Of a stretch of DNA of 64,000 nt, positions 1 through 64,000 are shown in pieces. Below the pieces are notes generated by a model that was not told the DNA's origin, did no database searches, and saw only the letters and a program-made list of their open reading frames with translations. A program made the translations under genes and the position numbers. Within the stretch, counting starts at the first letter, position 1. Each line of letters opens with the position of its first letter. This DNA is from Nitrospirota bacterium (lineage in GTDB: Bacteria; Nitrospirota; UBA9217): assembly GCA_029858565.1 (NCBI GenBank), contig JAOUEV010000004.1:62001-126000 (forward strand). The letters are read 5' to 3'.

Positions 1-1312
1 CATCGACCACCGGATTCTCGACAATGGTCAGTATGGCCTCGTAGACATTCCCGCGGGGGACGAGTTGCAGGGACAGGTCGGAAAAAACGCCAATGCGGTA
101 CAGGTCAGCCAGCGCATGATCAATATCCACGCTGGTCCACTCCCGATGAACCTGCAGAGGGAAAGCGGCAAGGATCGCGGCCGCGTCCATGTGTTTATTT
201 CCCTGGACGGACAATCCTGCAATCGGATAGGGGCCGCCAGTCGATCTGCCGCCATTCTTTGCTGCCAGAATCTCTTTGATCATGGGAAGGGGGGCGCGAG
301 CGGCTTCTTCACCACGCCGCATGATCGCATCCATCCGGTCGAAATCGGTGAACGAAAAGCCTTCAGTGACCGGGGATATCAGAATATCGGCAAGCTTCGC
401 CTGGCGCTCCGTCTCTTTTCTGACGGGGATCGAAATCGACTGGCCCATGACCTCTACGAGCGAAGTCAGGCGTTCTCTCCGCTCAAGCGGCGATGATGCG
501 TCAACGGCGATCACGATATCTGCTCCCAGTGACCGGACAACGTCCACGGGAAGATTATTCACCAGGCCTCCGTCCACCATGAGCTTTCCATGAATCTCTA
601 CCGGGGGGAACAGGCCGGGAATCGCGGAGCTGGCGCGGATCGCGTCATGGAGCAGGCCTTTTCCTATCGCTCTGGCGTCGCCGGTCTCAAGGTCCGCGGC
701 CACTGCGCGAAAGGGGATGGAGAGACGGTCAAAATCCAAACCTGCCTGCAGTGATGGGGCCAGGGTATGTGTCATGAGCAGGTCCGTCAGCTTCTGGCCT
801 GCGGTCAGTCCCGGAGGAGCGACGAAGCGTCCGCCGATAAAGCTGAACTGGAGCAAATGACGGCTGCCGGCATCCTTCCGGTCCTGGGTCAGAAACACGC
901 GCGGCGGCGTATCCGTGAAAAGATCGTTCCAGTCGTTCTCGGTAAAGATCCTTTCGATCTCAACGGGAGAATACCCCGCCGCGGCGAAGCCGCCGATGAT
1001 GGCTCCCATGCTCGTTCCGGCTATGGCGTCCACAGCGATCCCCTCGCTCCTGAGCAGATTCAGTACGCCCAGCGAAGCTGCCGCCTTGGCGCCGCCGCCT
1101 GCCAGCGCCAGGCCGATCCGCGGCCTGCCTTTGAGATCAGGAGAAACCACGGTCCTGATGCCGCCGTATTTTAATTGATAGGAAGGAACGAATATCTTGG
1201 TGTCCCTGGTCCGGTCTGTAGGGGAGTTCGCGGGAACTGCGGCAGGGGCCGGAAGAGCTGCAAACACGATCAACGTGTGAACCAGCGCCGGCAAGAATCT
1301 GAGGCGGAACAT
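1..1312 (-). CDS. Patatin-like phospholipase with POTRA-like segment (C-terminus beyond window)
   Basis: The reverse strand is open from an ATG at 1312 to the left edge, giving 437 residues without a stop. A hydrophobic signal peptide covers about residues 1-25. The patatin fold is clear: oxyanion loop GGGAK near 72-76, nucleophile motif GTSMG with Ser near 101, and the catalytic Asp in a DGG motif near 246. The last ~70 visible residues (from about position 230 down to 1) read like a POTRA repeat, with a G-N-K turn and an IGVF..L pattern. Patatin followed by POTRA is the PlpD / type Vd autotransporter arrangement, in which an outer-membrane barrel follows; that part would lie outside this window. 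Expected role is a surface or secreted lipolytic acyl hydrolase. The start lacks a clear Shine-Dalgarno sequence. The patatin call is firm; the type Vd assignment is inference. Confidence 0.85.
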   Translation of the reverse strand, partial: MFRLRFLPALVHTLIVFAALPAPAAVPANSPTDRTRDTKIFVPSYQLKYGGIRTVVSPDLKGRPRIGLALAGGGAKAAASLGVLNLLRSEGIAVDAIAGTSMGAIIGGFAAAGYSPVEIERIFTENDWNDLFTDTPPRVFLTQDRKDAGSRHLLQFSFIGGRFVAPPGLTAGQKLTDLLMTHTLAPSLQAGLDFDRLSIPFRAVAADLETGDARAIGKGLLHDAIRASSAIPGLFPPVEIHGKLMVDGGLVNNLPVDVVRSLGADIVIAVDASSPLERRERLTSLVEVMGQSISIPVRKETERQAKLADILISPVTEGFSFTDFDRMDAIMRRGEEAARAPLPMIKEILAAKNGGRSTGGPYPIAGLSVQGNKHMDAAAILAAFPLQVHREWTSVDIDHALADLYRIGVFSDLSLQLVPRGNVYEAILTIVENPVVD

Positions 1313-1467
1313 GTTCTACTATACCACAGGCCCGGACCGGTATCTATGTGGTTGAAGCACTGCAGGATGGGGGCGCAGGTCGGTTGAAAAGATCGTATGA
1401 TGTATGAAAAAGGGCTCCGGAGATGATCCGGAGCCCGTACTGTTCCTGCTGCTGGAACGAAGCTGTC

Positions 1468-1719
1468 TTACTTGTCCTTTACTTCGATCTCCGCGGCGCG
1501 GGACTCGTACTTCACCGTGACCTTGGCGCCGACCTTCACGTCGCCTTTGATCTTGGTGTTGGCGTCCTTTGCCATTTCGAACTTCTCGCCGTTCTTGTCT
1601 ACCACGATCACGTTGTCCTTTACTTCCAGGACCTTGCCGGTGAACTGATAGGTCTTGCCGGCGAATGCAACCGATGCTACCAGGAACAAGGCAACTGCAA
1701 CCACTGCTGCGCGTTTCAT
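1468..1719 (-). CDS. Small secreted protein, OB-like beta-rich, unknown function
   Basis: An 83-residue protein starting at the ATG at 1719, which follows a strong Shine-Dalgarno sequence (AAGGAGG) at good spacing; an upstream in-frame start at 1776 lacks one. Residues 1-20 are a typical signal peptide ending VAFA. The mature part is short, lysine-rich and alternating polar/hydrophobic (KTYQFTGKVLEV, then DNVIVVDKNGEKFEM), suggesting a small beta-barrel of the DUF5666/OB type. I do not recognise a specific family. It is probably periplasmic. It stands alone between the patatin gene and the HerA-like ATPase gene on the same strand. Confidence 0.75.
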   Translation of the reverse strand: MKRAAVVAVALFLVASVAFAGKTYQFTGKVLEVKDNVIVVDKNGEKFEMAKDANTKIKGDVKVGAKVTVKYESRAAEIEVKDK

Positions 1720-1805
1720 AAGATACCTCCTTGCGGGGATGAAATGATAAGAAATATATCGCATGGCACTATGCATGTCAAGGGCAGCGCCCCCGTTCTA
1801 TACCG

Positions 1806-3269
1806 TCAACGCTTGCGTCCGCCTCCCAGGATGGATCCCAATACACCCCGGATGATTTGGCGGCCGATCTGGCTGCCGATGGCACGTGCGGCGCTCTTTG
1901 CCATGGCCCCGAGGATGTCGGCGGTCTCGGATTTTGGCTCGCGGCCTTTCCGCGGAGCATCGGCAGCACCGGCGGGCTGTTCCGCTCCGGCGCGTTCCTT
2001 CAGCTTTTCATAGGCCGACTCGCGGTCCACGTTCTTTTCGTAGTGTCCGAACAGGACCGACCCTTTGATGATTGCGGTCCGCTCGTCCGGGCTCAAGGGG
2101 GTCAGGCGGCTGCGGGGCGGGCAGATAAGCGCCCTCTCGACCGGCGTGGGGGATCCTTTTTCGTCCAGCACCGATACCAGCGCTTCGCCCACGCCGAGCT
2201 CCATGATCGCCGTTGCCGTGTCCAGGCCGGGCGAGGCGCGGAAGGTAGACGCCGCTGCTTTGACCGCTTTCTGGTCCCTGGGCGTGAAGGCGCGGAGCGC
2301 ATGCTGTACGCGGTTTCCGAGTTGGCCCAGGACCGTTTCCGGGATATCAAGGGGATTTTGGGTCACGAAATAGACGCCCACTCCCTTTGAACGGATCAGC
2401 CGCACGACCTGCTCGATCTTGTCCTGCAGCGCCCGGGGAGCGTCGGTGAAGAGCAGGTGGGCTTCGTCAAAAAAGAACACCAGCTTGGGCTTGTCCAGGT
2501 CGCCTGCTTCTGGAAGTGTCTCGAACAGCTCCGCCAGCATCCAGAGCAGGAAGGTCGCGTAGAGCGCCGGAGATTGCATTAGCTTGTCCGCGGCGAGAAC
2601 GTTCACGATGCCTTTTCCCGAACTGTCGTTCTGGATCAGGTCGCTCAGGTCCAGGGCCGGCTCCCCGAAGAACGCCGCGCCGCCCTGTTCCTCAAGGCCC
2701 AGCAGTCCCCGCTGGATCGCGCCGATGCTTGCAGCGGATATGTTGCCGTATTCAGTCTTGAAGGCAGCGGCATTCTCTCCCACGTACTGGGTCATGGCGC
2801 GGAGGTCCTTGAGGTCCAGGAGCAGGAGACCGCTGTCGTCGGCGATCTTGAAGATAATCGTCAGCACGCCGCTTTGGACGTCATTGAGGTTCAGGATGCG
2901 GGCAAGGAGCAGGGGGCCCATTTCCGAGATCGTCGTGCGCACAGGATGGCCCTGGCTGCCATAAACGTCCCAGAAGACCGTGGGCATCCCGCTGGGCGCG
3001 AAATCCTTGAGTTCCAGCTGCTTCGCCCGTTCCGCCGGCTCCGGCCTGTCGCCGCCCGGCAGTGCGATGCCGGAAAGGTCGCCTTTCACATCTGCCAGGA
3101 ACACCGGCACGCCGATGGCGCTGAACTGTTCCGCCATGACGCGAAGGGTGACGGTCTTTCCCGTACCCGTGGCGCCGGCTATCAGGCCATGCCGATTCGC
3201 CATCTTCGGCAGAATGCCGATCGGCTCTTTGCGTATGGCGATCATCAGGGGTTCGTTCTTCAGTGCCAT
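1806..3269 (-). CDS. HerA-like ATPase, DUF853 (YjgR) family
   Basis: A 487-residue protein with a Walker A motif GATGTGKT at residues 32-39 and a Walker B-like stretch ([12 protein letters not shown]) in the middle. Its length and motifs match the DUF853/YjgR group of HerA-FtsK superfamily ATPases, usually described as DNA-translocase-like NTPases of poorly known role. The C-terminus is Gly/Arg/Lys-rich and ends GGGRKR, as usual in this family. It is cytosolic. The start at 3269 follows AAGGAG about ten bases upstream. The gene appears monocistronic; the next gene upstream on this strand, the lipoprotein gene, ends 118 bp away. Family call is confident, cellular function is not established. 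Confidence 0.88.
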
Positions 3270-3386
3270 GTGCAGCTCCTTAATCCAGGACGTTATTCAG
3301 CAGGGATGCATAATTCCACAGCGTACGATCTATTTCAAGGGCATTCTCCGATGCTTTCAACAACGCCGAAAAAAGGGCGGACCGCT

Positions 3387-3941
3387 TCAGTGGCTGCCCG
3401 GTGATCCGGGAACATCAGGGAAAGCCTCTTTCAACTCCAGCAGCGGAGCAAGTCTGATATAGACGGTGATCACGCCGTGTAACAGTGAGTATTGAATCTG
3501 CACAGCTTCTTCGGTCCCGAGCTCATAGTAAGCATAAAGAGGAAGCATTTCATATCCAGCTGTCTCTCCGGCCGGCCCCAGGATCCGGCGGATACGGGTG
3601 CTGTTCACGGTCCGCATGCCGCAGCGCAGGAACCGGTCAGCCTGCTCAACAGCGCGGTCAAAAGTCTGGGGAACCGTTATCCTGTAGGAACTTTCCGGTG
3701 CATACAGATTGAAACGAAACGGTGCTTGTTCGCTGACGATGAGAGCCATATTTTCCAGGTCATCTGCATGATGGCATCCGTAGAGATAGAGGCGATACCT
3801 GCCTTCCGGAACCGCTATCCCCGTTGTCGAGGTGCTGAGACGTGTTCCTGCAGCGCAACCGGTGATCCCCGCCATGATCAACAGGATAGGCACGATGATG
3901 CCGGGAAGAAAACGCCTTGATGCCGCAGCGTGGTCCATCAT
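3387..3941 (-). CDS. Putative lipoprotein of unknown function
   Basis: A 184-residue protein. The ATG at 3941 is preferred because AAGGAGG lies just upstream; a longer in-frame start at 4001 has no ribosome site. A hydrophobic segment ends in the lipobox ITGC near residue 30, predicting a lipid-anchored periplasmic or outer-membrane protein. The mature part mixes beta-strand-like stretches (YRLYLYGCHHADDLENMALIV) with no motif I recognise. Two cysteines beyond the lipobox could form a disulfide. It diverges from the outer-membrane protein gene at 4099, so the two may share the intervening promoter region. Confidence 0.7.
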   Translation of the reverse strand: MMDHAAASRRFLPGIIVPILLIMAGITGCAAGTRLSTSTTGIAVPEGRYRLYLYGCHHADDLENMALIVSEQAPFRFNLYAPESSYRITVPQTFDRAVEQADRFLRCGMRTVNSTRIRRILGPAGETAGYEMLPLYAYYELGTEEAVQIQYSLLHGVITVYIRLAPLLELKEAFPDVPGSPGSH

Positions 3942-4098
3942 ATGCCTCCTTGCGCCGGCTGTCGGCCGGCAAGAGAACGAGTTTGCGATGACGCTTGACA
4001 AGGGGACGAGCGTTGCTTATCCTCTTACCAGAGGTGCTTCTGCCATTTCGCGATCCAGACCAGGGCAGAACTTGGCCGCATAATCCCCAGACAATGGA

Positions 4099-5490
4099 AT
4101 GCCTGTGACTTTGTCCCCAAGAATAGCCGCGCCGATCATCATAAACCGTGCCGCCGTGGTACTGGTCGTATTGTTGTGTCTTGGTGTCCGCTCATCGCAC
4201 GGTGAAGTTCCTGAATTGTTACCGAAACCATTGGCTGCGGAGCCGGTCGCACAACCGCAGGAAGCACCTTTGCAGCCGGTTCTCCCGTTAGGTCCTGACG
4301 ATAATCCCGATGTCCAACCTCAGGTGACCGTGCCTGCTGTGACAACGTCTTCCGGATCGCTCGAACCGACAACTGAGCAGTCTGCGGAGGAGCAGGAACC
4401 ATCCCTCTCACCGGGACATTCGCTCTCCGCGGTTTGGAGCGCGGTCACATCGACCGGCGGTCAAAGGCAAGACAGCGTGATCCCGCTGCGTCCCGAAGAG
4501 GAAGCACCTGGGGAGCTCCTTCCCGGCGGTCAGAGCCTGCTGCCCGGAGAGGGCTCTACGCTGCCCGCGACCATTCTGCCGGAAATGACGCCATTGCAGC
4601 GGCCCGGCGAGGAAACGGACTTCATGGATATTCTGCATGAGAGGATCTCCTATGGATTCCTGTCAACAGCCACCTGGCTGGACTCTTTTTTCGGAGATGA
4701 ACGCTACGATGTAGAGGATAACCGGTCTCGATTCAAGTTCCGGTACATCGCGTTCCGCGAGGACGAGAGAAGAACGGAGTACCGGCCGGAGATCGATTTT
4801 CGTCTTGCGCTGCCCCAGCTGAAGAAGAAGACCTATCTCATGATCACCGGGGATCCCAACGAGGACATCGTAATGTCATCATCGCCTGCGGTGGCGCAGG
4901 GGAGTCCGATCGCAAAGCCCGAGGACCGAAATATGACAGCAGCTCTCCAGTACTTTTTCCGGTCGACAGAACGGCGAAGCTACAGCGTCATGAGCGGGGC
5001 CAAATTTCATAATGGCAGGCCGATCCTGTTCCTTGGTCCGCGGGCGAGATATCTCCGGCATCTGGCTTCCTGGGACCTCCGCTTCACGGAAGAGGTCCTC
5101 TGGTACAACGACAGAGGATGGCAGTCGCGCACCCGGTTGGACCTCGAACGCCCGTTTGGCGGACTCTTCTTTCGTACGAGCTGGCAGGGGGTCTGGAACG
5201 AGGACAAGTACGGATATCCGCACAGTCTGGCCTTCTCCCTCTTGCAGCCATTGGACAGAAACCGCGCTGTATCGTACGAATGGGTGAACAGTTTTCAGAC
5301 ATGGCCGACAAAGGAACTGGACGAGGTTCTCTTCGTTTTCCGGTATCGACAGCGGATCTGGCGGGACTGGCTCTATCTGGAGATCGCGCCGCAGGAACGG
5401 TATCCCCGTGACAGGAGCTTCCATGAGACGCCGGGGATCATGTTCAAACTGGAGATGATCGTCGGCGATTACCGGTCCTTTATTTTCTAG
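4099..5490 (+). CDS. Putative outer-membrane beta-barrel protein with Pro/Glu-rich N-terminal linker
   Basis: A 463-residue protein of unrecognised family. Residues about 12-35 form a signal peptide. Residues about 36-175 are low-complexity and rich in Pro, Glu, Gln and Ser, probably a disordered linker. From about 180 to the end there are alternating amphipathic strands rich in Arg/Tyr/Trp/Phe, and the chain ends RSFIF with an aromatic last residue, the usual signature recognised by the BAM machinery. I infer an outer-membrane barrel with a long periplasmic linker. The start lacks a good Shine-Dalgarno sequence and could lie slightly downstream. It converges with the diguanylate cyclase gene, 15 bp apart. 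Confidence 0.7.
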   Translation: MPVTLSPRIAAPIIINRAAVVLVVLLCLGVRSSHGEVPELLPKPLAAEPVAQPQEAPLQPVLPLGPDDNPDVQPQVTVPAVTTSSGSLEPTTEQSAEEQEPSLSPGHSLSAVWSAVTSTGGQRQDSVIPLRPEEEAPGELLPGGQSLLPGEGSTLPATILPEMTPLQRPGEETDFMDILHERISYGFLSTATWLDSFFGDERYDVEDNRSRFKFRYIAFREDERRTEYRPEIDFRLALPQLKKKTYLMITGDPNEDIVMSSSPAVAQGSPIAKPEDRNMTAALQYFFRSTERRSYSVMSGAKFHNGRPILFLGPRARYLRHLASWDLRFTEEVLWYNDRGWQSRTRLDLERPFGGLFFRTSWQGVWNEDKYGYPHSLAFSLLQPLDRNRAVSYEWVNSFQTWPTKELDEVLFVFRYRQRIWRDWLYLEIAPQERYPRDRSFHETPGIMFKLEMIVGDYRSFIF

Positions 5491-5505
5491 CCATCCTGAC
5501 CGCGA

Positions 5506-6786
5506 TCAAAGGGTGATGACGCGGTCGCGGCCCTGCTGCTTTGCCTGGTACAGGGCGTCGTCGGCGCGGATCAGCAGGGAGTTCATCTTGCCGTCGTGTT
5601 CTCCCAGGGAGGTGACTCCCGCGCTGATGGTCATCTTGACCTTGTGCGCATGGTTCGCGATTGTTCGTCCCTTGATACGGTCCCGGATGCGCTCGGCAAG
5701 GGCTGCTGCGTCGTCAAGCGAGGATCCGGGCGACGCTATGAGGAACTCCTCTCCGCCGATCCTTCCCAACAGGTCATAGGCCCGAAGGCTCTTCTCCATT
5801 TCCTGCGCAACTGCTTTCAGCACTTGGTCGCCGAACACGTGGCCGTAGTTGTCGTTCACCCGCTTGAAATGGTCGATATCGAGGATCATCACCGACAGGG
5901 GAGTGCCCGCCCGCACCGCGCGCTGGTATTCCTTTTCCAGCTGTTCCATGATGAAACGCCGGTTCCTGAGACCGGTCAGCTCATCGGTGACCGCGAGCAG
6001 CTTGAGGCGTCGCTGCACTTCATCGAGTTTCACGAAGAGCTTCCAGGTCAGAAAGTACAGGATCGCCAGGAGCAGGCCGACGGCTATCAGAAAATCCATG
6101 ACCTTTTGCGTTGCGTTCCTGCGCATCTGCTGCAGCAGGTCTGACGCGGGGATCATGATGCTCACGGCGCCGCGGATGTCGCCTTCTTTGTAGCCCTGCT
6201 TCGCATGGCATTGCAGACAGGGCTTTTCCACCTTCAGGGGATGGATGAACCGGAAGAGCGGGTCCGGCCTGTCACGGTCGATCGCCCAATGGCTAGACGA
6301 GCCTCGTTCGAATTGGAGCAGAGCGTCGTATTCAAAAGCATCGGGTTTATTGTCCGGATTCAGCGGTTTCATGCTGATCATGTGGAACCGGACCAGGTCT
6401 CCACTCGAAGTGATCTCAGATATCTCCCGCGTCATGATCGCAGGATTCTTGAGCGTCAGGACCCGTCCGTCGGACGTGCGGATGTCAGGTTCGTTCCCTG
6501 CGTCCCGGAGATGGGGGGTGGGCCGGTCGACCGGTTTTTTTACCACGTATACGCCGCCATAGGCCGCGTTCCAGTGGCGGGCGATGATAATGAGATTGGC
6601 AAAGGATTCGGCCTCGTGGCGCATGGTCTGGACAAGCAGGTGGTTGACGGTACGGTAGCGGTTGAAGGAGATGAACGCGAGGACGAGGATCACAGCAAAA
6701 CTGATGCTGATAAAGAATACCCGGGCATCCTTGTAGGATCGGAACAGCTTAGGCCATGTTGATAAAGGCATAGGTCTTCCGGTCAT
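5506..6786 (-). CDS. Diguanylate cyclase with DUF3365 haem-type periplasmic sensor
   Basis: A 426-residue inner-membrane signalling protein. An N-terminal membrane helix (about 22-42) is followed by a periplasmic DUF3365 (Tll0287-like) domain with a CLQCH haem-c attachment motif near residue 190, a second helix (about 232-252) and a C-terminal GGDEF domain. The active-site motif is GGEEF near 345, and an RAYD sequence five residues before it matches the inhibitory I-site RxxD. It should therefore make cyclic di-GMP in response to redox state or a gas ligand at the haem, with product feedback. The start may instead be the Met at 6771; both have imperfect ribosome sites. Confidence 0.9.
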   Translation of the reverse strand: MTGRPMPLSTWPKLFRSYKDARVFFISISFAVILVLAFISFNRYRTVNHLLVQTMRHEAESFANLIIIARHWNAAYGGVYVVKKPVDRPTPHLRDAGNEPDIRTSDGRVLTLKNPAIMTREISEITSSGDLVRFHMISMKPLNPDNKPDAFEYDALLQFERGSSSHWAIDRDRPDPLFRFIHPLKVEKPCLQCHAKQGYKEGDIRGAVSIMIPASDLLQQMRRNATQKVMDFLIAVGLLLAILYFLTWKLFVKLDEVQRRLKLLAVTDELTGLRNRRFIMEQLEKEYQRAVRAGTPLSVMILDIDHFKRVNDNYGHVFGDQVLKAVAQEMEKSLRAYDLLGRIGGEEFLIASPGSSLDDAAALAERIRDRIKGRTIANHAHKVKMTISAGVTSLGEHDGKMNSLLIRADDALYQAKQQGRDRVITL

Positions 6787-6883
6787 CGCCTCCGGTCATA
6801 AGTGAGATCGGCCGGGGAGGGCTCAGGGGCTGTTCAGCACAACGGATAAAGCGCCTGCCCGCCTTCATATCAATTGTAGCACA

Positions 6884-7516
6884 TTATTCTTTGGTGTCGG
6901 AGCGGCCGGCAAGAAGGCGGACGCCGGCGAGAAAGTGGTCGCGGTCACCTTCGTCGTGCAGGGCAAGGACCTCCCGCCGCAGGTCGAGGAAACGGGAGTG
7001 CCCCTGGCGTCGGGTTTCATCGATGCTGGACCAATCCCGCTTTTCCCGGAAGAGCGCAGCGGCATCCCGTATTCCCGAGAAGAGCAGCCTTCGGTATCCT
7101 TCCTGGAGGCCGGTGTAGAGGGCCAGTGCGCCGGCGTCCCTTGAATTGACGATGTAGGTCAGGGGGCCGCTGTCCGATGTATCGGCAATGAGGTCCTGAA
7201 CTGCGCGCAGGAAGTGTTCCGCGCCCCGGTCGTCAACTTTGGCAATGATATCCTTCCAGGTCAGCATGGACTCGCGCGATTCAGCCAGTTCATGCCTCAG
7301 CGTCTGAGTTTTCAACTCGGGCCAGCGCGCCTCCTTGGCGGAGATCCAGAGACTGATATCGCCGCGGCGTACCGGCGACCAGGGATCAAGACCCTGCTCG
7401 GCACGATAGAGGTCACGGTATCGCATCAGCAGCCCGCAGATGGAGAAATATCCCCAAAAATGAGCGTCGGAAATATCGCAGTTGTTCTTTACATCCTGAA
7501 GAAAGGTGACTTCCAT
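6884..7516 (-). CDS. Conserved hypothetical protein, predicted cytosolic and helical
   Basis: A 210-residue, charged, largely helical protein without signal peptide or membrane segments. The N-terminal half contains an aromatic stretch (AHFWGYFSICGLLMRYRDLYR). It resembles uncharacterised proteins of anaerobic deltaproteobacteria (the group some databases name after Syntrophobacter Sfum_1244), but I give that resemblance low weight. No catalytic motif is visible. It is on the same strand as norCB and the diguanylate cyclase, but a terminator separates it from norB. No strong Shine-Dalgarno sequence is seen before the ATG at 7516. Confidence 0.65.
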   Translation of the reverse strand: MEVTFLQDVKNNCDISDAHFWGYFSICGLLMRYRDLYRAEQGLDPWSPVRRGDISLWISAKEARWPELKTQTLRHELAESRESMLTWKDIIAKVDDRGAEHFLRAVQDLIADTSDSGPLTYIVNSRDAGALALYTGLQEGYRRLLFSGIRDAAALFREKRDWSSIDETRRQGHSRFLDLRREVLALHDEGDRDHFLAGVRLLAGRSDTKE

Positions 7517-7697
7517 TGATTTGGGTCGGGGATGAGCTTGTATCAGGCAGTTGTATTATTCCCCAAGAATGAGAAAAAGTAAACTGGAATCACTGCAGAC
7601 CTGAATAGGTAGGCCTGAAGGATGGATCAGCGGGGCGTAGCCTGTGAATATGGAAGTTCTGAGGTTGAATGATCCGGGCCCGGATTAGGCAACTGGT

Positions 7698-7730
7698 AAA
7701 AAAAGAGGACAGCCAGTCGGCTGTCCTCTT
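7698..7730 (-). terminator. Rho-independent terminator of norCB
   Basis: A perfect 12-bp stem (arms 7703-7714 and 7719-7730) with a 4-base loop is followed on the minus strand by a run of seven T residues (7704 down to 7698). It lies 28 bp beyond the norB stop codon and should end the norC-norB transcript. Confidence 0.9.
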
Positions 7731-7757
7731 GGAGTTCATGCGCTGTTGCCGCACCGG

Positions 7758-9131
7758 CTATGTTTTCTGCAATCCCTGGTCTTTGCCGAGCCGGAAGTAG
7801 TCATACACGAAGATCAGCGTGCCGACCAGGAAACCGACTCCGAATATGGCGCGGATGATCCAGAACCAGAGGTTGTAGTTCGCCTTGACCGCCACGTAGT
7901 CGAGGCCCATAAGGCGCTCCATGTAGACCTGGACCATGCCCGCGCCGGTGATGGTGAGCACGATGAATACCATGGAAATGGTCATCCACCAGAAGGCCTG
8001 GTAGGCCCGTGAAGTTTTGAATTCCTTCACGCCGCGCATCGACGGCAGGGTCACGTAGATCATGGCCATGATCAGCAGCACATAGGCGCCGTAGAAGGCC
8101 AGGTGGCCGTGGGCCGTGGTGATCTGCGTGCCGTGGGTCCACTGGTTCACCTGCGGCAGCGTGTGGATCACGCCCCAGAGGCCCGCTCCCACGAAATTGA
8201 AGATGGCGTGGGCCACGGTGTAGAAGAGACCGACCTTGTTCGTCACATTGCGCGCCTCTCTGGTGGTCCGGAAAGCGTCCCACACCATGAGGAGCAGCGG
8301 CACCGGTTCGAGGGAACTGAAGAAGCCGCCCACCCACCACCAGTACTTGGGCGTGCCGATGAAGTAGTAATGATGGCCCGTGCCGAGTATGCCGGTGAAG
8401 AGCACCAGGCCGACTTCGATGTACATCCATTTTTCGAGCACTTCACGCTTCGCGCCGATGGTCTTCATCAGCATGAAGGCGAGCAGCGCGCCGGCGATCA
8501 CTTCCCAGGAGCCTTCCACCCAGAGGTGGATCACCCACCACCACCAGAACTGGTCCTTCACCATGTTCTTGGAGTAGAACATGCCGGGAAGATACATGAG
8601 CGCCAGGAACACGAGGCCCGTAAGCAGCACCCCCTGAATGGCCGTCCATTTTTTTGTCTTCAGCATGGTCATGAACATGTTGAAGAGGAAGAGCAGGACC
8701 GAGACCACGATCAGCACGTCGGCCCAGCGGGGCGCTTCAATGTACTCGCGGCCTTCGTTCAGCACCAGGGTGCCGAGAACGGAAATGTTCGCCTGGGGGA
8801 AGATGCCCATCACAATGTAGCCGACCACCACGGCGGTCACGGCCACGACGGTCGCCCAGAACTGGAACAGGGCAATGGGATAGTTCCAGAGCTCGGTCTC
8901 CGATTCCTCGGGCACCACGTAATAGGTGGCTCCCATGAGTCCGGCGAGCAGCCAGACCACCAGGGCGTTGATATGGAGCGTCCGGATGGTTGCGAAGCTC
9001 AGAATGGCTATGTCGGGTTTGAGGAACTGGATCGCGGCGACAAGGCCCACCAGCACCTGCACCGCGAACAGGATGATCGCGAAGGTATAGAAATATTGCG
9101 CTATCTTTTGACTTTGATACTTTATGGTCAT
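7758..9131 (-). CDS. norB: Nitric oxide reductase large subunit NorB (cNOR type)
   Basis: A 457-residue, 12-helix integral membrane subunit that reduces two NO to N2O at a haem b3/FeB centre. Ligand positions are intact: His53 and His343 for low-spin haem, His341 for haem b3, and His202, His253 and His254 plus Glu206 for FeB. The conserved Glu210 and Glu275 of the proton/FeB region are also present. The absence of a long N-terminal extension marks the cytochrome c-dependent cNOR type rather than the quinol-dependent qNOR. The gene follows norC by 12 bp and starts after AAGGAGG. No norD or norQ maturation gene is next to it. Confidence 0.96.
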   Translation of the reverse strand: MTIKYQSQKIAQYFYTFAIILFAVQVLVGLVAAIQFLKPDIAILSFATIRTLHINALVVWLLAGLMGATYYVVPEESETELWNYPIALFQFWATVVAVTAVVVGYIVMGIFPQANISVLGTLVLNEGREYIEAPRWADVLIVVSVLLFLFNMFMTMLKTKKWTAIQGVLLTGLVFLALMYLPGMFYSKNMVKDQFWWWWVIHLWVEGSWEVIAGALLAFMLMKTIGAKREVLEKWMYIEVGLVLFTGILGTGHHYYFIGTPKYWWWVGGFFSSLEPVPLLLMVWDAFRTTREARNVTNKVGLFYTVAHAIFNFVGAGLWGVIHTLPQVNQWTHGTQITTAHGHLAFYGAYVLLIMAMIYVTLPSMRGVKEFKTSRAYQAFWWMTISMVFIVLTITGAGMVQVYMERLMGLDYVAVKANYNLWFWIIRAIFGVGFLVGTLIFVYDYFRLGKDQGLQKT

Positions 9132-9143
9132 GGCATCGCCTCC

Positions 9144-9821
9144 TTATTTTAACGAAACGAGATATGCCGCCAGTTCCTTCAGGTCACTGTCTGACAGCGA
9201 GGGATAGGGGGGCATTGCGGAACCGGGCACGAGGGAATTCGGGTCTTTCAGGTGTTTCATATGCCATTCCGCATCCTTGCCGGCTGCGCCGACTTTCGTA
9301 AGGTCGGGGCCCGATGTGCCACCGATGCCGTTGATGCTGTGGCAGTTCGAGCAGCCCTGGGATTGGTAGACCTGCTGGCCCCGTGTCTGCTGCGCTCCGC
9401 CGACGCCGGCTGCCTGGGCCAGGATCGGTTTCGGCGGCCAGCCGTTCGTGTCGATCTTGGAGATCCAGGTCAGGAACGCGATCATGTCATCGGCTTCCTT
9501 GCTGCTCAGCCCGAGCTTCGGCATGGTGGCGTTCTTGTTCGTGGATTTGGGGTCCATCAGGAACTTCTTGAGATAGCCGGCCGGCTTCTTTTCGACCACC
9601 TTGGTCATGTCCGGGGCGAAGTAGGATCCGTTCCCCAGGATGGTATGGCACCCGATGCAGTCGTACTTGTGCCAGACCTGCTTGCCGTCGTCAACTTCTT
9701 TCGTGACCTCCGGGGCCCGTCCATCGATCTGCTTCATCGTATCGAACGTGAGGCCCAGGAAGATCACGAAGAAGAAGAGACTGCCGAAAATAAAGAGATT
9801 CCGTGCTGCTTTGTTGCTCAT
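9144..9821 (-). CDS. norC: Di-haem NorC: nitric oxide reductase cytochrome c subunit with an extra C-terminal cytochrome c domain
   Basis: A 225-residue membrane-anchored cytochrome. The start at 9821 follows GGAGGAGG; a start at 9878 is possible but lacks a ribosome site. Residues 8-28 form the single membrane helix. The first domain has CIGCH at 55-59 with candidate axial Met100, as in ordinary NorC (about 150 residues). A second class I cytochrome domain follows, with CSNCH at 157-161 and candidate axial Met203, joined by a Pro/Ala/Gln linker. The extra domain probably takes electrons from a periplasmic donor or from the bc1/alternative complex III side. It is the first gene of the norCB pair. 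Confidence 0.93.
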   Translation of the reverse strand: MSNKAARNLFIFGSLFFFVIFLGLTFDTMKQIDGRAPEVTKEVDDGKQVWHKYDCIGCHTILGNGSYFAPDMTKVVEKKPAGYLKKFLMDPKSTNKNATMPKLGLSSKEADDMIAFLTWISKIDTNGWPPKPILAQAAGVGGAQQTRGQQVYQSQGCSNCHSINGIGGTSGPDLTKVGAAGKDAEWHMKHLKDPNSLVPGSAMPPYPSLSDSDLKELAAYLVSLK

Positions 9822-9874
9822 AAACGCCTCCTCCTGTGTCGTGAGATTTTCTTCCCTGTTAACAACGTGGTCGC

Positions 9875-9918
9875 ACAATAGGGCAAAGTGTGCTCGTTTT
9901 GTATGATTTATGTCATAC
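9875..9918 (-). promoter_or_regulatory. norC promoter with FNR/CRP-family operator palindrome
   Basis: The palindrome GTATGA-N6-TCATAC (9901-9918) is perfect over 6-bp half-sites, the geometry bound by CRP/FNR-superfamily regulators such as HcpR, NnrR or Dnr. On the minus strand a -10-like TATTGT sits at 9880-9875. If transcription starts near 9868, the palindrome centre lies at about -41.5, the classic class II activator position. The surrounding 9822-10219 gap otherwise holds only the ccsA promoter. Which regulator binds is not visible in this window. Confidence 0.6.
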
Positions 9919-10129
9919 CTGTTGAAATTAAACGTGAATGTTCATGGCTGGCATTTAAGATGTAATATAGCAGAAATGTCCGTGCGTTTCCGATCATGAC
10001 CAGGTAATCTTTCCTCGATTACCCGTGCCCGTGAAAAGGACGGCGCCAGCCTTGGTGCTCATTGAGCGTAGTGGTGCTGCGAGTGCCGGGCAGAGGGATC
10101 GCCGGGAACGCGGAAACAAGAGTTTTTCC

Positions 10130-10159
10130 TTGACTCACCGTCTGCCAAAAACGTATTAT
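10130..10159 (+). promoter_or_regulatory. Sigma-70-like promoter for the ccsA-hemA haem operon
   Basis: TTGACT at 10130-10135 and TATTAT at 10154-10159 are separated by 18 bp. The start would be near 10166, leaving a 5' leader of about 55 bases before ccsA. Confidence 0.55.
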
Positions 10160-10219
10160 TTACGCTCGCACTTCACCAGGCCGCTCGTTCAACCTTGCGT
10201 CCAGCGGAGCTAAGTCCTT

Positions 10220-11032
10220 ATGAACATACTGTTTTTCTACGCCTCCATCGCGGTCTATGTTCTCGCGGCAGCCGGGTATGTTGCTCATTTCCTTAAGCCC
10301 GATCGCAAGGGACTGGCCGGTCTCTCCCTTTTCACGTCTTTTGTCGGGTTCAGTCTCCATTTCATTTATTTCGCTGTGCGCTGGTCCGAATCAGGAAGGA
10401 TCCCGGTCACCAATTTTTTCGAGGCCATCAACGCGCTGGGTCTTGGCATCATGATGGTTTTCGTCATCATGGAGCTGCGCTATAAGGTCCCGGCGCTCGG
10501 ATCGTTCATGCTGCCGCTGGTCATTATACTCATGCTGCCTGCCATGCTCGTGTCGGGACGGATCGAGGACCTGAAGCCCATCCTGAAAAGCGGGTGGCTT
10601 GGCGTCCATACCAGTCTTGCCGTGCTCGGGGACGCAGCGTTCGCTTTTGCCTGCATTGTCTCTATCATGTATCTCATCCAGGAGCGTCAGCTCAAGAGCA
10701 AACATCTTGGCGCGATCTTTCACCGTATGCCGTCTCTGGACATCATGGATACGATCAGCTATAAGGCCCTGACCCTGGGCTGGCCTTTGTACACGCTGGG
10801 GATGATCACCGGCTCCATATGGGCGAACAGCGCCTGGGGGACCTACTGGAGCTGGGACGTGAAGGAGACCTGGTCGCTCATTGTCTGGCTTATCTATCTC
10901 GTACTGCTGCACCTCCGAACCCTGGGGTGGCGGGGACGAAAGATGGCCTATCTTTCCCTTGCGGGCTTCCTGTTCGTCATGATCAGTTTTTTTGTTGTCA
11001 GCCGCATGGGAGTGGGGAAGCACAGCTTTTAA
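10220..11032 (+). CDS. ccsA: Cytochrome c biogenesis protein CcsA/ResC-type (HemX-like)
   Basis: A 270-residue protein with about eight membrane helices. It carries the tryptophan-rich WWD haem-handling motif (WGTYWSWDVKE, residues 207-217) facing the periplasm, with conserved histidines in flanking helices. System II cytochrome c maturation uses CcsA-type proteins to move haem across the membrane for attachment to CxxCH sites. The product would serve the many c-type cytochromes in this window. It lies directly upstream of hemA, the usual position for this gene in Geobacter-like genomes, where it is sometimes called hemX. A GGAG site precedes the ATG. Confidence 0.88.
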   Translation: MNILFFYASIAVYVLAAAGYVAHFLKPDRKGLAGLSLFTSFVGFSLHFIYFAVRWSESGRIPVTNFFEAINALGLGIMMVFVIMELRYKVPALGSFMLPLVIILMLPAMLVSGRIEDLKPILKSGWLGVHTSLAVLGDAAFAFACIVSIMYLIQERQLKSKHLGAIFHRMPSLDIMDTISYKALTLGWPLYTLGMITGSIWANSAWGTYWSWDVKETWSLIVWLIYLVLLHLRTLGWRGRKMAYLSLAGFLFVMISFFVVSRMGVGKHSF

Positions 11033-11041
11033 GGTGAAGGT

Positions 11042-12376
11042 ATGAGCATCGTCGTCGTAGGCTTAAGCCATAAAACAGCGCCGGTCGAGGTCCGGGAGAA
11101 GCTTTCGTTTCCCGAGGCAACGGTCGCAGACGCGCTCAAGAAGCTCATGACCTATGAAGGGATCAGGGAGTGCCTTATTCTGTCGACCTGCAACCGCGTG
11201 GAGATCTATACGGTGGTCGAGGAGAGCGTTAAAGGCACCGAATCGATCAAGCAATTCATATCCGAATACCACAACCTGTCACGCGAAGCTTTGGAAAAGT
11301 CCCTCTACATCTACCCGGAGTCCCAGGGCGTCCGGCATACCTTCCGCGTTGCATCGAGTCTTGATTCCCTGGTGGTGGGCGAACCGCAGATCCTCGGCCA
11401 GCTCAAGGATGCCTTCGACTTCGCGTTGAAGGCGAAAACGACCAGCACGGTCATGAACAAGCTGCTCAAGAAGGCGATCCAGGTGGCCAAGCGCGTTCGC
11501 ACAGAGACCCGGCTCGCAGAGGGCGCGGTGAACATCAGCTTTGCCGCGGTGGAACTGGCGCGGAAGATCTTCGGCACCCTGGACGAGAAGACCGTCATGC
11601 TCCTGGGAGCGGGCGAAATGGCCGAGCTCGCGGCGCGGCACCTGCTGAACAACGGCGTCAAGACCATCATGGTCGCGAACCGCACCTTTGAACGGGCGGT
11701 GGAACTGGCAAACGAGTTCAAGGGCAGCGCCGTGCGCTTCGAGGATTTTCCCGCAGAGCTGGTGATGGCCGATATCCTGATCTGCTCCACCGGCGCCCCC
11801 AACTATGTAGTGAAGCCAGAGATGGTCCATAAGGTCATGAAGGAGCGGCGCCACAAGCCGATATTCATGATCGACATTTCGGTGCCGCGGAACATCGATC
11901 CTGCGACGGACAAGGAAGACAATGTCTACCTCTACAATGTCGATGATCTGCAGGGCGTGGTCGAGACGAACGTGCAGGGACGCCAGCAGGAAGCGGAAAA
12001 GGCCGAGGACATCGTACGGCAGGAAGTGGAGACCTATCTTCAGTGGGAACGCTCCCTGGACGCCGTGCCGACCATCGTGGACCTGCGCGAGAAGATCGAG
12101 GATATGCGCAAGCGCGAGCTCGACAAGACCTTGTGTCAGATGAACGGCATTTCCGAAGACCAGCGCCGGGCCATGGACATCATGTCCCAGGCTATCGTGA
12201 ACAAGATCCTGCACGCGCCGCTGGTGGTGCTCAAACAGGCGGCGGCGAATCCCGAGGGCGGCGATGTGATCAGCATCGCCCGCAAGATATTCAACCTGGA
12301 CCGGGAACTGAAGAAGCCTTCTCATGTGCATGAGAAGGGTTTTGGCAGCGGAACAACAGTTGAAGAGAAAAAATAG
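11042..12376 (+). CDS. hemA: Glutamyl-tRNA reductase HemA
   Basis: A 444-residue enzyme that reduces glutamyl-tRNA(Glu) to glutamate-1-semialdehyde with NADPH, the first committed step of C5-pathway haem synthesis. The catalytic Cys50 lies in the signature LSTCNRVEIY, and the NADPH-binding loop LGAGEMAEL is near residue 188. The long C-terminal dimerisation helix is present and the length is normal. It begins 9 bp after ccsA with an AAGGTG ribosome site, so the two are co-transcribed. Confidence 0.97.
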   Translation: MSIVVVGLSHKTAPVEVREKLSFPEATVADALKKLMTYEGIRECLILSTCNRVEIYTVVEESVKGTESIKQFISEYHNLSREALEKSLYIYPESQGVRHTFRVASSLDSLVVGEPQILGQLKDAFDFALKAKTTSTVMNKLLKKAIQVAKRVRTETRLAEGAVNISFAAVELARKIFGTLDEKTVMLLGAGEMAELAARHLLNNGVKTIMVANRTFERAVELANEFKGSAVRFEDFPAELVMADILICSTGAPNYVVKPEMVHKVMKERRHKPIFMIDISVPRNIDPATDKEDNVYLYNVDDLQGVVETNVQGRQQEAEKAEDIVRQEVETYLQWERSLDAVPTIVDLREKIEDMRKRELDKTLCQMNGISEDQRRAMDIMSQAIVNKILHAPLVVLKQAAANPEGGDVISIARKIFNLDRELKKPSHVHEKGFGSGTTVEEKK

Positions 12377-12394
12377 TTTGCCACGGATCTACCA

Positions 12395-12425
12395 ATTGCG
12401 GATTGCGGATTGCGGATTGCGGATT
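12395..12425. repeat. Short tandem repeat, 7-bp unit ATTGCGG, 4.4 copies
   Basis: Four perfect copies of ATTGCGG plus a partial fifth lie between hemA and hemC, followed by a C/T-rich stretch with repeated CTTACGCC-like units. It is non-coding. Confidence 0.9.
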
Positions 12426-12492
12426 CTAAGGTGGGCTTTCCCCCTTACCCCTTACGCCTTACGCCTCTCGCTGATATCGTAAGGAGCTTTCA

Positions 12493-13455
12493 TTGAGAAA
12501 AGAGATCAGGATAGGAACGCGCGCGAGCGCGCTGGCATTATGGCAGGCGGAATGGGTCAAGTCCGAGCTCGAGAAGAAGTATCCCGGGCTGATGGTCTCG
12601 CTTACCAAGATCAAGACCACGGGAGACAAGATACTCGACGTGCCGCTCTCCAAGGTCGGCGGTAAAGGCCTTTTTGTGAAGGAGATCGAGGAGGCCATGC
12701 TCCGGCAGGAGATCGACATCGCCGTGCACAGCATGAAGGACGTTCCCACATTCTTTCCCGACGGCCTGCACCTTTCGTGCATCACCGAGCGCGAGGACGC
12801 GCGCGATGCGCTTTTGTCGCGCAATAAAGTTGCGTTCAAGGACCTGCCGAAGGGCGCCAGGATCGGGACCAGCAGTCTTCGCCGGCAATCCCAGCTCATG
12901 AACATCCGGCCTGATTTCGTGATCGAACAGCTTCGCGGCAATGTGGACACGAGGCTGCGGAAGCTGAAGGAAGGACAGTACGACGCCATCATCCTTGCGG
13001 CCGCGGGCGTGCGGCGGCTCGGACTCGCGGACAACGTGACCGAGTATATCGATCCCGAGATCAGCCTGCCGGCCATCGGCCAGGGCGCCCTCGGCATCGA
13101 GTGCCGGGTGGACGACCGCGAACTGAACGACATGATCTCGTTCTTCAACCATTCGGACACCCGGGTCTGCGTGACCGGCGAACGGGCACTTCTCCGTCGT
13201 CTGGAAGGCGGCTGCCAGGTGCCGATCGCCTGCTACGGCCGCATCAAGAACAACAACCTCTCGCTCGAAGGACTTGTGGCGAGCGTGGATGGAAAGCGGA
13301 TCATCAAGGAGACCATCGAAGGCGCGCAGGCTGATGCGGAAAAGCTCGGCGTGACTCTGGCCGAGAACCTGCTGAAGCGGGGGGCTGATGTGATCCTGCG
13401 CGAGGTCTACGGACAGAACCCTGATTATAGCGGCGATAAACTGCTGGAAGGATGA
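12493..13455 (+). CDS. hemC: Porphobilinogen deaminase (hydroxymethylbilane synthase) HemC
   Basis: A 320-residue enzyme that polymerises four porphobilinogen units to hydroxymethylbilane. It starts at a TTG codon preceded by AAGGAG. The typical N-terminus RIGTRASALALWQA is present, as are the substrate-binding arginines. The cofactor-binding cysteine lies in EGGCQVPIAC near residue 241, where the dipyrromethane is attached. Length matches the family. It lies 116 bp after hemA and continues the haem gene run. Confidence 0.97.
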   Translation: MRKEIRIGTRASALALWQAEWVKSELEKKYPGLMVSLTKIKTTGDKILDVPLSKVGGKGLFVKEIEEAMLRQEIDIAVHSMKDVPTFFPDGLHLSCITEREDARDALLSRNKVAFKDLPKGARIGTSSLRRQSQLMNIRPDFVIEQLRGNVDTRLRKLKEGQYDAIILAAAGVRRLGLADNVTEYIDPEISLPAIGQGALGIECRVDDRELNDMISFFNHSDTRVCVTGERALLRRLEGGCQVPIACYGRIKNNNLSLEGLVASVDGKRIIKETIEGAQADAEKLGVTLAENLLKRGADVILREVYGQNPDYSGDKLLEG

Positions 13456-13460
13456 ATTTG

Positions 13461-13634
13461 CACCACGGAGGCACGGAGACACGGAGAAAGCATTGAATGC
13501 TGCATGACGCTGAATTTCTCTGAATCGAACGATTGACGGTCGGTTAGACTAAGTTCATCATTCATATTCTGTCATTCATCTGCACTGAATCAATTCCTGT
13601 CTTGTTTTCCTCAGTGTCTCCGTGACTCCGTGGT
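13461..13634. repeat. Long interrupted inverted repeat (CACGGAG-type) between hemC and cobA/hemD
   Basis: The left arm at about 13461-13490 is built from repeated CACGGAG units. The right arm at about 13605-13634 is its imperfect reverse complement (GTCTCCGTGACTCCGTGGT). About 115 bp of AT-richer DNA separates them. It is non-coding. Similar CACGGAGA repeats occur as dispersed intergenic elements in related genomes. Confidence 0.75.
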
Positions 13635-13645
13635 AAAAGAATACT

Positions 13646-15178
13646 ATGACTACGTCCATCGGAAAAGTTTTCCTTATCGGCGCAGGCCCCGGCGATCCGG
13701 GGCTAATAACGGTCAAGGGCCTCGAATGCGTGCAAAAGGCCGACGTGGTGATCTACGACTACCTTGCCAACGAGCGGCTGCTGGAACACCGGCGGAAAGA
13801 TTCCGAGCTGATCTATGTGGGCAAGCAGGGCGGCAGGCACACGCTTCCCCAGGAAGAGATCAACAGCCTGATCGTGAAAAAGGCAAAGGAAGGGAAAATC
13901 GTTGCACGGCTCAAAGGCGGCGATCCCTTCATTTTCGGCAGGGGCGGGGAAGAGGCTGAAGAGTGCGTTGACAACGGGGTTCCCTTTGAGGTCGTCCCCG
14001 GGGTCACCGCAGCCACATCAGTTCCGACCTATGCGGGCATCCCGCTTACCCACCGGGACCATACGGCAAGTGTTGCCTTCGTGACCGGCCACGAGGACCC
14101 GACCAAGCCCGAGTCCAAGCTGCACTGGGACAAACTGGCCACGGGCATCGGGACCCTGGTCTTTTTCATGGGCATGAAGAACCTCCAGAGCATCGTGAAT
14201 AACCTGGTCACGAACGGACGGAGCGCTGCGACGCCGGTTGCTGCGATCCAGTGGGGTACGAGAACTGACCAGCGGGTTGTTCGCGGCACGCTTGCGGATA
14301 TCGTTGAAAAGGTGAAGGTTGAAAAACTTGGCCCGCCGGCCATTGTGATAGTCGGCGAAGTGGTCAACTTGCGCGATAAACTGAACTGGTACGAGAATAA
14401 ACCCTTCTTCGGGAAACGCATCGTGGTAACTCGCTCGCGCGACCAGGCGAGCATCTTCGCCGAGAAGCTCATCGACCTTGGCGCCACGCCGATCGAGTTC
14501 CCGAGCATCGAAGTAGTGCCGCCGTCGAACTGGCACGAGCTTGATAGCGCGCTCGAAAATCTTGCCTCCTATCAATGGATCATTTTCACCAGTGCGAATG
14601 CGGTGCGCTTCTTTTTCCAGCGGCTGCGCGAGCAGGGCATGGATATCCGCAGCCTGAACGGTTTGAAGATCTGTGCCGTAGGCCCGAAGACAGCTGAAGC
14701 TTTGGAAGCGTTCAGTCTCAAGGCAGACCTTATCCCCGAGGAGTTCAAGGCAGAGGGCGTGGTCAAGGCGCTGGGAGAGACGCCGGTCAGCGGTGTCCGA
14801 TTTTTAATACCTCGCGCCAAGGTTGCCCGTGAGATCATCCCGGACAAATTGCGAGAAAAGGGCGCTGATGTAACAGTTGTCACCGCCTATGAGAACGTGC
14901 GGCCCTCCACGGACGTGGACCGCGTACGGAAGCTGTTCCAGGACGGCAAGATCGCCGCGGTCACCTTTACCAGCTCTTCAACGGTCAACAATTTTGTTGA
15001 AATGCTGGGGAAATCAGAGTATAAACCCCTTATGAAGGGTGTAATGGTTGCCTGCATCGGTCCGGTGACCGCGAAAACAGCCGAGGAATACGGCATGAAG
15101 GTGGATGTGATGCCAAAAGACTACACCATACCGGCCCTCGTGGACGCGATGGCGGAGTATTTTAAGGAGAAATTATGA
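13646..15178 (+). CDS. cobA/hemD: Fusion: uroporphyrinogen-III C-methyltransferase / uroporphyrinogen-III synthase
   Basis: A 510-residue bifunctional protein. Residues about 5-245 are the SUMT (CobA) domain, with the SAM-binding signatures VFLIGAGPGDPGLITVKG, GRGGEE and VVPGVT. Residues about 255-505 are a HemD uroporphyrinogen-III synthase domain that cyclises hydroxymethylbilane. The fusion couples ring closure to the methylation that leads to sirohaem, cobalamin and haem d1. The same fusion follows hemC in many Geobacter-like and Clostridia genomes. Its stop overlaps the next gene (ATGA), so translation is probably coupled. Confidence 0.95.
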   Translation: MTTSIGKVFLIGAGPGDPGLITVKGLECVQKADVVIYDYLANERLLEHRRKDSELIYVGKQGGRHTLPQEEINSLIVKKAKEGKIVARLKGGDPFIFGRGGEEAEECVDNGVPFEVVPGVTAATSVPTYAGIPLTHRDHTASVAFVTGHEDPTKPESKLHWDKLATGIGTLVFFMGMKNLQSIVNNLVTNGRSAATPVAAIQWGTRTDQRVVRGTLADIVEKVKVEKLGPPAIVIVGEVVNLRDKLNWYENKPFFGKRIVVTRSRDQASIFAEKLIDLGATPIEFPSIEVVPPSNWHELDSALENLASYQWIIFTSANAVRFFFQRLREQGMDIRSLNGLKICAVGPKTAEALEAFSLKADLIPEEFKAEGVVKALGETPVSGVRFLIPRAKVAREIIPDKLREKGADVTVVTAYENVRPSTDVDRVRKLFQDGKIAAVTFTSSSTVNNFVEMLGKSEYKPLMKGVMVACIGPVTAKTAEEYGMKVDVMPKDYTIPALVDAMAEYFKEKL

Positions 15179-15573
15179 TTACCATTTCTGATGTGGCAGC
15201 AGGAAAGATCAAAGAGATCATGAAGGCCGAGGGCATGCCGCAGGCAGGTCTGCGGATATTCTCCGGCGGCGGCGGATGCGGATGCAGCGGCCCGCAGTAT
15301 GAGATCGCCATTGACGATAAGGCAGGACAGGGCGACACGGTGGTCGAGAACCAGGGAGCCAAGCTCTACGTGGACTCGGAAACGGCAACTGCGCTGGCAG
15401 AGGCAGAGCTCAGCTTCATCAGCGACGAGCGCGGCGAAGGATTCGTGATCAACTTCCCGAAGGGCGCTCCCCAGGCGGGCGGATGCAACTGCGGTCCGGA
15501 TACGGCCTCGGGCGGAGGGAGCTGCGGCAGCGGCGGCGGTTCCAAAGGCGGCGGCTGCGGGTGCGGATGCTAG
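15175..15573 (+). CDS. A-type iron-sulfur carrier (IscA/HesB family) with a Gly/Cys-rich C-terminal tail
   Basis: A 132-residue protein. Residues 1-106 match the HesB/IscA fold, with the conserved first cysteine region (Cys35/Cys37) and the C-terminal CNC pair at 104-106. The extra tail of about 26 residues is almost entirely Gly, Ser and Cys, adding Cys117, Cys128, Cys130 and Cys132. A-type carriers pass 2Fe-2S or 4Fe-4S clusters to apo-enzymes. The tail is unusual and could hold metal or an additional cluster. The ATG overlaps the cobA/hemD stop, tying it to tetrapyrrole synthesis, perhaps to a downstream Fe-S-dependent haem enzyme. Confidence 0.85.
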   Translation: MITISDVAAGKIKEIMKAEGMPQAGLRIFSGGGGCGCSGPQYEIAIDDKAGQGDTVVENQGAKLYVDSETATALAEAELSFISDERGEGFVINFPKGAPQAGGCNCGPDTASGGGSCGSGGGSKGGGCGCGC

Positions 15574-15627
15574 CTTAAATTTTGAATTGGGAATGCGGAT
15601 TTCGAATCAGACGAATAACAATTAGGA

Positions 15628-15739
15628 AAGCAAGGATGTTTTCGCGCAGAGGCGCAGAGCTCGCAGAGAAAAGCAACGTCGTGATATTCTTTTTGCTTTC
15701 CTTTGCGCATTCGCGGGTTTTGCGAGAGATGCCTTGCTT
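15628..15739. repeat. Imperfect inverted repeat between the Fe-S carrier gene and hemB
   Basis: The left arm starts AAGCAAGG at 15628 and the right arm ends CCTTGCTT at 15739. Between them both arms carry matching CGCAGAG/CTTTGCGC-like units and an inner AAAAGCAA/TTGCTTT pair. The right arm runs into six or more T residues on the plus strand, so the element may also act as a terminator. It is non-coding. Confidence 0.75.
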
Positions 15740-15768
15740 TTTTATGTAAGTAGTTTTAGGAGATAACC

Positions 15769-16743
15769 ATGTACGAACCTCTCTACCGTCCCCGCAGGCT
15801 CAGGTCCAGCGAAACCGTCAGACGCATGGTGCGCGAAACCACACTGTCGCCGGACAACTTCATCTATCCGCTCTTTGTGACCCACGGCAGGAATGTGAAG
15901 AAAGAGATCAGCTCCATGCCGGGAAACTATCAGCAGTCGGTGGACAACCTGGTCAAGGACTGTGAGGAGACCTTCAGACTCGGCATCCCGGCAGTCATCC
16001 TTTTCGGCATTCCCGAGCATAAGGACGAGGTCGGAAGCGAGGCCTATTCGGATGAAGGGATCGTGCAGCATGCCATCAAGGCTATCAAACACAAGATGCC
16101 GGACCTCGTGGTGATCACGGACGTCTGCTTGTGCGAATATACCAGTCACGGACACTGCGGGATCATCAAACACGGCGTGGTGCAGAACGACGAAACACTC
16201 GATCTTCTGGCGCGTGAGGCGGTCTCTCACGCCAAAGCAGGCGCGGACATGGTGGCGCCGTCGGATATGATGGATGGCCGCGTCGGGGCGATCCGCGAAG
16301 CCCTGGACCAGACGGGTTTTTCGCAGACCCCGATCATGGCATATGCAGCCAAGTATGCATCAGGATTCTATGGGCCTTTCCGCGAGGCAGCCGAGTCGAC
16401 ACCGCAGTTCGGCGACCGAAGGTCCTACCAGATGGACCCGCCGAACAGACGCGAGGCGATACGCGAGGTGACCCTGGACATCGAGGAAGGCGCCGATATC
16501 GTCATGGTCAAGCCCGCGCTCTCCTATCTCGACATCATCCGCGAGGTCAAGGATAATTTCAATCTGCCGGTCGCGGCCTACAACGTGAGCGGAGAATACT
16601 CCATGGTCAAGGCCGGAGCCAAACTCGGCTGGATCGACGGTGATCGCGTGATGATGGAGATCCTCATGTCCATCAGGAGGGCAGGAGCTGACATGATCCT
16701 TACATACCACGCAAAGGAAGCGGCGAGGCTGATTAACGGTTAG
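15769..16743 (+). CDS. hemB: Delta-aminolevulinic acid dehydratase (porphobilinogen synthase) HemB
   Basis: A 324-residue enzyme that condenses two 5-aminolevulinate molecules to porphobilinogen. The Schiff-base lysines are Lys195 (in [10 protein letters not shown]) and Lys248 (in MVKPALSY). The zinc-type cysteine cluster [11 protein letters not shown] is at 120-130, so this is the zinc-dependent class. Length and N-terminus are normal. The ATG at 15769 follows AGGAGA. It closes the haem gene run and is followed by a terminator. Confidence 0.97.
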
Positions 16744-16824
16744 CCTGATGCACCGAAATTAAGATGCTCGGCAGTGCTGATGTGCGCTGATCAAATGGAA
16801 CCAGAAAACGATACAAACGCTGCC

Positions 16825-16859
16825 AATGCCCGGAAGAACTTGCCGGGCATTTCGTTTTT
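16825..16859 (+). terminator. Rho-independent terminator after hemB
   Basis: A 9-bp perfect stem (AATGCCCGG at 16825-16833 with CCGGGCATT at 16843-16851) and a 9-base loop are followed by a T-rich tail ending in five T residues at 16855-16859. Confidence 0.8.
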
Positions 16860-16973
16860 CTGCGCCTGATGCAGAATGCTGCACTATCTGTCGTATGTAA
16901 TACAATAGTGCCTTCTAGGAACTTCTTCCTATTGTTTTCCCCGCAGAATCGGTTATTCTTGTGAGCAAAGATT

Positions 16974-17153
16974 GTTGACGAATGTAGTCAACGGATATGC
17001 AGCGTATTAACTTCAGGTTGCGATCCGAAGCAGGTGCGGGATTGGTGATGTCTTCGGACTACTCTCGCCCGTAAGCGATAGAGCGGGAGATGAATAGGAC
17101 GTTACACGGCTGGCCTATGCCAACCGAAATCTCAGTGAAAGGAGGAATGCCAT
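16974..17153 (+). promoter_or_regulatory. Structured leader of the multihaem cytochrome gene
   Basis: The 410-bp gap 16744-17153 holds the hemB terminator, then a perfect GTTGAC-N7-GTCAAC palindrome (16974-16992), then three potential RNA hairpins: TCCGAAG/CTTCGGA (17024-17030 with 17052-17058), CTCTCGC/GCGGGAG (17062-17068 with 17083-17089) and CGGCTGGC/GCCAACCG (17107-17114 with 17119-17126, one mismatch). A strong AAAGGAGGA ribosome site follows. It does not match the cyclic-di-GMP or cobalamin riboswitch signatures that I know. The gap is probably regulatory, with unknown mechanism. Confidence 0.4.
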
Positions 17154-18968
17154 ATGTTCACGTATGTTGGCGGACGTACTGTGGAAAAGGGAACCTACTG
17201 GAATCTGTCCAGCGGAGATCGGATCGATGTGAACGGTTCTGCGGTCCTGGCCGGGTCATCGGAAGAGCGGTATGTAAAGCTTCCGAAGGCAGGGGTCGTG
17301 ATCGCAGGGCCGCTTGCAGGCCTGCTGTTCTCTGTTGTGGCGCCGTTCCTGTTCCTGGTCATCATGCTGGCGCTTTTGCCGCGCACGGTCCATGCTTCGG
17401 GCTCTCTGCTGAACGAGGAAGCGCAGACCTGTCTCAGCTGTCATGGGACGCCGGGCATGACCATGACCTTCGGCGATAAATCGACGGTCTCGTTGCATGT
17501 CGATGAGCAGCACTTCAAGAGTTCCGTTCACAGCACCATGGGCTGCACCGGTTGCCATTCCGATGTGTCCATGGACACCCATCCCGCGGCGAAATACGCG
17601 ACGAAGCAGCAGTTTCTGCTGCATCTCGCGAGCGCCTGCAGGACCTGCCATGCAGATGAACAGGTGATGGCCAATCCGCTTCATAAGCGGGCCATTACCC
17701 GGGCCAACGCGCCCCCCTGTTCAGATTGCCATGGTTCCCATTCCATCAGGAACGTACCCACCCAGAAAGAGAAGTTCAGCTCCACGCAGTATTGCCTTAC
17801 CTGTCATTCTCACGAACTCAGCAAAACGATCAACGGGGAATCGATCTCCCTGACCATCGACGAAGGTGGCCTCAGGAGTTCGGTCCACAAGAACCACGGC
17901 TGTTCTGACTGTCACACAAAGTATTCCATGGACAGTCATCCGCAGCCGTCGTTCGAAAGCATCCGGGAGCTTTCCATTGCCGCTTCGGACGCCTGTATGA
18001 GGTGTCATTTCGACAAGGCGACACAGCACAAGGGAAGTATCCACGCCAGATTGCTGTCCGACGGCAACCGCAAGGCACCGGTATGCGCAGACTGCCACGG
18101 TTCGCACAAGGTCGGCCCCAAGGCCCTGGCGGACACCATGGGCGGCGTGCCCTGCAAGAAGTGCCATCAGGACATATTTGCAGCCTACCAGGGGAGCGTG
18201 CACGGTTTGGCGAAAAGCAACGGTCAAAGCGGACATGCGCCGCTCTGCTCGAGCTGCCATTATGCCCATGACGTAAAGCCAGCCATGGCTTCCCGGTCGC
18301 CGAAGGATGTATGTATGGGGTGTCATCCCGACATCGCCACAGCCCATCAGAAGTGGCTTCCGAACACCGAGGCCCATTTTGACGCTGTCGCCTGCACGGC
18401 ATGCCATGTTCCCGGCGACTACAAACGGAGCATCTACCTGCGTCTCACTGACGGGTCCTCGGGAATGCTGCTGAGCGATACGGTCGTTCGGAAGATCCTT
18501 GAGACCGGACAAAAGGTGAAGGATATAACACCTGAAAAACTCTGGTCGCTCTATCAGAACCTGAACAAAGGTCAGTCTGTCAAAATGAGCGGCATGGTCA
18601 GCTTGAAGGACCACCGGCAGGCGCATTATCTCGCACCCAAGGAAAAGGCGGTCCGTCAGTGCGAATGGTGCCATTCGGCGAACGCAGAATTCTTTAAATC
18701 AGTGTCCATGACCGTGGCCAAGTCCGATGGAAGAGAGTCCAGTATTGACGTGGATTCCGCGTCACTGGGCTCTGTCTACGCCATGGTGCCACTGAATCAG
18801 TTCTACGTTCTGGGCGGTACGAGAATCCGCGCCATGGACTATCTCGGCGCAGCAATGGTCCTGGGCGGTCTCGCGGTTCCTATCGGACACGGTACGCTCA
18901 GACTTTTGACCGCACGGCTGCGCAGGTCACGACAGCAGCAAGGAAAGGGAGGGCGGGGCCATGCATAA
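17154..18968 (+). CDS. Membrane-anchored multihaem (13 CxxCH) c-type cytochrome
   Basis: A 604-residue cytochrome. Residues 1-45 form a soluble N-terminal segment that must be cytoplasmic, followed by a membrane helix (about 48-75). The periplasmic part holds 13 CxxCH haem-binding motifs between about residues 94 and 510, many paired with upstream SVH/SIH histidines that can be axial ligands. A second hydrophobic segment lies near the C-terminus (about 560-580), followed by a basic tail. The next gene, a cytochrome b, overlaps it by 8 bp, so the pair is likely a quinol-cytochrome c oxidoreductase of the Cbc type that feeds periplasmic or extracellular electron acceptors. The ATG follows a strong AAAGGAGGA site. 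The true acceptor is unknown. Confidence 0.92.
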   Translation: MFTYVGGRTVEKGTYWNLSSGDRIDVNGSAVLAGSSEERYVKLPKAGVVIAGPLAGLLFSVVAPFLFLVIMLALLPRTVHASGSLLNEEAQTCLSCHGTPGMTMTFGDKSTVSLHVDEQHFKSSVHSTMGCTGCHSDVSMDTHPAAKYATKQQFLLHLASACRTCHADEQVMANPLHKRAITRANAPPCSDCHGSHSIRNVPTQKEKFSSTQYCLTCHSHELSKTINGESISLTIDEGGLRSSVHKNHGCSDCHTKYSMDSHPQPSFESIRELSIAASDACMRCHFDKATQHKGSIHARLLSDGNRKAPVCADCHGSHKVGPKALADTMGGVPCKKCHQDIFAAYQGSVHGLAKSNGQSGHAPLCSSCHYAHDVKPAMASRSPKDVCMGCHPDIATAHQKWLPNTEAHFDAVACTACHVPGDYKRSIYLRLTDGSSGMLLSDTVVRKILETGQKVKDITPEKLWSLYQNLNKGQSVKMSGMVSLKDHRQAHYLAPKEKAVRQCEWCHSANAEFFKSVSMTVAKSDGRESSIDVDSASLGSVYAMVPLNQFYVLGGTRIRAMDYLGAAMVLGGLAVPIGHGTLRLLTARLRRSRQQQGKGGRGHA

Positions 18969-19590
18969 GACCTATCTCCATCCGATGCCGGTGAGATTGT
19001 GGCACTGGAACAATGCATTCTGCTTTCTCGTGCTGATCGTAACGGGCGCGCAGATCAGGTACCGCGACGCGCTGGACCTGATGTCATTCAAGAACGCGGT
19101 GGATGTCCATAATTTCTTCGGGTTCCTGTTGATAGCGAACTTCATGCTCTGGGCGCTGTATTACATGATCTCCCGTAAGCTGAAGATCTACATTCCGGAC
19201 CCGAACCTGAAGAATTTCGTTCTCGGATCCTTGAAGCAGGCCCGGTATTACGGCTACGGGATCTTTGTAGGCGAGCCGAACCCGCATCACGCTACCCCTG
19301 ACAATAAGTTCAATCCCATGCAGCAGGTGGCGTATTTCAATATAATGCTCCTTTTGCTGCCGCTCCAGATCGTCTCCGGACTGTTGATGTGGGACATCAA
19401 ACGATTCGCAGCAATGATCAGCATCGTGGGAGGAATAAAAGTGGTCGACTCTCTTCATGTGTTCCTGACCCTGTTCTTTACATCATTCCTGTTCGTGCAT
19501 GTGTACCTGGCGACACTAGGACACACACCGCTCGAACACATCAAGGCGATGTTCACGGGATACGAGGAAGAGAGCGAAGTCGCGCACTGA
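18961..19590 (+). CDS. Di-haem cytochrome b (cytochrome b561 / Ni-Fe hydrogenase b-type family)
   Basis: A 209-residue protein with four membrane helices. Histidines placed to bind two b haems are His15 and His50 in helices 1-2 and His166 and His180 in helix 4. This fold oxidises or reduces the quinone pool and exchanges electrons with a periplasmic partner. Its start overlaps the end of the 13-haem cytochrome gene, so the partner is very probably that protein. Together they resemble the two halves of Geobacter CbcL, where multihaem c and di-haem b are fused in one chain. A terminator follows. Confidence 0.9.
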   Translation: MHKTYLHPMPVRLWHWNNAFCFLVLIVTGAQIRYRDALDLMSFKNAVDVHNFFGFLLIANFMLWALYYMISRKLKIYIPDPNLKNFVLGSLKQARYYGYGIFVGEPNPHHATPDNKFNPMQQVAYFNIMLLLLPLQIVSGLLMWDIKRFAAMISIVGGIKVVDSLHVFLTLFFTSFLFVHVYLATLGHTPLEHIKAMFTGYEEESEVAH

Positions 19591-19609
19591 CGGCGAAATG
19601 TTGTCGGCC

Positions 19610-19643
19610 AGGGGGAACGGGCGAAGGCCCTTCCCCCTTTTTT
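19610..19643 (+). terminator. Rho-independent terminator after the cytochrome c/b pair
   Basis: A GC-rich stem (AGGGGGAACGGGC at 19610-19622 with GCCCTTCCCCCT at 19627-19638, one bulged base) runs into six T residues. Confidence 0.85.
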
Positions 19644-19710
19644 AATTGGAGCTGTGGCGGTTGGGGATGCCTGGAATTGAACTGATTTGAATCGAGGGGA
19701 TAACACGAGA

Positions 19711-19834
19711 AAGGCAAATGCGTCTCGCGCAAAGCTGCAAAAACGCCAGGGAAATCCTAATAGCAAGTGATAAAAGAGATGATTTGTTCTTTCTTTGCGG
19801 CTTGGCGGCTTTGCGCGAGAAAAGGTATTTGCCC
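19711..19834. repeat. Imperfect long inverted repeat (CTCGCGCAAAGC-type)
   Basis: The left arm at about 19711-19752 contains CTCGCGCAAAGC, and the right arm at about 19789-19834 contains its complement GCTTTGCGCGAG, with further matching CGCCA/TGGCG and GGCAAAT/ATTTGCC pairs. It fills most of the gap between the cytochrome b terminator and the end of hflX and resembles the elements at 13.5 and 15.6 kb. Confidence 0.75.
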
Positions 19835-19836
19835 TG

Positions 19837-21513
19837 TCAGTTTTGATTTAAAACAGGTTGATCTGCTTCGGACGATCCTTCCGGCCAGAGCTGCTGCTCG
19901 ATCGCTTCAAGGAGCGGTCCGAGAGTTGCGGGATCGATGGCAGAACAGAGGACGCTGTTGAACCGTGACGCGATGGCCCGCGCCCAGAGGGCGTTCACCT
20001 GGTCTACCTTGTTGAATACCACAAGGCAAGCAATGTGGTCCAGCCCGATCTCGTTCAGGATCTTGTTCACCGATTCCATCTGCTGCTCGAAACGGGGATT
20101 CCCGATATCCACGACATGAAGGATCAGGTCTGCGTCCTGCATCTCATCGAGCGTTGCGCGAAAGGCGCCGAGGAGGTCCGGCGGAAGGTCCCGGATGAAT
20201 CCCACGGTGTCCGTGATGACCACTTCTCGCTCACGCGGGAATCTGAGCCGGCGCGTAGCGGTATCGAGCGTCGCGAACAGCAGGTTCTCGGCCTTAACCT
20301 CGGACCTGGTGAGATTGTTAAACAGCGTTGATTTCCCCGCATTGGTGTATCCCGCGATGGACACGATGGGAATATGGCTCCGGACACGCCGTTCCCGACG
20401 CTGCTGGCGGGCTTTTCCGAGACCTTCAAGCTGTTTTTCCAATCGCCGGATCTTGTCCCGTGCTCTGCGCATGTCGATCTCGAGCCTGGTCTCGCCAGGA
20501 CCTCTGCCGCCGATGCCTCCGGTCAGGCGTGAGAGGGCGGTTGAGCGTTCGGAAAGCCTGGGAAGCCGGTACTTAAGCTGAGCAAGCTCTACCTGGACCT
20601 TCCCATCCCCGCTGTGCGCCCTTCGTGCGAAGATATCGAGGATCAGTTGGGTGCGGTCGATGACCCGGAGCTCGGTAATATCGCCGATGGCTTTTACCTG
20701 GGCCGGAGAAAGGTCCTGGTCGAACACGATGAGGTCCGCACCGAGCTGTTGGGAGTGGATGATCATGTCCTTGAGCTTTCCTGCGCCCATGAGGTAGCGA
20801 GGGTTGATGTCATGAGGGCGCTGGATCACCGCGTCCAGGACGGTAATCCCGTCGGAACGGGCAAGCTCCTTAAGTTCTTCGACTGATTCTTCCTGCTCAT
20901 GACGCGGTTTTTTTGATACACTCACCAGGATGGCGCGGTCCCTGCCGCCAACCTTTACCGCGGCCTGAGCTCGCTCCATCTGGCGTTCCATGTCCGCAAT
21001 AAACACCGAAGCATCAAGATCCAGCATGTGGACCGGGCATGAAGGGAGCACTTCGTAAAGTTTTTCCTCGGGATTGGGGGGCAGGAGATAGGCAAGCGAA
21101 ATATTGCCGGGAAGGCCGTCTTTGCGGGCGACAATGGACGCAATAAGGTCAAGCCGAAGCAGTGCGAGGTCCGTCAGGTCCTCCTGATTCAGCGGGTGAT
21201 CGGTAAGATGGGTATGGACAAAACGCACACCGCGCAAGCGTTTATGGCCCAGGCGGTAATTCGAGAGGTCAGGAATAAGAATACTCCGGTCCGAACCGAC
21301 CAGAACTGAGCGCACCGCTCCGGAACGATCGATAATGAGTCCGACCTGCCTTCCCGTCTGAACTGACGCCTCGGTCAGCGCCCGGGCTGCTTCAAGGGTT
21401 ATTACCTGGGAGGGTGGGGTTTTCCTTCGGTACAGACGCTCAAGTAAACGCAGATCAGCGGGTTTGAGCCCGGCTATGTTTCCATGGATCGACGAGATGG
21501 AAATATCCTCCAA
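19837..21513 (-). CDS. hflX: GTPase HflX (long form)
   Basis: A 558-residue ribosome-associated GTPase that splits stalled or stressed 70S ribosomes. The G1 loop GYTNAGKST is near residue 388, and G3 (DTVGFIRDLP) and G4 (NKVD) follow. The HflX-specific domain with GGIGGRGPGETRLE lies before the G domain. The protein is over 100 residues longer than E. coli HflX because of an N-terminal extension, common in clostridial and deltaproteobacterial homologues. The start is a TTG at 21513 without a convincing ribosome site, so it is uncertain. Confidence 0.95.
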   Translation of the reverse strand: MEDISISSIHGNIAGLKPADLRLLERLYRRKTPPSQVITLEAARALTEASVQTGRQVGLIIDRSGAVRSVLVGSDRSILIPDLSNYRLGHKRLRGVRFVHTHLTDHPLNQEDLTDLALLRLDLIASIVARKDGLPGNISLAYLLPPNPEEKLYEVLPSCPVHMLDLDASVFIADMERQMERAQAAVKVGGRDRAILVSVSKKPRHEQEESVEELKELARSDGITVLDAVIQRPHDINPRYLMGAGKLKDMIIHSQQLGADLIVFDQDLSPAQVKAIGDITELRVIDRTQLILDIFARRAHSGDGKVQVELAQLKYRLPRLSERSTALSRLTGGIGGRGPGETRLEIDMRRARDKIRRLEKQLEGLGKARQQRRERRVRSHIPIVSIAGYTNAGKSTLFNNLTRSEVKAENLLFATLDTATRRLRFPREREVVITDTVGFIRDLPPDLLGAFRATLDEMQDADLILHVVDIGNPRFEQQMESVNKILNEIGLDHIACLVVFNKVDQVNALWARAIASRFNSVLCSAIDPATLGPLLEAIEQQLWPEGSSEADQPVLNQN

Positions 21514-21599
21514 AAGTACGATAAAAAGCCCGATTACCGTGGTGGTCTGTTTATTTCGACGGGCTGCGGCGGCATGGAAATGTCGTAGAGGAGATGTTC

Positions 21600-22121
21600 T
21601 TACTCAAGGTAGACAATATCGTGCACCCGGGCGTGATCATCCACTTTGATCCCGACACATTGACCCGCAACAGCCTCGTCAACATGACCGTGTTCATACT
21701 CCATGGAGGACAATGTCTGGGTGAAGTCAGTGGTATGGCCCTTGATCCGCACGCGGTCGCCGGTCTTGAGCTTTGCTCTGTTGATCTGGATCACGGCGAC
21801 GCCCAGATCGCTGTAATAGTGGGTCACCACGCCGATAGCCTGCTCCTGGCTGGCCGGTTCTTCAACAGGAGGGGCCTCGACGGTCGGTGGACCCGGTTCA
21901 ACCAGGGGCAGTTCTTTCTTGATGCTTTTCGAAGAGGGTCTTTTCGCTGCAATGACAGCCGAACGTTTTTTCCTGGTCTTTTTGGGAGTCTTTTCTTTAG
22001 CGGTCTTTTTGACCGTGATCTTCTTCTTGAGTTTATTCTTAGCAGCCTTTTTTTTGCCGGAAGTTGGGCGGGAAGTCGTTGATCCTGCGGACTTGCGATT
22101 CTGTTTACCGGTCGCTGGCAT
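21600..22121 (-). CDS. Lys/Ser-rich protein with elongation-factor-like (EF-Tu domain 2) C-terminus
   Basis: A 173-residue protein in two parts. Residues 1-60 are strongly basic (Lys, Arg, Ser and Thr repeats like histone H1 tails), and about 60-95 are Pro/Glu-rich. Residues about 97-173 form a beta-barrel like the second domain of translational GTPases (VGVVTHYYSDLGVAVIQI, then LKTGDRVRIKGHTTDF). Stand-alone proteins with this domain are annotated as translation elongation factor-like and often occur in anaerobes. There is no GTPase domain. A nucleic acid- or ribosome-binding role is plausible but unproven. The ATG follows GGGAGGG. It is 86 bp upstream of hflX, on the same strand. Confidence 0.75.
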   Translation of the reverse strand: MPATGKQNRKSAGSTTSRPTSGKKKAAKNKLKKKITVKKTAKEKTPKKTRKKRSAVIAAKRPSSKSIKKELPLVEPGPPTVEAPPVEEPASQEQAIGVVTHYYSDLGVAVIQINRAKLKTGDRVRIKGHTTDFTQTLSSMEYEHGHVDEAVAGQCVGIKVDDHARVHDIVYLE

Positions 22122-22298
22122 GAGAAACCCTCCCTGGATTATTTACAAGGCGATAGGAGCCTTAGCTGCTCTTTGGCCCCTGATTGCTACTTCTATAAAA
22201 ATATTAGCACAGAAACGCCAAATTGCAACGAATAATAAATCTCTCAGGGGCACCTTGTCGTCGGCAATTTATCGTGACGGGAATCGTTGTCAGGTTCG

Positions 22299-22841
22299 TC
22301 ACTGATTGAGGTATCGGTATAGTTCGATCTCGGTGCGAGCGGCCTCCATATTTCCTGCCTCCTGATAGATCCGGCCGAGGTATTGATGCACATCAGGCTC
22401 GCGAGGGTCAATGTCTTTTGCTTTGAGCAGGTAACTGAGGGCTTTCTGCCTGTCATGCAGGACGTTGTAGTACAGGATACCGGCATTATAGTACGGCGCC
22501 GGGTCATCGGGCTGGAAGCGGATTGCCCGCTCGTAGGCGCTGATAGCCTCGGGAATTCGGTTCAAACGCTCGAGCGCGATTCCCAGGTTGATATAGACCG
22601 TCGGCTGGTAGGCATTCAGAGCAAGTGAATGTGCAAAGGTCCTATAGGCCCCTTCGCTGTTGCCGATAGCCAGCAGATGGAGTCCCAGCTCATTGTAGCC
22701 TCGCGCTTTCCGGGTTTTTGCAAGCGAATCGGCCCAGATGGTCCCATCATCGCGCCAGAGCGCATTGCGTTCGATGGTTACGGTCAGGAGTGCTCCCAGA
22801 AGTATCGCCAGAACACCGTACTTCATGTGGTGTTGTAACAT
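22299..22841 (-). CDS. TPR protein with N-terminal membrane segment, possible remnant of a TMTC-like protein
   Basis: A 180-residue protein. One hydrophobic helix (about 8-25) is followed by a segment (RNALWRDDGTIWADSLAKT) and then about four tetratricopeptide repeats to the C-terminus. The W-x-D-x-x-x-W segment directly before the first TPR is typical of large multi-helix TMTC/DUF1736 proteins, in which it follows about 11 membrane helices; here only one helix remains. It may therefore be an N-terminally truncated descendant or a naturally short form. The Met at 22841 has an AAGG site; a TTG at 22853 is the alternative start. Confidence 0.65.
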   Translation of the reverse strand: MLQHHMKYGVLAILLGALLTVTIERNALWRDDGTIWADSLAKTRKARGYNELGLHLLAIGNSEGAYRTFAHSLALNAYQPTVYINLGIALERLNRIPEAISAYERAIRFQPDDPAPYYNAGILYYNVLHDRQKALSYLLKAKDIDPREPDVHQYLGRIYQEAGNMEAARTEIELYRYLNQ

Positions 22842-22922
22842 GTTTGCCTTCAAAGCACAAGGTTCACCGGGAAAGATCCGTATTTTTTTTTACAGCACAT
22901 ATGCATCAAAGCGCCTTTCAGG

Positions 22923-22951
22923 TTGACGACCGTCCATCGATGTATTATATT
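22923..22951 (+). promoter_or_regulatory. Sigma-70-like promoter for the heptosyltransferase gene
   Basis: TTGACG (22923-22928) and TATATT (22946-22951) are separated by 17 bp. The predicted start near 22958 leaves almost no leader, which argues that the coding start is one of the later Met codons at 22965 or 22974. Confidence 0.6.
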
Positions 22952-22973
22952 TGGCATGCGCAGTATGCGGACC

Positions 22974-24002
22974 ATGGAAAGAATACTTATCATCAAATTA
23001 TCAGCGATCGGCGATGTTGTCCAGACCCTGCCGGCACTTGAAGCTATTAAACGCGCCCTACCTGACAGCAGGATCGACTGGGTCGTTGAGGAGGCTGCCG
23101 CAGGTATTCTGGAGGGGCATCCGCTCATCGACCGGTTGCTCGTTTCCCGTAGAAAGACCTGGTTTCGATTGCTGAAAAGGCCCAATACCTTTCTTCAGGG
23201 GAGCAGGGAGTTAAAGAACTTCATCTCCGAGCTGAAAAAGGTCCGCTATGATATGGCGATCGATTTTCAGGGGCTTTTAAAGAGCGGTATTGTCATGGGT
23301 CTTGCGCGGGCGGACCGCAAGATCGGTTATGCCGGGTCACGGGAGTTCTCCTCGCTGTTCCTGAATGAACGGCTTCCTGCCTATGACATCGAACGGCATG
23401 CTTTGGAACGGTATCTGGACATCGCGCGGTACCTGGGTGCGGTTGATCCGTCATCGGTATGCGTGCTTCCTATCGATCTTGAAAAGAAACTGATACGGGA
23501 ACGGCTCTCGATCGCTGTGAGTAAGAATGAGCGCATCGTAGTGCTTAACCCCATGGCTCGCTGGCAAACCAAACTCTGGCCGGAGGAAAAGTTCTCCCAA
23601 CTCGCCGATCGCCTGATCAGCGAGCGGAGAGCGGCAGTCATCTTTACCGGCAGTACGAATGACCGGGAAGTGATCGACAGGATCATGGGGATGATGAAGC
23701 GAAGGGCGCTTAACTGGGCAGGGGATACGACGCTCAAGGAACTGGCCGCGCTGGCGTCCATCGCGGACCTGTTCATAACAACCGACACCGGCCCCATGCA
23801 TCTTGCGGCTGCTGCTGGGGGGAGAGTGCTGGCGCTGTTCGGGCCAACAGCGCCATGGAGAACAGGTCCCTTTGGCAGCGGCCATAAGGTCGTGCGGAAG
23901 GGACTGGACTGTTCACCCTGCTATCAGAGGTCGTGCAGGATCGATGGCCGGTGCATGACCTCTTTATCGGTCGATGACGTGATGGATCATTTGCCGTTCT
24001 GA
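22974..24002 (+). CDS. Glycosyltransferase family 9, lipopolysaccharide heptosyltransferase I-like (WaaC/RfaC)
   Basis: A 342-residue GT-B enzyme. The N-terminus ILIIKLSAIGDVVQTLPAL is the GT9 signature, and the C-terminal domain has the TDTGPMHLAAA and ALFGPTAPWRTGP motifs that bind the ADP-sugar. Members add L-glycero-D-manno-heptose to the Kdo of lipid A core. The C-terminal CSPC and CRIDGRCM cysteines are common in this family. Met codons at 22956 and 22965 are alternative starts; none has a clear ribosome site. Its 3' end overlaps the convergent gene at 23987 by 16 bp. Confidence 0.88.
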   Translation: MERILIIKLSAIGDVVQTLPALEAIKRALPDSRIDWVVEEAAAGILEGHPLIDRLLVSRRKTWFRLLKRPNTFLQGSRELKNFISELKKVRYDMAIDFQGLLKSGIVMGLARADRKIGYAGSREFSSLFLNERLPAYDIERHALERYLDIARYLGAVDPSSVCVLPIDLEKKLIRERLSIAVSKNERIVVLNPMARWQTKLWPEEKFSQLADRLISERRAAVIFTGSTNDREVIDRIMGMMKRRALNWAGDTTLKELAALASIADLFITTDTGPMHLAAAAGGRVLALFGPTAPWRTGPFGSGHKVVRKGLDCSPCYQRSCRIDGRCMTSLSVDDVMDHLPF

Positions 24003-24445
24003 GCGATGTGGGTCTCGACGGTCTTTTGTACGTGAAGGATGATCTGGTCCAGCGGCAGACGCCGGTCATCGAGAGCCCAATAATAGAACTCGTCAAGCGA
24101 TGAAAATCGGCCGAAAGCGGCATGGCGGGAGAGCAGTGAGCTCCGGGCCGCTTCATCAGTGATGATGCCGGCCATTACGAGCTGTTCGAGAAGTGCAGGG
24201 AATGCCTGTATCCAGGTGGAGTAGGATCGGCGATGTTCCTGGGCAATTTTATTCTTTAGCAGATTGAGGACAAGTCGGTAGAGCAGATCCTGGTCCTTGA
24301 TCGCCCGCTCAGGATCGATGAGTATGGAATACATGCCGATGGCTTGCACGATCTCTGCATACCTGCCATTCTCAAAATGACTATTAATGTAGGTCTTTAC
24401 CGTCTCCAGCCTGTCTATTTCCGATACCATTACAAGCTCTGGCAT
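23987..24445 (-). CDS. Conserved hypothetical protein, predicted helical
   Basis: A 152-residue cytosolic protein. The ATG at 24445 is chosen because AAGGAGG lies upstream at good spacing; a start at 24502 has none. It is almost entirely alpha-helical and has no signal peptide. I recognise no motif. Its tail overlaps the last 16 bp of the convergent heptosyltransferase-like gene. Function unknown. Confidence 0.65.
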   Translation of the reverse strand: MPELVMVSEIDRLETVKTYINSHFENGRYAEIVQAIGMYSILIDPERAIKDQDLLYRLVLNLLKNKIAQEHRRSYSTWIQAFPALLEQLVMAGIITDEAARSSLLSRHAAFGRFSSLDEFYYWALDDRRLPLDQIILHVQKTVETHIAQNGK

Positions 24446-24698
24446 GGAACAACCTCCTTGTTGCTGATGAAATGGCCTTCCCCCGCAGGAATGGTATCGC
24501 AATTACATCGTTGACGCAAGTCATTTTTCATTATTATGGCAGGAATGGCACCAACTTAAGCACAGGTTGACCGTTTTTTTGTTGTGACCATCCTGTCCCG
24601 AACTTATTGCAATTTTCCCGAAGCATTGCCTGGGGAAGCATGACCGGAAGAATGATCTGAAAGTTCCTGGTATGATCTTCCTGGCGCATAAATTCTCC

Positions 24699-24727
24699 TT
24701 GACTTTGAGACAGTTATCTTCTATAGT
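24699..24727 (+). promoter_or_regulatory. Sigma-70-like promoter for ihfA-merR
   Basis: TTGACT (24699-24704) and TATAGT (24722-24727) are separated by 17 bp, ending 22 bp before the ihfA start codon. Confidence 0.7.
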
Positions 24728-24749
24728 ATGGCTCGTTCGGGAGGTGTTT

Positions 24750-25073
24750 ATGACCAAGGCGGACATCATCTCAGAAGTTTTTGACAAGGTCGGACTGCCA
24801 AAGCAGGACGCTGAGGAGCTTGTCGAGATGATCCTGGACACGATCAAGTTGACCCTGAAAGAAGGGGAGACCGTCAAACTTTCCGGATTCGGCAATTTCG
24901 TTGTTCGCCAGAAGCGGTCACGAAAAGGCAGGAATCCCAAGACCGGCCAGGAGATCGAGATCACGCCAAGAAGCGTGGTGAGTTTCCGGCCGAGCATGAT
25001 CTTCAAGGACCATGTCATTGAGACGGACTCGGCGACAGATGGAGCCGTCCCTGCCGGACAGCCAGCGGAGTAA
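24750..25073 (+). CDS. ihfA: Integration host factor subunit alpha
   Basis: A 107-residue HU/IHF-family DNA-bending protein. The ATG at 24750 follows GGGAGGTG. The beta-arm signature GRNPKTGQEIEI, containing the intercalating proline, is intact, as is the helical body (MTKADIISEVFDKVGL). Together with IhfB it bends DNA at promoters and recombination sites. The C-terminal extension of about 12 residues is acidic and Ala/Pro-rich. It overlaps the start of the MerR gene by 35 bp, an arrangement common in Geobacter-like genomes. Confidence 0.93.
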   Translation: MTKADIISEVFDKVGLPKQDAEELVEMILDTIKLTLKEGETVKLSGFGNFVVRQKRSRKGRNPKTGQEIEITPRSVVSFRPSMIFKDHVIETDSATDGAVPAGQPAE

Positions 25074-25368
25074 GCTCTTCTACCGAATCGGCGAGGTTAG
25101 CAGGATCAGCGGCCTTGAACCGTACGTGTTACGGTTCTGGGAAAAGGAATTCCCCCATCTCCGTCCCGGCAAGCGCGAGTCGGGTCAGCGTTTGTATACT
25201 CAAAAAGACCTGGACAATATCCTTCAGGTGAAGGAACTGTTGTATCAGCAGGGATATACTATCCCGGGTGCGAAAAAGAAACTCAGGGGCAGGTCAGGCA
25301 AAGACGTTGACGATGTTCTCGATCGGATCTCCCGGGAGATCCGGGAATTGATCGATATTCTCTCCTGA
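25039..25368 (+). CDS. MerR-family transcriptional regulator (short form)
   Basis: A 109-residue protein. The N-terminal winged helix-turn-helix ([24 protein letters not shown]) and following wing ([12 protein letters not shown]) are classic MerR. A coiled-coil dimerisation helix follows, and no effector-binding domain or metal-binding cysteines are present. This short form is regularly found directly downstream of ihfA in Geobacter-like genomes. Regulated genes are unknown. It starts inside ihfA and ends 14 bp before tRNA-Pro. Confidence 0.9.
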
Positions 25369-25382
25369 AAAAAATAATAAAT

Positions 25383-25459
25383 CGGGGCGTGGCGCAGCCT
25401 GGTAGCGTACTCGCTTGGGGTGCGAGTGGTCGGCCGTTCAAATCGGCTCGCCCCGACCA
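25383..25459 (+). tRNA. tRNA-Pro (anticodon GGG)
   Basis: A complete cloverleaf of 77 bases with encoded CCA. The acceptor stem is CGGGGCG/CGCCCCG with discriminator A, the anticodon arm is CTCGC-TTGGGGT-GCGAG giving anticodon GGG, and the T loop is GTTCAAATC. The C1-G72 pair and A73 fit proline identity. Confidence 0.97.
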
Positions 25460-25468
25460 TTCATAACA

Positions 25469-25503
25469 GCCATAATCAGCATCAACTGATTATGGCTTTT
25501 TTT
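25469..25503 (+). terminator. Rho-independent terminator after tRNA-Pro
   Basis: A perfect 11-bp stem (25469-25479 with 25486-25496) with a 6-base loop is followed by seven T residues. Confidence 0.93.
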
Positions 25504-25553
25504 GTTATAATTCGGCACATAAGTTAGAGGGTATTTTTCACGGCCCTTTCCGA

Positions 25554-25583
25554 TTGACTCGTTCAGGCTAAAAGAGTTATAAC
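25554..25583 (+). promoter_or_regulatory. Sigma-70-like promoter at the head of the polysaccharide locus
   Basis: TTGACT (25554-25559) and TATAAC (25578-25583) are 18 bp apart. The leader that follows contains a direct repeat of GGCTATTCTTGC (about 25612-25637). Confidence 0.5.
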
Positions 25584-25662
25584 TACCTGTGAATATTAAT
25601 AAAAACACTCTCGGGCTATTCTTGCAGGCTATTCTTGCTTCATATGTAAAATTGAGGATGTC

Positions 25663-26202
25663 TTGGTACCTCGTGACTATAATTGGACAAAGACGGTCGT
25701 TTTAACCGGTATCGTCGTTTTCACAGCATTCTTTTTTTTAGGCGAGACGCCATCAGCTCAGGAGCAAAAAGAGAAAAAGCCGCGCTTTGAACTGACGAGC
25801 ACGACGCTGCGCGATGGTAAAGCAAAACTTGAATGGCTTCTTCAGCAGGATGGCAAGCCATTTTCACTCTCCTGGTATAAAACGGCGGAATATGTTGCAA
25901 GTCTCAACAAGGACCGCCACGTCGGCTTTCGTGACTGGCGGATGCCTACGAGAGAGGAACTGCTTTCGCTTATCGATTATGCGAAAGGTGAAGGATTCGA
26001 TGGAAGCGCGGGGCGGGAGATGTTCGTGGTATTGCAAAAAATAGGACTTGCACATGTGCAGGACGAACACCTGTGGTCAGCTACCGACGATATGTACAAT
26101 GACCGCTTTGCCTGGGCTGTTGATATGAAGACCGGTGTTCCGGAACGGATCGAAAAACACCTGTATGAGAACGTCATTGTTGTACGAAAGATGAAAAAAT
26201 GA
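25663..26202 (+). CDS. DUF1566 (Lcl C-terminal) domain secreted protein
   Basis: A 179-residue protein starting at a TTG with a GAGG site upstream. A signal peptide or membrane anchor covers about residues 10-32. The rest is a DUF1566/Lcl-type domain, recognised by WYKTAEYVASLN, GFRDWRMPTREELLSLID and the late LWSATDD motifs. In Legionella the related Lcl domain binds glycans. The position at the head of an exopolysaccharide locus fits a carbohydrate-binding or adhesin-like role, but that is inference. Confidence 0.8.
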   Translation: MVPRDYNWTKTVVLTGIVVFTAFFFLGETPSAQEQKEKKPRFELTSTTLRDGKAKLEWLLQQDGKPFSLSWYKTAEYVASLNKDRHVGFRDWRMPTREELLSLIDYAKGEGFDGSAGREMFVVLQKIGLAHVQDEHLWSATDDMYNDRFAWAVDMKTGVPERIEKHLYENVIVVRKMKK

Positions 26203-26274
26203 TGCCCTCGGATACAGTGCGTGCACTATACTTATATGCTCAGTGCAGTGGCAGTTAGCAGGAAGGGGTGTGAG

Positions 26275-27513
26275 ATGCGCAGCTCTATAACAGACCGAAT
26301 AGCGAGATCTTTGTTAGATAGCATCCTTCAGGCGGTGCTGCTTTCATTCATAGTTGCTTCGGCGTCGGGAACAGCGCAGGCCAATACGGTTTTCGCTGGC
26401 AATATCAAGCTGATCGAAGGTGTCACTGAGAGCGAATATGTGAAGATCATTCGGCCTGGATTCACGAAGATACTCGCAGGCAAGCCTGGCGATGCGATTT
26501 TCGAAGGCGATACGATCAAGACCGATAAGGGAGTAAAGGTCCAGATCGAGCTGTCCGATCAGACCATTATTTCGATAGCGCCGAACGGAAACCTGCAGAT
26601 CGCCGGGTACATGGCTGAGCGGCCGGTTGCGCGCCGAAATACCGTGTTCAAGGTCATGAAAGGGACCATGCGATTCATTATTTCCAAGCTCTTCAAGTCG
26701 GACGGGAGCGGGGAGCGGTCATGGAAGGATTCGGCCGTGACGATCGAGACCCTGAACGCTGTTGCAGGTGTCCGGGGGACGGACTTTTTCACGGTCATTG
26801 GAGAGGCGGATGTGGAATTCTCCGTTATTGATGGAGTCGTCGGTGTCAGAAGCGCCCGACCGGGTGGCAACGGTGAAGTATTGGTAGGTGCGAACCAGAT
26901 GTCTATAACAAAAATGGGAGGGAAGCCGGGAAGACCGGAAGCGCTTAGTGCAGGGAGACGCGAGTTACTTCTCCGGATGACGACGCTTGACAAGGCGATG
27001 TCGCTCATGAATGATAAACTCGACAAAGCGTTGACAAAGAAAAAGAAGTATGACAAGAATGCCATTAAGCGGGATCTCGCCGCGGGAAAACCACTCTCAA
27101 CGGTCATTGATAATGCCGTTGCATCGGGAATGCCGATCGGGGAGGTCATATGCGCCACGATCGACGCCGGCGTAAATCCCGGGATCGTTGTCTATACCTG
27201 TATCCAGGAGGGATATTCAGCGAGCAAGGTTGTTGAAACCGCGATCACCTGCGGAGTAGCTCCCAATGTGGTCTTTATATCCGCGGTCTCCGCTGGCGCG
27301 GACCAGCAAGCTGTAATCACCGGTGCAGAGGGAGCAGGCATGCCACCAGCCACGATCGCGGGGACCCTTACGAATGCAACAGTGATGGATCTTGTGACGA
27401 TAAGCACGATCGTGGCGGCGATTCCCGTGACGCCGTCTACGGTGTTGCCGCCTGTGGTCGTCCCGATCGGAGGCGGAGGCGGCACTCCCTCGGCAAGCCC
27501 TTATGTACCTTGA
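26275..27513 (+). CDS. FecR-domain protein with eight tandem 14-residue repeats
   Basis: A 412-residue exported protein starting at the ATG at 26275 (AAGGGGTG upstream). A signal peptide (about 8-38) precedes a FecR-like domain (about 60-215) with the GDTIKT..., LSDQTIISIAPNG and TLNAVAGVRGTDF motifs. After a Lys-rich helix, residues 271-382 form eight consecutive units of exactly 14 residues, most starting with Gly and carrying Val/Ile at positions 7-8. The tail is Pro/Gly-rich and ends PYVP. FecR domains outside iron signalling are often periplasmic, near exopolysaccharide genes. No partner sigma factor is present. Confidence 0.8.
   Translation: MRSSITDRIARSLLDSILQAVLLSFIVASASGTAQANTVFAGNIKLIEGVTESEYVKIIRPGFTKILAGKPGDAIFEGDTIKTDKGVKVQIELSDQTIISIAPNGNLQIAGYMAERPVARRNTVFKVMKGTMRFIISKLFKSDGSGERSWKDSAVTIETLNAVAGVRGTDFFTVIGEADVEFSVIDGVVGVRSARPGGNGEVLVGANQMSITKMGGKPGRPEALSAGRRELLLRMTTLDKAMSLMNDKLDKALTKKKKYDKNAIKRDLAAGKPLSTVIDNAVASGMPIGEVICATIDAGVNPGIVVYTCIQEGYSASKVVETAITCGVAPNVVFISAVSAGADQQAVITGAEGAGMPPATIAGTLTNATVMDLVTISTIVAAIPVTPSTVLPPVVVPIGGGGGTPSASPYVP
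27085..27420 (+). repeat. Eight tandem 14-codon repeats inside the FecR-domain gene
   Basis: Units begin GKPLSTV, GMPIGEV, GVNPGIV, GYSASKV, GVAPNVV, GADQQAV, GMPPATI and TVMDLVT, each exactly 14 residues. The approximate consensus is G-hydrophobic-x-P/x-x-x-V-[IV]-x-x-A-[IV]-x-[AS]. Units differ at the DNA level, so the repeat is old rather than a recent expansion. Confidence 0.85.
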
Positions 27514-27590
27514 ACCATCAAGTGATGATCTTCCCGTAGTCAAAACAAAAAAGGTGATATTTAAACGCGTTGGTCGCGATAAATATAAAC

Positions 27591-28760
27591 ATGTCTCTGC
27601 TAAATTCTCTTATATACATACTTTGTTGTGTATTCGCGATCTCGCTGGCTCCACAGTTTGCAGGTAGCGCCCAAGCGCTTACCATTGGGAAATCCGAGAT
27701 TCACCCATTCGTTTCCGTGAAAGAGGTCTTTACGGACAATGTGTTCACGACATCGACGAACGAGAAACGGGACAATCTCACCTATTACACCCCGGGTATC
27801 AGCCTATCCTATCCATTCAGCGTGCATCGGTTCAATGCGAACTACAGCGCGATACTTACGCGGTATGATACTTATAAAGCGGAAAAGACCAATGATCAAC
27901 GGGCGCGGGGTGTTCTTGACCTGAAGTTCGGAAGTCGTTTCAGTCTGTCCTTGTCAGATGTGTTCGTCAAGGACCATGAACCTCGAAGTTCATCAACCAC
28001 GGGCTACATTGAGCGCTACCGGAATAACAGCGGTACGGCGTCCCTGATCTATCAACTCGTTGACCGATCGAAGGTTCAGATCGATTATTCAAAGATCTCC
28101 TGGAAGTTCCGAGACTCGACCTTTCGCGACCGGAAGGAAGACCTGGTTGCGGGATATCTTTATTATCGCTTTCTTCCCAAGACCTCCTTTTTCATTGAGT
28201 ACGACACCAAAAAGGTGGATTTCAGCGAGGCTACTACCCTCTATGACAATACGACGACAAGTGGTATAATCGGTCTTACTTGGGAAATCAACAGCCAGTC
28301 AAAGGGTACAATCAAGGGAGGCCGCACGGATAAGAAATTCAATGATCCGACAGTAAAGGACCACGATACATGGACTTCGTCGATCGACATAAGTCATGAA
28401 TTCACGAAATATACGTCGATCATGATCATAGGTCAGCGCATCATCAACGAATCCAACCGGATCGGTGCCCGTTTCTCGATTGTCACCGGGGGCTATGGCG
28501 AGGTGGTTCATCGCTTTGGACATCATTTGTCAGCGCTGATTCATGGGTCCCGGGGAACGGATGTCTATCCTGATATCTTCACTCCGGAGATGGTTGCGCG
28601 GAATGACAGCAACGCCAGCGGAGGCCTTGGGCTGAAATACCTTGTTCGTGACTGGATCGAGCTGTCAGGGGATTATACTGTCCGCTCACGGGATTCCAAT
28701 TTCGGCGCGGCTAATTTCCGTGAGCACCAATACAGTGTGATGCTGTCTGCGACGTTGTAG
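27591..28760 (+). CDS. Outer-membrane beta-barrel protein of the polysaccharide locus
   Basis: A 389-residue protein with a signal peptide (about 1-30), then a chain of amphipathic strands with many Tyr/Arg/Thr residues and an aliphatic/aromatic C-terminus (QYSVMLSATL). It looks like the outer-membrane barrels (EpsL or BBP2 type) that accompany exopolysaccharide export genes. FVSVKEVFTDNVF near the start of the mature protein is typical of that group. The ATG at 27591 lacks a good ribosome site; a TTG at 27570 is the alternative. Confidence 0.8.
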   Translation: MSLLNSLIYILCCVFAISLAPQFAGSAQALTIGKSEIHPFVSVKEVFTDNVFTTSTNEKRDNLTYYTPGISLSYPFSVHRFNANYSAILTRYDTYKAEKTNDQRARGVLDLKFGSRFSLSLSDVFVKDHEPRSSSTTGYIERYRNNSGTASLIYQLVDRSKVQIDYSKISWKFRDSTFRDRKEDLVAGYLYYRFLPKTSFFIEYDTKKVDFSEATTLYDNTTTSGIIGLTWEINSQSKGTIKGGRTDKKFNDPTVKDHDTWTSSIDISHEFTKYTSIMIIGQRIINESNRIGARFSIVTGGYGEVVHRFGHHLSALIHGSRGTDVYPDIFTPEMVARNDSNASGGLGLKYLVRDWIELSGDYTVRSRDSNFGAANFREHQYSVMLSATL

Positions 28761-28864
28761 ATCGTATGCTGCCGGGCTCGGAGAGGGCAGTCTCTCAGGC
28801 GGAGGGGAAAAGATGCCGCCTTGGTGGTTTCCTCAGGGCCGTTCAGCGATGCCAACGAGTGAAC

Positions 28865-29515
28865 ATGTACAGGTATATTCTGCCGCATATTATCATTTGC
28901 TATTTCCTGATGCCGGTTGCCGATGTCGCCTGGAGTTGCGAGGAAAGTTCCTGCGCGGGAACGATAACGAGATTGAGGGGAAGTGTTGTTGTTTTGAGAC
29001 CTGGTAATGGTGAACAGGGGATGGCGCGCGAAGGGACCTGTATATGTGTAAGTGACAAGATTGTTGCCGGTCAGACAGGACGTGCCCAATTGACGCTCAA
29101 TGACGGAGCATTTCTCGAGCTAGGCAACTCCACGACGGTACGGATCAACCAGTATTTCTTCGATGCGCAAAAAAGGACCAGAACTGTCAGGGGCAGGGTG
29201 CTCACGGGATCTGTCCGTGTCGTGCTCTTTGAAGAGATCGATTCTGGATCTCTGTTCTATCTTGAAACAGAGCATGCGGCACTGATGGCAGCCCGGACCG
29301 CGGATTTTGTGGTGGATGTTACGGCAGACGAAACGACGGTGACTGTGCTGAGAGGATCGGCACAGATCAAGAACGCACTTGCGTATGTGATCGGAAGTGA
29401 GCGCGCCGGGAAGAACACCCGGGTCGTAGTGAGAAGGAAGGAATCGCCCCATTCCCCTGCTGCCTTGTCCGCAGAGGAACGGCGCACACTTTTGAAAAAG
29501 TATACGACGTATTAG
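28865..29515 (+). CDS. Second FecR-domain protein
   Basis: A 216-residue exported protein. After a signal peptide (about 1-23) it has a FecR-like domain: GTITRLRGSVVVL, VSDKIVAGQTGRAQLTLNDGA and a later ARTADFVVDV segment. Four cysteines lie near the mature N-terminus and may form disulfides. It is shorter than the FecR protein at 26275 and lacks the 14-residue repeats. It lies between the barrel gene and the Wza-like exporter gene, so a periplasmic scaffolding role in export is plausible. Confidence 0.75.
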   Translation: MYRYILPHIIICYFLMPVADVAWSCEESSCAGTITRLRGSVVVLRPGNGEQGMAREGTCICVSDKIVAGQTGRAQLTLNDGAFLELGNSTTVRINQYFFDAQKRTRTVRGRVLTGSVRVVLFEEIDSGSLFYLETEHAALMAARTADFVVDVTADETTVTVLRGSAQIKNALAYVIGSERAGKNTRVVVRRKESPHSPAALSAEERRTLLKKYTTY

Positions 29516-29548
29516 CAGTATTATCACTGCAGGGTGGAACTGATCATT

Positions 29549-30349
29549 ATGCGATACTTACTAACGATCTGCCTGCTTTTCCTCGCCGGAGGACAGGCGA
29601 TTGCACAACAGGAATATGTTGTAGGCGAAGGCGACCTGCTCCGTATCATCGTCTATGACAATCAGGATCTGACGACGGAAGCACGAGTCGGAGGGGACGG
29701 GAGGATCACCTTTCCCCTGTTGGGCGAAGTGACCGTGAGCGGTCTTGCGGTAATGGCCGCAGAAAAGGCTATAGCGGACCGTCTGTCGGAAGGTTATATC
29801 ATCCATCCGCAGGTCTCTATCTTTGTGGTCGAATATAAGAGCAAGAAGGTGACCATGTTAGGCGAGGTGGGGAAGCCGGGCATTGTTGTTCTCCGGGGGG
29901 CGTCAACACTCATGGAGGTTATTTCCGACGCAGGAGGCATTACCACCAGTGCCGGCGAGGCGATCATCATCCAAAGAAAGAATTCACAGCCAGTCGCTGA
30001 CAAGCGCAACCAGGATGATATCAAGATTCTTATAGACATCAGGAAGCTTTTTGAAGAGGGAGATCCGGCTGCGAACGTTCCTGTCCTGAATGGCGACTCC
30101 GTCTATGTCCCGCGTGCGGCATTCGTCTATGTGAACGGAGAAGTCAAGAATCCGGGCGCGTACAAGATCACGAAGGGGTTGACAGTACTTAAAGCCATTA
30201 CTCTTGCCGGCGGATTCACACCAAAAGCGAGCGAACGACGGACCCGGATCATCCGGAAAGGTACCAGCGGGGAGACCTCGACGCGAGCTAAGATGAACGA
30301 TCTGATCCTGCCTGATGATATTATTCTAGTGCCGGAAAGTTATTTCTAG
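29549..30349 (+). CDS. Polysaccharide export protein, Wza/SLBB family
   Basis: A 266-residue protein with a signal peptide (about 1-20), then the Poly_export motif (YVVGEGDLLRIIVYDNQDL) and two SLBB domains (from about 100 and 190; VTMLGEVGKPGIVVL and VYVNGEVKNPGAYKI). These proteins form the outer-membrane or periplasmic channel for capsule and EPS. There is no lipobox cysteine, so unlike Wza it may not be a lipoprotein and could rely on the neighbouring barrel protein to cross the outer membrane. A GTG at 29534 is an alternative start. Confidence 0.92.
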   Translation: MRYLLTICLLFLAGGQAIAQQEYVVGEGDLLRIIVYDNQDLTTEARVGGDGRITFPLLGEVTVSGLAVMAAEKAIADRLSEGYIIHPQVSIFVVEYKSKKVTMLGEVGKPGIVVLRGASTLMEVISDAGGITTSAGEAIIIQRKNSQPVADKRNQDDIKILIDIRKLFEEGDPAANVPVLNGDSVYVPRAAFVYVNGEVKNPGAYKITKGLTVLKAITLAGGFTPKASERRTRIIRKGTSGETSTRAKMNDLILPDDIILVPESYF

Positions 30350-30384
30350 CCGGCAAGGTTGCAATTCAGGAGAGGTGGGGCATC

Positions 30385-30864
30385 ATGCAAACGCAGGAAC
30401 AGGAAGTTCATCTGCTCGATTACTGGAGGGTGCTGGTCAAGCGACGCCAGATCGCATTGACGTTCTTTGCTATCCTAGTGGGGCTCGTGGCGCTGTATTC
30501 GATCATCGCAACGCCGATCTACCGGGGCACTACCCAGATCCTTCTAGAGCTGGAGAAAAATCCCGTTATGACATTTACCGAGGGCGGCGGGGCCTTCATC
30601 CAGATGCGGGAGTCCTCTGAGTTCTATAAGACACAGATCGAGATACTCGGAAGCCGCTCCTTCGGTGACCGTGTGGTACGGAAGCTCCAACTGGACAAGA
30701 ACCCCTATTTCCTTGCACGCAAGGAAAAGATCGCTGGAGGCATCCTAGAATGGATTGCAAAGCATGCTAGGTCCTTTTTCTCCGGAAGGGAAAAGCGCAG
30801 AATCCTATTCAACTGGCAAGTGTCCGTGAAGAAGCCGATGCGTCGATCACCACCGACATCCTGA
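30385..30864 (+). CDS. N-terminal part of a Wzc-like chain-length/tyrosine kinase protein (frameshifted)
   Basis: The 159 codons encode a Wzz domain: a cytosolic start, a membrane helix (about 25-45) and a periplasmic region with ILLELEKNP. From about residue 133 the reading becomes unlike the family, and it stops at 30864. The correct continuation (KAQNPIQLASVREE and onward) is in another frame and runs straight into the gene at 30870. One missing base near 30777-30792 explains this. The intact protein would be about 740 residues. Confidence 0.85.
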   Translation: MQTQEQEVHLLDYWRVLVKRRQIALTFFAILVGLVALYSIIATPIYRGTTQILLELEKNPVMTFTEGGGAFIQMRESSEFYKTQIEILGSRSFGDRVVRKLQLDKNPYFLARKEKIAGGILEWIAKHARSFFSGREKRRILFNWQVSVKKPMRRSPPTS

Positions 30865-30869
30865 AAAAT

Positions 30870-32618
30870 ATGGAGGTTGAGATCGGCAAGGGAAGCAACA
30901 TTCTGAAGATCTCATATTCGTCCGAGAACCCCACCGTCGCCGCGGCCATGGCAAACGGCATCGCGAACAGTTATATCGAGCATTCTCTGGACATTCGGGT
31001 AAAGCCGTTCCGGGATGCGGTGGAATGGCTGTCTGCGCGCATGGTCGAATCACGCGCCAAAGTGGAGGATTCAGAAAGGATCGTTCAGGGATACAAAGAG
31101 GTGAAAGGGATCGTTTCGTTTGAGGGCAAAGAGAATGTAATTACCCAGAAACTTCAGGAACTCGTGACCCAGCTGGTGCAAACGGAAAGTAAGAGGCAGG
31201 AGTCCGAGGTCCGCTATCAGCAGATAGAATCTGTGATCGAAAAACCGGAACTGCTGGCCACAGTGCCGGATATCATGAACAACATCGTGATACAGGGACT
31301 GCGGAACGAGGAACTCACGATGCACAAGAGGATCTCCGAGCTGTCAGACAAATACGGTCCCAAGCATCCCCAGATGATCAAGGCGAGGACGGAGCTGGAA
31401 GCGATCCGGCGCAATCTGTTGTCCGAGGCCCGCAAAATGCTGAAAGCCGCTCGTGCGGACCTCGATATCGCACGGGGGCGGGAACGTTCCCTGCGAAAGG
31501 CCATCGACGACCAGAAAAGGGAAGTGCTCGATCTCAGCAGGAAGGCGATCGAGTATGAGGTCATCGCGGGCGAAGCCGTGAGCAACAGGCAGTTCTATGA
31601 ACTTCTGCTCAAAAAGCTCCAGGAAGCGTCGCTTTCCAGCGGTATCATCGCGACCAACGTGCAGGTCGTTGACGGCGCAACGGTTCCTGATGCACCTGCA
31701 TCCCCTCGAAAGTTATTGAATATCCTGATAGCCTCTGTGTTCGGTCTGTTCGGCGGTGTTTTTATGGCGTTCTTTGTAGAGTATCTCGACGACAGCATCA
31801 AAACGCCCGATGACATCGAGAGCGTTCTTTCGGTGCCTTTCCTCGGCTATGTTCCCGCAACGACCCAGGAGGAAGGGCCGATCTACATGTTCTCGGGACC
31901 CCGCGCCGCGATCGCGGAGTCCTACCGGACAATCCGTACCAGCATTATGTTGTCGTCCACTTTGGAAAAACCGCTGCAGGTCCTTCTGGTGACCAGTTCC
32001 ACGCCGAACGAAGGTAAAACCACTACAGCAGCGAACCTGGCGGTCGCCATGGCCCAGATGGGCGAGCGGGTGCTGTTGATCGACACGGACATGCGGCGGC
32101 ATAACCTGCACAAAGTGTATGGGATTGACAACCTGATCGGCATCAGCGATCTGATCATCGATCACGCAAACCTGGATATGGCGTGCCGTACGCTTTCGCA
32201 TATTCCGAACTTCAGCGTCATTACAGGCGGGACGCTCACGCCGAACCCGTCGGAACTACTCGGTTCGAACAGTATGAAGGAGGCTGTTGCGATGCTCCGG
32301 GCGCGCTATGACCGCATCATCCTGGACTCGCCACCCGTGATGGCGTTCTCCGACTCCCTGGTCCTGTCGCGTCTTGCCGACGGCGTCATTTTCGTCGTAT
32401 GGGGAGGCGTGACATCGCGGGGGCATATCCAAAAGTCGCTCAATGCGATCGCGGGTGTCGGCACCCGCCTGCTGGGAATCGTGCTGAACAATGTGAAGAT
32501 AACGGCCAAGGCCTATTCCTATTACCATCCCTATTACAACTACTACTATTACGGCGAGCACCGCGAGGGTGAGGACAAGGGCAAGAGCAAGAAACGGTCG
32601 GTCTTCCGGAAAGGATGA
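30870..32618 (+). CDS. C-terminal part of Wzc-like protein: GNVR segment and BY-kinase domain
   Basis: A 582-codon open frame. It holds the second half of the Wzz/GNVR periplasmic region with long coiled coils (about 60-230), a membrane helix (about 283-305) and a cytosolic bacterial tyrosine kinase. Kinase motifs are Walker A STPNEGKTT near 376, Walker A' VLLIDTDMRR near 402 and Walker B RIILDSPP near 485. The C-terminus has the autophosphorylated tyrosine cluster (HPYYNYYYYGEH). It controls polymer length and export by phosphorylation cycles. The family-like reading extends upstream of the first Met, so it is the continuation of the gene at 30385. Confidence 0.9.
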   Translation: MEVEIGKGSNILKISYSSENPTVAAAMANGIANSYIEHSLDIRVKPFRDAVEWLSARMVESRAKVEDSERIVQGYKEVKGIVSFEGKENVITQKLQELVTQLVQTESKRQESEVRYQQIESVIEKPELLATVPDIMNNIVIQGLRNEELTMHKRISELSDKYGPKHPQMIKARTELEAIRRNLLSEARKMLKAARADLDIARGRERSLRKAIDDQKREVLDLSRKAIEYEVIAGEAVSNRQFYELLLKKLQEASLSSGIIATNVQVVDGATVPDAPASPRKLLNILIASVFGLFGGVFMAFFVEYLDDSIKTPDDIESVLSVPFLGYVPATTQEEGPIYMFSGPRAAIAESYRTIRTSIMLSSTLEKPLQVLLVTSSTPNEGKTTTAANLAVAMAQMGERVLLIDTDMRRHNLHKVYGIDNLIGISDLIIDHANLDMACRTLSHIPNFSVITGGTLTPNPSELLGSNSMKEAVAMLRARYDRIILDSPPVMAFSDSLVLSRLADGVIFVVWGGVTSRGHIQKSLNAIAGVGTRLLGIVLNNVKITAKAYSYYHPYYNYYYYGEHREGEDKGKSKKRSVFRKG

Positions 32619-33397
32619 TCGACCTGCACTGTCATATCCTTCCGGGCATTGACGACGGTCCGGCGACGATGGGCGAATCGCTGGATATGTGCCGGATCGC
32701 TTACGAGGATGGCATCCGGACGATCGTCGCGACGCCTCACTTCATGCGGGGGGAGCAGGAGTATCTTCCGTCGCGGGTCAGGGCGGAGTTCGAGGCCCTG
32801 GTGACGGAAGTGTGTAGGCAGGGGATCGGGATCGATCTCCTGCTGGGGGCTGACGTCGCGGTCACGCCGGAAACGCCGCTCTATCTGCGGCAGGTCCCGC
32901 AGCTGACACTGAACGGCACGGGCAGGTATTTCCTTGCCGAACTCCCCCATGAAGCCGTTCCTCTGAACTGGGACCGGTTCCTGCTTGCCATGGCACAGCA
33001 GGGGATGGTTCCGATCCTGACGCACCCTGAGCGGCATCGATGGTTCCTGAAGCGTCCTGACGCTTTATACGATTTTGTCGGCGGCGGAGGCCTGGTCCAG
33101 GTGACAGCGATGAGCCTTACCGGAGAGAACGGGGAAGAGGTGCGCCGATTCTGCTGCTCCCTGCTGCAACGGGCCCTGGCACATGTGATCGCGACGGATG
33201 CCCATGCGCCGGCAGGCCGAGCCCCGCTCCTTGCAAAGGCGGTGGATGCTGCCGCACGGGTGATCGGCGCGGAAGAAGCGTATCGCATGGCATCGGAGAC
33301 GCCCCGAAGGATCCTGCGGGGGGAGATGCTGGACCTGGCGGGGCCGAGGAGAGTGCAGGAAAGGGTTCCATGGTACAGGAGACTGCTCGGCGCGTGA
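32615..33397 (+). CDS. CpsB/YwqE-type tyrosine-protein phosphatase (PHP family)
   Basis: A 260-residue metal-dependent phosphatase. The PHP motif DLHCHILPGIDDGP (His5, His7) and later TPHF, LTHPER and ATDAHA segments supply the metal ligands. It removes phosphate from the tyrosine tail of the Wzc-like kinase, closing the control cycle. The ATG overlaps the kinase stop (ATGA), which suggests translational coupling. The normal length is about 250. Confidence 0.93.
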   Translation: MIDLHCHILPGIDDGPATMGESLDMCRIAYEDGIRTIVATPHFMRGEQEYLPSRVRAEFEALVTEVCRQGIGIDLLLGADVAVTPETPLYLRQVPQLTLNGTGRYFLAELPHEAVPLNWDRFLLAMAQQGMVPILTHPERHRWFLKRPDALYDFVGGGGLVQVTAMSLTGENGEEVRRFCCSLLQRALAHVIATDAHAPAGRAPLLAKAVDAAARVIGAEEAYRMASETPRRILRGEMLDLAGPRRVQERVPWYRRLLGA

Positions 33398-34827
33398 GTG
33401 AGAAGGACGGCCGGACCGGGTATGACCGGATCATCGAAGGCGGGGTGCAGGTCCTCGTCGTGGCAACGCCATTGGCCTTCGGCACGGTCCATGACTGGTC
33501 GTCGTCGGTCATGGAGATCATTGTATTCATAGTCTTCGGCGCATGGTCCGTGAAGTCGGGACTACGGTTCGGTGCGGGAATGTCGTGGCCGCTGCTGGCG
33601 CTCCTTACCGCTGGACTGACCCTTCCGCTTCTCCAGATCGTCCCGCTTCCCGCCGGGATCGTCCGGCTGGTCTCGCCGTCCCTCGTAGACCTGTATACGC
33701 AGGTTGGCGCGCCGGGGCAGGAGGGGTGGATGCCGCTTAGCATGAATACCCGCGCCACGATCGAGGAATGGTTCCGGATCACGGCGTACGTCCTGATCTT
33801 CATCGTTGTCGCCAGTCATTATACGACGACTGGGCAGGTGAAGAAGCTCTGCAGGACGATCGTGGCGGTTGGAGCGTTCCTCACGGTCTTCGCGGCACTG
33901 CAATTCGCAACCTGGAACGGCAAGCTGTACTGGGTCTTCCCGGTCCGGGAGGAGCTTGCAGCGGCCGGGCACCGGTTCTGGGGGCCGTACATTAACCGGA
34001 ACCACTTTGCAGGCTATCTGGCGATGGTCGTGCCGATAGCGTATGCACTGTTTCTCCATAGGATCGCCGTGAAGCAGCAGGCTTCGTCGCGACAGTCACA
34101 GGGCTTTACGCAGCAGCTGCTGATACTTACCTCCAGCGTTTCGCTGACCGTGATGGGGCTGTCATCGATCGCGATGATCGCGGCCATATTCGGGAGCTTC
34201 TCCCGGGGAGGCATCGTCGCTTTTACCGCTGGTACGGCATGCTTTTCCTTGATGGTCCTGTCGCGCCGATCGACGCGGAGTGTGGCAGGAGCGTTCGCGC
34301 CGATTGCTGCGATTCTCCTGGTCAGCATCATGGCCCTCCTGTGGCCCCGCGTGGAGCACCGATTCGAAGCGATCACGGACGTGGAGAGGATAAAACGTTT
34401 CGATATCTGGAAGGACGCCGGCGGCATACTGTATGATTTCCCGATCCTCGGGACCGGCTTGGGAACGTTCCGGTTCGCCTATCCCCGTTACCAGACGGAG
34501 AACACGGCGCTGCAGTTCGATCATGCGGAAAATGACTATCTGGAACTCGCCACGGAGCTCGGGAGCGCGGGTGTTCTGCTAGCGCTGGGAACAGCAGCCG
34601 CGTATCTGGGGGCGGTGTATCCGGCATGGAGACAGCGGAAGAACAGGTTCGTCCTGCTTCTGACAGCTGGTGGGATCGCTTCCTGCTGTGCTCTGGCTGT
34701 CCACGGCGCAGTGGACTTCAATTTCCGGATCCCGGCGAACGCTCTTCTCTTCAGTATCATCGCCGGTATCACGATAGCGACCGCCAGGAACGTGCGCAGC
34801 GCGAAAAGGCGTGATCATGCGGTCTGA
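33370..34827 (+). CDS. O-antigen ligase/polymerase family protein (Wzy_C domain)
   Basis: A 485-residue protein with about 12 membrane helices. The large periplasmic loop and the Wzy_C signature region (FWGPYINRNHFAGYLAM and later GTGLGTFRFAYPRYQ, with D-HAENDYLELATELG) are those of the O-antigen ligase/polymerase superfamily. It may polymerise repeat units or ligate the polymer. A second, different polymerase-like protein is encoded at 41438. It overlaps the phosphatase gene by 28 bp. Confidence 0.88.
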   Translation: MVQETARRVSEKDGRTGYDRIIEGGVQVLVVATPLAFGTVHDWSSSVMEIIVFIVFGAWSVKSGLRFGAGMSWPLLALLTAGLTLPLLQIVPLPAGIVRLVSPSLVDLYTQVGAPGQEGWMPLSMNTRATIEEWFRITAYVLIFIVVASHYTTTGQVKKLCRTIVAVGAFLTVFAALQFATWNGKLYWVFPVREELAAAGHRFWGPYINRNHFAGYLAMVVPIAYALFLHRIAVKQQASSRQSQGFTQQLLILTSSVSLTVMGLSSIAMIAAIFGSFSRGGIVAFTAGTACFSLMVLSRRSTRSVAGAFAPIAAILLVSIMALLWPRVEHRFEAITDVERIKRFDIWKDAGGILYDFPILGTGLGTFRFAYPRYQTENTALQFDHAENDYLELATELGSAGVLLALGTAAAYLGAVYPAWRQRKNRFVLLLTAGGIASCCALAVHGAVDFNFRIPANALLFSIIAGITIATARNVRSAKRRDHAV

Positions 34828-35662
34828 CAAGAACAGCGCAGCAGGGAAAGGCCACCGACTGCTCTTCCTTGCCGGTGTCCTGTGCATTATCGCCTCTCTC
34901 TGCGTTTTCCCTGTCCGTGTGCTGGTGGGCGCTCTCTTTTTTGCGAATGCCCAGGCCCTGATGCAGACCGGCGCCGGAACGCTCGCGGATAGTCCGACCA
35001 GTGAAGGTCCTTTCGCGGGAGATCCCGTGGAGATCCAACGGCAGTTGGAGAGCGCTTTAGCGGCGGACCCCGGGCAGGCGCGGTATTCCAAGGCGCTGGC
35101 GGACCTACACTTCAAGCTCGGTAAATGGTCGGAGGTCATGGCCGTGGTCTCCGGCTCCGAGGTCATACACGGTTTCGACGCGACGAAGCACTACGCAAAA
35201 GTACAGGAACATCTGCGCCATGCCATTGAGCTGGAACCGTTCAATGCGGGGCATTATCTGGCGTTCGGCATGCTGCAGCTTCAGAACGGAGAAACGGCGG
35301 CAGCACAGCACTTCGCAACAGCAAATGCCCTGCGGCCGGTGGACGTTGTGCAGCGGTACATTATTGCAAGAGGATACCTTCTCGCCCACTTGAATGATCA
35401 CGCTCTTGCTGAAGCGCGTGCCATGGCATCGAATGATGACAGCTATCGCCTTCCGGAAGGGGCCGTACGCAGGGACTTTGCAAAGACAGCGGCCGATGAA
35501 ACTGAGTCGTCCGTGAAGAACAGTTATCTCTATAGGGCGCTCGAGATCGCCTGGCGCGCGTCAGACAGGGACCGGATGGTAGTGCGAAGCATCGTCCCGC
35601 TGAACGATGAGGCGCTGGAGGTTGCCGACCGCTTCTTCGAGGATAAGGGGCTGGATGAGTAG
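34817..35662 (+). CDS. Membrane-anchored TPR-like protein
   Basis: A 281-residue protein with one N-terminal helix (about 15-40) followed by helical repeats resembling TPRs ([21 protein letters not shown], then [22 protein letters not shown]). It is probably anchored to the inner membrane and faces the periplasm. TPR partners often accompany Wzy-type proteins, sometimes as separated parts of Wzy_C-TPR fusions; its position directly after the Wzy_C gene fits this. Alternative start GTG at 34811. Confidence 0.72.
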
Positions 35663-36350
35663 GCAACGGATTGGGAGAGAAGTCTTGAACGAAACGCCAG
35701 GGAAAGGCACCAATACGGTCTGGCATCATGCCACGGTCCAGCGCAAGAACCGCGAACAGCTGAACGGCCACCGCAGCGTGGCATTGTGGTTCACCGGCCT
35801 GTCCGGCGCCGGCAAGTCCACGCTGGCCCACGCCGTGGAAGAGCGGCTGCATGCGCTCTGGTGCCGGACCTACGTCTTTGACGGCGATAACGTCCGGCAG
35901 GGCCTGTGTTCGGATTTGGGCTTCACGAAGGACGACCGCAGCGAGAACATCCGAAGAATCGGGGAAATGGCCAGACTGTTCGTGGATGCAGGCATCATCG
36001 TCATGGCCGCGTTCATTTCCCCTTTCCGCGCGGACCGGGTGCGTGTCCGGGGCAGCATCGGGAATGACGACTTCATCGAGATCTACTGCAAGTGTCCGGT
36101 CGAAATATGCGAGCAGCGCGACATCAAGGGACACTACCGGCGCGCCCGGAGCGGCGAGATCAAGGAGTTCACGGGCATCTCGTCGCCCTACGAAGAGCCG
36201 GTGGCGCCGGAACTGGTGCTGGAGACGGGAACGCGGTCCCTGGAGGAATGCGTGGATGCTGTCATGGCCTATCTGGTCAGCCGGGGAATCGTCACCAGGG
36301 CATTCCCGGAGGACGTCCGGCGCAACGGGGAACAGGAGGATGCGGGATGA
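35655..36350 (+). CDS. cysC: Adenylyl-sulfate (APS) kinase CysC within the EPS locus
   Basis: A 231-residue kinase that phosphorylates APS to PAPS, the sulfate donor for sulfotransferases. The P-loop GLSGAGKS is at residues 48-55, followed by the DGDNVR substrate motif, [12 protein letters not shown] and FISPFRADR. All expected catalytic motifs are present, without a fused ATP sulfurylase. The ATG overlaps the previous stop by 8 bp, and its own stop overlaps the sqdB-type gene (ATGA). In this setting its job is probably PAPS supply for the sulfotransferase at 44496 rather than assimilation. A TTG near 35684 is a possible later start. Confidence 0.95.
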
Positions 36351-37561
36351 GCAAGGGGAAGGTGGTGATCCTGGGAGGGGACGGGTTTTGCGGCTGGCCG
36401 ACATCGCTCTACCTGTCCCACCATGGGTACGACGTGACGATCGTCGACAATCTCAGCAGGCGGAACATCGACAACGAGCTCGAGGCGTATTCGCTCACGC
36501 CGATCCAGCCCATGGGGACGCGGCTCGCGGTCTGGACGGAGCGGACGGGCAGAACGATCTCCTTTGTGAACATCAACGTGGCGGAGAACTACCATCGCCT
36601 CCTGACGCTGCTCATGGAATTGCAGCCCGTAGCCGTGGTGCATTTTGCGGAGCAGCGCGCAGCGCCCTACTCCATGAAGAGCGCCTACCACAAACGGTAT
36701 ACGGTCAATAATAATATCAACGCCACCCATAATCTGCTCTGCGCCATAGTGGAGTCCGGCCTCGATACCCATGTGGTGCACCTAGGGACTATGGGGGTCT
36801 ATGGGTATGGCACAGCGGGAATGGAGATCCCCGAGGGATACCTGAAGGTTCTTGTCCGGGCCGAGGGGCTCGAGAAGGAACTGGAGATCCTTTATCCAGC
36901 AAACCCCGGCAGCATCTATCACATGACCAAGACGCAAGACGCGCTGCTGTTCTATTACTACAACAAGAACGACGGCTTGCGGATCACGGACCTGCACCAA
37001 GGGATCGTCTGGGGGACCAACACGGACGAGACGCTTCTAGACGAGCGGCTGATCAACCGCTTCGATTACGACGGTGATTACGGGACCGTCCTGAACAGGT
37101 TCCTGATGCAGGCGGCGATCGGCCACCCCCTGACCGTACACGGAATGGGGGGGCAGACCAGGGCCTTCATCCATATCCGGGACACGGTGAAGTGTATCAA
37201 ACTTGCCATCGAGAACCCTCCGGCGAAGTTCGAGCGGGTGCAGATATTCAACCAGGCAACGGAGACCCACACGGTGCAGGTCCTGGCGGAAAAGATCGCG
37301 GCCAAGACGGGGGCGAGGATCGTGCAGCTCGCCAATCCTCGTATCGAGGCTCCGGAGAACGACCTGCGGGTGTCCAACAAGAAGTTCCTGAATCTGGGGT
37401 TGAACCCGGTAACGCTCAATGACGGCCTGCTCGACGAGGTCATGCAGATTGCGTTCAAGTACAAGGACCGCTGCGACCGGTCGAAGATCCTGTGTACGTC
37501 GAAGTGGCGGGCGGATATCGATCTGGAGAACATCGTCAGTATCGACCAGAACGATAGGTGA
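36347..37561 (+). CDS. sqdB: UDP-sulfoquinovose synthase (SQD1/SqdB family)
   Basis: A 404-residue short-chain dehydrogenase/epimerase-type enzyme that joins sulfite to UDP-glucose to give UDP-sulfoquinovose. Family-specific features run the whole length: NAD loop GGDGFCGW (10-17), [12 protein letters not shown] (99-110), catalytic Thr148 in LGTMGVYG, Tyr191/Lys195 in YHMTK, then [15 protein letters not shown] and [19 protein letters not shown]. These match plant SQD1 and archaeal Agl3 far better than ordinary UDP-glucose epimerases. The gene is translationally coupled to cysC. The sugar is expected to go into the exported polymer or a glycolipid; no sulfolipid synthase (sqdD/sqdX) is present here. 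Confidence 0.92.
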
Positions 37562-37652
37562 GCGAAGGTCTGGTCGCGCCGACATCGCGAGAGAATATTC
37601 CCTTGAGGCTGATGGCCCAACGTGGTCCGGCTTCGTATGCTGAGGTTGAAGA

Positions 37653-38126
37653 ATGATGCAAGTGGTCAGGTTGTTGTTCCGATTGAGATTGCGTATTCAT
37701 AGGATATTCTGGAGGATGCGTCTCGCAAGCCTTGGAAAAGGATCCACGATCTATCCGTATGTGGTTATCCACGGGGCGCAACATGTCGAGATCGGCAGCC
37801 GTGTCTCAATCGCGGAATTCGTGCATGTCTGGGGAGGTGGAAAAGTAATCATTGGCGATAATTCGATCATTGCTTCTCATGCTGCGATTACTTCAGTTAC
37901 CCATGACATCAAGGCCTCCGTCTTGTATCGTGATACGGTCAAGAAGATGCCGGTGAAGATAGGGAAAAATGTATGGATAGGATCAGGGGCGGTCATCATG
38001 CCGGGAGTGAACATCGGCGACAATTCGGTCGTGGGCGCTGGAGCTGTTGTGGACAGAGATGTTGAGCCAAGCACGGTTGTTGTCGGCATCCCGGCTAGAT
38101 TGTTGAGGAAGATTGCTGATGCATAG
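37653..38126 (+). CDS. Hexapeptide-repeat (left-handed beta-helix) acyltransferase
   Basis: A 157-residue protein with hexapeptide repeats (VEIGSRVSIAEFVHV, VIIGDNSIIASHAAI, VKIGKNVWIGSGAVIMPGVNIGDNSVVGAGAVV) ending GIPARLLRKI. This is the WcaF/NodL-type O-acetyltransferase fold, which uses acetyl-CoA. It probably O-acetylates the repeat unit. The histidine in SVTHDI is placed as the catalytic base. Base composition is visibly more AT-rich than the preceding genes. It overlaps the next gene by 8 bp. Confidence 0.88.
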   Translation: MMQVVRLLFRLRLRIHRIFWRMRLASLGKGSTIYPYVVIHGAQHVEIGSRVSIAEFVHVWGGGKVIIGDNSIIASHAAITSVTHDIKASVLYRDTVKKMPVKIGKNVWIGSGAVIMPGVNIGDNSVVGAGAVVDRDVEPSTVVVGIPARLLRKIADA

Positions 38127-39051
38127 GGCAGTTGGTATGGTGGCTTGTCCTTCGTGCGGACAGAGGACTGCAGAAAGAATAGGGGCTATTTATAGTACTG
38201 CTGGTCAGAAAGACGCTGGTGGTAAATCGATCGACGACGAAGCCGCATTATGGCGTTGTCGGGAATGTTTTTTATTGTTTCGGCATCCGGCTCTGCCACA
38301 GGAAGAGTTGAACAGCTTCTATGTAACGGGGTCTCGGCCGGGATGGAGCTATCAGCCAGCTTTGCGCACAGATTGGCAGACCGCAAAACATCTTATCCAT
38401 TCTGTTCTGGGTCGGGGAACGGTCGTGGACATCGGTTGTTTTGACGGAACCTTTTTAGCACAACTCGGGTCATCGTATGAGAAATACGGCGTCGAACCGA
38501 ATGAAAAAGCGCGATCGGCAGCCCGGGAGAAGGGGATCCATATCCTTGCCCGTGATGTTGAAGAGTTCTGCTCGTTGGGGAGACAATACGATATTATTGT
38601 GGCTTTCGATGTTGTCGAACACTTTGCCGATCCCCTTGGCCTGCTTGTGAAGCTCGAACGATCCCTTGCCCCTCGGGGCTTGATCATCCTGTCTTCTGGA
38701 AATGCAGACGCTCTGCCCTGGAGATTGATGAAAGGTCGTTATTGGTATTGCTCGTTGCCGGACCACGTCTCGTTTATCAGTCCTCCGTGGGTTCGGCAGG
38801 CAGCTCGCAAATCAAATCTAACGGTCATTAGCATGACACGGATCAGCCATGCAATCACGCGTTTTAGGTATCTGCAGGTTGTTGCGGGATTCATGATGAG
38901 CGCGATCTACCTGATATCTCCCCATCTGATACGCATGCTGAGAAAGATCAAAAAGGCCGTCACCGCTGGCCGCATTGCGATGGATGAGTTCGCTCCGCCG
39001 GTCTGGAGAGGAGTAAAGGATCATCTGCTAGTTGTTTGCGAGAAAAAGTGA
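38119..39051 (+). CDS. SAM-dependent methyltransferase with N-terminal Cys pairs
   Basis: A 310-residue protein. The N-terminus has two CPSC/CREC pairs that could bind zinc, as in many sugar C- or O-methyltransferases. The Methyltransf_23-type core follows with SAM motif I VVDIGCFDGTFLAQLG (near 98) and later VAFDVVEHFADP. A C-terminal extension contains a hydrophobic segment. The ATG at 38119 follows GAGGAA and overlaps the acyltransferase stop. It probably methylates a sugar of the repeat unit. Confidence 0.85.
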   Translation: MHRAVGMVACPSCGQRTAERIGAIYSTAGQKDAGGKSIDDEAALWRCRECFLLFRHPALPQEELNSFYVTGSRPGWSYQPALRTDWQTAKHLIHSVLGRGTVVDIGCFDGTFLAQLGSSYEKYGVEPNEKARSAAREKGIHILARDVEEFCSLGRQYDIIVAFDVVEHFADPLGLLVKLERSLAPRGLIILSSGNADALPWRLMKGRYWYCSLPDHVSFISPPWVRQAARKSNLTVISMTRISHAITRFRYLQVVAGFMMSAIYLISPHLIRMLRKIKKAVTAGRIAMDEFAPPVWRGVKDHLLVVCEKK

Positions 39052-39218
39052 GGAGGGTGTGACGGCTCGAAGTTGACTCGTGCTGTGGTGGCGGCTATGC
39101 TGCGCGTGAAGGGCTAATCGATTATCGCGGTTTTCGATGCGGATCTCCGGTCCTGAAGGACGCCATCGTATAATCTAGCGTATAATTCGGCATGTTTCTA
39201 GAAAGGTGAGAGTTTGTT

Positions 39219-40748
39219 GTGGAAGACAAGCAGGCTGTGACCCAAAATGCTTTCTATGCAGTGCTGCAGGTCGTGCTGTCGGGCGTCATGCTCTTCCTTT
39301 TTTATCGATATCTGTATTCGGTAATCGGTATTGAACAGGTCGGGATCTGGTCGCTGATCCTGGCGATGACGTCACTTTCGAGTATCGCCAACCTGGGTTT
39401 TGGTGGAAGTCTTGTGAAGTATGTTGCTCAGTATCACGCCAGGGGAGATCAGGATGCGATCAATGATGTTGTGGCGACAGCCGTTATCACCGTAGGCATC
39501 GCGGTGGCAACGGTTTTAATCCTGGCATACCCGTTCGCTGAAGCTCTGGTCGGAATGGTTGTTCAACGACAGTATGCGGAAAGAGCGGCTTCGCTGCTGC
39601 CCTACGCTATCGTATCTTTGTGGATCGGATCTCTCGGAAACATGTATGCTGCGGTACTGGAGGGCTATCATCTGGCTTATCTGAAGAGTGTGATATTTTT
39701 GGCGGGGCAGGCACTGAACCTTCTTTTGAGCATGCTGATGGTGTCACACCATGGTCTCTTCGGGCTTGCGTATGCACAGATCATACAAGCAGCATTCGTG
39801 GTTGCTGCAACCATGATCGTTCTCAAAACAAAGGTGCCGAGCATGAGGGTCGTTCCTGGTATGTGGAAAAAAGAACGCTATCGGGAGATGAAGAATTATG
39901 GTTTTAACGTGCAGGTGAATTCTGTTGCGATCATGCTGTATGATCCGATCACGAAGGCGCTCCTGTCGAAATATGGTGATATTTCGATCGTTGGCTTCTT
40001 TGAGATGGCGAATAGGACAGTTCTCCTGTTCCGAGCCGTGCTGGTCAACGCCAACCGGGTCTTGGTGCCGACGATCTCACGCGCGATGGAAAGCGTCAAC
40101 GTCCCCCTGAATAAAATTTATAGTCTGTCCTATGAATTGATCTTGTATCTATCGGTGCCGATATTTGCCGGCCTTATTGCTTTCGCGCCCTCTGTCGCCC
40201 ATCTGTGGACCGGAGCATATAATGACCGGCTTTCAAGCATGATCATGATCCTCTCTCTGGGATGGTTCGTGAATATTCTTGCCGGTCCCGCATATTTTAT
40301 GAATATGGGAACGGGAGATCTGTCGATGAACACGATTAGCCATGTGGTCATTGGACTCGGGAATCTCCTGTTGGGACTTGCGGCCGGAGTGCTCCTCGGC
40401 GGACAATACATAGTGTGGACGTGGACATTGTCGCTCGGCGCAGGAAGCCTGATGATCCCGATCAGCTATCAGCGAAAGAACAGCCTCCCTCTATCGTCAC
40501 TGCTGCCAGCTACGAGCAGGATGCTCGCACTTTCCTGTACAGTCGGTGCCGTATTGTCGTTGCTGGTATATCATGGATATCATGAAAGCCTGCCGTTCTT
40601 CCAGTTGCTGGCAGGAACGGTTCTTGTGTATTGCGCGATCATCTTTCCTTCTCTTTGGAAGCATCCTGCGCGCAGCAGGCTTTTTGAGATGACGGGTCAC
40701 TTGCGTGGCTTGAGTGCAGGCAAAGATCAAAATCATGAAGATGCGTAA
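39219..40748 (+). CDS. Oligosaccharide flippase (Wzx, MATE/MVF superfamily)
   Basis: A 509-residue protein with about 14 membrane helices in the RfbX/Wzx pattern (FYAVLQVVLSGVMLFLFYRYL, then GIEQVGIWSLILAMTSL, and TVLLFRAVLVNANRVLVP). It flips undecaprenyl-linked repeat units across the inner membrane. It starts at GTG 39219, which follows GAAAGGTGAG. The 167-bp gap before it contains two TATAAT boxes (39169 and 39181) but no convincing -35, so an internal promoter is possible. Confidence 0.9.
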   Translation: MEDKQAVTQNAFYAVLQVVLSGVMLFLFYRYLYSVIGIEQVGIWSLILAMTSLSSIANLGFGGSLVKYVAQYHARGDQDAINDVVATAVITVGIAVATVLILAYPFAEALVGMVVQRQYAERAASLLPYAIVSLWIGSLGNMYAAVLEGYHLAYLKSVIFLAGQALNLLLSMLMVSHHGLFGLAYAQIIQAAFVVAATMIVLKTKVPSMRVVPGMWKKERYREMKNYGFNVQVNSVAIMLYDPITKALLSKYGDISIVGFFEMANRTVLLFRAVLVNANRVLVPTISRAMESVNVPLNKIYSLSYELILYLSVPIFAGLIAFAPSVAHLWTGAYNDRLSSMIMILSLGWFVNILAGPAYFMNMGTGDLSMNTISHVVIGLGNLLLGLAAGVLLGGQYIVWTWTLSLGAGSLMIPISYQRKNSLPLSSLLPATSRMLALSCTVGAVLSLLVYHGYHESLPFFQLLAGTVLVYCAIIFPSLWKHPARSRLFEMTGHLRGLSAGKDQNHEDA

Positions 40749-41436
40749 GCTGCTTAAAAACATCACGCATTCCTTTGGCATCGATGTGCGCAGGCATGCC
40801 GGGAACAAATATGTCTGGCTTCAATCGCAGAACATCAGGACCGTGCTCGATATCGGTGCAAACGAGGGACAGTTTGCCCTCGAGCTTCGTCAGTATTTGC
40901 CTGATGCGGCCATCCATTCATTTGAGCCGGTTCGAGATGCATTCTGTCTCTTGGAAAAGAATCTGAAAGGTAAGCGAGGTCATTTTCTCTACAATTACGC
41001 ACTGGGAGAGGCGGCTGAGGCCATCCCCATCCGGAGGAACACATTTTCGCCTGCCAGCTCGTTCTTGAGGTCAAGCGAGCTGTCGAAAGCTGCTTACCCT
41101 TTCCTCGAAGAGATCGCAAAGGAAGTCGTAGATGTCAGAAAACTTGATGATGTCTATCCGTTGCTTTATCAAGATCGCGAGCTTATGATAAAAATGGATG
41201 TCCAAGGGTACGAGGATAGGGTCGTTCGAGGAGGCCATAGCGTTTTTCAACAGGCGAAGATCGTCATTTCTGAGGTCTGCTATCAACCACTCTATGAGGG
41301 GCAGCCCCTGTTCGCTGATCTGTATGAGCTGTTCCTGGGGATGGGGTACCACTACTGCGGAAATATCGAGATGACCCAACATAGAAGAACGGGAATGCCT
41401 CTCTTTGCCGATGCGGTTTTTATGAGGGGAGATTAG
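40735..41436 (+). CDS. FkbM-family methyltransferase
   Basis: A 233-residue SAM-dependent enzyme. Motif I is TVLDIGANEGQFALELRQ (near 38), followed by IHSFEPVRDAFCLLEKN and the FkbM-specific IKMDVQGYEDRVVRGG. Such enzymes O-methylate sugars in capsules and antibiotics. The ATG at 40735 lies within the last codons of the flippase gene, so the two are co-translated. Confidence 0.9.
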   Translation: MKMRKLLKNITHSFGIDVRRHAGNKYVWLQSQNIRTVLDIGANEGQFALELRQYLPDAAIHSFEPVRDAFCLLEKNLKGKRGHFLYNYALGEAAEAIPIRRNTFSPASSFLRSSELSKAAYPFLEEIAKEVVDVRKLDDVYPLLYQDRELMIKMDVQGYEDRVVRGGHSVFQQAKIVISEVCYQPLYEGQPLFADLYELFLGMGYHYCGNIEMTQHRRTGMPLFADAVFMRGD

Positions 41437-41437
41437 T

Positions 41438-42742
41438 ATGCGGGCATCGCTGTATCCCCCCCTCCTGCTGATATCGTTGAGTTATCTTGTCCCTCGCCTG
41501 TCTCACGTAGGCGGCGCTATCCCTATGATTATCCAGGCTGGTATCGTGTTGGTAGTGTTCTATTATTCGCTCGTGACGCTATTTCTTCGGTCTTCCCGCT
41601 ACGCACCGCGGACCGGCAAAGGGCTGTATCGTAGCCAAGTCAAGTATATCGTATTGTTTACCGTTTTTGTAGTCCTGAGCATTATCGCCATGCTGAAGGG
41701 TCTTGAACGCGAATACGGTCTGCGGTATGTCATTGGAGACACGTACAAGTTCCTGATACCGCCAGTTTGCATTTATTATTTTTACCTTGTAATACGAAAA
41801 AGCGCGGAATACGAGGATATCTTGTATGCTTATTATTGGCTCGCAGTGGTCATGCAGGTGCTCATGCTTGTGCCGTATATGGCAGGAATTCTGAAAACAA
41901 ATGACAGGATATTTTCTGTCAATAATTTGCCCCTTGTGCTGATGCTGGGTTACTTTTTCAGGGAACGGAGCAGGCGTGTTCGTCCTGCACAATGGCTGAT
42001 GCTGTTCACCATTCCTGTATATATCTATTTCACCCAGTCGCTTTCACTGTTTGTATCTCTCAGCGTGGTGCCTCTCTTGACGATTGTGCTCTACCGATAT
42101 AGTGGGAGGCGGCTGGCCCTCTTTCTTGTGGGCATTCTAATTTTTTCATGCACGATGATATATGTTATGCTCTATCGGGGCGATTTCATCGGAGAGATTC
42201 TCCCGAGAAAGTATGCGGATTATTACCTCTCAGGAAAGTTCGTGGGATTGCAGAACGCGGCGTCAACAGAGGCGAAACTGGAGATGATCGCCGGAAGCAG
42301 GTTTGCTGAACCGAAAGGGATTGTCGGGGAAATATCGGATGGTAAGCTGATGACCATGCTTGTCGGTGCGGGGATGGGAAGTACGTTTACCTCGACATCG
42401 GTGACCGGGCTGAAGAGGACATGGACAGGCGAGGATCACTTCGTGCATGCTGGGGTGACGGAATCTCTGCTGCGGACGGGAGTGCTGGGAGCGGTTCTTT
42501 ACGTGCTCATTTCCCTCCTCTTTGTAGGGGTAGGACTGCAGATGCGTAGATATAATATCATCGCGGCGTTGAGCGCTTCAAAAGTGTTGACGGATTTCCT
42601 GTTCATGATCGTGACGACATGGCTGGGGAATGAATTTATGGTATTCTTCCTTGTAGCTTACTTGCTCAGTTTGAGCAGGGAACAGTGGGAGGTCCGGCGC
42701 GCTGAAGATGTTTTGCAGCCGACGGTTGGTATGGCCATATGA
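41438..42742 (+). CDS. O-antigen polymerase-like membrane protein (Wzy)
   Basis: A 434-residue protein with about 11 membrane helices and a long periplasmic loop around 230-350. Sequence conservation in this family is low, so the call rests on topology, length and position among Wzx, transferase and methyltransferase genes. The loop ends in GAGMGSTFTSTSVTG and HAGVTESLLRTG, like other Wzy/O-antigen ligase-type proteins. It is probably the repeat-unit polymerase, leaving the Wzy_C protein at 33370 for ligation or a parallel role. The start lies one base after the FkbM stop. Confidence 0.72.
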   Translation: MRASLYPPLLLISLSYLVPRLSHVGGAIPMIIQAGIVLVVFYYSLVTLFLRSSRYAPRTGKGLYRSQVKYIVLFTVFVVLSIIAMLKGLEREYGLRYVIGDTYKFLIPPVCIYYFYLVIRKSAEYEDILYAYYWLAVVMQVLMLVPYMAGILKTNDRIFSVNNLPLVLMLGYFFRERSRRVRPAQWLMLFTIPVYIYFTQSLSLFVSLSVVPLLTIVLYRYSGRRLALFLVGILIFSCTMIYVMLYRGDFIGEILPRKYADYYLSGKFVGLQNAASTEAKLEMIAGSRFAEPKGIVGEISDGKLMTMLVGAGMGSTFTSTSVTGLKRTWTGEDHFVHAGVTESLLRTGVLGAVLYVLISLLFVGVGLQMRRYNIIAALSASKVLTDFLFMIVTTWLGNEFMVFFLVAYLLSLSREQWEVRRAEDVLQPTVGMAI

Positions 42743-43542
42743 TGCCGGCGAGGCTTAAAGTGAGTGTCATTACGGTCTGCCTCAATGCCGTACGAGAGCT
42801 CCCGGAGACCTTGCGAAGCGTCAGGGAACAGACATATCCCCTCATGGAATCGATCGTCATTGACGGAGGGTCAGAGGACGGAACGCTCGAGTATCTTCAG
42901 TCGCTAAATCCGCAGCCGGACGTCCTGATATCAGAGCCTGATCACGGGATCTACGATGCCATGAATAAGGGCATCGTTGCTGCGACAGGCGACTACATCA
43001 TATTCATGAATGCCGGTGACTCCTTCCGGCATCCTTCGGTGCTGAAGGACGTGTTTGGCGACGAGTTTGTGGTCTCTCAGAGGCCGAAAATCATTTCCGG
43101 ACGGGTGCAGTTCTCTTTGAAGGGGGAGCTGCTGGACTTGCATCGCCCTCGAACAGTAGGGCAGGAAGGACCGGGATTGCCCCATCAGGCAACGTTCATG
43201 GCTGCTGATCTGCTGAAGAACAACCGATTTGACACGCATTACCGATTCGCAGGGGATTACGAGCTCTGGCGCAGGTTAAAGAAGCAAGGGCTGTTCTTGG
43301 TCCATTATATTGACCGGACCGTTTCCGTTTTTTCACTTGGAGGAGTTTCGACATCTGCGAAGAACGATCCTATGCGCTATCTGGAGCGGGCTTTCGTGGA
43401 TTCCCGGTATGCCGGCAGGTTCTCGCTATGGCAGATGATCGTGTTGGCCGGCAAGACGGTGATACGGCGCATGCTGTACACGATGATGCCTCATAGGTTA
43501 TATCATATCCTCCTTCGAAAGAGCTGGATATTCCGGTCATGA
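42739..43542 (+). CDS. Glycosyltransferase family 2
   Basis: A 267-residue GT-A transferase. It has the N-terminal nucleotide-sugar fold (KVSVITVCLNAVRELPETLRSV), the acidic IDGGSEDGT segment, EPDHGIYDAMNKGI and DYIIFMNAGD, where the metal-binding Asp usually sits. This DHGIYDAMNKG subtype resembles WcaE/WcaA-like colanic acid transferases. No membrane segment is present; the C-terminal part is basic. It overlaps the Wzy-like gene by 4 bp. Confidence 0.9.
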   Translation: MMPARLKVSVITVCLNAVRELPETLRSVREQTYPLMESIVIDGGSEDGTLEYLQSLNPQPDVLISEPDHGIYDAMNKGIVAATGDYIIFMNAGDSFRHPSVLKDVFGDEFVVSQRPKIISGRVQFSLKGELLDLHRPRTVGQEGPGLPHQATFMAADLLKNNRFDTHYRFAGDYELWRRLKKQGLFLVHYIDRTVSVFSLGGVSTSAKNDPMRYLERAFVDSRYAGRFSLWQMIVLAGKTVIRRMLYTMMPHRLYHILLRKSWIFRS

Positions 43543-44444
43543 GCGTTCAGGAGGGCGGGATCAGATTGCGGCAGGAAGACCGGCAAACTCATGGGGGCGG
43601 ATGGCGCAGGATATTCGCATTCATTCTGATTAAACTGACTGTTGTTATTCTTTGTTCGAACGGCCTGGCCATCGCAAAGCCGGGGAGCAATGACCGCCTC
43701 GTCCTGATGTGGCAGGTCCAGAACACCGTCTCCGACGAGGAGCTGGTGGTCCTGAAGCGTAAGGGCGTCAATCTCGTGCAGTCCTTTCCGCTGATAACCT
43801 GGCGAGACGCCGAGATCCGGTCCTATCTCGACCGGATGCATAAGTTCGGATTTGGCGTCGTCATGACGGTTGTGTCCATGTCCGAAAAAGGGCCGTCGGG
43901 TTGGTCCATCAGGGAATCAGCACTGGTGGGCTTCATCCGGAAATGGCGGACCCATCCTGCCGTGTTCGCATGGCATACTTTTGATGAGCCGAGCAATCGG
44001 GGCGTGGCCGAAGTGCCGAAAGAGCTCCAGGAGCGCGTTTATGGACTGGTGAAGTCTATCGATCCAGACCATCCGGTCATGATCTCGTGGAACGGTACCT
44101 CTTTCTGGCACTACCGGTTCTTTTCAGAGCAGGCGTTCGATGTGCTGGATCTGCACGCTCATATCACTGATACGGTCGGACGCCGGCAGGCGGCGCTGAT
44201 AAACGAGTTCCGCAAACGGAGAGCCAGGGATTACCCAGTCATTGTGACGATAGCGACGGTCTATCGTCCCGGGAACAAGCCGCTTCCGGAAGATGCCGTC
44301 ATTCAGCAATATCGCTACTTCTTCGGTGAGAACGTTGTGACACGGAACATCGGCTTTTACGGCTGGGACCTGTCGAGGAATATCGGTATCCGCAAGGACA
44401 CGAGTCTCCTGTCGCAGTTTCTGGACCTGGAGCTGACAAAGTAG
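43539..44444 (+). CDS. Exported TIM-barrel glycoside-hydrolase-like protein, unknown specificity
   Basis: A 301-residue protein. An N-terminal anchor (about 25-45) is followed by a fold that reads as a glycosidase-type TIM barrel: LVLMWQVQN at strand 1, KGVNLVQSFPLITW, FGFGVVMTVVS, then FAWHTFDEPSNRG, where the Glu of DEP sits where GH clans place the acid/base, and HPVMISWNGTSFWHY and LDLHAHI. I do not recognise the family. The chain ends 51 bp before the sulfotransferase gene. It could trim or edit the polymer in the periplasm, or be a polymer-binding relic. Confidence 0.65.
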   Translation: MSVQEGGIRLRQEDRQTHGGGWRRIFAFILIKLTVVILCSNGLAIAKPGSNDRLVLMWQVQNTVSDEELVVLKRKGVNLVQSFPLITWRDAEIRSYLDRMHKFGFGVVMTVVSMSEKGPSGWSIRESALVGFIRKWRTHPAVFAWHTFDEPSNRGVAEVPKELQERVYGLVKSIDPDHPVMISWNGTSFWHYRFFSEQAFDVLDLHAHITDTVGRRQAALINEFRKRRARDYPVIVTIATVYRPGNKPLPEDAVIQQYRYFFGENVVTRNIGFYGWDLSRNIGIRKDTSLLSQFLDLELTK

Positions 44445-44495
44445 GGAACAATCGGATGCTTTTCCCGGCAAGGAACCGGGAAGGGGGGCGGAGAA

Positions 44496-45329
44496 ATGCT
44501 TCCGGATTTTATCTGTGTCGGGCCCGGCAGAGCGGGTACGTCGTGGCTGTATGAGATCCTGCGCGAACATCCGGGGATCTGCATGGCAAGGAACATCAAA
44601 GAAACGCAGTATTTCGACCGGCACTTTGCTAAGGGTGTCGGATGGTACGGTGAGTTCTTTCAAGATTGTCCGGGGGCCGCGGTCAAGGGCGAGATATCGA
44701 ACCGCTATGTGTTCGATCCGCGTGTCGCGGAACGCATTTCCTCGCTTCTGCCCCAGTGCAAGATCATCATTTGTTTCCGCAATCCCTATGAGAGGATCCA
44801 GTCTGTCTACTCGTTCAAGATCCGGGAGGGGGTGCTTACCTGCGGGTTCCTTGAAGCGATACAGCGAGACCCCCGGTTGATTGAGGAGAATCGCTACTTC
44901 ACGGTTGTGGAGCCCTATTATCGCCTCTTTGGCAGGGACCACATCTTCCCGTTGTTCTTCGAGGATATCTCCGGGAGACCTGAACAGTTATGCCGGAACC
45001 TCTTCACGTTCCTGGGCGTGGACGCGACCGCCCAGCCTCCGAGCATGCGCGAGAAGATCAACCGCGCTATTATCCCGCGTTTGCCGGGGATCGCGCCGCT
45101 GACAAAGGGCACGGCGAGAGTGCTCCGGACCATGGGCATGCATCGGATGCTTACCTGGGCGAAACGCTCGGAGTGGCTGAAGCAGCTTCTCTTCAAGGAG
45201 CATGGATATCATGAGGAGAACCTTCTGACACAGGAAGCGAGAGCGCTCATCGATCCGGTGGTGGGACCTGAGATCGACCGGCTGCAGGTGCTGATAGACA
45301 AGGATCTGTCTCACTGGAAGCGTTCTTGA
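44496..45329 (+). CDS. PAPS-dependent sulfotransferase
   Basis: A 277-residue sulfotransferase-domain protein. The 5'-phosphosulfate loop PGRAGTSWL (10-18) and the 3'-phosphate motif (CFRNPYERIQSVYSF, Arg95 and Ser103) are both present, as in heparan-type and Stf0/NodH-type enzymes. It transfers sulfate from PAPS to a hydroxyl or amine, here most likely a sugar of the repeat unit. It has no membrane segment and is probably cytosolic, acting before flipping. The PAPS source is probably the cysC product at 35655. The start follows GGGGCGGAGAA. Confidence 0.9.
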   Translation: MLPDFICVGPGRAGTSWLYEILREHPGICMARNIKETQYFDRHFAKGVGWYGEFFQDCPGAAVKGEISNRYVFDPRVAERISSLLPQCKIIICFRNPYERIQSVYSFKIREGVLTCGFLEAIQRDPRLIEENRYFTVVEPYYRLFGRDHIFPLFFEDISGRPEQLCRNLFTFLGVDATAQPPSMREKINRAIIPRLPGIAPLTKGTARVLRTMGMHRMLTWAKRSEWLKQLLFKEHGYHEENLLTQEARALIDPVVGPEIDRLQVLIDKDLSHWKRS

Positions 45330-45348
45330 ACAACCTTTGGACCATTCT

Positions 45349-46536
45349 ATGCATATGCTCTCGTTGACAGCGGTATACGTTGTTTTTACAGCTCTCGCGC
45401 TCATCTTATACACGTGGCTCGGTTACCCGATCCTCCTGAAAGTGCTGTTGACCTTCAGGAAGAAGACAACATCCGGCAAGGGCAGTGAGCAAAGAGGCGG
45501 CGCATTTCCTTCGGTCACGGTGATACTGCCAGTGTATAATGCGTCCAGCAGGATCGAGGCAAAGCTGAGGAACACTCTGTTGCTCGACTACCCTGCGGAT
45601 AAGCTTGATGTGATCGTGGTCTCCGACGGGTCGTGTGATGATACGGAAGATAAGATGCGGGCTCTGACCAGCGATTTCGTGCGGCTGGTCGTGCTCAACA
45701 GGAATCAAGGGAAGAGCAGCGCCCAGAACCGGGCTGTCCGGGAGGCACGGGGAGAGCTGGTCCTGTTCACGGACGTTGATTCTGAGTTGGACCGGGAGTA
45801 TCTGCAACGCATTGTCCCGGCGTTCGCAGACACCCAGGTGGCAGGTGCTGGAGGCATGGCAGTCCTGCGGGTGGACGGAGGCCATGTTTCCAGGTCGCTG
45901 GGAGCCTATTTACGATTGGAGCATTTCCTGCGCTGTGCTGAATCCGAGCTTGGCATGCTCCATACACTGCCGGGATGGGGATTTGTCGTCAGAAAGAGCG
46001 AGTTCGTTCCGCTTGCTTCCGATACCGGCGACGATATGATCATCCCGCTCGATCTGGCCGTGCGGAAAAAAAGGTGTGTTCTTGTGCCGGAAGCGGTTGT
46101 CGCCGATGCAATGCCGTCGAGCATCCGCGGTGAGTTCCGCGCTCGCCGGAGGATCACGCTGCGAAACCTGACCGGCATCATGCGCCGTCGGATGCTCTTG
46201 AATCCTTTTGCCTTCCCGAGGATGGCGTTCGCACTCTGGTCGCATAAGATATTGCGCTGGCTTACTCCGGTCTTCTTGATCCTGCTGCTCCTGAGCACGG
46301 CATTGTGGGAGATTTCTGCGGGTGATCCTCTTGCGGCGGTTTTGCTTGCTGGTCAACTTGTTTTCTATGCAGCGGGCGGCCTTGGTATCCTGCTTGCGCT
46401 GAAAGACATCCGTGTTCCGGTCATCGGTTTCTTAGCATCGTTCCTCCTGTTCAATATTGGATTCCTTTCAGGGTTGATAAGCTATCTGAAAGGGGAAAGG
46501 GTATTTTCCTACACGAACCATGGCGACACGGTTTAG
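45349..46536 (+). CDS. Membrane glycosyltransferase family 2 (processive-like)
   Basis: A 395-residue protein. A first membrane helix (about 5-28) precedes a GT2 domain with VILPVYNAS, VVSDGSCDDT, LFTDVDSEL and the QxxRW-like region (RARRRITLRN); three C-terminal helices follow (about 300-390). The domain order matches cellulose/hyaluronan synthase-like transferases, but the short length suggests single-sugar transfer. It starts at 45349 or at the Met at 45355. Its last 17 bp overlap the phosphoglycosyltransferase gene. Confidence 0.9.
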   Translation: MHMLSLTAVYVVFTALALILYTWLGYPILLKVLLTFRKKTTSGKGSEQRGGAFPSVTVILPVYNASSRIEAKLRNTLLLDYPADKLDVIVVSDGSCDDTEDKMRALTSDFVRLVVLNRNQGKSSAQNRAVREARGELVLFTDVDSELDREYLQRIVPAFADTQVAGAGGMAVLRVDGGHVSRSLGAYLRLEHFLRCAESELGMLHTLPGWGFVVRKSEFVPLASDTGDDMIIPLDLAVRKKRCVLVPEAVVADAMPSSIRGEFRARRRITLRNLTGIMRRRMLLNPFAFPRMAFALWSHKILRWLTPVFLILLLLSTALWEISAGDPLAAVLLAGQLVFYAAGGLGILLALKDIRVPVIGFLASFLLFNIGFLSGLISYLKGERVFSYTNHGDTV

Positions 46537-47896
46537 CAGCTACAGCAGAGCATTTCTGTCTCTGGGGGACGCGGCGATCATCCTCCTCTCAGCCTATGTC
46601 GCGTTCGCGCTGAGGTGGTGGACCTACGTGGACGTCATGGAGTACCGCGCCGGCGCGACCATCCTCTTCGTTCTCATTTACGGCATCAGCTTCGCCATTC
46701 TGGACATACATAATTATACTGAATCGTTTCGGTCGACCGCCTACCTGACGCATTTCATCATTACGGTGCTGATGGCTACGGGGGTGGTGACGGTGCTGTT
46801 CTACGTTATGCCCCTCTGGAAGTTCGGGAGAGGGGTGCTGTTGATCAACATGGCAGTCGTCACCATCCTGGTCTATTCCTGGCGCCTGCTTTTCGAGGTC
46901 CTCTTCAAGTTCGCGCGGAAACCCCTGCGCATGATCGTTATCGGCTCCGGATTCTCGGGTAAGCATATCTACGACATCCTGCGGAAACATCCGGATGCCT
47001 TCACGGTCATCGGGTTTCTCGATGATGATCCCGGGCGTTCCGGGACCGGGATCGGAGAGCACCGAGTCCTGGGAGGAAGCGGCATGCTCATGGACCTGAC
47101 TGAGCGGCGGGCGATGGACGCTGTGGTCATTGCGATCACCGGCAACAAGACACCCCGGTTGCTCACTGCCCTCGTCGACGCGAAAATGAAAGGCGTCGAG
47201 GTCTATGATATGCCGGACCTCTACGAGGAGATCACCGGCAAGCTGCCGGCCGATCATATCGGCGACGCCTGGATGGCCTACGCGCGGTTCAAGGGGGTCA
47301 GGAGGAACCTCTACACCCTCCATCTCAAGCGCATCATGGACATCCTGCAGTCCGTGCTGGGACTCATCCTGTCCCTGCCGATCGCCATCATCGCGGCGAT
47401 CGCGATCAAGCTCGATTCCCGCGGTCCGGTCCTCTACCAGCAGGCGAGAATGGGTAAGAACGAGTGTATTTTCACGTTGTGCAAGTTCCGCTCGATGCGG
47501 TCCGATGCCGAAGACGGCGCCGCCGTCTGGGCCTCGCCCGACGATCCCCGGATCACGAGAGTGGGAATGTTCCTCCGCAAGACCCGGATCGATGAGATCC
47601 CCCAGATGTGGAACGTCCTCAAGGGAGAAATGAGCTTCATCGGACCCCGGCCGGAACGACCCGAGTTCATCGCGCAGCTCAAGAAGGAAGTGCCGTTCTA
47701 TTCTTTCCGGCACGCGGTCCAGCCGGGCATCACCGGCTGGGCGCAGGTCAACTACCGCTACGGCGCTTCGAAGGAAGACGCGCTGGAAAAGCTGCACTAC
47801 GACCTTTACTATATCAAGAACCTCAGTTTCACTCTCGACATGCACGTGCTGCTCAAGACGATCCGTGTCGTCCTGTTCGGAAAAGGGGCACGGTAA
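46520..47896 (+). CDS. Undecaprenyl-phosphate sugar phosphotransferase (WbaP/WcaJ family)
   Basis: A 458-residue initiating enzyme that moves a sugar-1-phosphate, usually glucose or galactose, onto undecaprenyl phosphate. Four N-terminal helices, a nucleotide-fold CoA_binding_3 domain (VIGSGFSGKHIYDIL near 140) and a membrane re-entrant helix precede the conserved C-terminal transferase with KFRSMRSDAE, DEIPQMWNVLKGEMSFIGPRPE and YSFRHAVQPGITGWAQV. It starts repeat-unit synthesis for the whole locus and is its last gene. Confidence 0.95.
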   Translation: MATRFSSYSRAFLSLGDAAIILLSAYVAFALRWWTYVDVMEYRAGATILFVLIYGISFAILDIHNYTESFRSTAYLTHFIITVLMATGVVTVLFYVMPLWKFGRGVLLINMAVVTILVYSWRLLFEVLFKFARKPLRMIVIGSGFSGKHIYDILRKHPDAFTVIGFLDDDPGRSGTGIGEHRVLGGSGMLMDLTERRAMDAVVIAITGNKTPRLLTALVDAKMKGVEVYDMPDLYEEITGKLPADHIGDAWMAYARFKGVRRNLYTLHLKRIMDILQSVLGLILSLPIAIIAAIAIKLDSRGPVLYQQARMGKNECIFTLCKFRSMRSDAEDGAAVWASPDDPRITRVGMFLRKTRIDEIPQMWNVLKGEMSFIGPRPERPEFIAQLKKEVPFYSFRHAVQPGITGWAQVNYRYGASKEDALEKLHYDLYYIKNLSFTLDMHVLLKTIRVVLFGKGAR

Positions 47897-47958
47897 GCCT
47901 CGGGGAATGGAATGAGCGCGCTCGAGATACCGTGAGGCGATGAAAGGCTGATGAAACC

Positions 47959-48735
47959 ATGATCCTTATCACCAATGACGACGGGGTATACTCGCCCGGC
48001 ATTCAAATTCTGGCAAAACGGCTGAAGGAGCTTGATCAGGTCGTGATCGTGGCGCCGGACCGGGAGCGGAGCGCCGCGGGACATTCCATGACGCTCCACC
48101 GCCCGTTGCTCATTGAAGAACTGAAGGAGGATGTTTATAGCGTCAACGGCACACCCACTGACTGTGTGAACATCGCGGTCAAGGGACTGCTTAAGGAAGT
48201 GCCGAAGCTTGTCGTGTCGGGGATCAATAAGGGACCGAATCTGGGTGATGATGTGACCTACTCGGGGACCGTGGCAGGAGCAATTGAAGCCCGCATACTG
48301 GGTATCCCGTCCTTCGCGATCTCGCTTTCAGCAAGGTCAAATTTCCTTTTTTCCACGGCTGCGGATGTTGCGGTGCGGATCGCGCGAATGATACGGGAAG
48401 AGGGGATGAACAGCGGAACGCTCCTGAACGTGAATGTGCCGAACGTCGAACTTTCGGGGATACGAGGCACGACGATCACCCGGCTGGGAAAGCGGATCTA
48501 TCATCAAATGACCGTGGAGCGTGTCGATCCCCGGGGCAAGAAATATTACTGGATAGGCGGCGGCGAACCTGAATGGGAGTGCGAAGAAGGGACGGACTTT
48601 GACGCGGTCGGAAAAAATATCGTCTCGATAACTCCCCTTCATCTTGATCTGACCGACTATGCTTCTTTTGACCAGCTCAAAGTCGCAGAGCGCCTTGAAT
48701 ATCAGCCGACGACGCCTCATGAGGGTCAGAGGTGA
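47959..48735 (+). CDS. surE: 5'/3'-nucleotidase SurE
   Basis: A 258-residue phosphatase of nucleoside monophosphates. The metal site NDDG is near the N-terminus (ILITNDDGVYSPG), with VVAPDRERSAAGHSMT and NGTPTDCV typical of SurE. The ATG follows AAAGG. Its stop overlaps the pcm start (GTGA), so the two are coupled, as in many proteobacteria where surE-pcm occur together. Confidence 0.96.
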   Translation: MILITNDDGVYSPGIQILAKRLKELDQVVIVAPDRERSAAGHSMTLHRPLLIEELKEDVYSVNGTPTDCVNIAVKGLLKEVPKLVVSGINKGPNLGDDVTYSGTVAGAIEARILGIPSFAISLSARSNFLFSTAADVAVRIARMIREEGMNSGTLLNVNVPNVELSGIRGTTITRLGKRIYHQMTVERVDPRGKKYYWIGGGEPEWECEEGTDFDAVGKNIVSITPLHLDLTDYASFDQLKVAERLEYQPTTPHEGQR

Positions 48736-49376
48736 TCGACTTTGATAAAGAACGCCGCCTGATGGTCGAGGAACAGCTGATCCCCCGGGGGATCAGGAAT
48801 CCGCGCGTCCTTGATGCCATGCGCAAGGTCCAGCGCCACGAGTTCATGCCAGAGGCGCTTAGACTCCAGGCTTACGGCGATCATGCCATGCCGATCGGCG
48901 AAGGCCAGACCATATCCCAGCCCTATATAGTGGCGCTGATGACCGAACTCCTGGGACTCAAAGGTCCTGAACGGGTGCTGGAGATCGGCACCGGATCAGG
49001 CTACCAGGCCGCGGTGCTTGCCGAGCTCTGCCAGAAGGTCTACACGGTCGAACGGGTCAAGACGCTGGCAGACAAGGCGCGGCAGAACCTGGACCGGCTC
49101 GGATACCGCAATGTGGCCATGAAGGTATTCGACGGCACTTATGGCTGGAAGGATATGGCGCCTTTTGACGCGATCATTGTTACTGCCGCGTCGCCGTCGG
49201 TGCCCCAGCCACTGGTGGAGCAATTGAAAGAGGGTGGGGTCCTTGTTGTGCCCGTGGGAGAGCGGATGTCGCAAGAGCTGCTGAGTATCGTCAAAACCTC
49301 CACCGGCATAAGAACGGAGCGGAGCATCCCCTGTGTGTTCGTGCCACTGATCGGGAACCACGGGTGGAAGGAATGA
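48732..49376 (+). CDS. pcm: Protein-L-isoaspartate O-methyltransferase
   Basis: A 214-residue repair enzyme that methylates isoaspartyl residues in damaged proteins using SAM. Motif I LEIGTGSGYQAAVLAEL and the Pcm signature PIGEGQTISQPYIVALM are intact; length is normal. It starts at GTG 48732, overlapping the surE stop. No rpoS-type gene follows, unlike the order known in some relatives. Confidence 0.96.
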   Translation: MIDFDKERRLMVEEQLIPRGIRNPRVLDAMRKVQRHEFMPEALRLQAYGDHAMPIGEGQTISQPYIVALMTELLGLKGPERVLEIGTGSGYQAAVLAELCQKVYTVERVKTLADKARQNLDRLGYRNVAMKVFDGTYGWKDMAPFDAIIVTAASPSVPQPLVEQLKEGGVLVVPVGERMSQELLSIVKTSTGIRTERSIPCVFVPLIGNHGWKE

Positions 49377-49449
49377 CGGTATGTTCCGCCCCCCCTGTGG
49401 AAATGAACAGTCCTGTGCGAGGATAACAGAAAGAACACGTCCTTTTTCC

Positions 49450-50319
49450 ATGAATAATGCTCTCTCCATAGATCTGGAAGACTGGTTCTGTGTCTATAAT
49501 ATGAGCCGGTTCATCGACAGGAGCAGCTGGGACAGCTGTGAACTGCGTGTTAGACGGAATACAGAGCGACTGCTGGCGTTGCTTGAACGGCGCCGGGTGA
49601 AGGCGACCTTCTTTGTCCTCGGCTGGATCGCCGAACGGGTGCCGGATTTGATCTCGAGCATTGAACAGCAAGGGCACGAGATCGCAACGCACGGCTATTC
49701 CCATGAGCTGATCACGAACATGACGCCAGCTGCATTCGAATCGGACCTCAAGAGGGCCCTTGAGGTCACGCGGCAATGTGTCAGGCAGCATATTCACGGC
49801 TTCCGGGCGCCATCGTTCAGTATCACACAAAGGACGAAATGGGCATTGCCTATCCTGGAACAGAACGGGATCACCTATGATTCATCAATTTACCCTATCG
49901 GTTTCCATCCCGACTATGGGATCGGTGACAGCCCACTTGGAATCTATGCGCATAGCCCTTCGTTGGTCGAAGTTCCCCTCAGTTGTGCAGAGGTCCTGGG
50001 CAGGAGGATACCCTGTAGCGGCGGCGGATACTTTCGCCTGCTCCCATACGCGGCAACGAAGTTCCTGATGCGGTTGTGCAACAAACAGGGCAGGCCGGTG
50101 ATCTTTTACCTCCATCCCTGGGAAATAGACCCCGATCAACCACGGGTCAACCTGACAGCATCGAAACGTCTGCGTCATTATCTTAATCTGCACAGAACGA
50201 TGGATCGCCTCGAGCGTCTTTTGCGAGACCTTCCGTTTACTACAATAAGGGAGATCCTTCATGAACAAAGAGCTGCAGGAACAGAAGGAGTTCTGGGACC
50301 GGGAACTGGATCAGTTTGA
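49450..50319 (+). CDS. Polysaccharide deacetylase, DUF3473 (XrtA/PEP-CTERM-locus) type
   Basis: A 289-residue NodB-fold enzyme. It begins with the type-specific ALSIDLEDWF, where the metal-binding Asp lies, followed by FFVLGWIAERVPDLI, HEIATHGYSHE (metal His) and RAPSFSIT. The C-terminal DUF3473 part has HPWEIDPDQPR. Such deacetylases accompany exopolysaccharide loci, often with exosortase XrtA; no exosortase is present here. The start at 49450 gives the family-like N-terminus. Its last 59 bp overlap the methyltransferase gene. Confidence 0.9.
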   Translation: MNNALSIDLEDWFCVYNMSRFIDRSSWDSCELRVRRNTERLLALLERRRVKATFFVLGWIAERVPDLISSIEQQGHEIATHGYSHELITNMTPAAFESDLKRALEVTRQCVRQHIHGFRAPSFSITQRTKWALPILEQNGITYDSSIYPIGFHPDYGIGDSPLGIYAHSPSLVEVPLSCAEVLGRRIPCSGGGYFRLLPYAATKFLMRLCNKQGRPVIFYLHPWEIDPDQPRVNLTASKRLRHYLNLHRTMDRLERLLRDLPFTTIREILHEQRAAGTEGVLGPGTGSV

Positions 50320-50926
50320 CGCGATTTACACCGCCAGGAAGAGCCCGCTCAGCGCTTATCTGGACAGGGTCTTCAGATGGGATATGTTCGCACGCTATGA
50401 GTACACTTTTACTAATGCCGCCCCGATCCCTGGAAAGACAGTACTCGATGTAGGATGCGGTACTGGCCGTTATTCGCTCGAATTTGCCCGGAGAGGTTCA
50501 GCAAGGGTCGTCGGTCTGGATGTGTCCGAGGAAATGATCCGGGCATGCCGTGACCGGACAGCGCAGGCTGGCCTGGATGGGCAGTGCGAGTTTGTGCAAA
50601 CCGATTTGCTCGCATTCAGAACAAATGAGATGTTCGATGTGAGCATAGGGATCGGATTATTCGATTATGTCAAAGACGCCCGGCCTGTGTTGCAGAAGAT
50701 GAAGGAGCGCACAAAGGACCGCACGATTGCAAGCTTTCCGCGCACCGGTACATGGCGCGCGCTGGTGCGAAAAGTGCGATTGGCCCTGAAGGGTTGCCCG
50801 GTTTATTTCTATTCCGCGGACCGAATAGGGTTGCTTCTGACGGAAGCCGGATACCGGTCGTACCATATCTCGAAGATCGGTCAGCTCTACTGCGTTACCG
50901 CTTTTGTTGAAGAAGGAAATCGCTGA
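50261..50926 (+). CDS. Class I SAM-dependent methyltransferase
   Basis: A 221-residue Methyltransf_11/25-type enzyme. Motif I is VLDVGCGTGRYSLEFARRG near residue 60, with VVGLDVSEEMI and FVQTDLLAF following. No substrate is evident. It overlaps the deacetylase gene by 59 bp, starting after AAGGGAGA, so it probably belongs to the same glycan-modifying unit. Confidence 0.85.
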   Translation: MNKELQEQKEFWDRELDQFDAIYTARKSPLSAYLDRVFRWDMFARYEYTFTNAAPIPGKTVLDVGCGTGRYSLEFARRGSARVVGLDVSEEMIRACRDRTAQAGLDGQCEFVQTDLLAFRTNEMFDVSIGIGLFDYVKDARPVLQKMKERTKDRTIASFPRTGTWRALVRKVRLALKGCPVYFYSADRIGLLLTEAGYRSYHISKIGQLYCVTAFVEEGNR

Positions 50927-51101
50927 AGACGGAATGAGAACGGGAGTGCTGAACGACCCGGTTGAGGCGGCAGATGGAGATGACACTAATAGATACAGGG
51001 ATTCTCCGTTCCTCCTGACGCGGATATCCAGGATCAAATTGCAAACAACACATACATAGCCCCCAAACCCCCATCACACTGCCGGGCGCTCACGAAGGCG
51101 G

Positions 51102-51671
51102 TCACCTGACGGCGATATTTGCCGAGCATCGCCTGATAACTGCGCTTTTTAAGACCGGCCCGTTGACCGAGCGGAGACCCCGTCCGTGGATGATCTTGAC
51201 GCACTTCCAGCCACGGGTAAAGGCGTCCGCGATGAATCCATCAATTTCCTCATCAACGCAAGCGGCTGTTGATCCATGCAGATCAAGCATCGCCTGGACC
51301 GAGAATCGCCCGCTGTGCAACTCTTCTGTTACTCCTGCTCTCGCATCGGGATTCGTCCATTCCACGTATTCCTGGGTTTCCGACAGATTGATCGGCGCTT
51401 GTCCAGCAGCTATCTGACCGAGGATCGAAAGAGCGGCCTCGTCGTCGCCTGGAGAATGCCGTAAGGGAGCCTGCTGTTGAATGCCGGCGCGGCAAAGGAG
51501 AAGACGAAATGCCGGGATCTCCTGTACACCGTTCATTGCCGTCCTGAATAGTTCTTCCTCAGATGGCGGGTTTGGAGGTGATGGAAGCGGTACAGGCTGA
51601 GAATCCTGTTGCTCTATCTGTCTCTTCAACCGGTTAAAAGGCCGGTGATGGAACTCCTTTTTGCTGCTCAT
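51102..51671 (-). CDS. Smr (MutS2 C-terminal) domain protein, frameshifted near its 3' end
   Basis: The open frame gives 189 residues with a Pro-rich N-terminal half and an Smr nuclease-like domain: LDLHGST (about 135) and IIHGRGLRS. The expected last Smr motif (GGxGA) is missing here because the frame ends at 51102. It is found in another frame on the same strand: KYRRQVTAFVSARQCDGGLGAMYVLF, split in two stretches, stop at 51034. A one-base deletion in the A run at 51150-51146 explains the change. Smr proteins cleave or bind nucleic acid, including mRNA at collided ribosomes. Confidence 0.8.
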   Translation of the reverse strand: MSSKKEFHHRPFNRLKRQIEQQDSQPVPLPSPPNPPSEEELFRTAMNGVQEIPAFRLLLCRAGIQQQAPLRHSPGDDEAALSILGQIAAGQAPINLSETQEYVEWTNPDARAGVTEELHSGRFSVQAMLDLHGSTAACVDEEIDGFIADAFTRGWKCVKIIHGRGLRSVNGPVLKSAVIRRCSANIAVR

Positions 51672-51798
51672 TGTCACGGCTCCGGGCGGATTGATCGCTA
51701 TTCATCCTTGCCGCAGCACTTGATCACGGTTGTGTCGCTCACTTCGATAAGGCCCTTGTGCAGGAGCGGCGTGATCTCAAGAAGTATCGCGTCGATAT

Positions 51799-52035
51799 TT
51801 ATCTCCTGTCCACGACCTCGATCTTGACCGGCAGGGAGGTCGAGAGTTCCAGGATCTTGGCAGTATGGAACACCCGCTCACTTCCATACCCCTCAACTCC
51901 GCGAAAAACGCTGGCTCCGGAGATCTTTCGTTTGAAGAAGATGTCCAGAAGGACCTCGTAGGCTGGTTTGCCCTGGATCCTGTAGGATTCATCAAGGTAA
52001 ATAGAAAGTTTTTTTGCTGGTCCTGGTTTGATCAT
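51799..52035 (-). CDS. DUF190 family protein, frameshifted near its 3' end
   Basis: The open frame codes 78 residues from the ATG at 52035 (AAGGAG upstream), with the DUF190 core KLSIYLDESYRIQGKPAYE, GASVFRGVEGYG and LPVKIEVVD. It ends early at 51799. The family's last third is present in a different frame just beyond (IDAILLEITPLLHKGLIEV, stop at 51698). One lost base in the G run at 51806-51805 restores it. DUF190 proteins are PII-like in fold and often sit next to crcB fluoride channels, as here. Intact length would be about 112. Confidence 0.82.
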   Translation of the reverse strand: MIKPGPAKKLSIYLDESYRIQGKPAYEVLLDIFFKRKISGASVFRGVEGYGSERVFHTAKILELSTSLPVKIEVVDRR

Positions 52036-52072
52036 ATGCGGTCTCCTTAACGAACCTGACAGCAAGGGGAGT

Positions 52073-52444
52073 TCAGATGCTTTTCGCCAGCATCTCTCCC
52101 AGTTTCAGCGCCACAAACCCTATCACAACACTCATGATGATGTTGGTCATGGCGAAGAGCCACTGCCCATCCTTGAGCAATGCGCCGGTCTCGTATTCAA
52201 AGGTGGAGAAGGTGGTATAAGCGCCCAGGAATCCGACCACCAGCAGCATTCGCCACTGCGGGATCACTATGAACCGTTCTGTCAGGAGCGGCATAAGAAG
52301 GCCGATCAGAAAACTGCCGCTTACGTTGATGATAAAAGTTCCTAGAGGGAAAGTCCTCCCCCAGCGCTGGCCGATCCAGAGTCCCAGAGCGTAGCGTACG
52401 ACAGCGCCGGCAAAGCCGCCTATCCCAACAATAAGATAGTTCAT
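52073..52444 (-). CDS. crcB: Fluoride channel CrcB/FluC
   Basis: A 123-residue, four-helix protein with the Fluc signatures GGFAGAVVRY near the N-terminus, PLGTFIINVSGSFLIG and GFLGAYTTFSTFEYE. Two copies form an antiparallel dimer that exports fluoride. It is the first gene of crcB-DUF190-smr on the minus strand. No match to the fluoride riboswitch was recognised upstream; a weak promoter (TTGCGC, 17 bp, TAAATT on the minus strand) lies just before it. Confidence 0.95.
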   Translation of the reverse strand: MNYLIVGIGGFAGAVVRYALGLWIGQRWGRTFPLGTFIINVSGSFLIGLLMPLLTERFIVIPQWRMLLVVGFLGAYTTFSTFEYETGALLKDGQWLFAMTNIIMSVVIGFVALKLGEMLAKSI

Positions 52445-52605
52445 TATCGAGAATACCTCATGAAACCAATTTAACAGATATTAAGGCCCTGCGCAAGAAG
52501 CGGCATCAGCCGATGTTATCCTGACCTGGAAAAAACGGTGCGTTATGAACATAAATAATGTATAATGCGAACGTGAATACAAGCCTTGTCCAAGAAGGAG
52601 ATACC

Positions 52606-52833
52606 ATGACAAAAGAGCAGGTAGCAGAGGCGATCCAGCAGGTGAGACCGGCGCTCCAGCGGGACGGCGGTGATATTGAACTGGTGAGCGTGGAAACCGA
52701 CGGTACGGTAAAAGTACGGCTCAAAGGGGCCTGCGGTTCATGCCCCATGTCCACAATGACGCTTAAGATGGGCGTTGAAAAGTTCCTCAAGCAGCAGCTG
52801 CCCGAGGTCAAAGAGGTCGTGCAGGTAGCGTAA
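52606..52833 (+). CDS. NFU-domain iron-sulfur carrier protein
   Basis: A 75-residue protein equal to the NifU C-terminal domain: [13 protein letters not shown] followed by the cluster-binding [16 protein letters not shown] with its CxxC pair. It carries and delivers 4Fe-4S clusters, perhaps to the adjacent Rnf complex. The ATG at 52606 follows AAGGAGAT. A TATAAT sequence at 52561 lies about 40 bp upstream; no clear -35 accompanies it. A terminator follows. Confidence 0.93.
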
Positions 52834-52874
52834 GTGGCAGAGTGCCTGTCCCTGTCGTGCAACAATTAAATCAG

Positions 52875-52907
52875 CAGGCCCAGGTTAGTCCTGGGCCTGT
52901 CTTTATT
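52875..52907 (+). terminator. Rho-independent terminator after the NFU gene
   Basis: A perfect 10-bp stem (52875-52884 with 52890-52899) with a 5-base loop is followed by TCTTTATT. Confidence 0.8.
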
Positions 52908-52968
52908 ATGTTTTTCGCGCTTTTTCCCTGATCATGCCGATCAAGCTAGGGATGTTCTGAAAAATCGC

Positions 52969-52997
52969 TTGACACCTTTCGTTACTTTTGTTATAAC
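52969..52997 (+). promoter_or_regulatory. Strong sigma-70-like promoter of the rnf operon
   Basis: TTGACA (52969-52974) and TATAAC (52992-52997) are separated by 17 bp, about 75 bp before the rnfC start codon. Confidence 0.75.
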
Positions 52998-53070
52998 CTT
53001 GGCGGCCTTTAGCAGAAGTTGCCAAACCGCAGTTTTAGTTCCCCATACCACATATCGAGGTGCGGATAGC

Positions 53071-54405
53071 ATGGAAGCGACCACTGTCAATGCCAGCGCC
53101 ACGTTCGAGGGAGGGGTCCATCCCTCCGGCAACAAGGAATTATCAGCGCACAAGCCCACCGTTCCTGCAGCGATCCCCAAACGAGCAGTCATTCCCCTGA
53201 GTCAGCATATCGGAGCACCCTGTAAACCCCTAGCGGTCATCGGCCAGGAAGTCAAGAAGGGCGAAAAGATCGGAGAGACCGGCGGATTCGTGTCCGCGCC
53301 GGTGCATGCCTCGATATCGGGCAAAGTCACGGCCATAGGCGCGTTCCCGCACTCTATGGGATCAGACCTGCCGGCAATTGTCATCGAAAGCGACGGCAAG
53401 GATGAGTGGGTGGCCGGGCTCAAGGAAACGGTTGACTACAACGTGCTGAGCCCCGATGAACTCAAGAAGATGGTGTCCGACGCCGGCATCGTCGGCATGG
53501 GAGGCGCGACGTTCCCGACCCACGTGAAGCTGTCGCCGCCCAAGGAAAAGCCGATCGATGTGGTGATCCTGAACGGCGCGGAATGCGAACCCTATCTTAC
53601 CTCCGACCACCGGCTTATGGTGGAGAAGCCCAAAGAGATCGTGGAAGGCCTGCGGATCCTGATGCGGATCCTGGGCGTGAAAAAGGGGCATATCGGGATC
53701 GAGGCGAACAAGCCCGATGCGATCGAGGCGCTGAAAAAGACCGTCGCCGGCGCGTCGGACATTGAGGTCTGGCCGGTAAAGGTCAAGTATCCCCAGGGCG
53801 CTGAAAAGATGCTGATCAAGGCCATTGCCAACCGGACCGTGCCGGCCGGCGGCCTGCCCATGGATTGCGGTGTCGTGGTCCAGAACGTGGGAACCGCGGC
53901 TGCGATCTATGATGCCGTGCGCTTCGGCCGTCCGCTGATCGAGCGGTATGTGACGGTCACGGGCAGGGGCGTGAAGGAACCGAAGAACTTTCTGGCCCGG
54001 ATCGGCACTCCGTTCTCGCAGTTGATCGAGGAAGCGGGCGGGCTGACCGAGGACGCCGCGAAAGTGATCGCCGGCGGTCCCATGATGGGGATGAGCCAGT
54101 TCTCTCTGGACGTTCCCGTGATCAAGGGCACCTCGGGGATCCTGGTATTGCCGCAGGCGGAAGTAAGCACCAAATCCTATGGTCCTTGCATCCGGTGCGC
54201 GCGATGCATCGATGCCTGTCCCATGATGCTCCAGCCGTCGCTCCTCGGCCTGTTCATCGAGAAAGGCCACTACGAGGACGCAAAGGACTATAACCTTATG
54301 GATTGCTTCGAGTGCGGTTCCTGCACCTTTGTCTGCCCGGCGAACCGTCCCATGGTGCAGTGGGTGAAACGGGCAAAACGGGAACTGGCCAAGAAGAAGA
54401 ATTAG
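53071..54405 (+). CDS. rnfC: Rnf complex subunit RnfC
   Basis: A 444-residue peripheral subunit that carries NADH/FMN-binding and ferredoxin-like domains. The ATG at 53071 follows GAGGTG; the longer frame back to 52969 overlaps the promoter and is rejected. An RnfC barrel N-terminus (TFEGGVHPSGNKELS) precedes the Nqo1-like part (GIVGMGGATFPTHVKL, NGAECEPYLTSDH). Two 4Fe-4S motifs lie near the C-terminus (CIRCARCIDACP and CFECGSCTFVCP). Rnf couples ferredoxin:NAD electron transfer to Na+ or H+ pumping. First gene of rnfCDGEAB. Confidence 0.96.
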   Translation: MEATTVNASATFEGGVHPSGNKELSAHKPTVPAAIPKRAVIPLSQHIGAPCKPLAVIGQEVKKGEKIGETGGFVSAPVHASISGKVTAIGAFPHSMGSDLPAIVIESDGKDEWVAGLKETVDYNVLSPDELKKMVSDAGIVGMGGATFPTHVKLSPPKEKPIDVVILNGAECEPYLTSDHRLMVEKPKEIVEGLRILMRILGVKKGHIGIEANKPDAIEALKKTVAGASDIEVWPVKVKYPQGAEKMLIKAIANRTVPAGGLPMDCGVVVQNVGTAAAIYDAVRFGRPLIERYVTVTGRGVKEPKNFLARIGTPFSQLIEEAGGLTEDAAKVIAGGPMMGMSQFSLDVPVIKGTSGILVLPQAEVSTKSYGPCIRCARCIDACPMMLQPSLLGLFIEKGHYEDAKDYNLMDCFECGSCTFVCPANRPMVQWVKRAKRELAKKKN

Positions 54406-54412
54406 TCGCAGG

Positions 54413-54431
54413 GGCAGGTTTTAAACCTGCC
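54413..54431 (+). promoter_or_regulatory. Intergenic hairpin between rnfC and rnfD
   Basis: GGCAGGTT and AACCTGCC form a perfect 8-bp stem with a 3-base loop, followed by TTTGTG. It is a weak terminator or a processing/stability element within the operon. Confidence 0.5.
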
Positions 54432-54471
54432 TTTGTGCTGTACGGATCATAAAACCTTACGAGGTACCTAC

Positions 54472-55494
54472 ATGGAAGCAACTCCCAAGGAACAGACGAA
54501 AGAGCAACCGAAACTGATCGTTTCGATCGGACCCCATGTCCGCACGGACGAAAGCACGGCCAAGATCATGTGGACCGTGAATGGAGCGCTGCTCCCTGCC
54601 GCGCTCATGTCGATCTACTACTTCGGCCTGCCCGCGGTCATGGTTCTCGCGGTATGCATATTCACCGCGATGATCACGGAAGCGGCCATACAGAAGATGC
54701 TCAAGAAAGAGATCGCCGTGGCAGACGGCAGTGCGTTCCTGACAGGCCTCCTGATCGCCATGAACTGTCCGGCGAACATTCCGCTCCATATCCCGGCCAT
54801 CGGCACCTTTGTGGCGATCGGGATCACCAAACAGCTCTTTGGCGGCCTGGGCTACAATGTATTCAATCCGGCGCTCATCGGCCGCGCACTTATCCTGATC
54901 AGCTTCCCCAAGGCCATGACCACATTCACCCACCCGGTCGCCAATATCATGGCTTTTGACGCGAAGACCATGGCCACGCCGCTTACGGTGCTCAAAGAGG
55001 ACGGTGTTGCAAAGCTCCTGGAACTGTATCCGAATATCTATCAGAACCTTCTGCTGGGGAACCGTGCCGGATCTCTTGGCGAAACAGCCACCATCGCGCT
55101 TTTGCTCGGCGCAGCGTTCCTGATGATCAAACGCTACATAACCTGGCATATCCCGATCCCCTTTATCCTCACAGTTGCCGCCGCGACCTGGATGTTCGGC
55201 GGTAAGGAAGGACTTTTCACCGGCGACGCGCTGTTCCATGTCATGGCAGGCGGCCTGGTCCTCGGCGCATTCTACATGGCCACGGATTATGTCACCGGGC
55301 CGTCGGTCAGAAGCGCGCAGATCGTGTTCGGCATTGCCTGCGGCATTCTGACGGTCCTGATCAGGCTCAAGGGCGGGTACCCCGAGGGCGTGATGTTCGC
55401 TATCCTGATCATGAACTGCTTCGCTCCGCTCCTTGACCGGGGCATGCGGAGCAAGGTCTTCGGCAAGGCCGAGGCCAAGGGGGTGAAGAAATGA
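54472..55494 (+). CDS. rnfD: Rnf complex subunit RnfD
   Basis: A 340-residue membrane subunit with about nine helices, homologous to NqrB. The threonine carrying covalent FMN is Thr169 in KTMATPLTV. The start at 54472 follows GAGGTACCT. The N-terminus (VSIGPHVRTDESTAKIMW) is typical. The stop overlaps rnfG by 4 bp. Confidence 0.96.
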   Translation: MEATPKEQTKEQPKLIVSIGPHVRTDESTAKIMWTVNGALLPAALMSIYYFGLPAVMVLAVCIFTAMITEAAIQKMLKKEIAVADGSAFLTGLLIAMNCPANIPLHIPAIGTFVAIGITKQLFGGLGYNVFNPALIGRALILISFPKAMTTFTHPVANIMAFDAKTMATPLTVLKEDGVAKLLELYPNIYQNLLLGNRAGSLGETATIALLLGAAFLMIKRYITWHIPIPFILTVAAATWMFGGKEGLFTGDALFHVMAGGLVLGAFYMATDYVTGPSVRSAQIVFGIACGILTVLIRLKGGYPEGVMFAILIMNCFAPLLDRGMRSKVFGKAEAKGVKK

Positions 55495-56117
55495 AGGAAA
55501 CGATCAAAGTTACCCTCAGCCTGGTCGTTATCTTTATCGCAGCCGGTCTGATCATGGGCGGCACCTATATGAAAACATCGCCCGTAAGATATATTGCGGA
55601 GCAGAAAGAGAAAAAGGAAGCGCTCCAGAAACTTGCGCCGGAAGCCGACGAAAGCAGCTTTGCCAAGGAAAAACGCAAGGATTGGGACCTTCACGGGAAA
55701 AAGCATGAGTACTACGAGGCCAAGAAAGGCGACGCCATTGTTGCCTATATTGCCGAGACAGCTGGAAAGGGGTATTCAAGCCATATCCAGATGCTCGTTT
55801 CCGTTGACGGTTCATTGAACATAAAGGACGTGAACATCCTGCACCACGGCGAAACCCCGGGTCTCGGTGACCAGGTCGAGGACCGCAAGCTTTTCCTCGA
55901 TCAATTCATCGGGAAGGGACTGTCCCAGCTGGTGCTGATCAAGGGCGAGACCAAGGAAAATATCCAGGCCATCACCGGCGCGACCATCTCGAGCCGGGCG
56001 GTCACGAACGGCGTCAGGGACGCCGTGCAGATGCTGGTGGACACATACGGTTCAGGAGTGAAATCCGCGGCAGCGGGGGACAAGCCCGCCCACGAGGTGA
56101 AGCATGAGCACAGATAG
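55491..56117 (+). CDS. rnfG: Rnf complex subunit RnfG
   Basis: A 208-residue subunit with one N-terminal helix and a periplasmic FMN-binding domain. The flavin is attached to the threonine of ITGATISS near residue 163. HHGETPGLGDQV is also family-typical. It exchanges electrons with RnfD. The gene overlaps both neighbours (4 bp and 14 bp). Confidence 0.95.
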   Translation: MKETIKVTLSLVVIFIAAGLIMGGTYMKTSPVRYIAEQKEKKEALQKLAPEADESSFAKEKRKDWDLHGKKHEYYEAKKGDAIVAYIAETAGKGYSSHIQMLVSVDGSLNIKDVNILHHGETPGLGDQVEDRKLFLDQFIGKGLSQLVLIKGETKENIQAITGATISSRAVTNGVRDAVQMLVDTYGSGVKSAAAGDKPAHEVKHEHR

Positions 56118-56736
56118 CGTAAACTACGGGCAGATCTTCAAGAACGGCGTTTTCGGCGAGAACCCGGTGTTCCGGCTGGCGTTGTCACTCTGTCCCGCCG
56201 TGGCGGTCACGAGCGGCGTGAAGAACGGCACGCTCATGGGCGTTGCGGTGCTGTTCGTGATGGTCATGGTGAACGCGACCGTGTCCCTTATCCGGAACTT
56301 CATTAATCCCAAAGTACGCATTCCTTCCTACATGTTCATCATCGCCACCTGGGTTACGGTCACGGACCTGGTGATGGCGGCCTACGCACGGGACGTGTAT
56401 AAGCAGATGGGCCTCTACATCATGCTGATCGTGGCCTTCGCGATCGTGCTGTCGCGGGCTGAGGTCTTCGCCATGAAGAACAAGCTCATCCCGTCGATGG
56501 TCGACGGAGCGGCAATGGGCCTGGGATTCCTTCTGGCCCTGGCGCTGATCGGCGTGTTCCGCGAGTTCCTGGGCAAAGGCGCGCTCTGGGGCGTGCAGAT
56601 CCTGTCGGTGAAGCCGTTGCCGATCATGATCCTGCCCGCGGGCGGATTTTTCGCCATGGGGCTCATCATGGGATTCCTGAACTGGATCGACCGGAAGTAT
56701 TTCGGCGGCACCGGCGCGAGCAGCGGGGGACATTAA
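56104..56736 (+). CDS. rnfE: Rnf complex subunit RnfE
   Basis: A 210-residue membrane subunit with six helices, homologous to NqrD. Conserved stretches include LALSLCPAVAVTSGVKNG and a later IVLSRAEVFA segment, with the inner Cys of CPAV that helps bind the intramembrane 2Fe-2S cluster shared with RnfA. It follows rnfG in the operon. Confidence 0.95.
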   Translation: MSTDSVNYGQIFKNGVFGENPVFRLALSLCPAVAVTSGVKNGTLMGVAVLFVMVMVNATVSLIRNFINPKVRIPSYMFIIATWVTVTDLVMAAYARDVYKQMGLYIMLIVAFAIVLSRAEVFAMKNKLIPSMVDGAAMGLGFLLALALIGVFREFLGKGALWGVQILSVKPLPIMILPAGGFFAMGLIMGFLNWIDRKYFGGTGASSGGH

Positions 56737-56754
56737 TTAATTTCGGAGGTTCCT

Positions 56755-57342
56755 ATGTGGCAGGACGTACTGACGATCTTTATCGCATCTGCGCTGATCA
56801 ATAACTTCGTGTTCGCCCGCTATCTCGGGCTGTGCATCTTCTTCGGCGTCACCAAGAAGATGGAAACCGCGATCGGCATGAGCTTCACCTTTACGGGAGT
56901 GATGCTGATCGGAGCGGCTCTGAACTGGTTCATCTATAAATATGTCATGATGCCGCTCCATATCGGCTTCCTGAAGATCGTGATCTTCATCGGTGTGATC
57001 GCCGCATTCGTGCAGGCCGCTGACACGATCATGAAAAAAGTGACCCCGGCGCTCTACTATAAGCTCGGTATCTATCTGGCGCTGATCACGACGAACTGCA
57101 TCATCCTCGCGGTGCCGCTCCTGAACGCAGAGGAATACGCGGACAGCCTGTTCAAGAGCATGGCACTGGCGCTCGGCTCGGGCCTGGGATTCAGCCTTGC
57201 GCTTATCATCATGGCGAGCATCCGGGAAAAACTGGAGCTGGCCGATGTGCCGAGGTCGTTCCAGGGTCTGCCGATCTCGTTCGTCCTGACCGGGTTGATC
57301 GCGCTGGCGTTCCTGGGATTCTCGGGGATGATTACGTTATAA
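56755..57342 (+). CDS. rnfA: Rnf complex subunit RnfA
   Basis: A 195-residue six-helix subunit, homologous to NqrE and inverted in topology to RnfE. INNFVFARYLGLCIFFGVTKK and TTNCIILAVPLLN carry the conserved cysteines for the shared 2Fe-2S cluster. The ATG follows GGAGGT. Confidence 0.96.
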   Translation: MWQDVLTIFIASALINNFVFARYLGLCIFFGVTKKMETAIGMSFTFTGVMLIGAALNWFIYKYVMMPLHIGFLKIVIFIGVIAAFVQAADTIMKKVTPALYYKLGIYLALITTNCIILAVPLLNAEEYADSLFKSMALALGSGLGFSLALIIMASIREKLELADVPRSFQGLPISFVLTGLIALAFLGFSGMITL

Positions 57343-57347
57343 AATCG

Positions 57348-57427
57348 GGATTAGAGGATGAAGGATTGAAGGATTAGGCAAAGCGCTTGCCTTTTAATCC
57401 TCCTGATCCTTTTTCAAACTAATCCTC
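57348..57427. repeat. Imperfect inverted repeat between rnfA and rnfB
   Basis: The left part GGATTAGAGGATGAAGGATTGAAGGATTAGGCAA is mirrored by TTGCCTTTTAATCCTCC...ACTAATCC on the right, giving a long imperfect hairpin in the transcript. It may set the relative level of rnfB. Confidence 0.6.
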
Positions 57428-57443
57428 CTTCAGAGGTAAACCT

Positions 57444-58604
57444 ATGCTTGAGCAGATCACACAGGTGTTTTTCACCGCATTCCAGCACGTTGCGAGCGTA
57501 TTCCTGAACAGGATTGTTCCGATGATTGGCGTGGGCGGGTCCGTCGAGACCCTGGAGACGGTGCCCCCGAGCATCATCGGGTACGGTCTCGTGGTCCTCG
57601 CGGGTCTGGGAGTCGTTTTCGGTATTGCGCTTGCCATCGTTGCATCGAAGTTCATGGTCAAGATGGACCCGAAGGTAGAGCAGGTGCGTGAGACCTTGCC
57701 GGGCGCCAATTGCGGCGCCTGCGGGTTTGCCGGATGCATGGGCTACGCAGAGGCGGTGGTGGGCAATCCTGATGTGGCTTCGAACCTTTGTGCTCCGGGA
57801 AAGGGCGCCGTCGCTGAGAAGATCGCGCAAATAACCGGCAAGGCGGCAGCGAAGGTGGATCCTAAGATCGCTCGGGTCTTTTGCCAGGGCGGCAAGAGCA
57901 AAAGCCAGAAAAAGTTCATTTACACCGGGGTAATGGACTGCACGGCTGCCGTATTGGCGGCGGGCGGGGACAAATCCTGCGAGTTCGGCTGTCTCGGATA
58001 CGCCACCTGTATGCGCGCATGTCCCTTTGATGCGATCACCATGAGCGATGACAGCCTGCCGGTGATCAATCCAGAGAAGTGTACCGCCTGCGGCAAGTGC
58101 GTTGCAGCCTGTCCGAAGCAGGTGATCGAACTCGCGAAAATGTCCAAGCCCGTGGTGGTCAGCTGTCACAGCAGGGACAAAGGCATCGATGTAAAGAAGA
58201 AGTGCCAGGTGGGCTGTATCGCATGCGGCATGTGCGTCCGTACCTGCCCGGTTGATGCGATCAAGGTCGACAATAATCTTGCGCGCATTGACCATGAGAA
58301 GTGCATCTCCTGCGGTCTTTGCGTCAAGAAGTGCCCAACGAACGCGATCCATGACCATTTCGCGCCGCGGCTTAAAGCGTCCATCCAGGCGGATAAATGC
58401 GCAGGCATCGACGTGTGCGCCAAGGTCTGCCCGGTGAACGCCATCTCCGGCGAAATAAAGGCGGTCCACAGGGTTGACCAGTCGAAATGCATCGGCTGCG
58501 GAATGTGTGAAGCCCGATGCCCCAAGAAGGCCATCATCATGGTTTCGGGCGGCGGGGCGCATGGCGCAGAAGCTGCAAAGGAAAAGGCCGCGGCAGCCGT
58601 TTAG
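57444..58604 (+). CDS. rnfB: Rnf complex subunit RnfB (multi-ferredoxin form)
   Basis: A 386-residue Fe-S subunit that receives electrons from soluble ferredoxin. An N-terminal helix (about 45-68) is followed by the RnfB-specific cluster (CGACGFAGCMGYAEAVV) and at least five further ferredoxin-type motifs: CTACGKCVAACP, CIACGMCVRTCP, CISCGLCVKKCP, CAGIDVCAKVCP and CIGCGMCEARCP, plus a CLGYATCMRACP segment. This is much more Fe-S-rich than the 190-residue proteobacterial form and resembles clostridial or Geobacter-like versions. Last gene of the operon. Confidence 0.95.
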   Translation: MLEQITQVFFTAFQHVASVFLNRIVPMIGVGGSVETLETVPPSIIGYGLVVLAGLGVVFGIALAIVASKFMVKMDPKVEQVRETLPGANCGACGFAGCMGYAEAVVGNPDVASNLCAPGKGAVAEKIAQITGKAAAKVDPKIARVFCQGGKSKSQKKFIYTGVMDCTAAVLAAGGDKSCEFGCLGYATCMRACPFDAITMSDDSLPVINPEKCTACGKCVAACPKQVIELAKMSKPVVVSCHSRDKGIDVKKKCQVGCIACGMCVRTCPVDAIKVDNNLARIDHEKCISCGLCVKKCPTNAIHDHFAPRLKASIQADKCAGIDVCAKVCPVNAISGEIKAVHRVDQSKCIGCGMCEARCPKKAIIMVSGGGAHGAEAAKEKAAAAV

Positions 58605-58629
58605 CGGACCGATCACGCGATCATTTCAG

Positions 58630-58660
58630 AAAAAGGGATACGCCAACGTATCCCTTTTTC
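58630..58660 (+). terminator. Rho-independent terminator after rnfB
   Basis: A 13-bp stem (58630-58642 with 58647-58659) with a 4-base loop ends in a T5 run, and the complementary A5 run would let it act in both directions. Confidence 0.88.
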
Positions 58661-58729
58661 ATTTTCCGTGCATCCGTAAATACATTCGGGACCCGTCGCG
58701 GGAACATGATTTTGTGAAGCCTTTTTCCC

Positions 58730-58758
58730 TTGACAAACCTGCATACTTGGGCTAAATA
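58730..58758 (+). promoter_or_regulatory. Sigma-70-like promoter for gcvH-lpdA
   Basis: TTGACA (58730-58735) and TAAATA (58753-58758) are separated by 17 bp, 65 bp before the gcvH start codon. Confidence 0.6.
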
Positions 58759-58823
58759 CAAATCACTTTTTATGATCGACGATGCAATGTGTTTCTTGCA
58801 CGTATCCTGTTTGGAGGTGTTCC

Positions 58824-59213
58824 ATGAATCCAGATGATATCAAATACCATCGAGAGCATGCGTGGGTCCGCGTGGAGGGAAAACGCGCGACCATCGGCAT
58901 TACCGACCATGCACAGCAACAGCTCGGTGATATCGTGTACGTTGACCTTCCTGAACTGGAAACGGAAGTGGACGCCGATTCCGAGTTGTCCGAGATCGAG
59001 TCTACCAAGGCGACCTCGCCGGTGATCTGTCCGGTTTCTGGTTCGGTTGTCGAGATCAACGAGGATCTGGCTGATTCTCCCGAGATCATGAACGAAGACC
59101 CTTACGGCAATGGATGGCTGGCGATCATCGAGATGAACGATCCGAGCGAGGTCGGGGACCTGATGACCCGCGACGAATACGAGAAATTCCTGAAGGAAGA
59201 AGAAGAGAAGTAA
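58824..59213 (+). CDS. gcvH: Glycine cleavage system H protein
   Basis: A 129-residue lipoyl-carrier protein. Lipoate attaches to Lys62 in SEIESTKATSP. The start at 58824 follows GGAGGTG and gives the usual N-terminus (KYHREHAWVRV). H protein shuttles the aminomethyl group and electrons between P, T and L proteins. The other glycine cleavage genes are not in view; only the L protein follows, 4 bp away. Confidence 0.96.
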   Translation: MNPDDIKYHREHAWVRVEGKRATIGITDHAQQQLGDIVYVDLPELETEVDADSELSEIESTKATSPVICPVSGSVVEINEDLADSPEIMNEDPYGNGWLAIIEMNDPSEVGDLMTRDEYEKFLKEEEEK

Positions 59214-59217
59214 AAAA

Positions 59218-60612
59218 ATGAGGCTTACGATCATCGGCGCCGGTCCGGGAGGGTATGTCGCGGCTCTCCGCGCCGCGCACCTGGGAGCGCAGGTCACGGT
59301 CCTCGAAAGGGATGAAGTCGGAGGGACCTGTCTGAACTGGGGCTGTATTCCTACCAAAACCCTCATCGCCTCGGTCGAGGCGTTCGAGCGTGTCAAGCAT
59401 GCTGGAGATTTCGGCATCGATATTTCCGGCACCGTAACCTATAATCTGGAAAAGATCAGGGACCGCAAGAACAAGGTCGTCGCAACCCAGGTAAAGGGCA
59501 TAAAAGCGCTGTTCAAGAGCGCCGGCGTGGACCTGATACCGTCACGGGCGGAGCTGCTGTCGAAAGATGTCGTTCGCGCCGTATTACCGGACGGCACAAC
59601 ACGCGATATTATGTCCGACCGTGTCATTATCGCCACAGGGTCAAGGCCTGCGGGACTCCCTGATCTTAATGCGGACGGGGACGTTGTCATGACGAGCGAC
59701 GATGCCCTGAAACTTGCGAAAGTGCCCCGAAGCATACTGATCATCGGCGCCGGCGTCATCGGGTGCGAGTTCGCTTTTATCTACAGGTCTCTGGGCGCTG
59801 ACGTGACCGTTGTGGAAACGGCTTCCCGGCCGCTCACGACCGAGGACGAGGATATCTCGGCGATCATCGAACGGGAGATGAAAAAAACGAAGATCAAGCT
59901 CCTCACCGGGGTGAGCTTTCAGAGCATGACAAAGACCGCTGAGGGAGTTGCCAAGGTCCGCCTTTCCGATGATCGCGAGATCCCTACGGATACTATCCTT
60001 TTGTCCATTGGCAGAAAACTGAACAGCGGGAACCTGGGGCTTGACCTGCTCGGCATTGCAACGGGAAAACGCGGCGAGATCGTGGTCAACGACCGGATGG
60101 AAACGACTGTAAAAGGAATATTCGCAATTGGAGACGTGACCGGCGGTACGATGCTTGCTCACGTCGCATCCCATCAAGGCCTGGCTGCTGCTGAGAATGC
60201 ATTGGGCGGGCACACCATCATGGATCCATCGATCATTCCCGCGGGGATATTCACGTCTCCGGAGATCGGCAGTGTCGGCCTCCGGGAGCATCAGGCACGG
60301 GAACGGAAGGTCGGGATCAAGGTCGGCCGGTTTCCTTATCGTGGATTGGGCAAGGCGCATGCCATGGGCGAGATTGCGGGATTCGTCAAGATCATCGCTG
60401 AGGCTGGGACAGATAAGGTGCTTGGTGTGCATATTTGCGGGTCCCATGCCACGGACCTGGTGCACGAAGGCGCGCTTGCGATCCGAACGGGTACGACAGC
60501 GAGTGAGCTCGGACATATGATACACGCCCACCCGACACTGGCCGAAGGCATTATGGAAGCTGCAAATGATGTTCATGGAGAGGCTATCCATGTGCAGCGA
60601 GAAAGCCGCTGA
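59218..60612 (+). CDS. lpdA: Dihydrolipoyl dehydrogenase
   Basis: A 464-residue flavoprotein that reoxidises dihydrolipoyl groups with NAD+. FAD loop IGAGPGGYVAAL is at the N-terminus, the redox disulfide GGTCLNWGCIPTK has Cys38 and Cys43, and the catalytic His-Glu pair lies in HAHPTLAEGIMEA. It is immediately downstream of gcvH and is likely the L protein of the same system. Confidence 0.96.
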   Translation: MRLTIIGAGPGGYVAALRAAHLGAQVTVLERDEVGGTCLNWGCIPTKTLIASVEAFERVKHAGDFGIDISGTVTYNLEKIRDRKNKVVATQVKGIKALFKSAGVDLIPSRAELLSKDVVRAVLPDGTTRDIMSDRVIIATGSRPAGLPDLNADGDVVMTSDDALKLAKVPRSILIIGAGVIGCEFAFIYRSLGADVTVVETASRPLTTEDEDISAIIEREMKKTKIKLLTGVSFQSMTKTAEGVAKVRLSDDREIPTDTILLSIGRKLNSGNLGLDLLGIATGKRGEIVVNDRMETTVKGIFAIGDVTGGTMLAHVASHQGLAAAENALGGHTIMDPSIIPAGIFTSPEIGSVGLREHQARERKVGIKVGRFPYRGLGKAHAMGEIAGFVKIIAEAGTDKVLGVHICGSHATDLVHEGALAIRTGTTASELGHMIHAHPTLAEGIMEAANDVHGEAIHVQRESR

Positions 60613-60703
60613 TCCGTTTTGTGTGTCAAATAAAGAATTTAAGCGTCATGCATGAAAATATGCTATTCTTGTGATGCAGGAAGATGCAAAAGAGCGTTTC
60701 CCC

Positions 60704-60732
60704 GGGAATATTCCCTGTGAATATTCCCTTTA
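60704..60732. repeat. Palindrome GGGAATATTCCC with a repeated half-site
   Basis: A perfect 12-bp palindrome (60704-60715) is followed by a second GAATATTCCC, 76-104 bp before the cyclase gene. It could be an operator; no regulator is known. Confidence 0.5.
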
Positions 60733-60807
60733 CGTTTCAAGGGTTTTCTGCTAGACTACGAAAAGATCAAGCGAAATATAATTTATTTGTTTTCCTTCGA
60801 ATCCCCT

Positions 60808-62754
60808 ATGAAAAACAAGATCATCATCGCCAGTGTCATAGCGCTTGTTGTTTCCGCGTTCACGATCATTGCATATCAATCCGGTCTGTTCGACCGGGCA
60901 GAGGACCTTGTCTACGACGCCAAGGTGAAGATGTTCCGGTCCCAGGCAGTACCGCCCAGGAACATCAAGGTGGTTCTGGTTGACGATGCCTCGATCAGCG
61001 CCATGGAAAAGACCGCGGGCAGGTGGCCGTGGCCGCGCGCTATATGGAGCGATCTGCTCGACTTCCTGACGACCTACGGCGGCGCTAAGACCGTGCTGTT
61101 CGATATCCTGTTCACGGAGCGGCAGGATGAGGCAAATGACGGAGCCTTGGTGGACGCTACCACAGCATCGGGCAACGTGGTCCACAGCATGATCGTGAAA
61201 CATGAAAAACCGGACAAGGACCAGAAGTACAACCTCCAGCTGAACAAGCCCCTTCCCGCCGAATTCGTGTCAAAGTTCGCCGTCAGGAATGTCCAGGGAT
61301 CCTTGAACATCAAAAGCGCGGAGCGCAACAACGATTTCACACTGCCGATAGATAAGCTTCACGCAGCCGCCAGCCGAATGGCTGTTGTCGAGTTCACCCC
61401 GGATGCGGATGGGACCCTTCGCAGGACGATCCCGCTCCGTGAATACCAGGGTTCCTATTTCCCCGTGCTCGGGCTGGCGCCATTTGTCGACGAGAACTCG
61501 AAGGTCGTGATCGGCACGAAGGCGATCCAGATCAATGACCGGATCATGCCGATCGATCGGGACGGCAATTTTCTGATCAATATGTACGGGATCGACAACG
61601 TAGAACCGATCTCTGTCGGAGGGATTTTCGCATCGCTCCAGAAGATCCGGGCAGGCGACATCGAAAATCTCGTTGTGAACCCCGAGGAGTTCCGCGACAG
61701 CATCGTGTTCGTGGGTGTTTCCGCGGTCGGCGGCGCGGACCTCAAGGCAACACCTCTTGCCACACGCACTCCGGGTGTGATCATGCACGTTTCTCTTGCG
61801 GGGAACTATCTGCAGCACGACTTCCTGATGCCCGCGGACCGCAGGCTTACCCTGCTGGCGGTGCTGATCGGCGTGTGCGCGGTCGTCGGGGTCGTGTTCT
61901 TCTCAAAACGATTCCTCATACGCGCTTCATTCCCGATCATGATCCTGCTTGCCTATAGCGGCTATTCCTTTTACGCTTTTAAGCTTCATTGGCTGGTGGA
62001 TACGATACCTTTCGCTTTTGCGTCGATCACCAGCGGATTCCTGTCTTTCGGGTATCTCACGTTCACGGAAGCTGTGGAAAAACGAAGGGTGTCCCAGGTC
62101 TTCACCCAGTACGTGTCCAAGGACGTACTGAACGAGGTCCTGCATAACTACAAGGAGTACCTCAAATCCAGCCAGGGCCAGAAGGTGGAGATCACGATCC
62201 TGTTCTCCGATATCCGCGGATTCACGACCATGTCCGAGAATGCTCCGCCGGAAAAGATCGTGGAAATGCTGAATATCCATTTCACCCACATGGCGGACAT
62301 CATTCTGAAGCATAACGGAACGCTCGATAAGTATATAGGCGACGCGATCATGGCGTTCTGGGGAGCGCCGCTTCCGGATAAGAACCATGCCGAGAACGCT
62401 GTCAAGGCCTCGATAGAGATGCTCGAAGAGCTCAAGATCGTGAACGCCGAGCTCAGGGAAAAAGGTCTGGACATGGATGTGAAGATCGGCGTCGGCTTGA
62501 ACACCGGCGTGGTCACGATCGGCAACATTGGTTCCCAAAAGAAACTGAACTATACCATTGTCGGCGACGCCGTGAACCTGGCGTCACGGCTCGAAAGCCT
62601 GACCAAGGAGCACAAGACCGGATTGCTCCTGTCGGAATATACCTATGAAATGGTAAAGGACAAGATTCCCTGCACGATGCTGGGGAATGTCAAAGTAAAA
62701 GGCAGGGAAAAGGCCGTGGACATCTATACGCCGGAAGTACTGAAAAAGCAGTAA
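60808..62754 (+). CDS. CHASE2-domain class III adenylate/guanylate cyclase
   Basis: A 648-residue membrane protein. Helix 1 (about 4-22) leads to a periplasmic CHASE2 sensor (about 30-330), three further helices (about 345-420) and a cytosolic cyclase domain. Metal-binding Asp residues lie in ILFSDIRGFTTMSE (near 465) and IGDAIMAFWGAP. The KLNYTIVGDAVNLASRLE segment has Lys and Asp positions fitting ATP as substrate, though GTP cannot be excluded. It should produce a cyclic nucleotide in response to an extracytoplasmic signal; a CRP-family receptor fits the palindrome upstream of norC. The start at 60808 is preferred over 60787. Confidence 0.92.
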   Translation: MKNKIIIASVIALVVSAFTIIAYQSGLFDRAEDLVYDAKVKMFRSQAVPPRNIKVVLVDDASISAMEKTAGRWPWPRAIWSDLLDFLTTYGGAKTVLFDILFTERQDEANDGALVDATTASGNVVHSMIVKHEKPDKDQKYNLQLNKPLPAEFVSKFAVRNVQGSLNIKSAERNNDFTLPIDKLHAAASRMAVVEFTPDADGTLRRTIPLREYQGSYFPVLGLAPFVDENSKVVIGTKAIQINDRIMPIDRDGNFLINMYGIDNVEPISVGGIFASLQKIRAGDIENLVVNPEEFRDSIVFVGVSAVGGADLKATPLATRTPGVIMHVSLAGNYLQHDFLMPADRRLTLLAVLIGVCAVVGVVFFSKRFLIRASFPIMILLAYSGYSFYAFKLHWLVDTIPFAFASITSGFLSFGYLTFTEAVEKRRVSQVFTQYVSKDVLNEVLHNYKEYLKSSQGQKVEITILFSDIRGFTTMSENAPPEKIVEMLNIHFTHMADIILKHNGTLDKYIGDAIMAFWGAPLPDKNHAENAVKASIEMLEELKIVNAELREKGLDMDVKIGVGLNTGVVTIGNIGSQKKLNYTIVGDAVNLASRLESLTKEHKTGLLLSEYTYEMVKDKIPCTMLGNVKVKGREKAVDIYTPEVLKKQ

Positions 62755-62915
62755 GAGGGGATACCCGAAAAATACCCCATAACGGCAGTTTACATTTAGA
62801 AAAAGACGCGGGATAATAGTTTGCTGAAGTGGAAAAATCGTAGTTTCAGAATTGATGGCGGTATCAGGCAAGTCGCAATAACATTCAAAACCGTATATTC
62901 GCAGGGAGGTGCGCC

Positions 62916-63395
62916 ATGAAGAAAATTATCGTATTTGCAATGATGCTTGTGCTCGTTGCCGTTACCGCGGCGATCGCCGAGGAAGTATATGTCCAGAGCG
63001 CCAAGGTAAAGGTCATGTGGGAACCGTCGTTCAAGGCCAAGGTCATGACCGAAGTGACCAAGGGCCACAAGTTCACTGTCCTGGGAAAACAGGGGAGTTG
63101 GGTCAAAGTGAAGCATGGTTTTGAGACGGGATATGTCCCGGCACTCCTTGTTTCCAAGAATCCGCCGCTTGCGGTCGTGGGCCTGGTAAAGGCCGATGAA
63201 TCGGAGATCAAGGACAGTGTCCGCCGTCGGGCGTCTACGTACACCAGCGCCGCAGCCGCGAGGGGCCTGACCTCGGAAAGCAGGAAACGGCTGAGCAAGG
63301 AAGAAAAGGCCGATTACACAGCACTTGACAAGATCGAGTCTTTTTCGGTGAGCAATGAGGAGCTCGCAAAGTTCATGGAAGGGGGGTCAAAATGA
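62916..63395 (+). CDS. Secreted SH3-domain protein
   Basis: A 159-residue protein. A signal peptide (1-21) precedes a bacterial SH3 domain (about 23-80; VYVQSAKVKVM, FKAKVMTEVTKGHKFTVL, GSWVKVKHGFETGYV). The C-terminal half is helical, charged and unknown. SH3 domains of this type bind cell-wall peptides. It starts after GGGAGG. The stop overlaps the M48 peptidase start (ATGA), implying coupled expression and perhaps shared periplasmic function. Confidence 0.85.
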   Translation: MKKIIVFAMMLVLVAVTAAIAEEVYVQSAKVKVMWEPSFKAKVMTEVTKGHKFTVLGKQGSWVKVKHGFETGYVPALLVSKNPPLAVVGLVKADESEIKDSVRRRASTYTSAAAARGLTSESRKRLSKEEKADYTALDKIESFSVSNEELAKFMEGGSK

Positions 63396-64000
63396 TCCTT
63401 TCTTCCGGGATTACAAAGGCGCTTGCCGGCATAGCGCTGGTCCTGGTCTTGCCGTTGCTCGCCCAGGCCGTGGAAATGAAGGCCCGCGAACGGTGGCATT
63501 CCCAGGACATGGATGTTGTGGAGTCGGACATTGTGGCTGAAGTGAAGTTCGGCCGGGAGGTCGCGGCAAGGATCGTCGGCCGGTATGGTCTCTATGATGA
63601 TGATCAGGTGAACCGGTATGTGAACCTGGTCGGCAGTTCCGTGGCCGTGAGCGCCAACCGTCCGGAGCTCATATTCAGGTTCGCGGTTCTGGATACGCAG
63701 GAGATCAATGCCTATGCCGCGCCTGGTGGATATATATTCGTGACCAAAGGCGCTCTGGCGCAGATGCAGGATGAGGCTGAACTGGCCACGGTTTTGGCTC
63801 ACGAGGTGGCGCACGTGGCAGGCCGCCATGTAGTGAAAGAATTGAACATCAAGGGCGCCGAAGGCGGCGCAGCAGGCGGAATGGCCCGGCTCGCCGGCGG
63901 CGCCACCGAAGCCGCGCGCGCGACCATGGGGCAGATCGTGGACAAGGCGGTCGATATCCTGTTCAAGGACGGCTACAAGCGCGAGGACGAGATCCAGGCG
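63392..64000 (+). CDS. M48-family metalloprotease, 3' end outside the window
   Basis: The 203 visible codons begin with a signal peptide (about 1-26). The zinc motif HEVAH is at about 137-141, preceded by INAYAAPGGYIFVTKGAL, the usual M48 periplasmic (BepA/LoiP-like) signature. The third zinc ligand Glu is expected in the EDEIQAD region at the right edge. Such proteases act in outer-membrane protein quality control. The gene continues beyond 64000. Confidence 0.9.
   Translation, partial: MILSSGITKALAGIALVLVLPLLAQAVEMKARERWHSQDMDVVESDIVAEVKFGREVAARIVGRYGLYDDDQVNRYVNLVGSSVAVSANRPELIFRFAVLDTQEINAYAAPGGYIFVTKGALAQMQDEAELATVLAHEVAHVAGRHVVKELNIKGAEGGAAGGMARLAGGATEAARATMGQIVDKAVDILFKDGYKREDEIQA

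Follow-up and report, generated by a model that had tools for sequence, protein, structure and literature searches.

An operon encoding an APS kinase, a UDP-sulfoquinovose (UDP-SQ) synthase and a PAPS-dependent sulfotransferase, all on the + strand, together with Wza, Wzc, Wzx, two Wzy-like proteins, two GT2 glycosyltransferases and an initiating transferase, lies within the window, the 64,000-nucleotide stretch of DNA that was analyzed, which comes from a bacterium probably belonging to the phylum Nitrospirota. Over 18 kb, most neighboring genes overlap or almost abut. The preliminary description had placed the first three of these genes correctly but confined the locus to 35655–45329, whereas it extends over ∼29.5–47.9 kb of the window and comprises the following genes.

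29534–30349, +: Wza-type outer-membrane polysaccharide export protein (Poly_export, SLBB; PF02563/PF10531; 58% to the syntenic gene of G006)
30385–32618, +: Wzc-type co-polymerase/tyrosine autokinase, frameshifted (PF13807, PF13614, TIGR01007)
32615–33397, +: CpsB/CapC phosphatase (PF19567, 175.9 bits)
33370–34827, +: O-antigen ligase/polymerase-like membrane protein (Wzy_C; PF04932, 72.3 bits)
34811–35662, +: TPR protein, end of the export front end conserved in G006 (PF14559; synteny with L170)
35655–36350, +: APS kinase (PAPS-making), opening the variable cassette (TIGR00455, 262.6 bits; cut-off 138.7)
36347–37561, +: UDP-sulfoquinovose synthase, SqdB subgroup, 404 aa (by sequence, tree and predicted structure)
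37653–38126, +: hexapeptide-repeat acyltransferase (PF00132)
38113–39051, +: SAM methyltransferase (Methyltransf_23; PF13489)
39219–40748, +: Wzx flippase (PF01943)
40714–41436, +: FkbM-family methyltransferase (TIGR01444, 78.1 bits; cut-off 37.7)
41438–42742, +: hydrophobic membrane protein, putative Wzy polymerase by its position
42739–43542, +: GT2a glycosyltransferase (WcaE-like; PF00535), candidate sulfoquinovosyltransferase
43539–44444, +: TIM-barrel glycoside hydrolase-like protein, probably exported (Foldseek to GH158/GH2; modest model pLDDT of 66)
44496–45329, +: PAPS-dependent sulfotransferase (PF00685, 56.7 bits)
45337–46536, +: GT2b glycosyltransferase (PF00535/PF13641), second candidate sulfoquinovosyltransferase
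46520–47896, +: initiating polyprenyl-phosphate sugar-1-phosphate transferase (PF02397, 230 bits; TIGR03013, 443.7 bits; cut-off 393)

The start of the synthase gene and the stop of the APS kinase gene share a 4-base ATGA overlap, and the sulfotransferase gene follows ∼8 kb further on in the same direction, both as previously proposed. Among the assembly genes named earlier, Wzx, the two GT2 enzymes and the initiating transferase are recovered by profiles, and Wza, Wzc, CpsB and Wzy_C at 29534–34827 can be added to them; the 41438 product, which matched no Pfam or NCBIfam profile, is assigned as a putative Wzy from its position and evident hydrophobicity. The cluster holds the gene set of a Wzx/Wzy exopolysaccharide locus, namely Wzx, polymerase, co-polymerase, outer-membrane export protein and initiating transferase, with the co-polymerase gene frameshifted. 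The frame change, seen against the Wzc of L114, lies near 30850 and divides the gene into ORFs at 30385–30864 and 30870–32618; the homologue in G006 is intact (737 aa, 62–74% identical). If real, the frameshift in the present assembly may impair export. G006, a genome of the same family, has a syntenic export front end and carries a different cassette after the TPR gene, and the APS kinase–sqdB pair therefore marks the start of a variable region. In G001, of the same genus, neither sqdB nor a matching Wzy_C was found. A promoter scan returned sites no more numerous than those in shuffled sequences.

The 36347 product resembles SQD1 in both sequence and predicted fold. Its best PDB match is SQD1 (1i24/1qrr), with a phmmer E value of 6e-97 compared with 1.5e-10 beyond SQD1, and the top Foldseek match of its AlphaFold model is again SQD1 (1qrr; TM 0.89–0.92, E 1.6e-42; next family 7.9e-19). 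Identity amounts to 61–63% with the SqdB of Sinorhizobium meliloti, which we take to be genetically proven, and to 42% with SQD1. In the tree the protein nests within the SqdB clade, sharing an 88-row clade with S. meliloti SqdB (SH-aLRT 94), with plant and cyanobacterial SQD1 nearest outside and the epimerases further out. A grouping with plain epimerases, which the preliminary description had named as the outcome that would speak against it, is therefore not what the tree gives. The [ST]MG...YxxxK fingerprint of UDP-SQ synthases (PMC8987622) is kept as TMG...YxxxK, within an SqdB active site, TMGVY...YHxxK, that is the same as in S. meliloti SqdB. Alignment with Agl3 reveals that the equivalents of His95, Arg101, Met145, Tyr182 and Lys186, which give inactive enzyme when mutated to Ala (PMC4388408), are all kept. 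The position of Agl3 Glu147 (TMGEY) is occupied by Val, both in the window synthase and in 86/86 sequences that share its residue pattern; the Agl3 E147A mutant has 12% of its activity left (PMC4388408). We reject this substitution as evidence against UDP-SQ synthase identity, as it is clade-wide and includes S. meliloti SqdB. The NF041015 score of 332.4 bits, under the curated cut-off of 575, was likewise discounted, because S. meliloti SqdB itself scores just 332.1, so that the cut-off does not define the entire enzyme class. On its sequence, the protein is a UDP-SQ synthase (EC 3.13.1.1) of the SqdB subgroup, filed there rather than with SQD1/Agl3 because of the Val. The earlier call of a UDP-SQ synthase thus stands and its placement in the SQD1/Agl3 family does not; similarly, the statement that all key motifs are present holds for the fingerprint and the essential Agl3 residues but not for the Glu of the plant and archaeal TMGEY.

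The sulfotransferase (44496) has the bacterial sulfotransferase 3rnl as its best PDB match, followed by heparan 3-O-sulfotransferases. Searches made family by family, on which all of our genome-wide statements rest, found a single sulfotransferase in the 3.9-Mb genome and a single APS kinase scoring over the curated cut-off. Both are in the synthase operon and within ∼8.2 kb of the synthase, and the naive chance of finding both within 10 kb of it is ∼3e-5. A second APS-kinase-like gene, on C56, was set aside at 125 bits, below the TIGR00455 cut-off. The combination of a PAPS synthesis gene and a sulfotransferase, the hallmark of sulfated polysaccharide clusters (PMC11641403), is present in the window cluster. 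The genome also encodes Sat (ATP sulfurylase) and AprA (911.8 bits; cut-off 641.8), and per-family profile searches of it found no CysH/PAPS reductase; its PF01507 match was rejected as CysH, since both its position and its sequence identify it as GMP synthase. With sulfite as the sulfur donor of UDP-SQ synthase and no PAPS reductase detected in the genome, it is most probably the sulfotransferase, rather than the synthase, that the APS kinase supplies.

SqdB loci were compared across relatives, as proposed in the preliminary description. A sulfotransferase occurs in 5/8 export-marked SqdB loci, compared with 0/77 other SqdB loci, and four other genomes also carry the SqdB–sulfotransferase pair in polysaccharide loci. 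CysH lies near SqdB relatives in 12/85 loci and is fused in frame to SqdB in two, one of these fusions being inside a polysaccharide locus that holds SqdB and a sulfotransferase; since CysH is sulfite-making, this adjacency and fusion point to sulfite use by the clade. In the closest locus, L021, the sulfotransferase gene is frameshifted, and no APS kinase was found in that genome assembly. The synthase's own subclade, made up of other Nitrospirota and desulfobacterial relatives, is situated among polysaccharide genes and not beside SqdX. In the wider clade, sulfolipid-type contexts are common: SqdX-linked genes in Chloroflexota, Bacillota and Deinococcota, sqdBD in S. meliloti and an sqdBDC-like arrangement in Marinovum. 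Two of these observations favor the identity of the window protein as a UDP-SQ synthase. S. meliloti sqdB is directly followed by a glycosyltransferase gene (SqdD), in the same order as in the proven, sulfolipid-making sqdBDC operon of Rhodobacter (PMC11346425). In each of Moorena, Lyngbya and Xenococcus, the sole synthase found belongs to the clade of the window synthase, and an SqdX orthologue was confirmed in Moorena and Lyngbya.

The sulfolipid-type contexts would fit a different fate for UDP-sulfoquinovose, namely a membrane sulfolipid made by an unrecognized glycosyltransferase, with the gene brought into the polysaccharide operon by accidental rearrangement and the polymer merely sulfated. 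An SqdX query gave three GT4 matches in the genome, which could be taken to favor this; however, they are weak and partial (29–37%) and belong to ordinary GT4 enzymes, and an SqdD query gave no match in the genome, whereas the same queries recovered SqdD in Marinovum (65%) and SqdX in Moorena (75%), Lyngbya (69%) and Jeotgalibacillus (49%). Neither known sulfolipid synthase is thus detectable in the genome by sequence; such an enzyme elsewhere in the genome had been named beforehand as evidence against a polymer. The overlap of the synthase gene with the APS kinase gene inside a tightly packed polysaccharide operon and the polysaccharide setting of its subclade also argue against a sulfolipid, which we consider quite unlikely.

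The sulfur sugars might alternatively be borne by lipopolysaccharide O-chains or secreted glycoproteins, rather than by a free exopolysaccharide or capsule. The Wzy_C protein (33370) belongs to the O-antigen ligase family, and the initiating transferase and a deacetylase at 49381 match, above cut-off, models of the XrtA/PEP-CTERM system, which is linked to exported proteins. In archaea, moreover, sulfoquinovose is found on N-glycans (PMC4388408). The Wza and Wzc homologues, however, are of the capsule/exopolysaccharide export type and are unneeded for O-antigen; we regard this placement as unlikely, and it alters the carrier, not the chemistry. The chemistry itself would change if the SqdB-like enzyme acted on UDP-glucose without sulfite, as a dehydratase or epimerase, leaving a polymer with sulfate esters alone. 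Agl3 is indeed a 5,6-dehydratase when sulfite is absent (PMC8987622), and the Val at the Glu147 position and the NF041015 score below cut-off could be read in the same sense. Yet S. meliloti SqdB shares both features, so that neither discriminates, and the CysH genes adjacent or fused to sqdB elsewhere in the clade, together with AprA in the genome, suggest sulfite use, making such an enzyme very improbable.

We therefore favor, with a probability of roughly 0.6, an operon for the Wzx/Wzy-type synthesis of an exopolysaccharide or capsule that would carry both sulfoquinovose (C–S) and sulfate esters (C–O–S). The earlier preference for a polymer over a lipid gains support from the lack of detectable SqdX and SqdD in the genome, the recurrence of SqdB with a sulfotransferase in polysaccharide loci and the CysH–SqdB fusion in one of them. 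In the proposed pathway, APS would be supplied by ATP sulfurylase and converted to sulfite by the AprA-type APS reductase, both encoded elsewhere in the genome, and SqdB (36347) would form UDP-sulfoquinovose from UDP-glucose and sulfite. Either GT2 could then transfer sulfoquinovose into a lipid-linked repeat unit begun by the 46520 transferase. GT2a (42739) is 54% identical to the GT2 encoded directly after sqdB in Mariprofundus L028, with no close relative found in L021, while GT2b (45337) has a 51% homologue at the corresponding place in L021 and none found in L028; L021 also encodes a homologue (48–50%) of the 43539–44444 product. The APS kinase (35655) would make PAPS, with which the sulfotransferase (44496) would add a sulfate ester to the repeat unit, and Wzx, Wzy, Wzc and Wza would provide flipping, polymerization and export.

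Comparison with known systems shows partial likenesses. The SqdB of Sinorhizobium and Rhodobacter belongs to the same enzyme subgroup (TMGVY...YHxxK, as compared in the Sinorhizobium protein), but in Rhodobacter SqdD and SqdC follow and sulfolipid is made (PMC11346425), whereas the window sqdB lies in a polysaccharide export operon. The Agl3 pathway of Sulfolobus acidocaldarius likewise directs UDP-sulfoquinovose to an exported surface glycan and not to a lipid (PMC4388408); however, it is archaeal, builds an N-glycan, employs the TMGEY-containing Agl3 subgroup and has no PAPS sulfotransferase reported in the literature searched. The synechan xss cluster of Synechocystis 6803 combines Wzx/Wzy/co-polymerase and sulfotransferase genes for a sulfated exopolysaccharide, but is cyanobacterial, with two sulfotransferases and no UDP-SQ synthase among the cluster genes given (PMC8205485). 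The capsule cluster of Vibrio sp. KMM 8419, with a product of proven sulfated structure, also contains PAPS synthesis and sulfotransferase genes, but uses ABC-transporter export and glucose/rhamnose precursors, with no sulfoquinovose (PMC11641403).

Our literature search, with most subscription papers outside its coverage, turned up neither a sulfoquinovose-containing polymer exported by a bacterium nor a bacterial example of a doubly sulfur-modified slime or capsule. Sulfoquinovose, a sugar of the membrane lipids of photosynthetic organisms, is among Earth's most abundant organosulfur compounds and, to our knowledge, is almost always treated either as the head group of a lipid or as an archaeal N-glycan sugar. 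We tentatively suggest, at somewhat less than even odds, an undescribed class of bacterial surface polymer, spread over Nitrospirota and two or more further lineages, whose chain would combine sulfoquinovose (a C-sulfonate) in the backbone or a branch with sulfate esters; sulfite would come from a dissimilatory-type APS reductase here and through a CysH–SqdB fusion in another lineage. If bacteria do polymerize sulfoquinovose for export, biofilms and sediments would hold an unrecorded sulfonate pool, sulfoquinovose-degrading microbes would have a new substrate, and highly acidic glycans would gain a new class. The pairing of sqdB with a sulfotransferase gene in an export locus could serve as a simple genomic marker for cultured producers.

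SQD-like proteins of ∼40% identity from other Nitrospirota (L104, L106–L114, L116 and L117) at first resembled a second, independent UDP-SQ example and were rejected, since in nearly all of them the essential Arg101 is replaced by Pro. The SQD-like gene of L114 adjoins an APS kinase gene in an export locus.

The APS kinase, UDP-sulfoquinovose (UDP-SQ) synthase and sulfotransferase genes that the preliminary description placed, with their coordinates, in one Wzx/Wzy polysaccharide locus are correctly assigned, and they belong to a single row of plus-strand genes spanning 29.5-47.9 kb of the window:

from 29.5 kb, + strand, Wza
30385-32618, + strand, Wzc (two ORFs)
next in order, + strand, CpsB, Wzy_C and a TPR protein
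35655-36350, + strand, APS kinase
36347-37561, + strand, SqdB (UDP-SQ synthase)
next in order, + strand, acyltransferase, methyltransferase, Wzx, FkbM methyltransferase and an unassigned hydrophobic protein
42739-43542, + strand, glycosyltransferase GT2a
43539-44444, + strand, TIM-barrel protein
44496-45329, + strand, sulfotransferase
45337-46536, + strand, glycosyltransferase GT2b
46520-47896, + strand, initiating transferase

Most neighbors overlap or lie within 8 bases of each other, and the widest gap is 167 bases; a single ATGA contains both the stop codon of the APS kinase gene and the start codon of sqdB. A frameshift near 30850 divides wzc into its two ORFs and may be an assembly error or a genuine inactivation; wzc is intact (737 aa) in G006, a genome of the same family. 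The TIM-barrel protein, which resembles GH158/GH2 glycosidases, is perhaps a hydrolase acting on the operon's polymer. The initiating transferase and a polysaccharide deacetylase (49381-50319) exceed the cut-offs of XrtA/PEP-CTERM exosortase-system models (TIGR03013, TIGR03006).

The synthase (404 aa) is SqdB. Its PDB match to Arabidopsis SQD1 has an E value of 6e-97, with all others at 1e-10 or worse, and an AlphaFold prediction based on 26 relatives (pLDDT 84.5) superimposes on SQD1 with TM scores of 0.89-0.92, plain epimerases and dehydratases being much poorer matches. Mutation of His95, Arg101, Met145, Tyr182 or Lys186 inactivates the archaeal synthase Agl3, while E147A leaves 12% activity (PMC4388408); the five essential residues are kept in the window synthase and in all 86 sequences with the same residue pattern, and position 147 is Val throughout. 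In a tree made by a quick method, with long outgroup branches and used for coarse grouping only, the window synthase falls within a five-row Nitrospirota set (support 99) nested in the SqdB clade, and SQD1 groups separately with a plant-type cyanobacterial SqdB. These relatives suggest Nitrospirota as the phylum of the window's genome. A GTDB genome scan found this clade at 68-82% identity in Alphaproteobacteria, Cyanobacteriota, Bacillota, Actinomycetota, Deinococcota, Chloroflexota and others. The Sinorhizobium meliloti member, 61-63% identical to the window synthase, has a glycosyltransferase gene directly 3′, and that of Marinovum is followed by "Glycogenin-1" and an epimerase-like gene; both neighborhoods have the layout of Rhodobacter sqdBDC, which is required for sulfolipid (PMC11346425). 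The NCBIfam model for UDP-SQ synthase activity gives 332.4 for the window protein and 332.1 for S. meliloti SqdB, so its cut-off of 575 leaves out both.

Does this SqdB serve a lipid or a polymer? The preliminary description favored a polymer unless a sulfolipid synthase lay elsewhere in the genome, and the search of the assembly (3.92 Mb, complete by marker count) yielded neither an SqdX orthologue nor SqdD. The S. meliloti SqdD query had no match in this genome and recovered the Marinovum gene at 65%. An SqdX query adjoining a cyanobacterial sqdB gave only partial GT4 matches (29-37%) here and full-length matches of 75, 69 and 49% in Moorena, Lyngbya and Jeotgalibacillus; the orthologue is also absent from Mariprofundus and the four other Nitrospirota genomes tested. 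Both GT2a and GT2b are candidate sulfoquinovosyltransferases.

The operon also holds the genome's one PF00685/PF13469 sulfotransferase and the single APS kinase to pass the curated cut-off. Because PAPS reductase was not found in the genome, sulfation is the sole evident use of the PAPS made here. PAPS genes and a sulfotransferase inside a capsule cluster have been described as a hallmark of sulfated polysaccharide in a Vibrio with a solved capsule structure (PMC11641403). Gene co-location suggests that sulfoquinovose and sulfate ester are carried on one chain.

G006 keeps synteny with the window from Wza through Wzc, CpsB and Wzy_C to TPR (30-74% identity), and the genes after TPR differ. This indicates a shared export front end, with the part from APS kinase-sqdB onward forming an exchangeable cassette that defines the product. 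The locus most like the window's, L021 (SqdB 82% identical), has CpsB, Wzy_C and TPR, followed by SqdB, Wzx, a sulfotransferase (69/50%, frameshifted), the TIM-barrel protein (48-50%) and GT2b (51%). Several PIN-domain toxin-like genes, judged by eye, lie between its TPR and sqdB genes (L021:5231-9788). The Mariprofundus locus encodes Wzx, FkbM, SqdB, a sulfotransferase and a GT2 that shares 54% identity with GT2a, and SqdB and sulfotransferase also co-occur in L023 (a Deltaproteobacteria MAG) and L024 (a proteobacterial MAG). Across 85 loci of the clade, a sulfotransferase is present in 5/8 with an export marker versus 0/77 without (Fisher p 2e-6). This comparison is biased: three of the five positives went into building the sulfotransferase profile, the loci are mutually related and differ in length, and the window itself was counted.

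Sulfated Wzx/Wzy exopolysaccharide is already known as synechan (PMC8205485), sulfated capsules are known in marine bacteria (PMC11641403; PMC11766843), and archaea export sulfoquinovose glycans (PMC4388408). The literature searched, with most subscription journals outside its scope, held no bacterial exported polymer with sulfoquinovose and no product chemistry for this or related SqdB loci; such a polymer would be what is new here.

A CysH-type APS/PAPS reductase shares the locus of the clade's gene in 12/85 cases, mostly adjoining it. CysH and SqdB form one uninterrupted open frame in L024 (L024:8240-11215), a polysaccharide locus with Wzc, a PF02397 transferase and a sulfotransferase, and in a Nocardioidaceae MAG (L080:9083-11206); this frame probably encodes a bifunctional enzyme producing sulfite and UDP-sulfoquinovose. 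The two L024 domains may instead be translated separately, since a ribosome-binding-like GGGAG precedes an internal ATG. Neither CysH nor CysD was found in the window's genome, and Sat (301.8 bits) and AprA (911.8 bits) are encoded together on one contig; sulfite for the window SqdB can therefore come from the dissimilatory kind of APS reductase.

Other Nitrospirota (L104, L106-L114, L116, L117) carry a distinct SQD-like clade, ~40% identical to the window synthase, with TMGEY (one TLGEY) and, in nearly all members, Pro at essential Arg101. Several of these genes lie in polysaccharide loci, and in L114 an APS kinase (63%) is nearby. The Moorena, Lyngbya confervoides and Xenococcus genomes (L086, L027, L049) yielded only the SqdB-subgroup synthase and not the plant type; SqdX is present in both of those searched for it, Moorena and Lyngbya, and Tildeniella carries both synthase types. 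In halophilic Bacillaceae and relatives (L043, L056, L065) an SqdX-like GT4 adjoins SqdB or lies within a few kb, which predicts sulfolipid in salt-loving Gram-positive bacteria.
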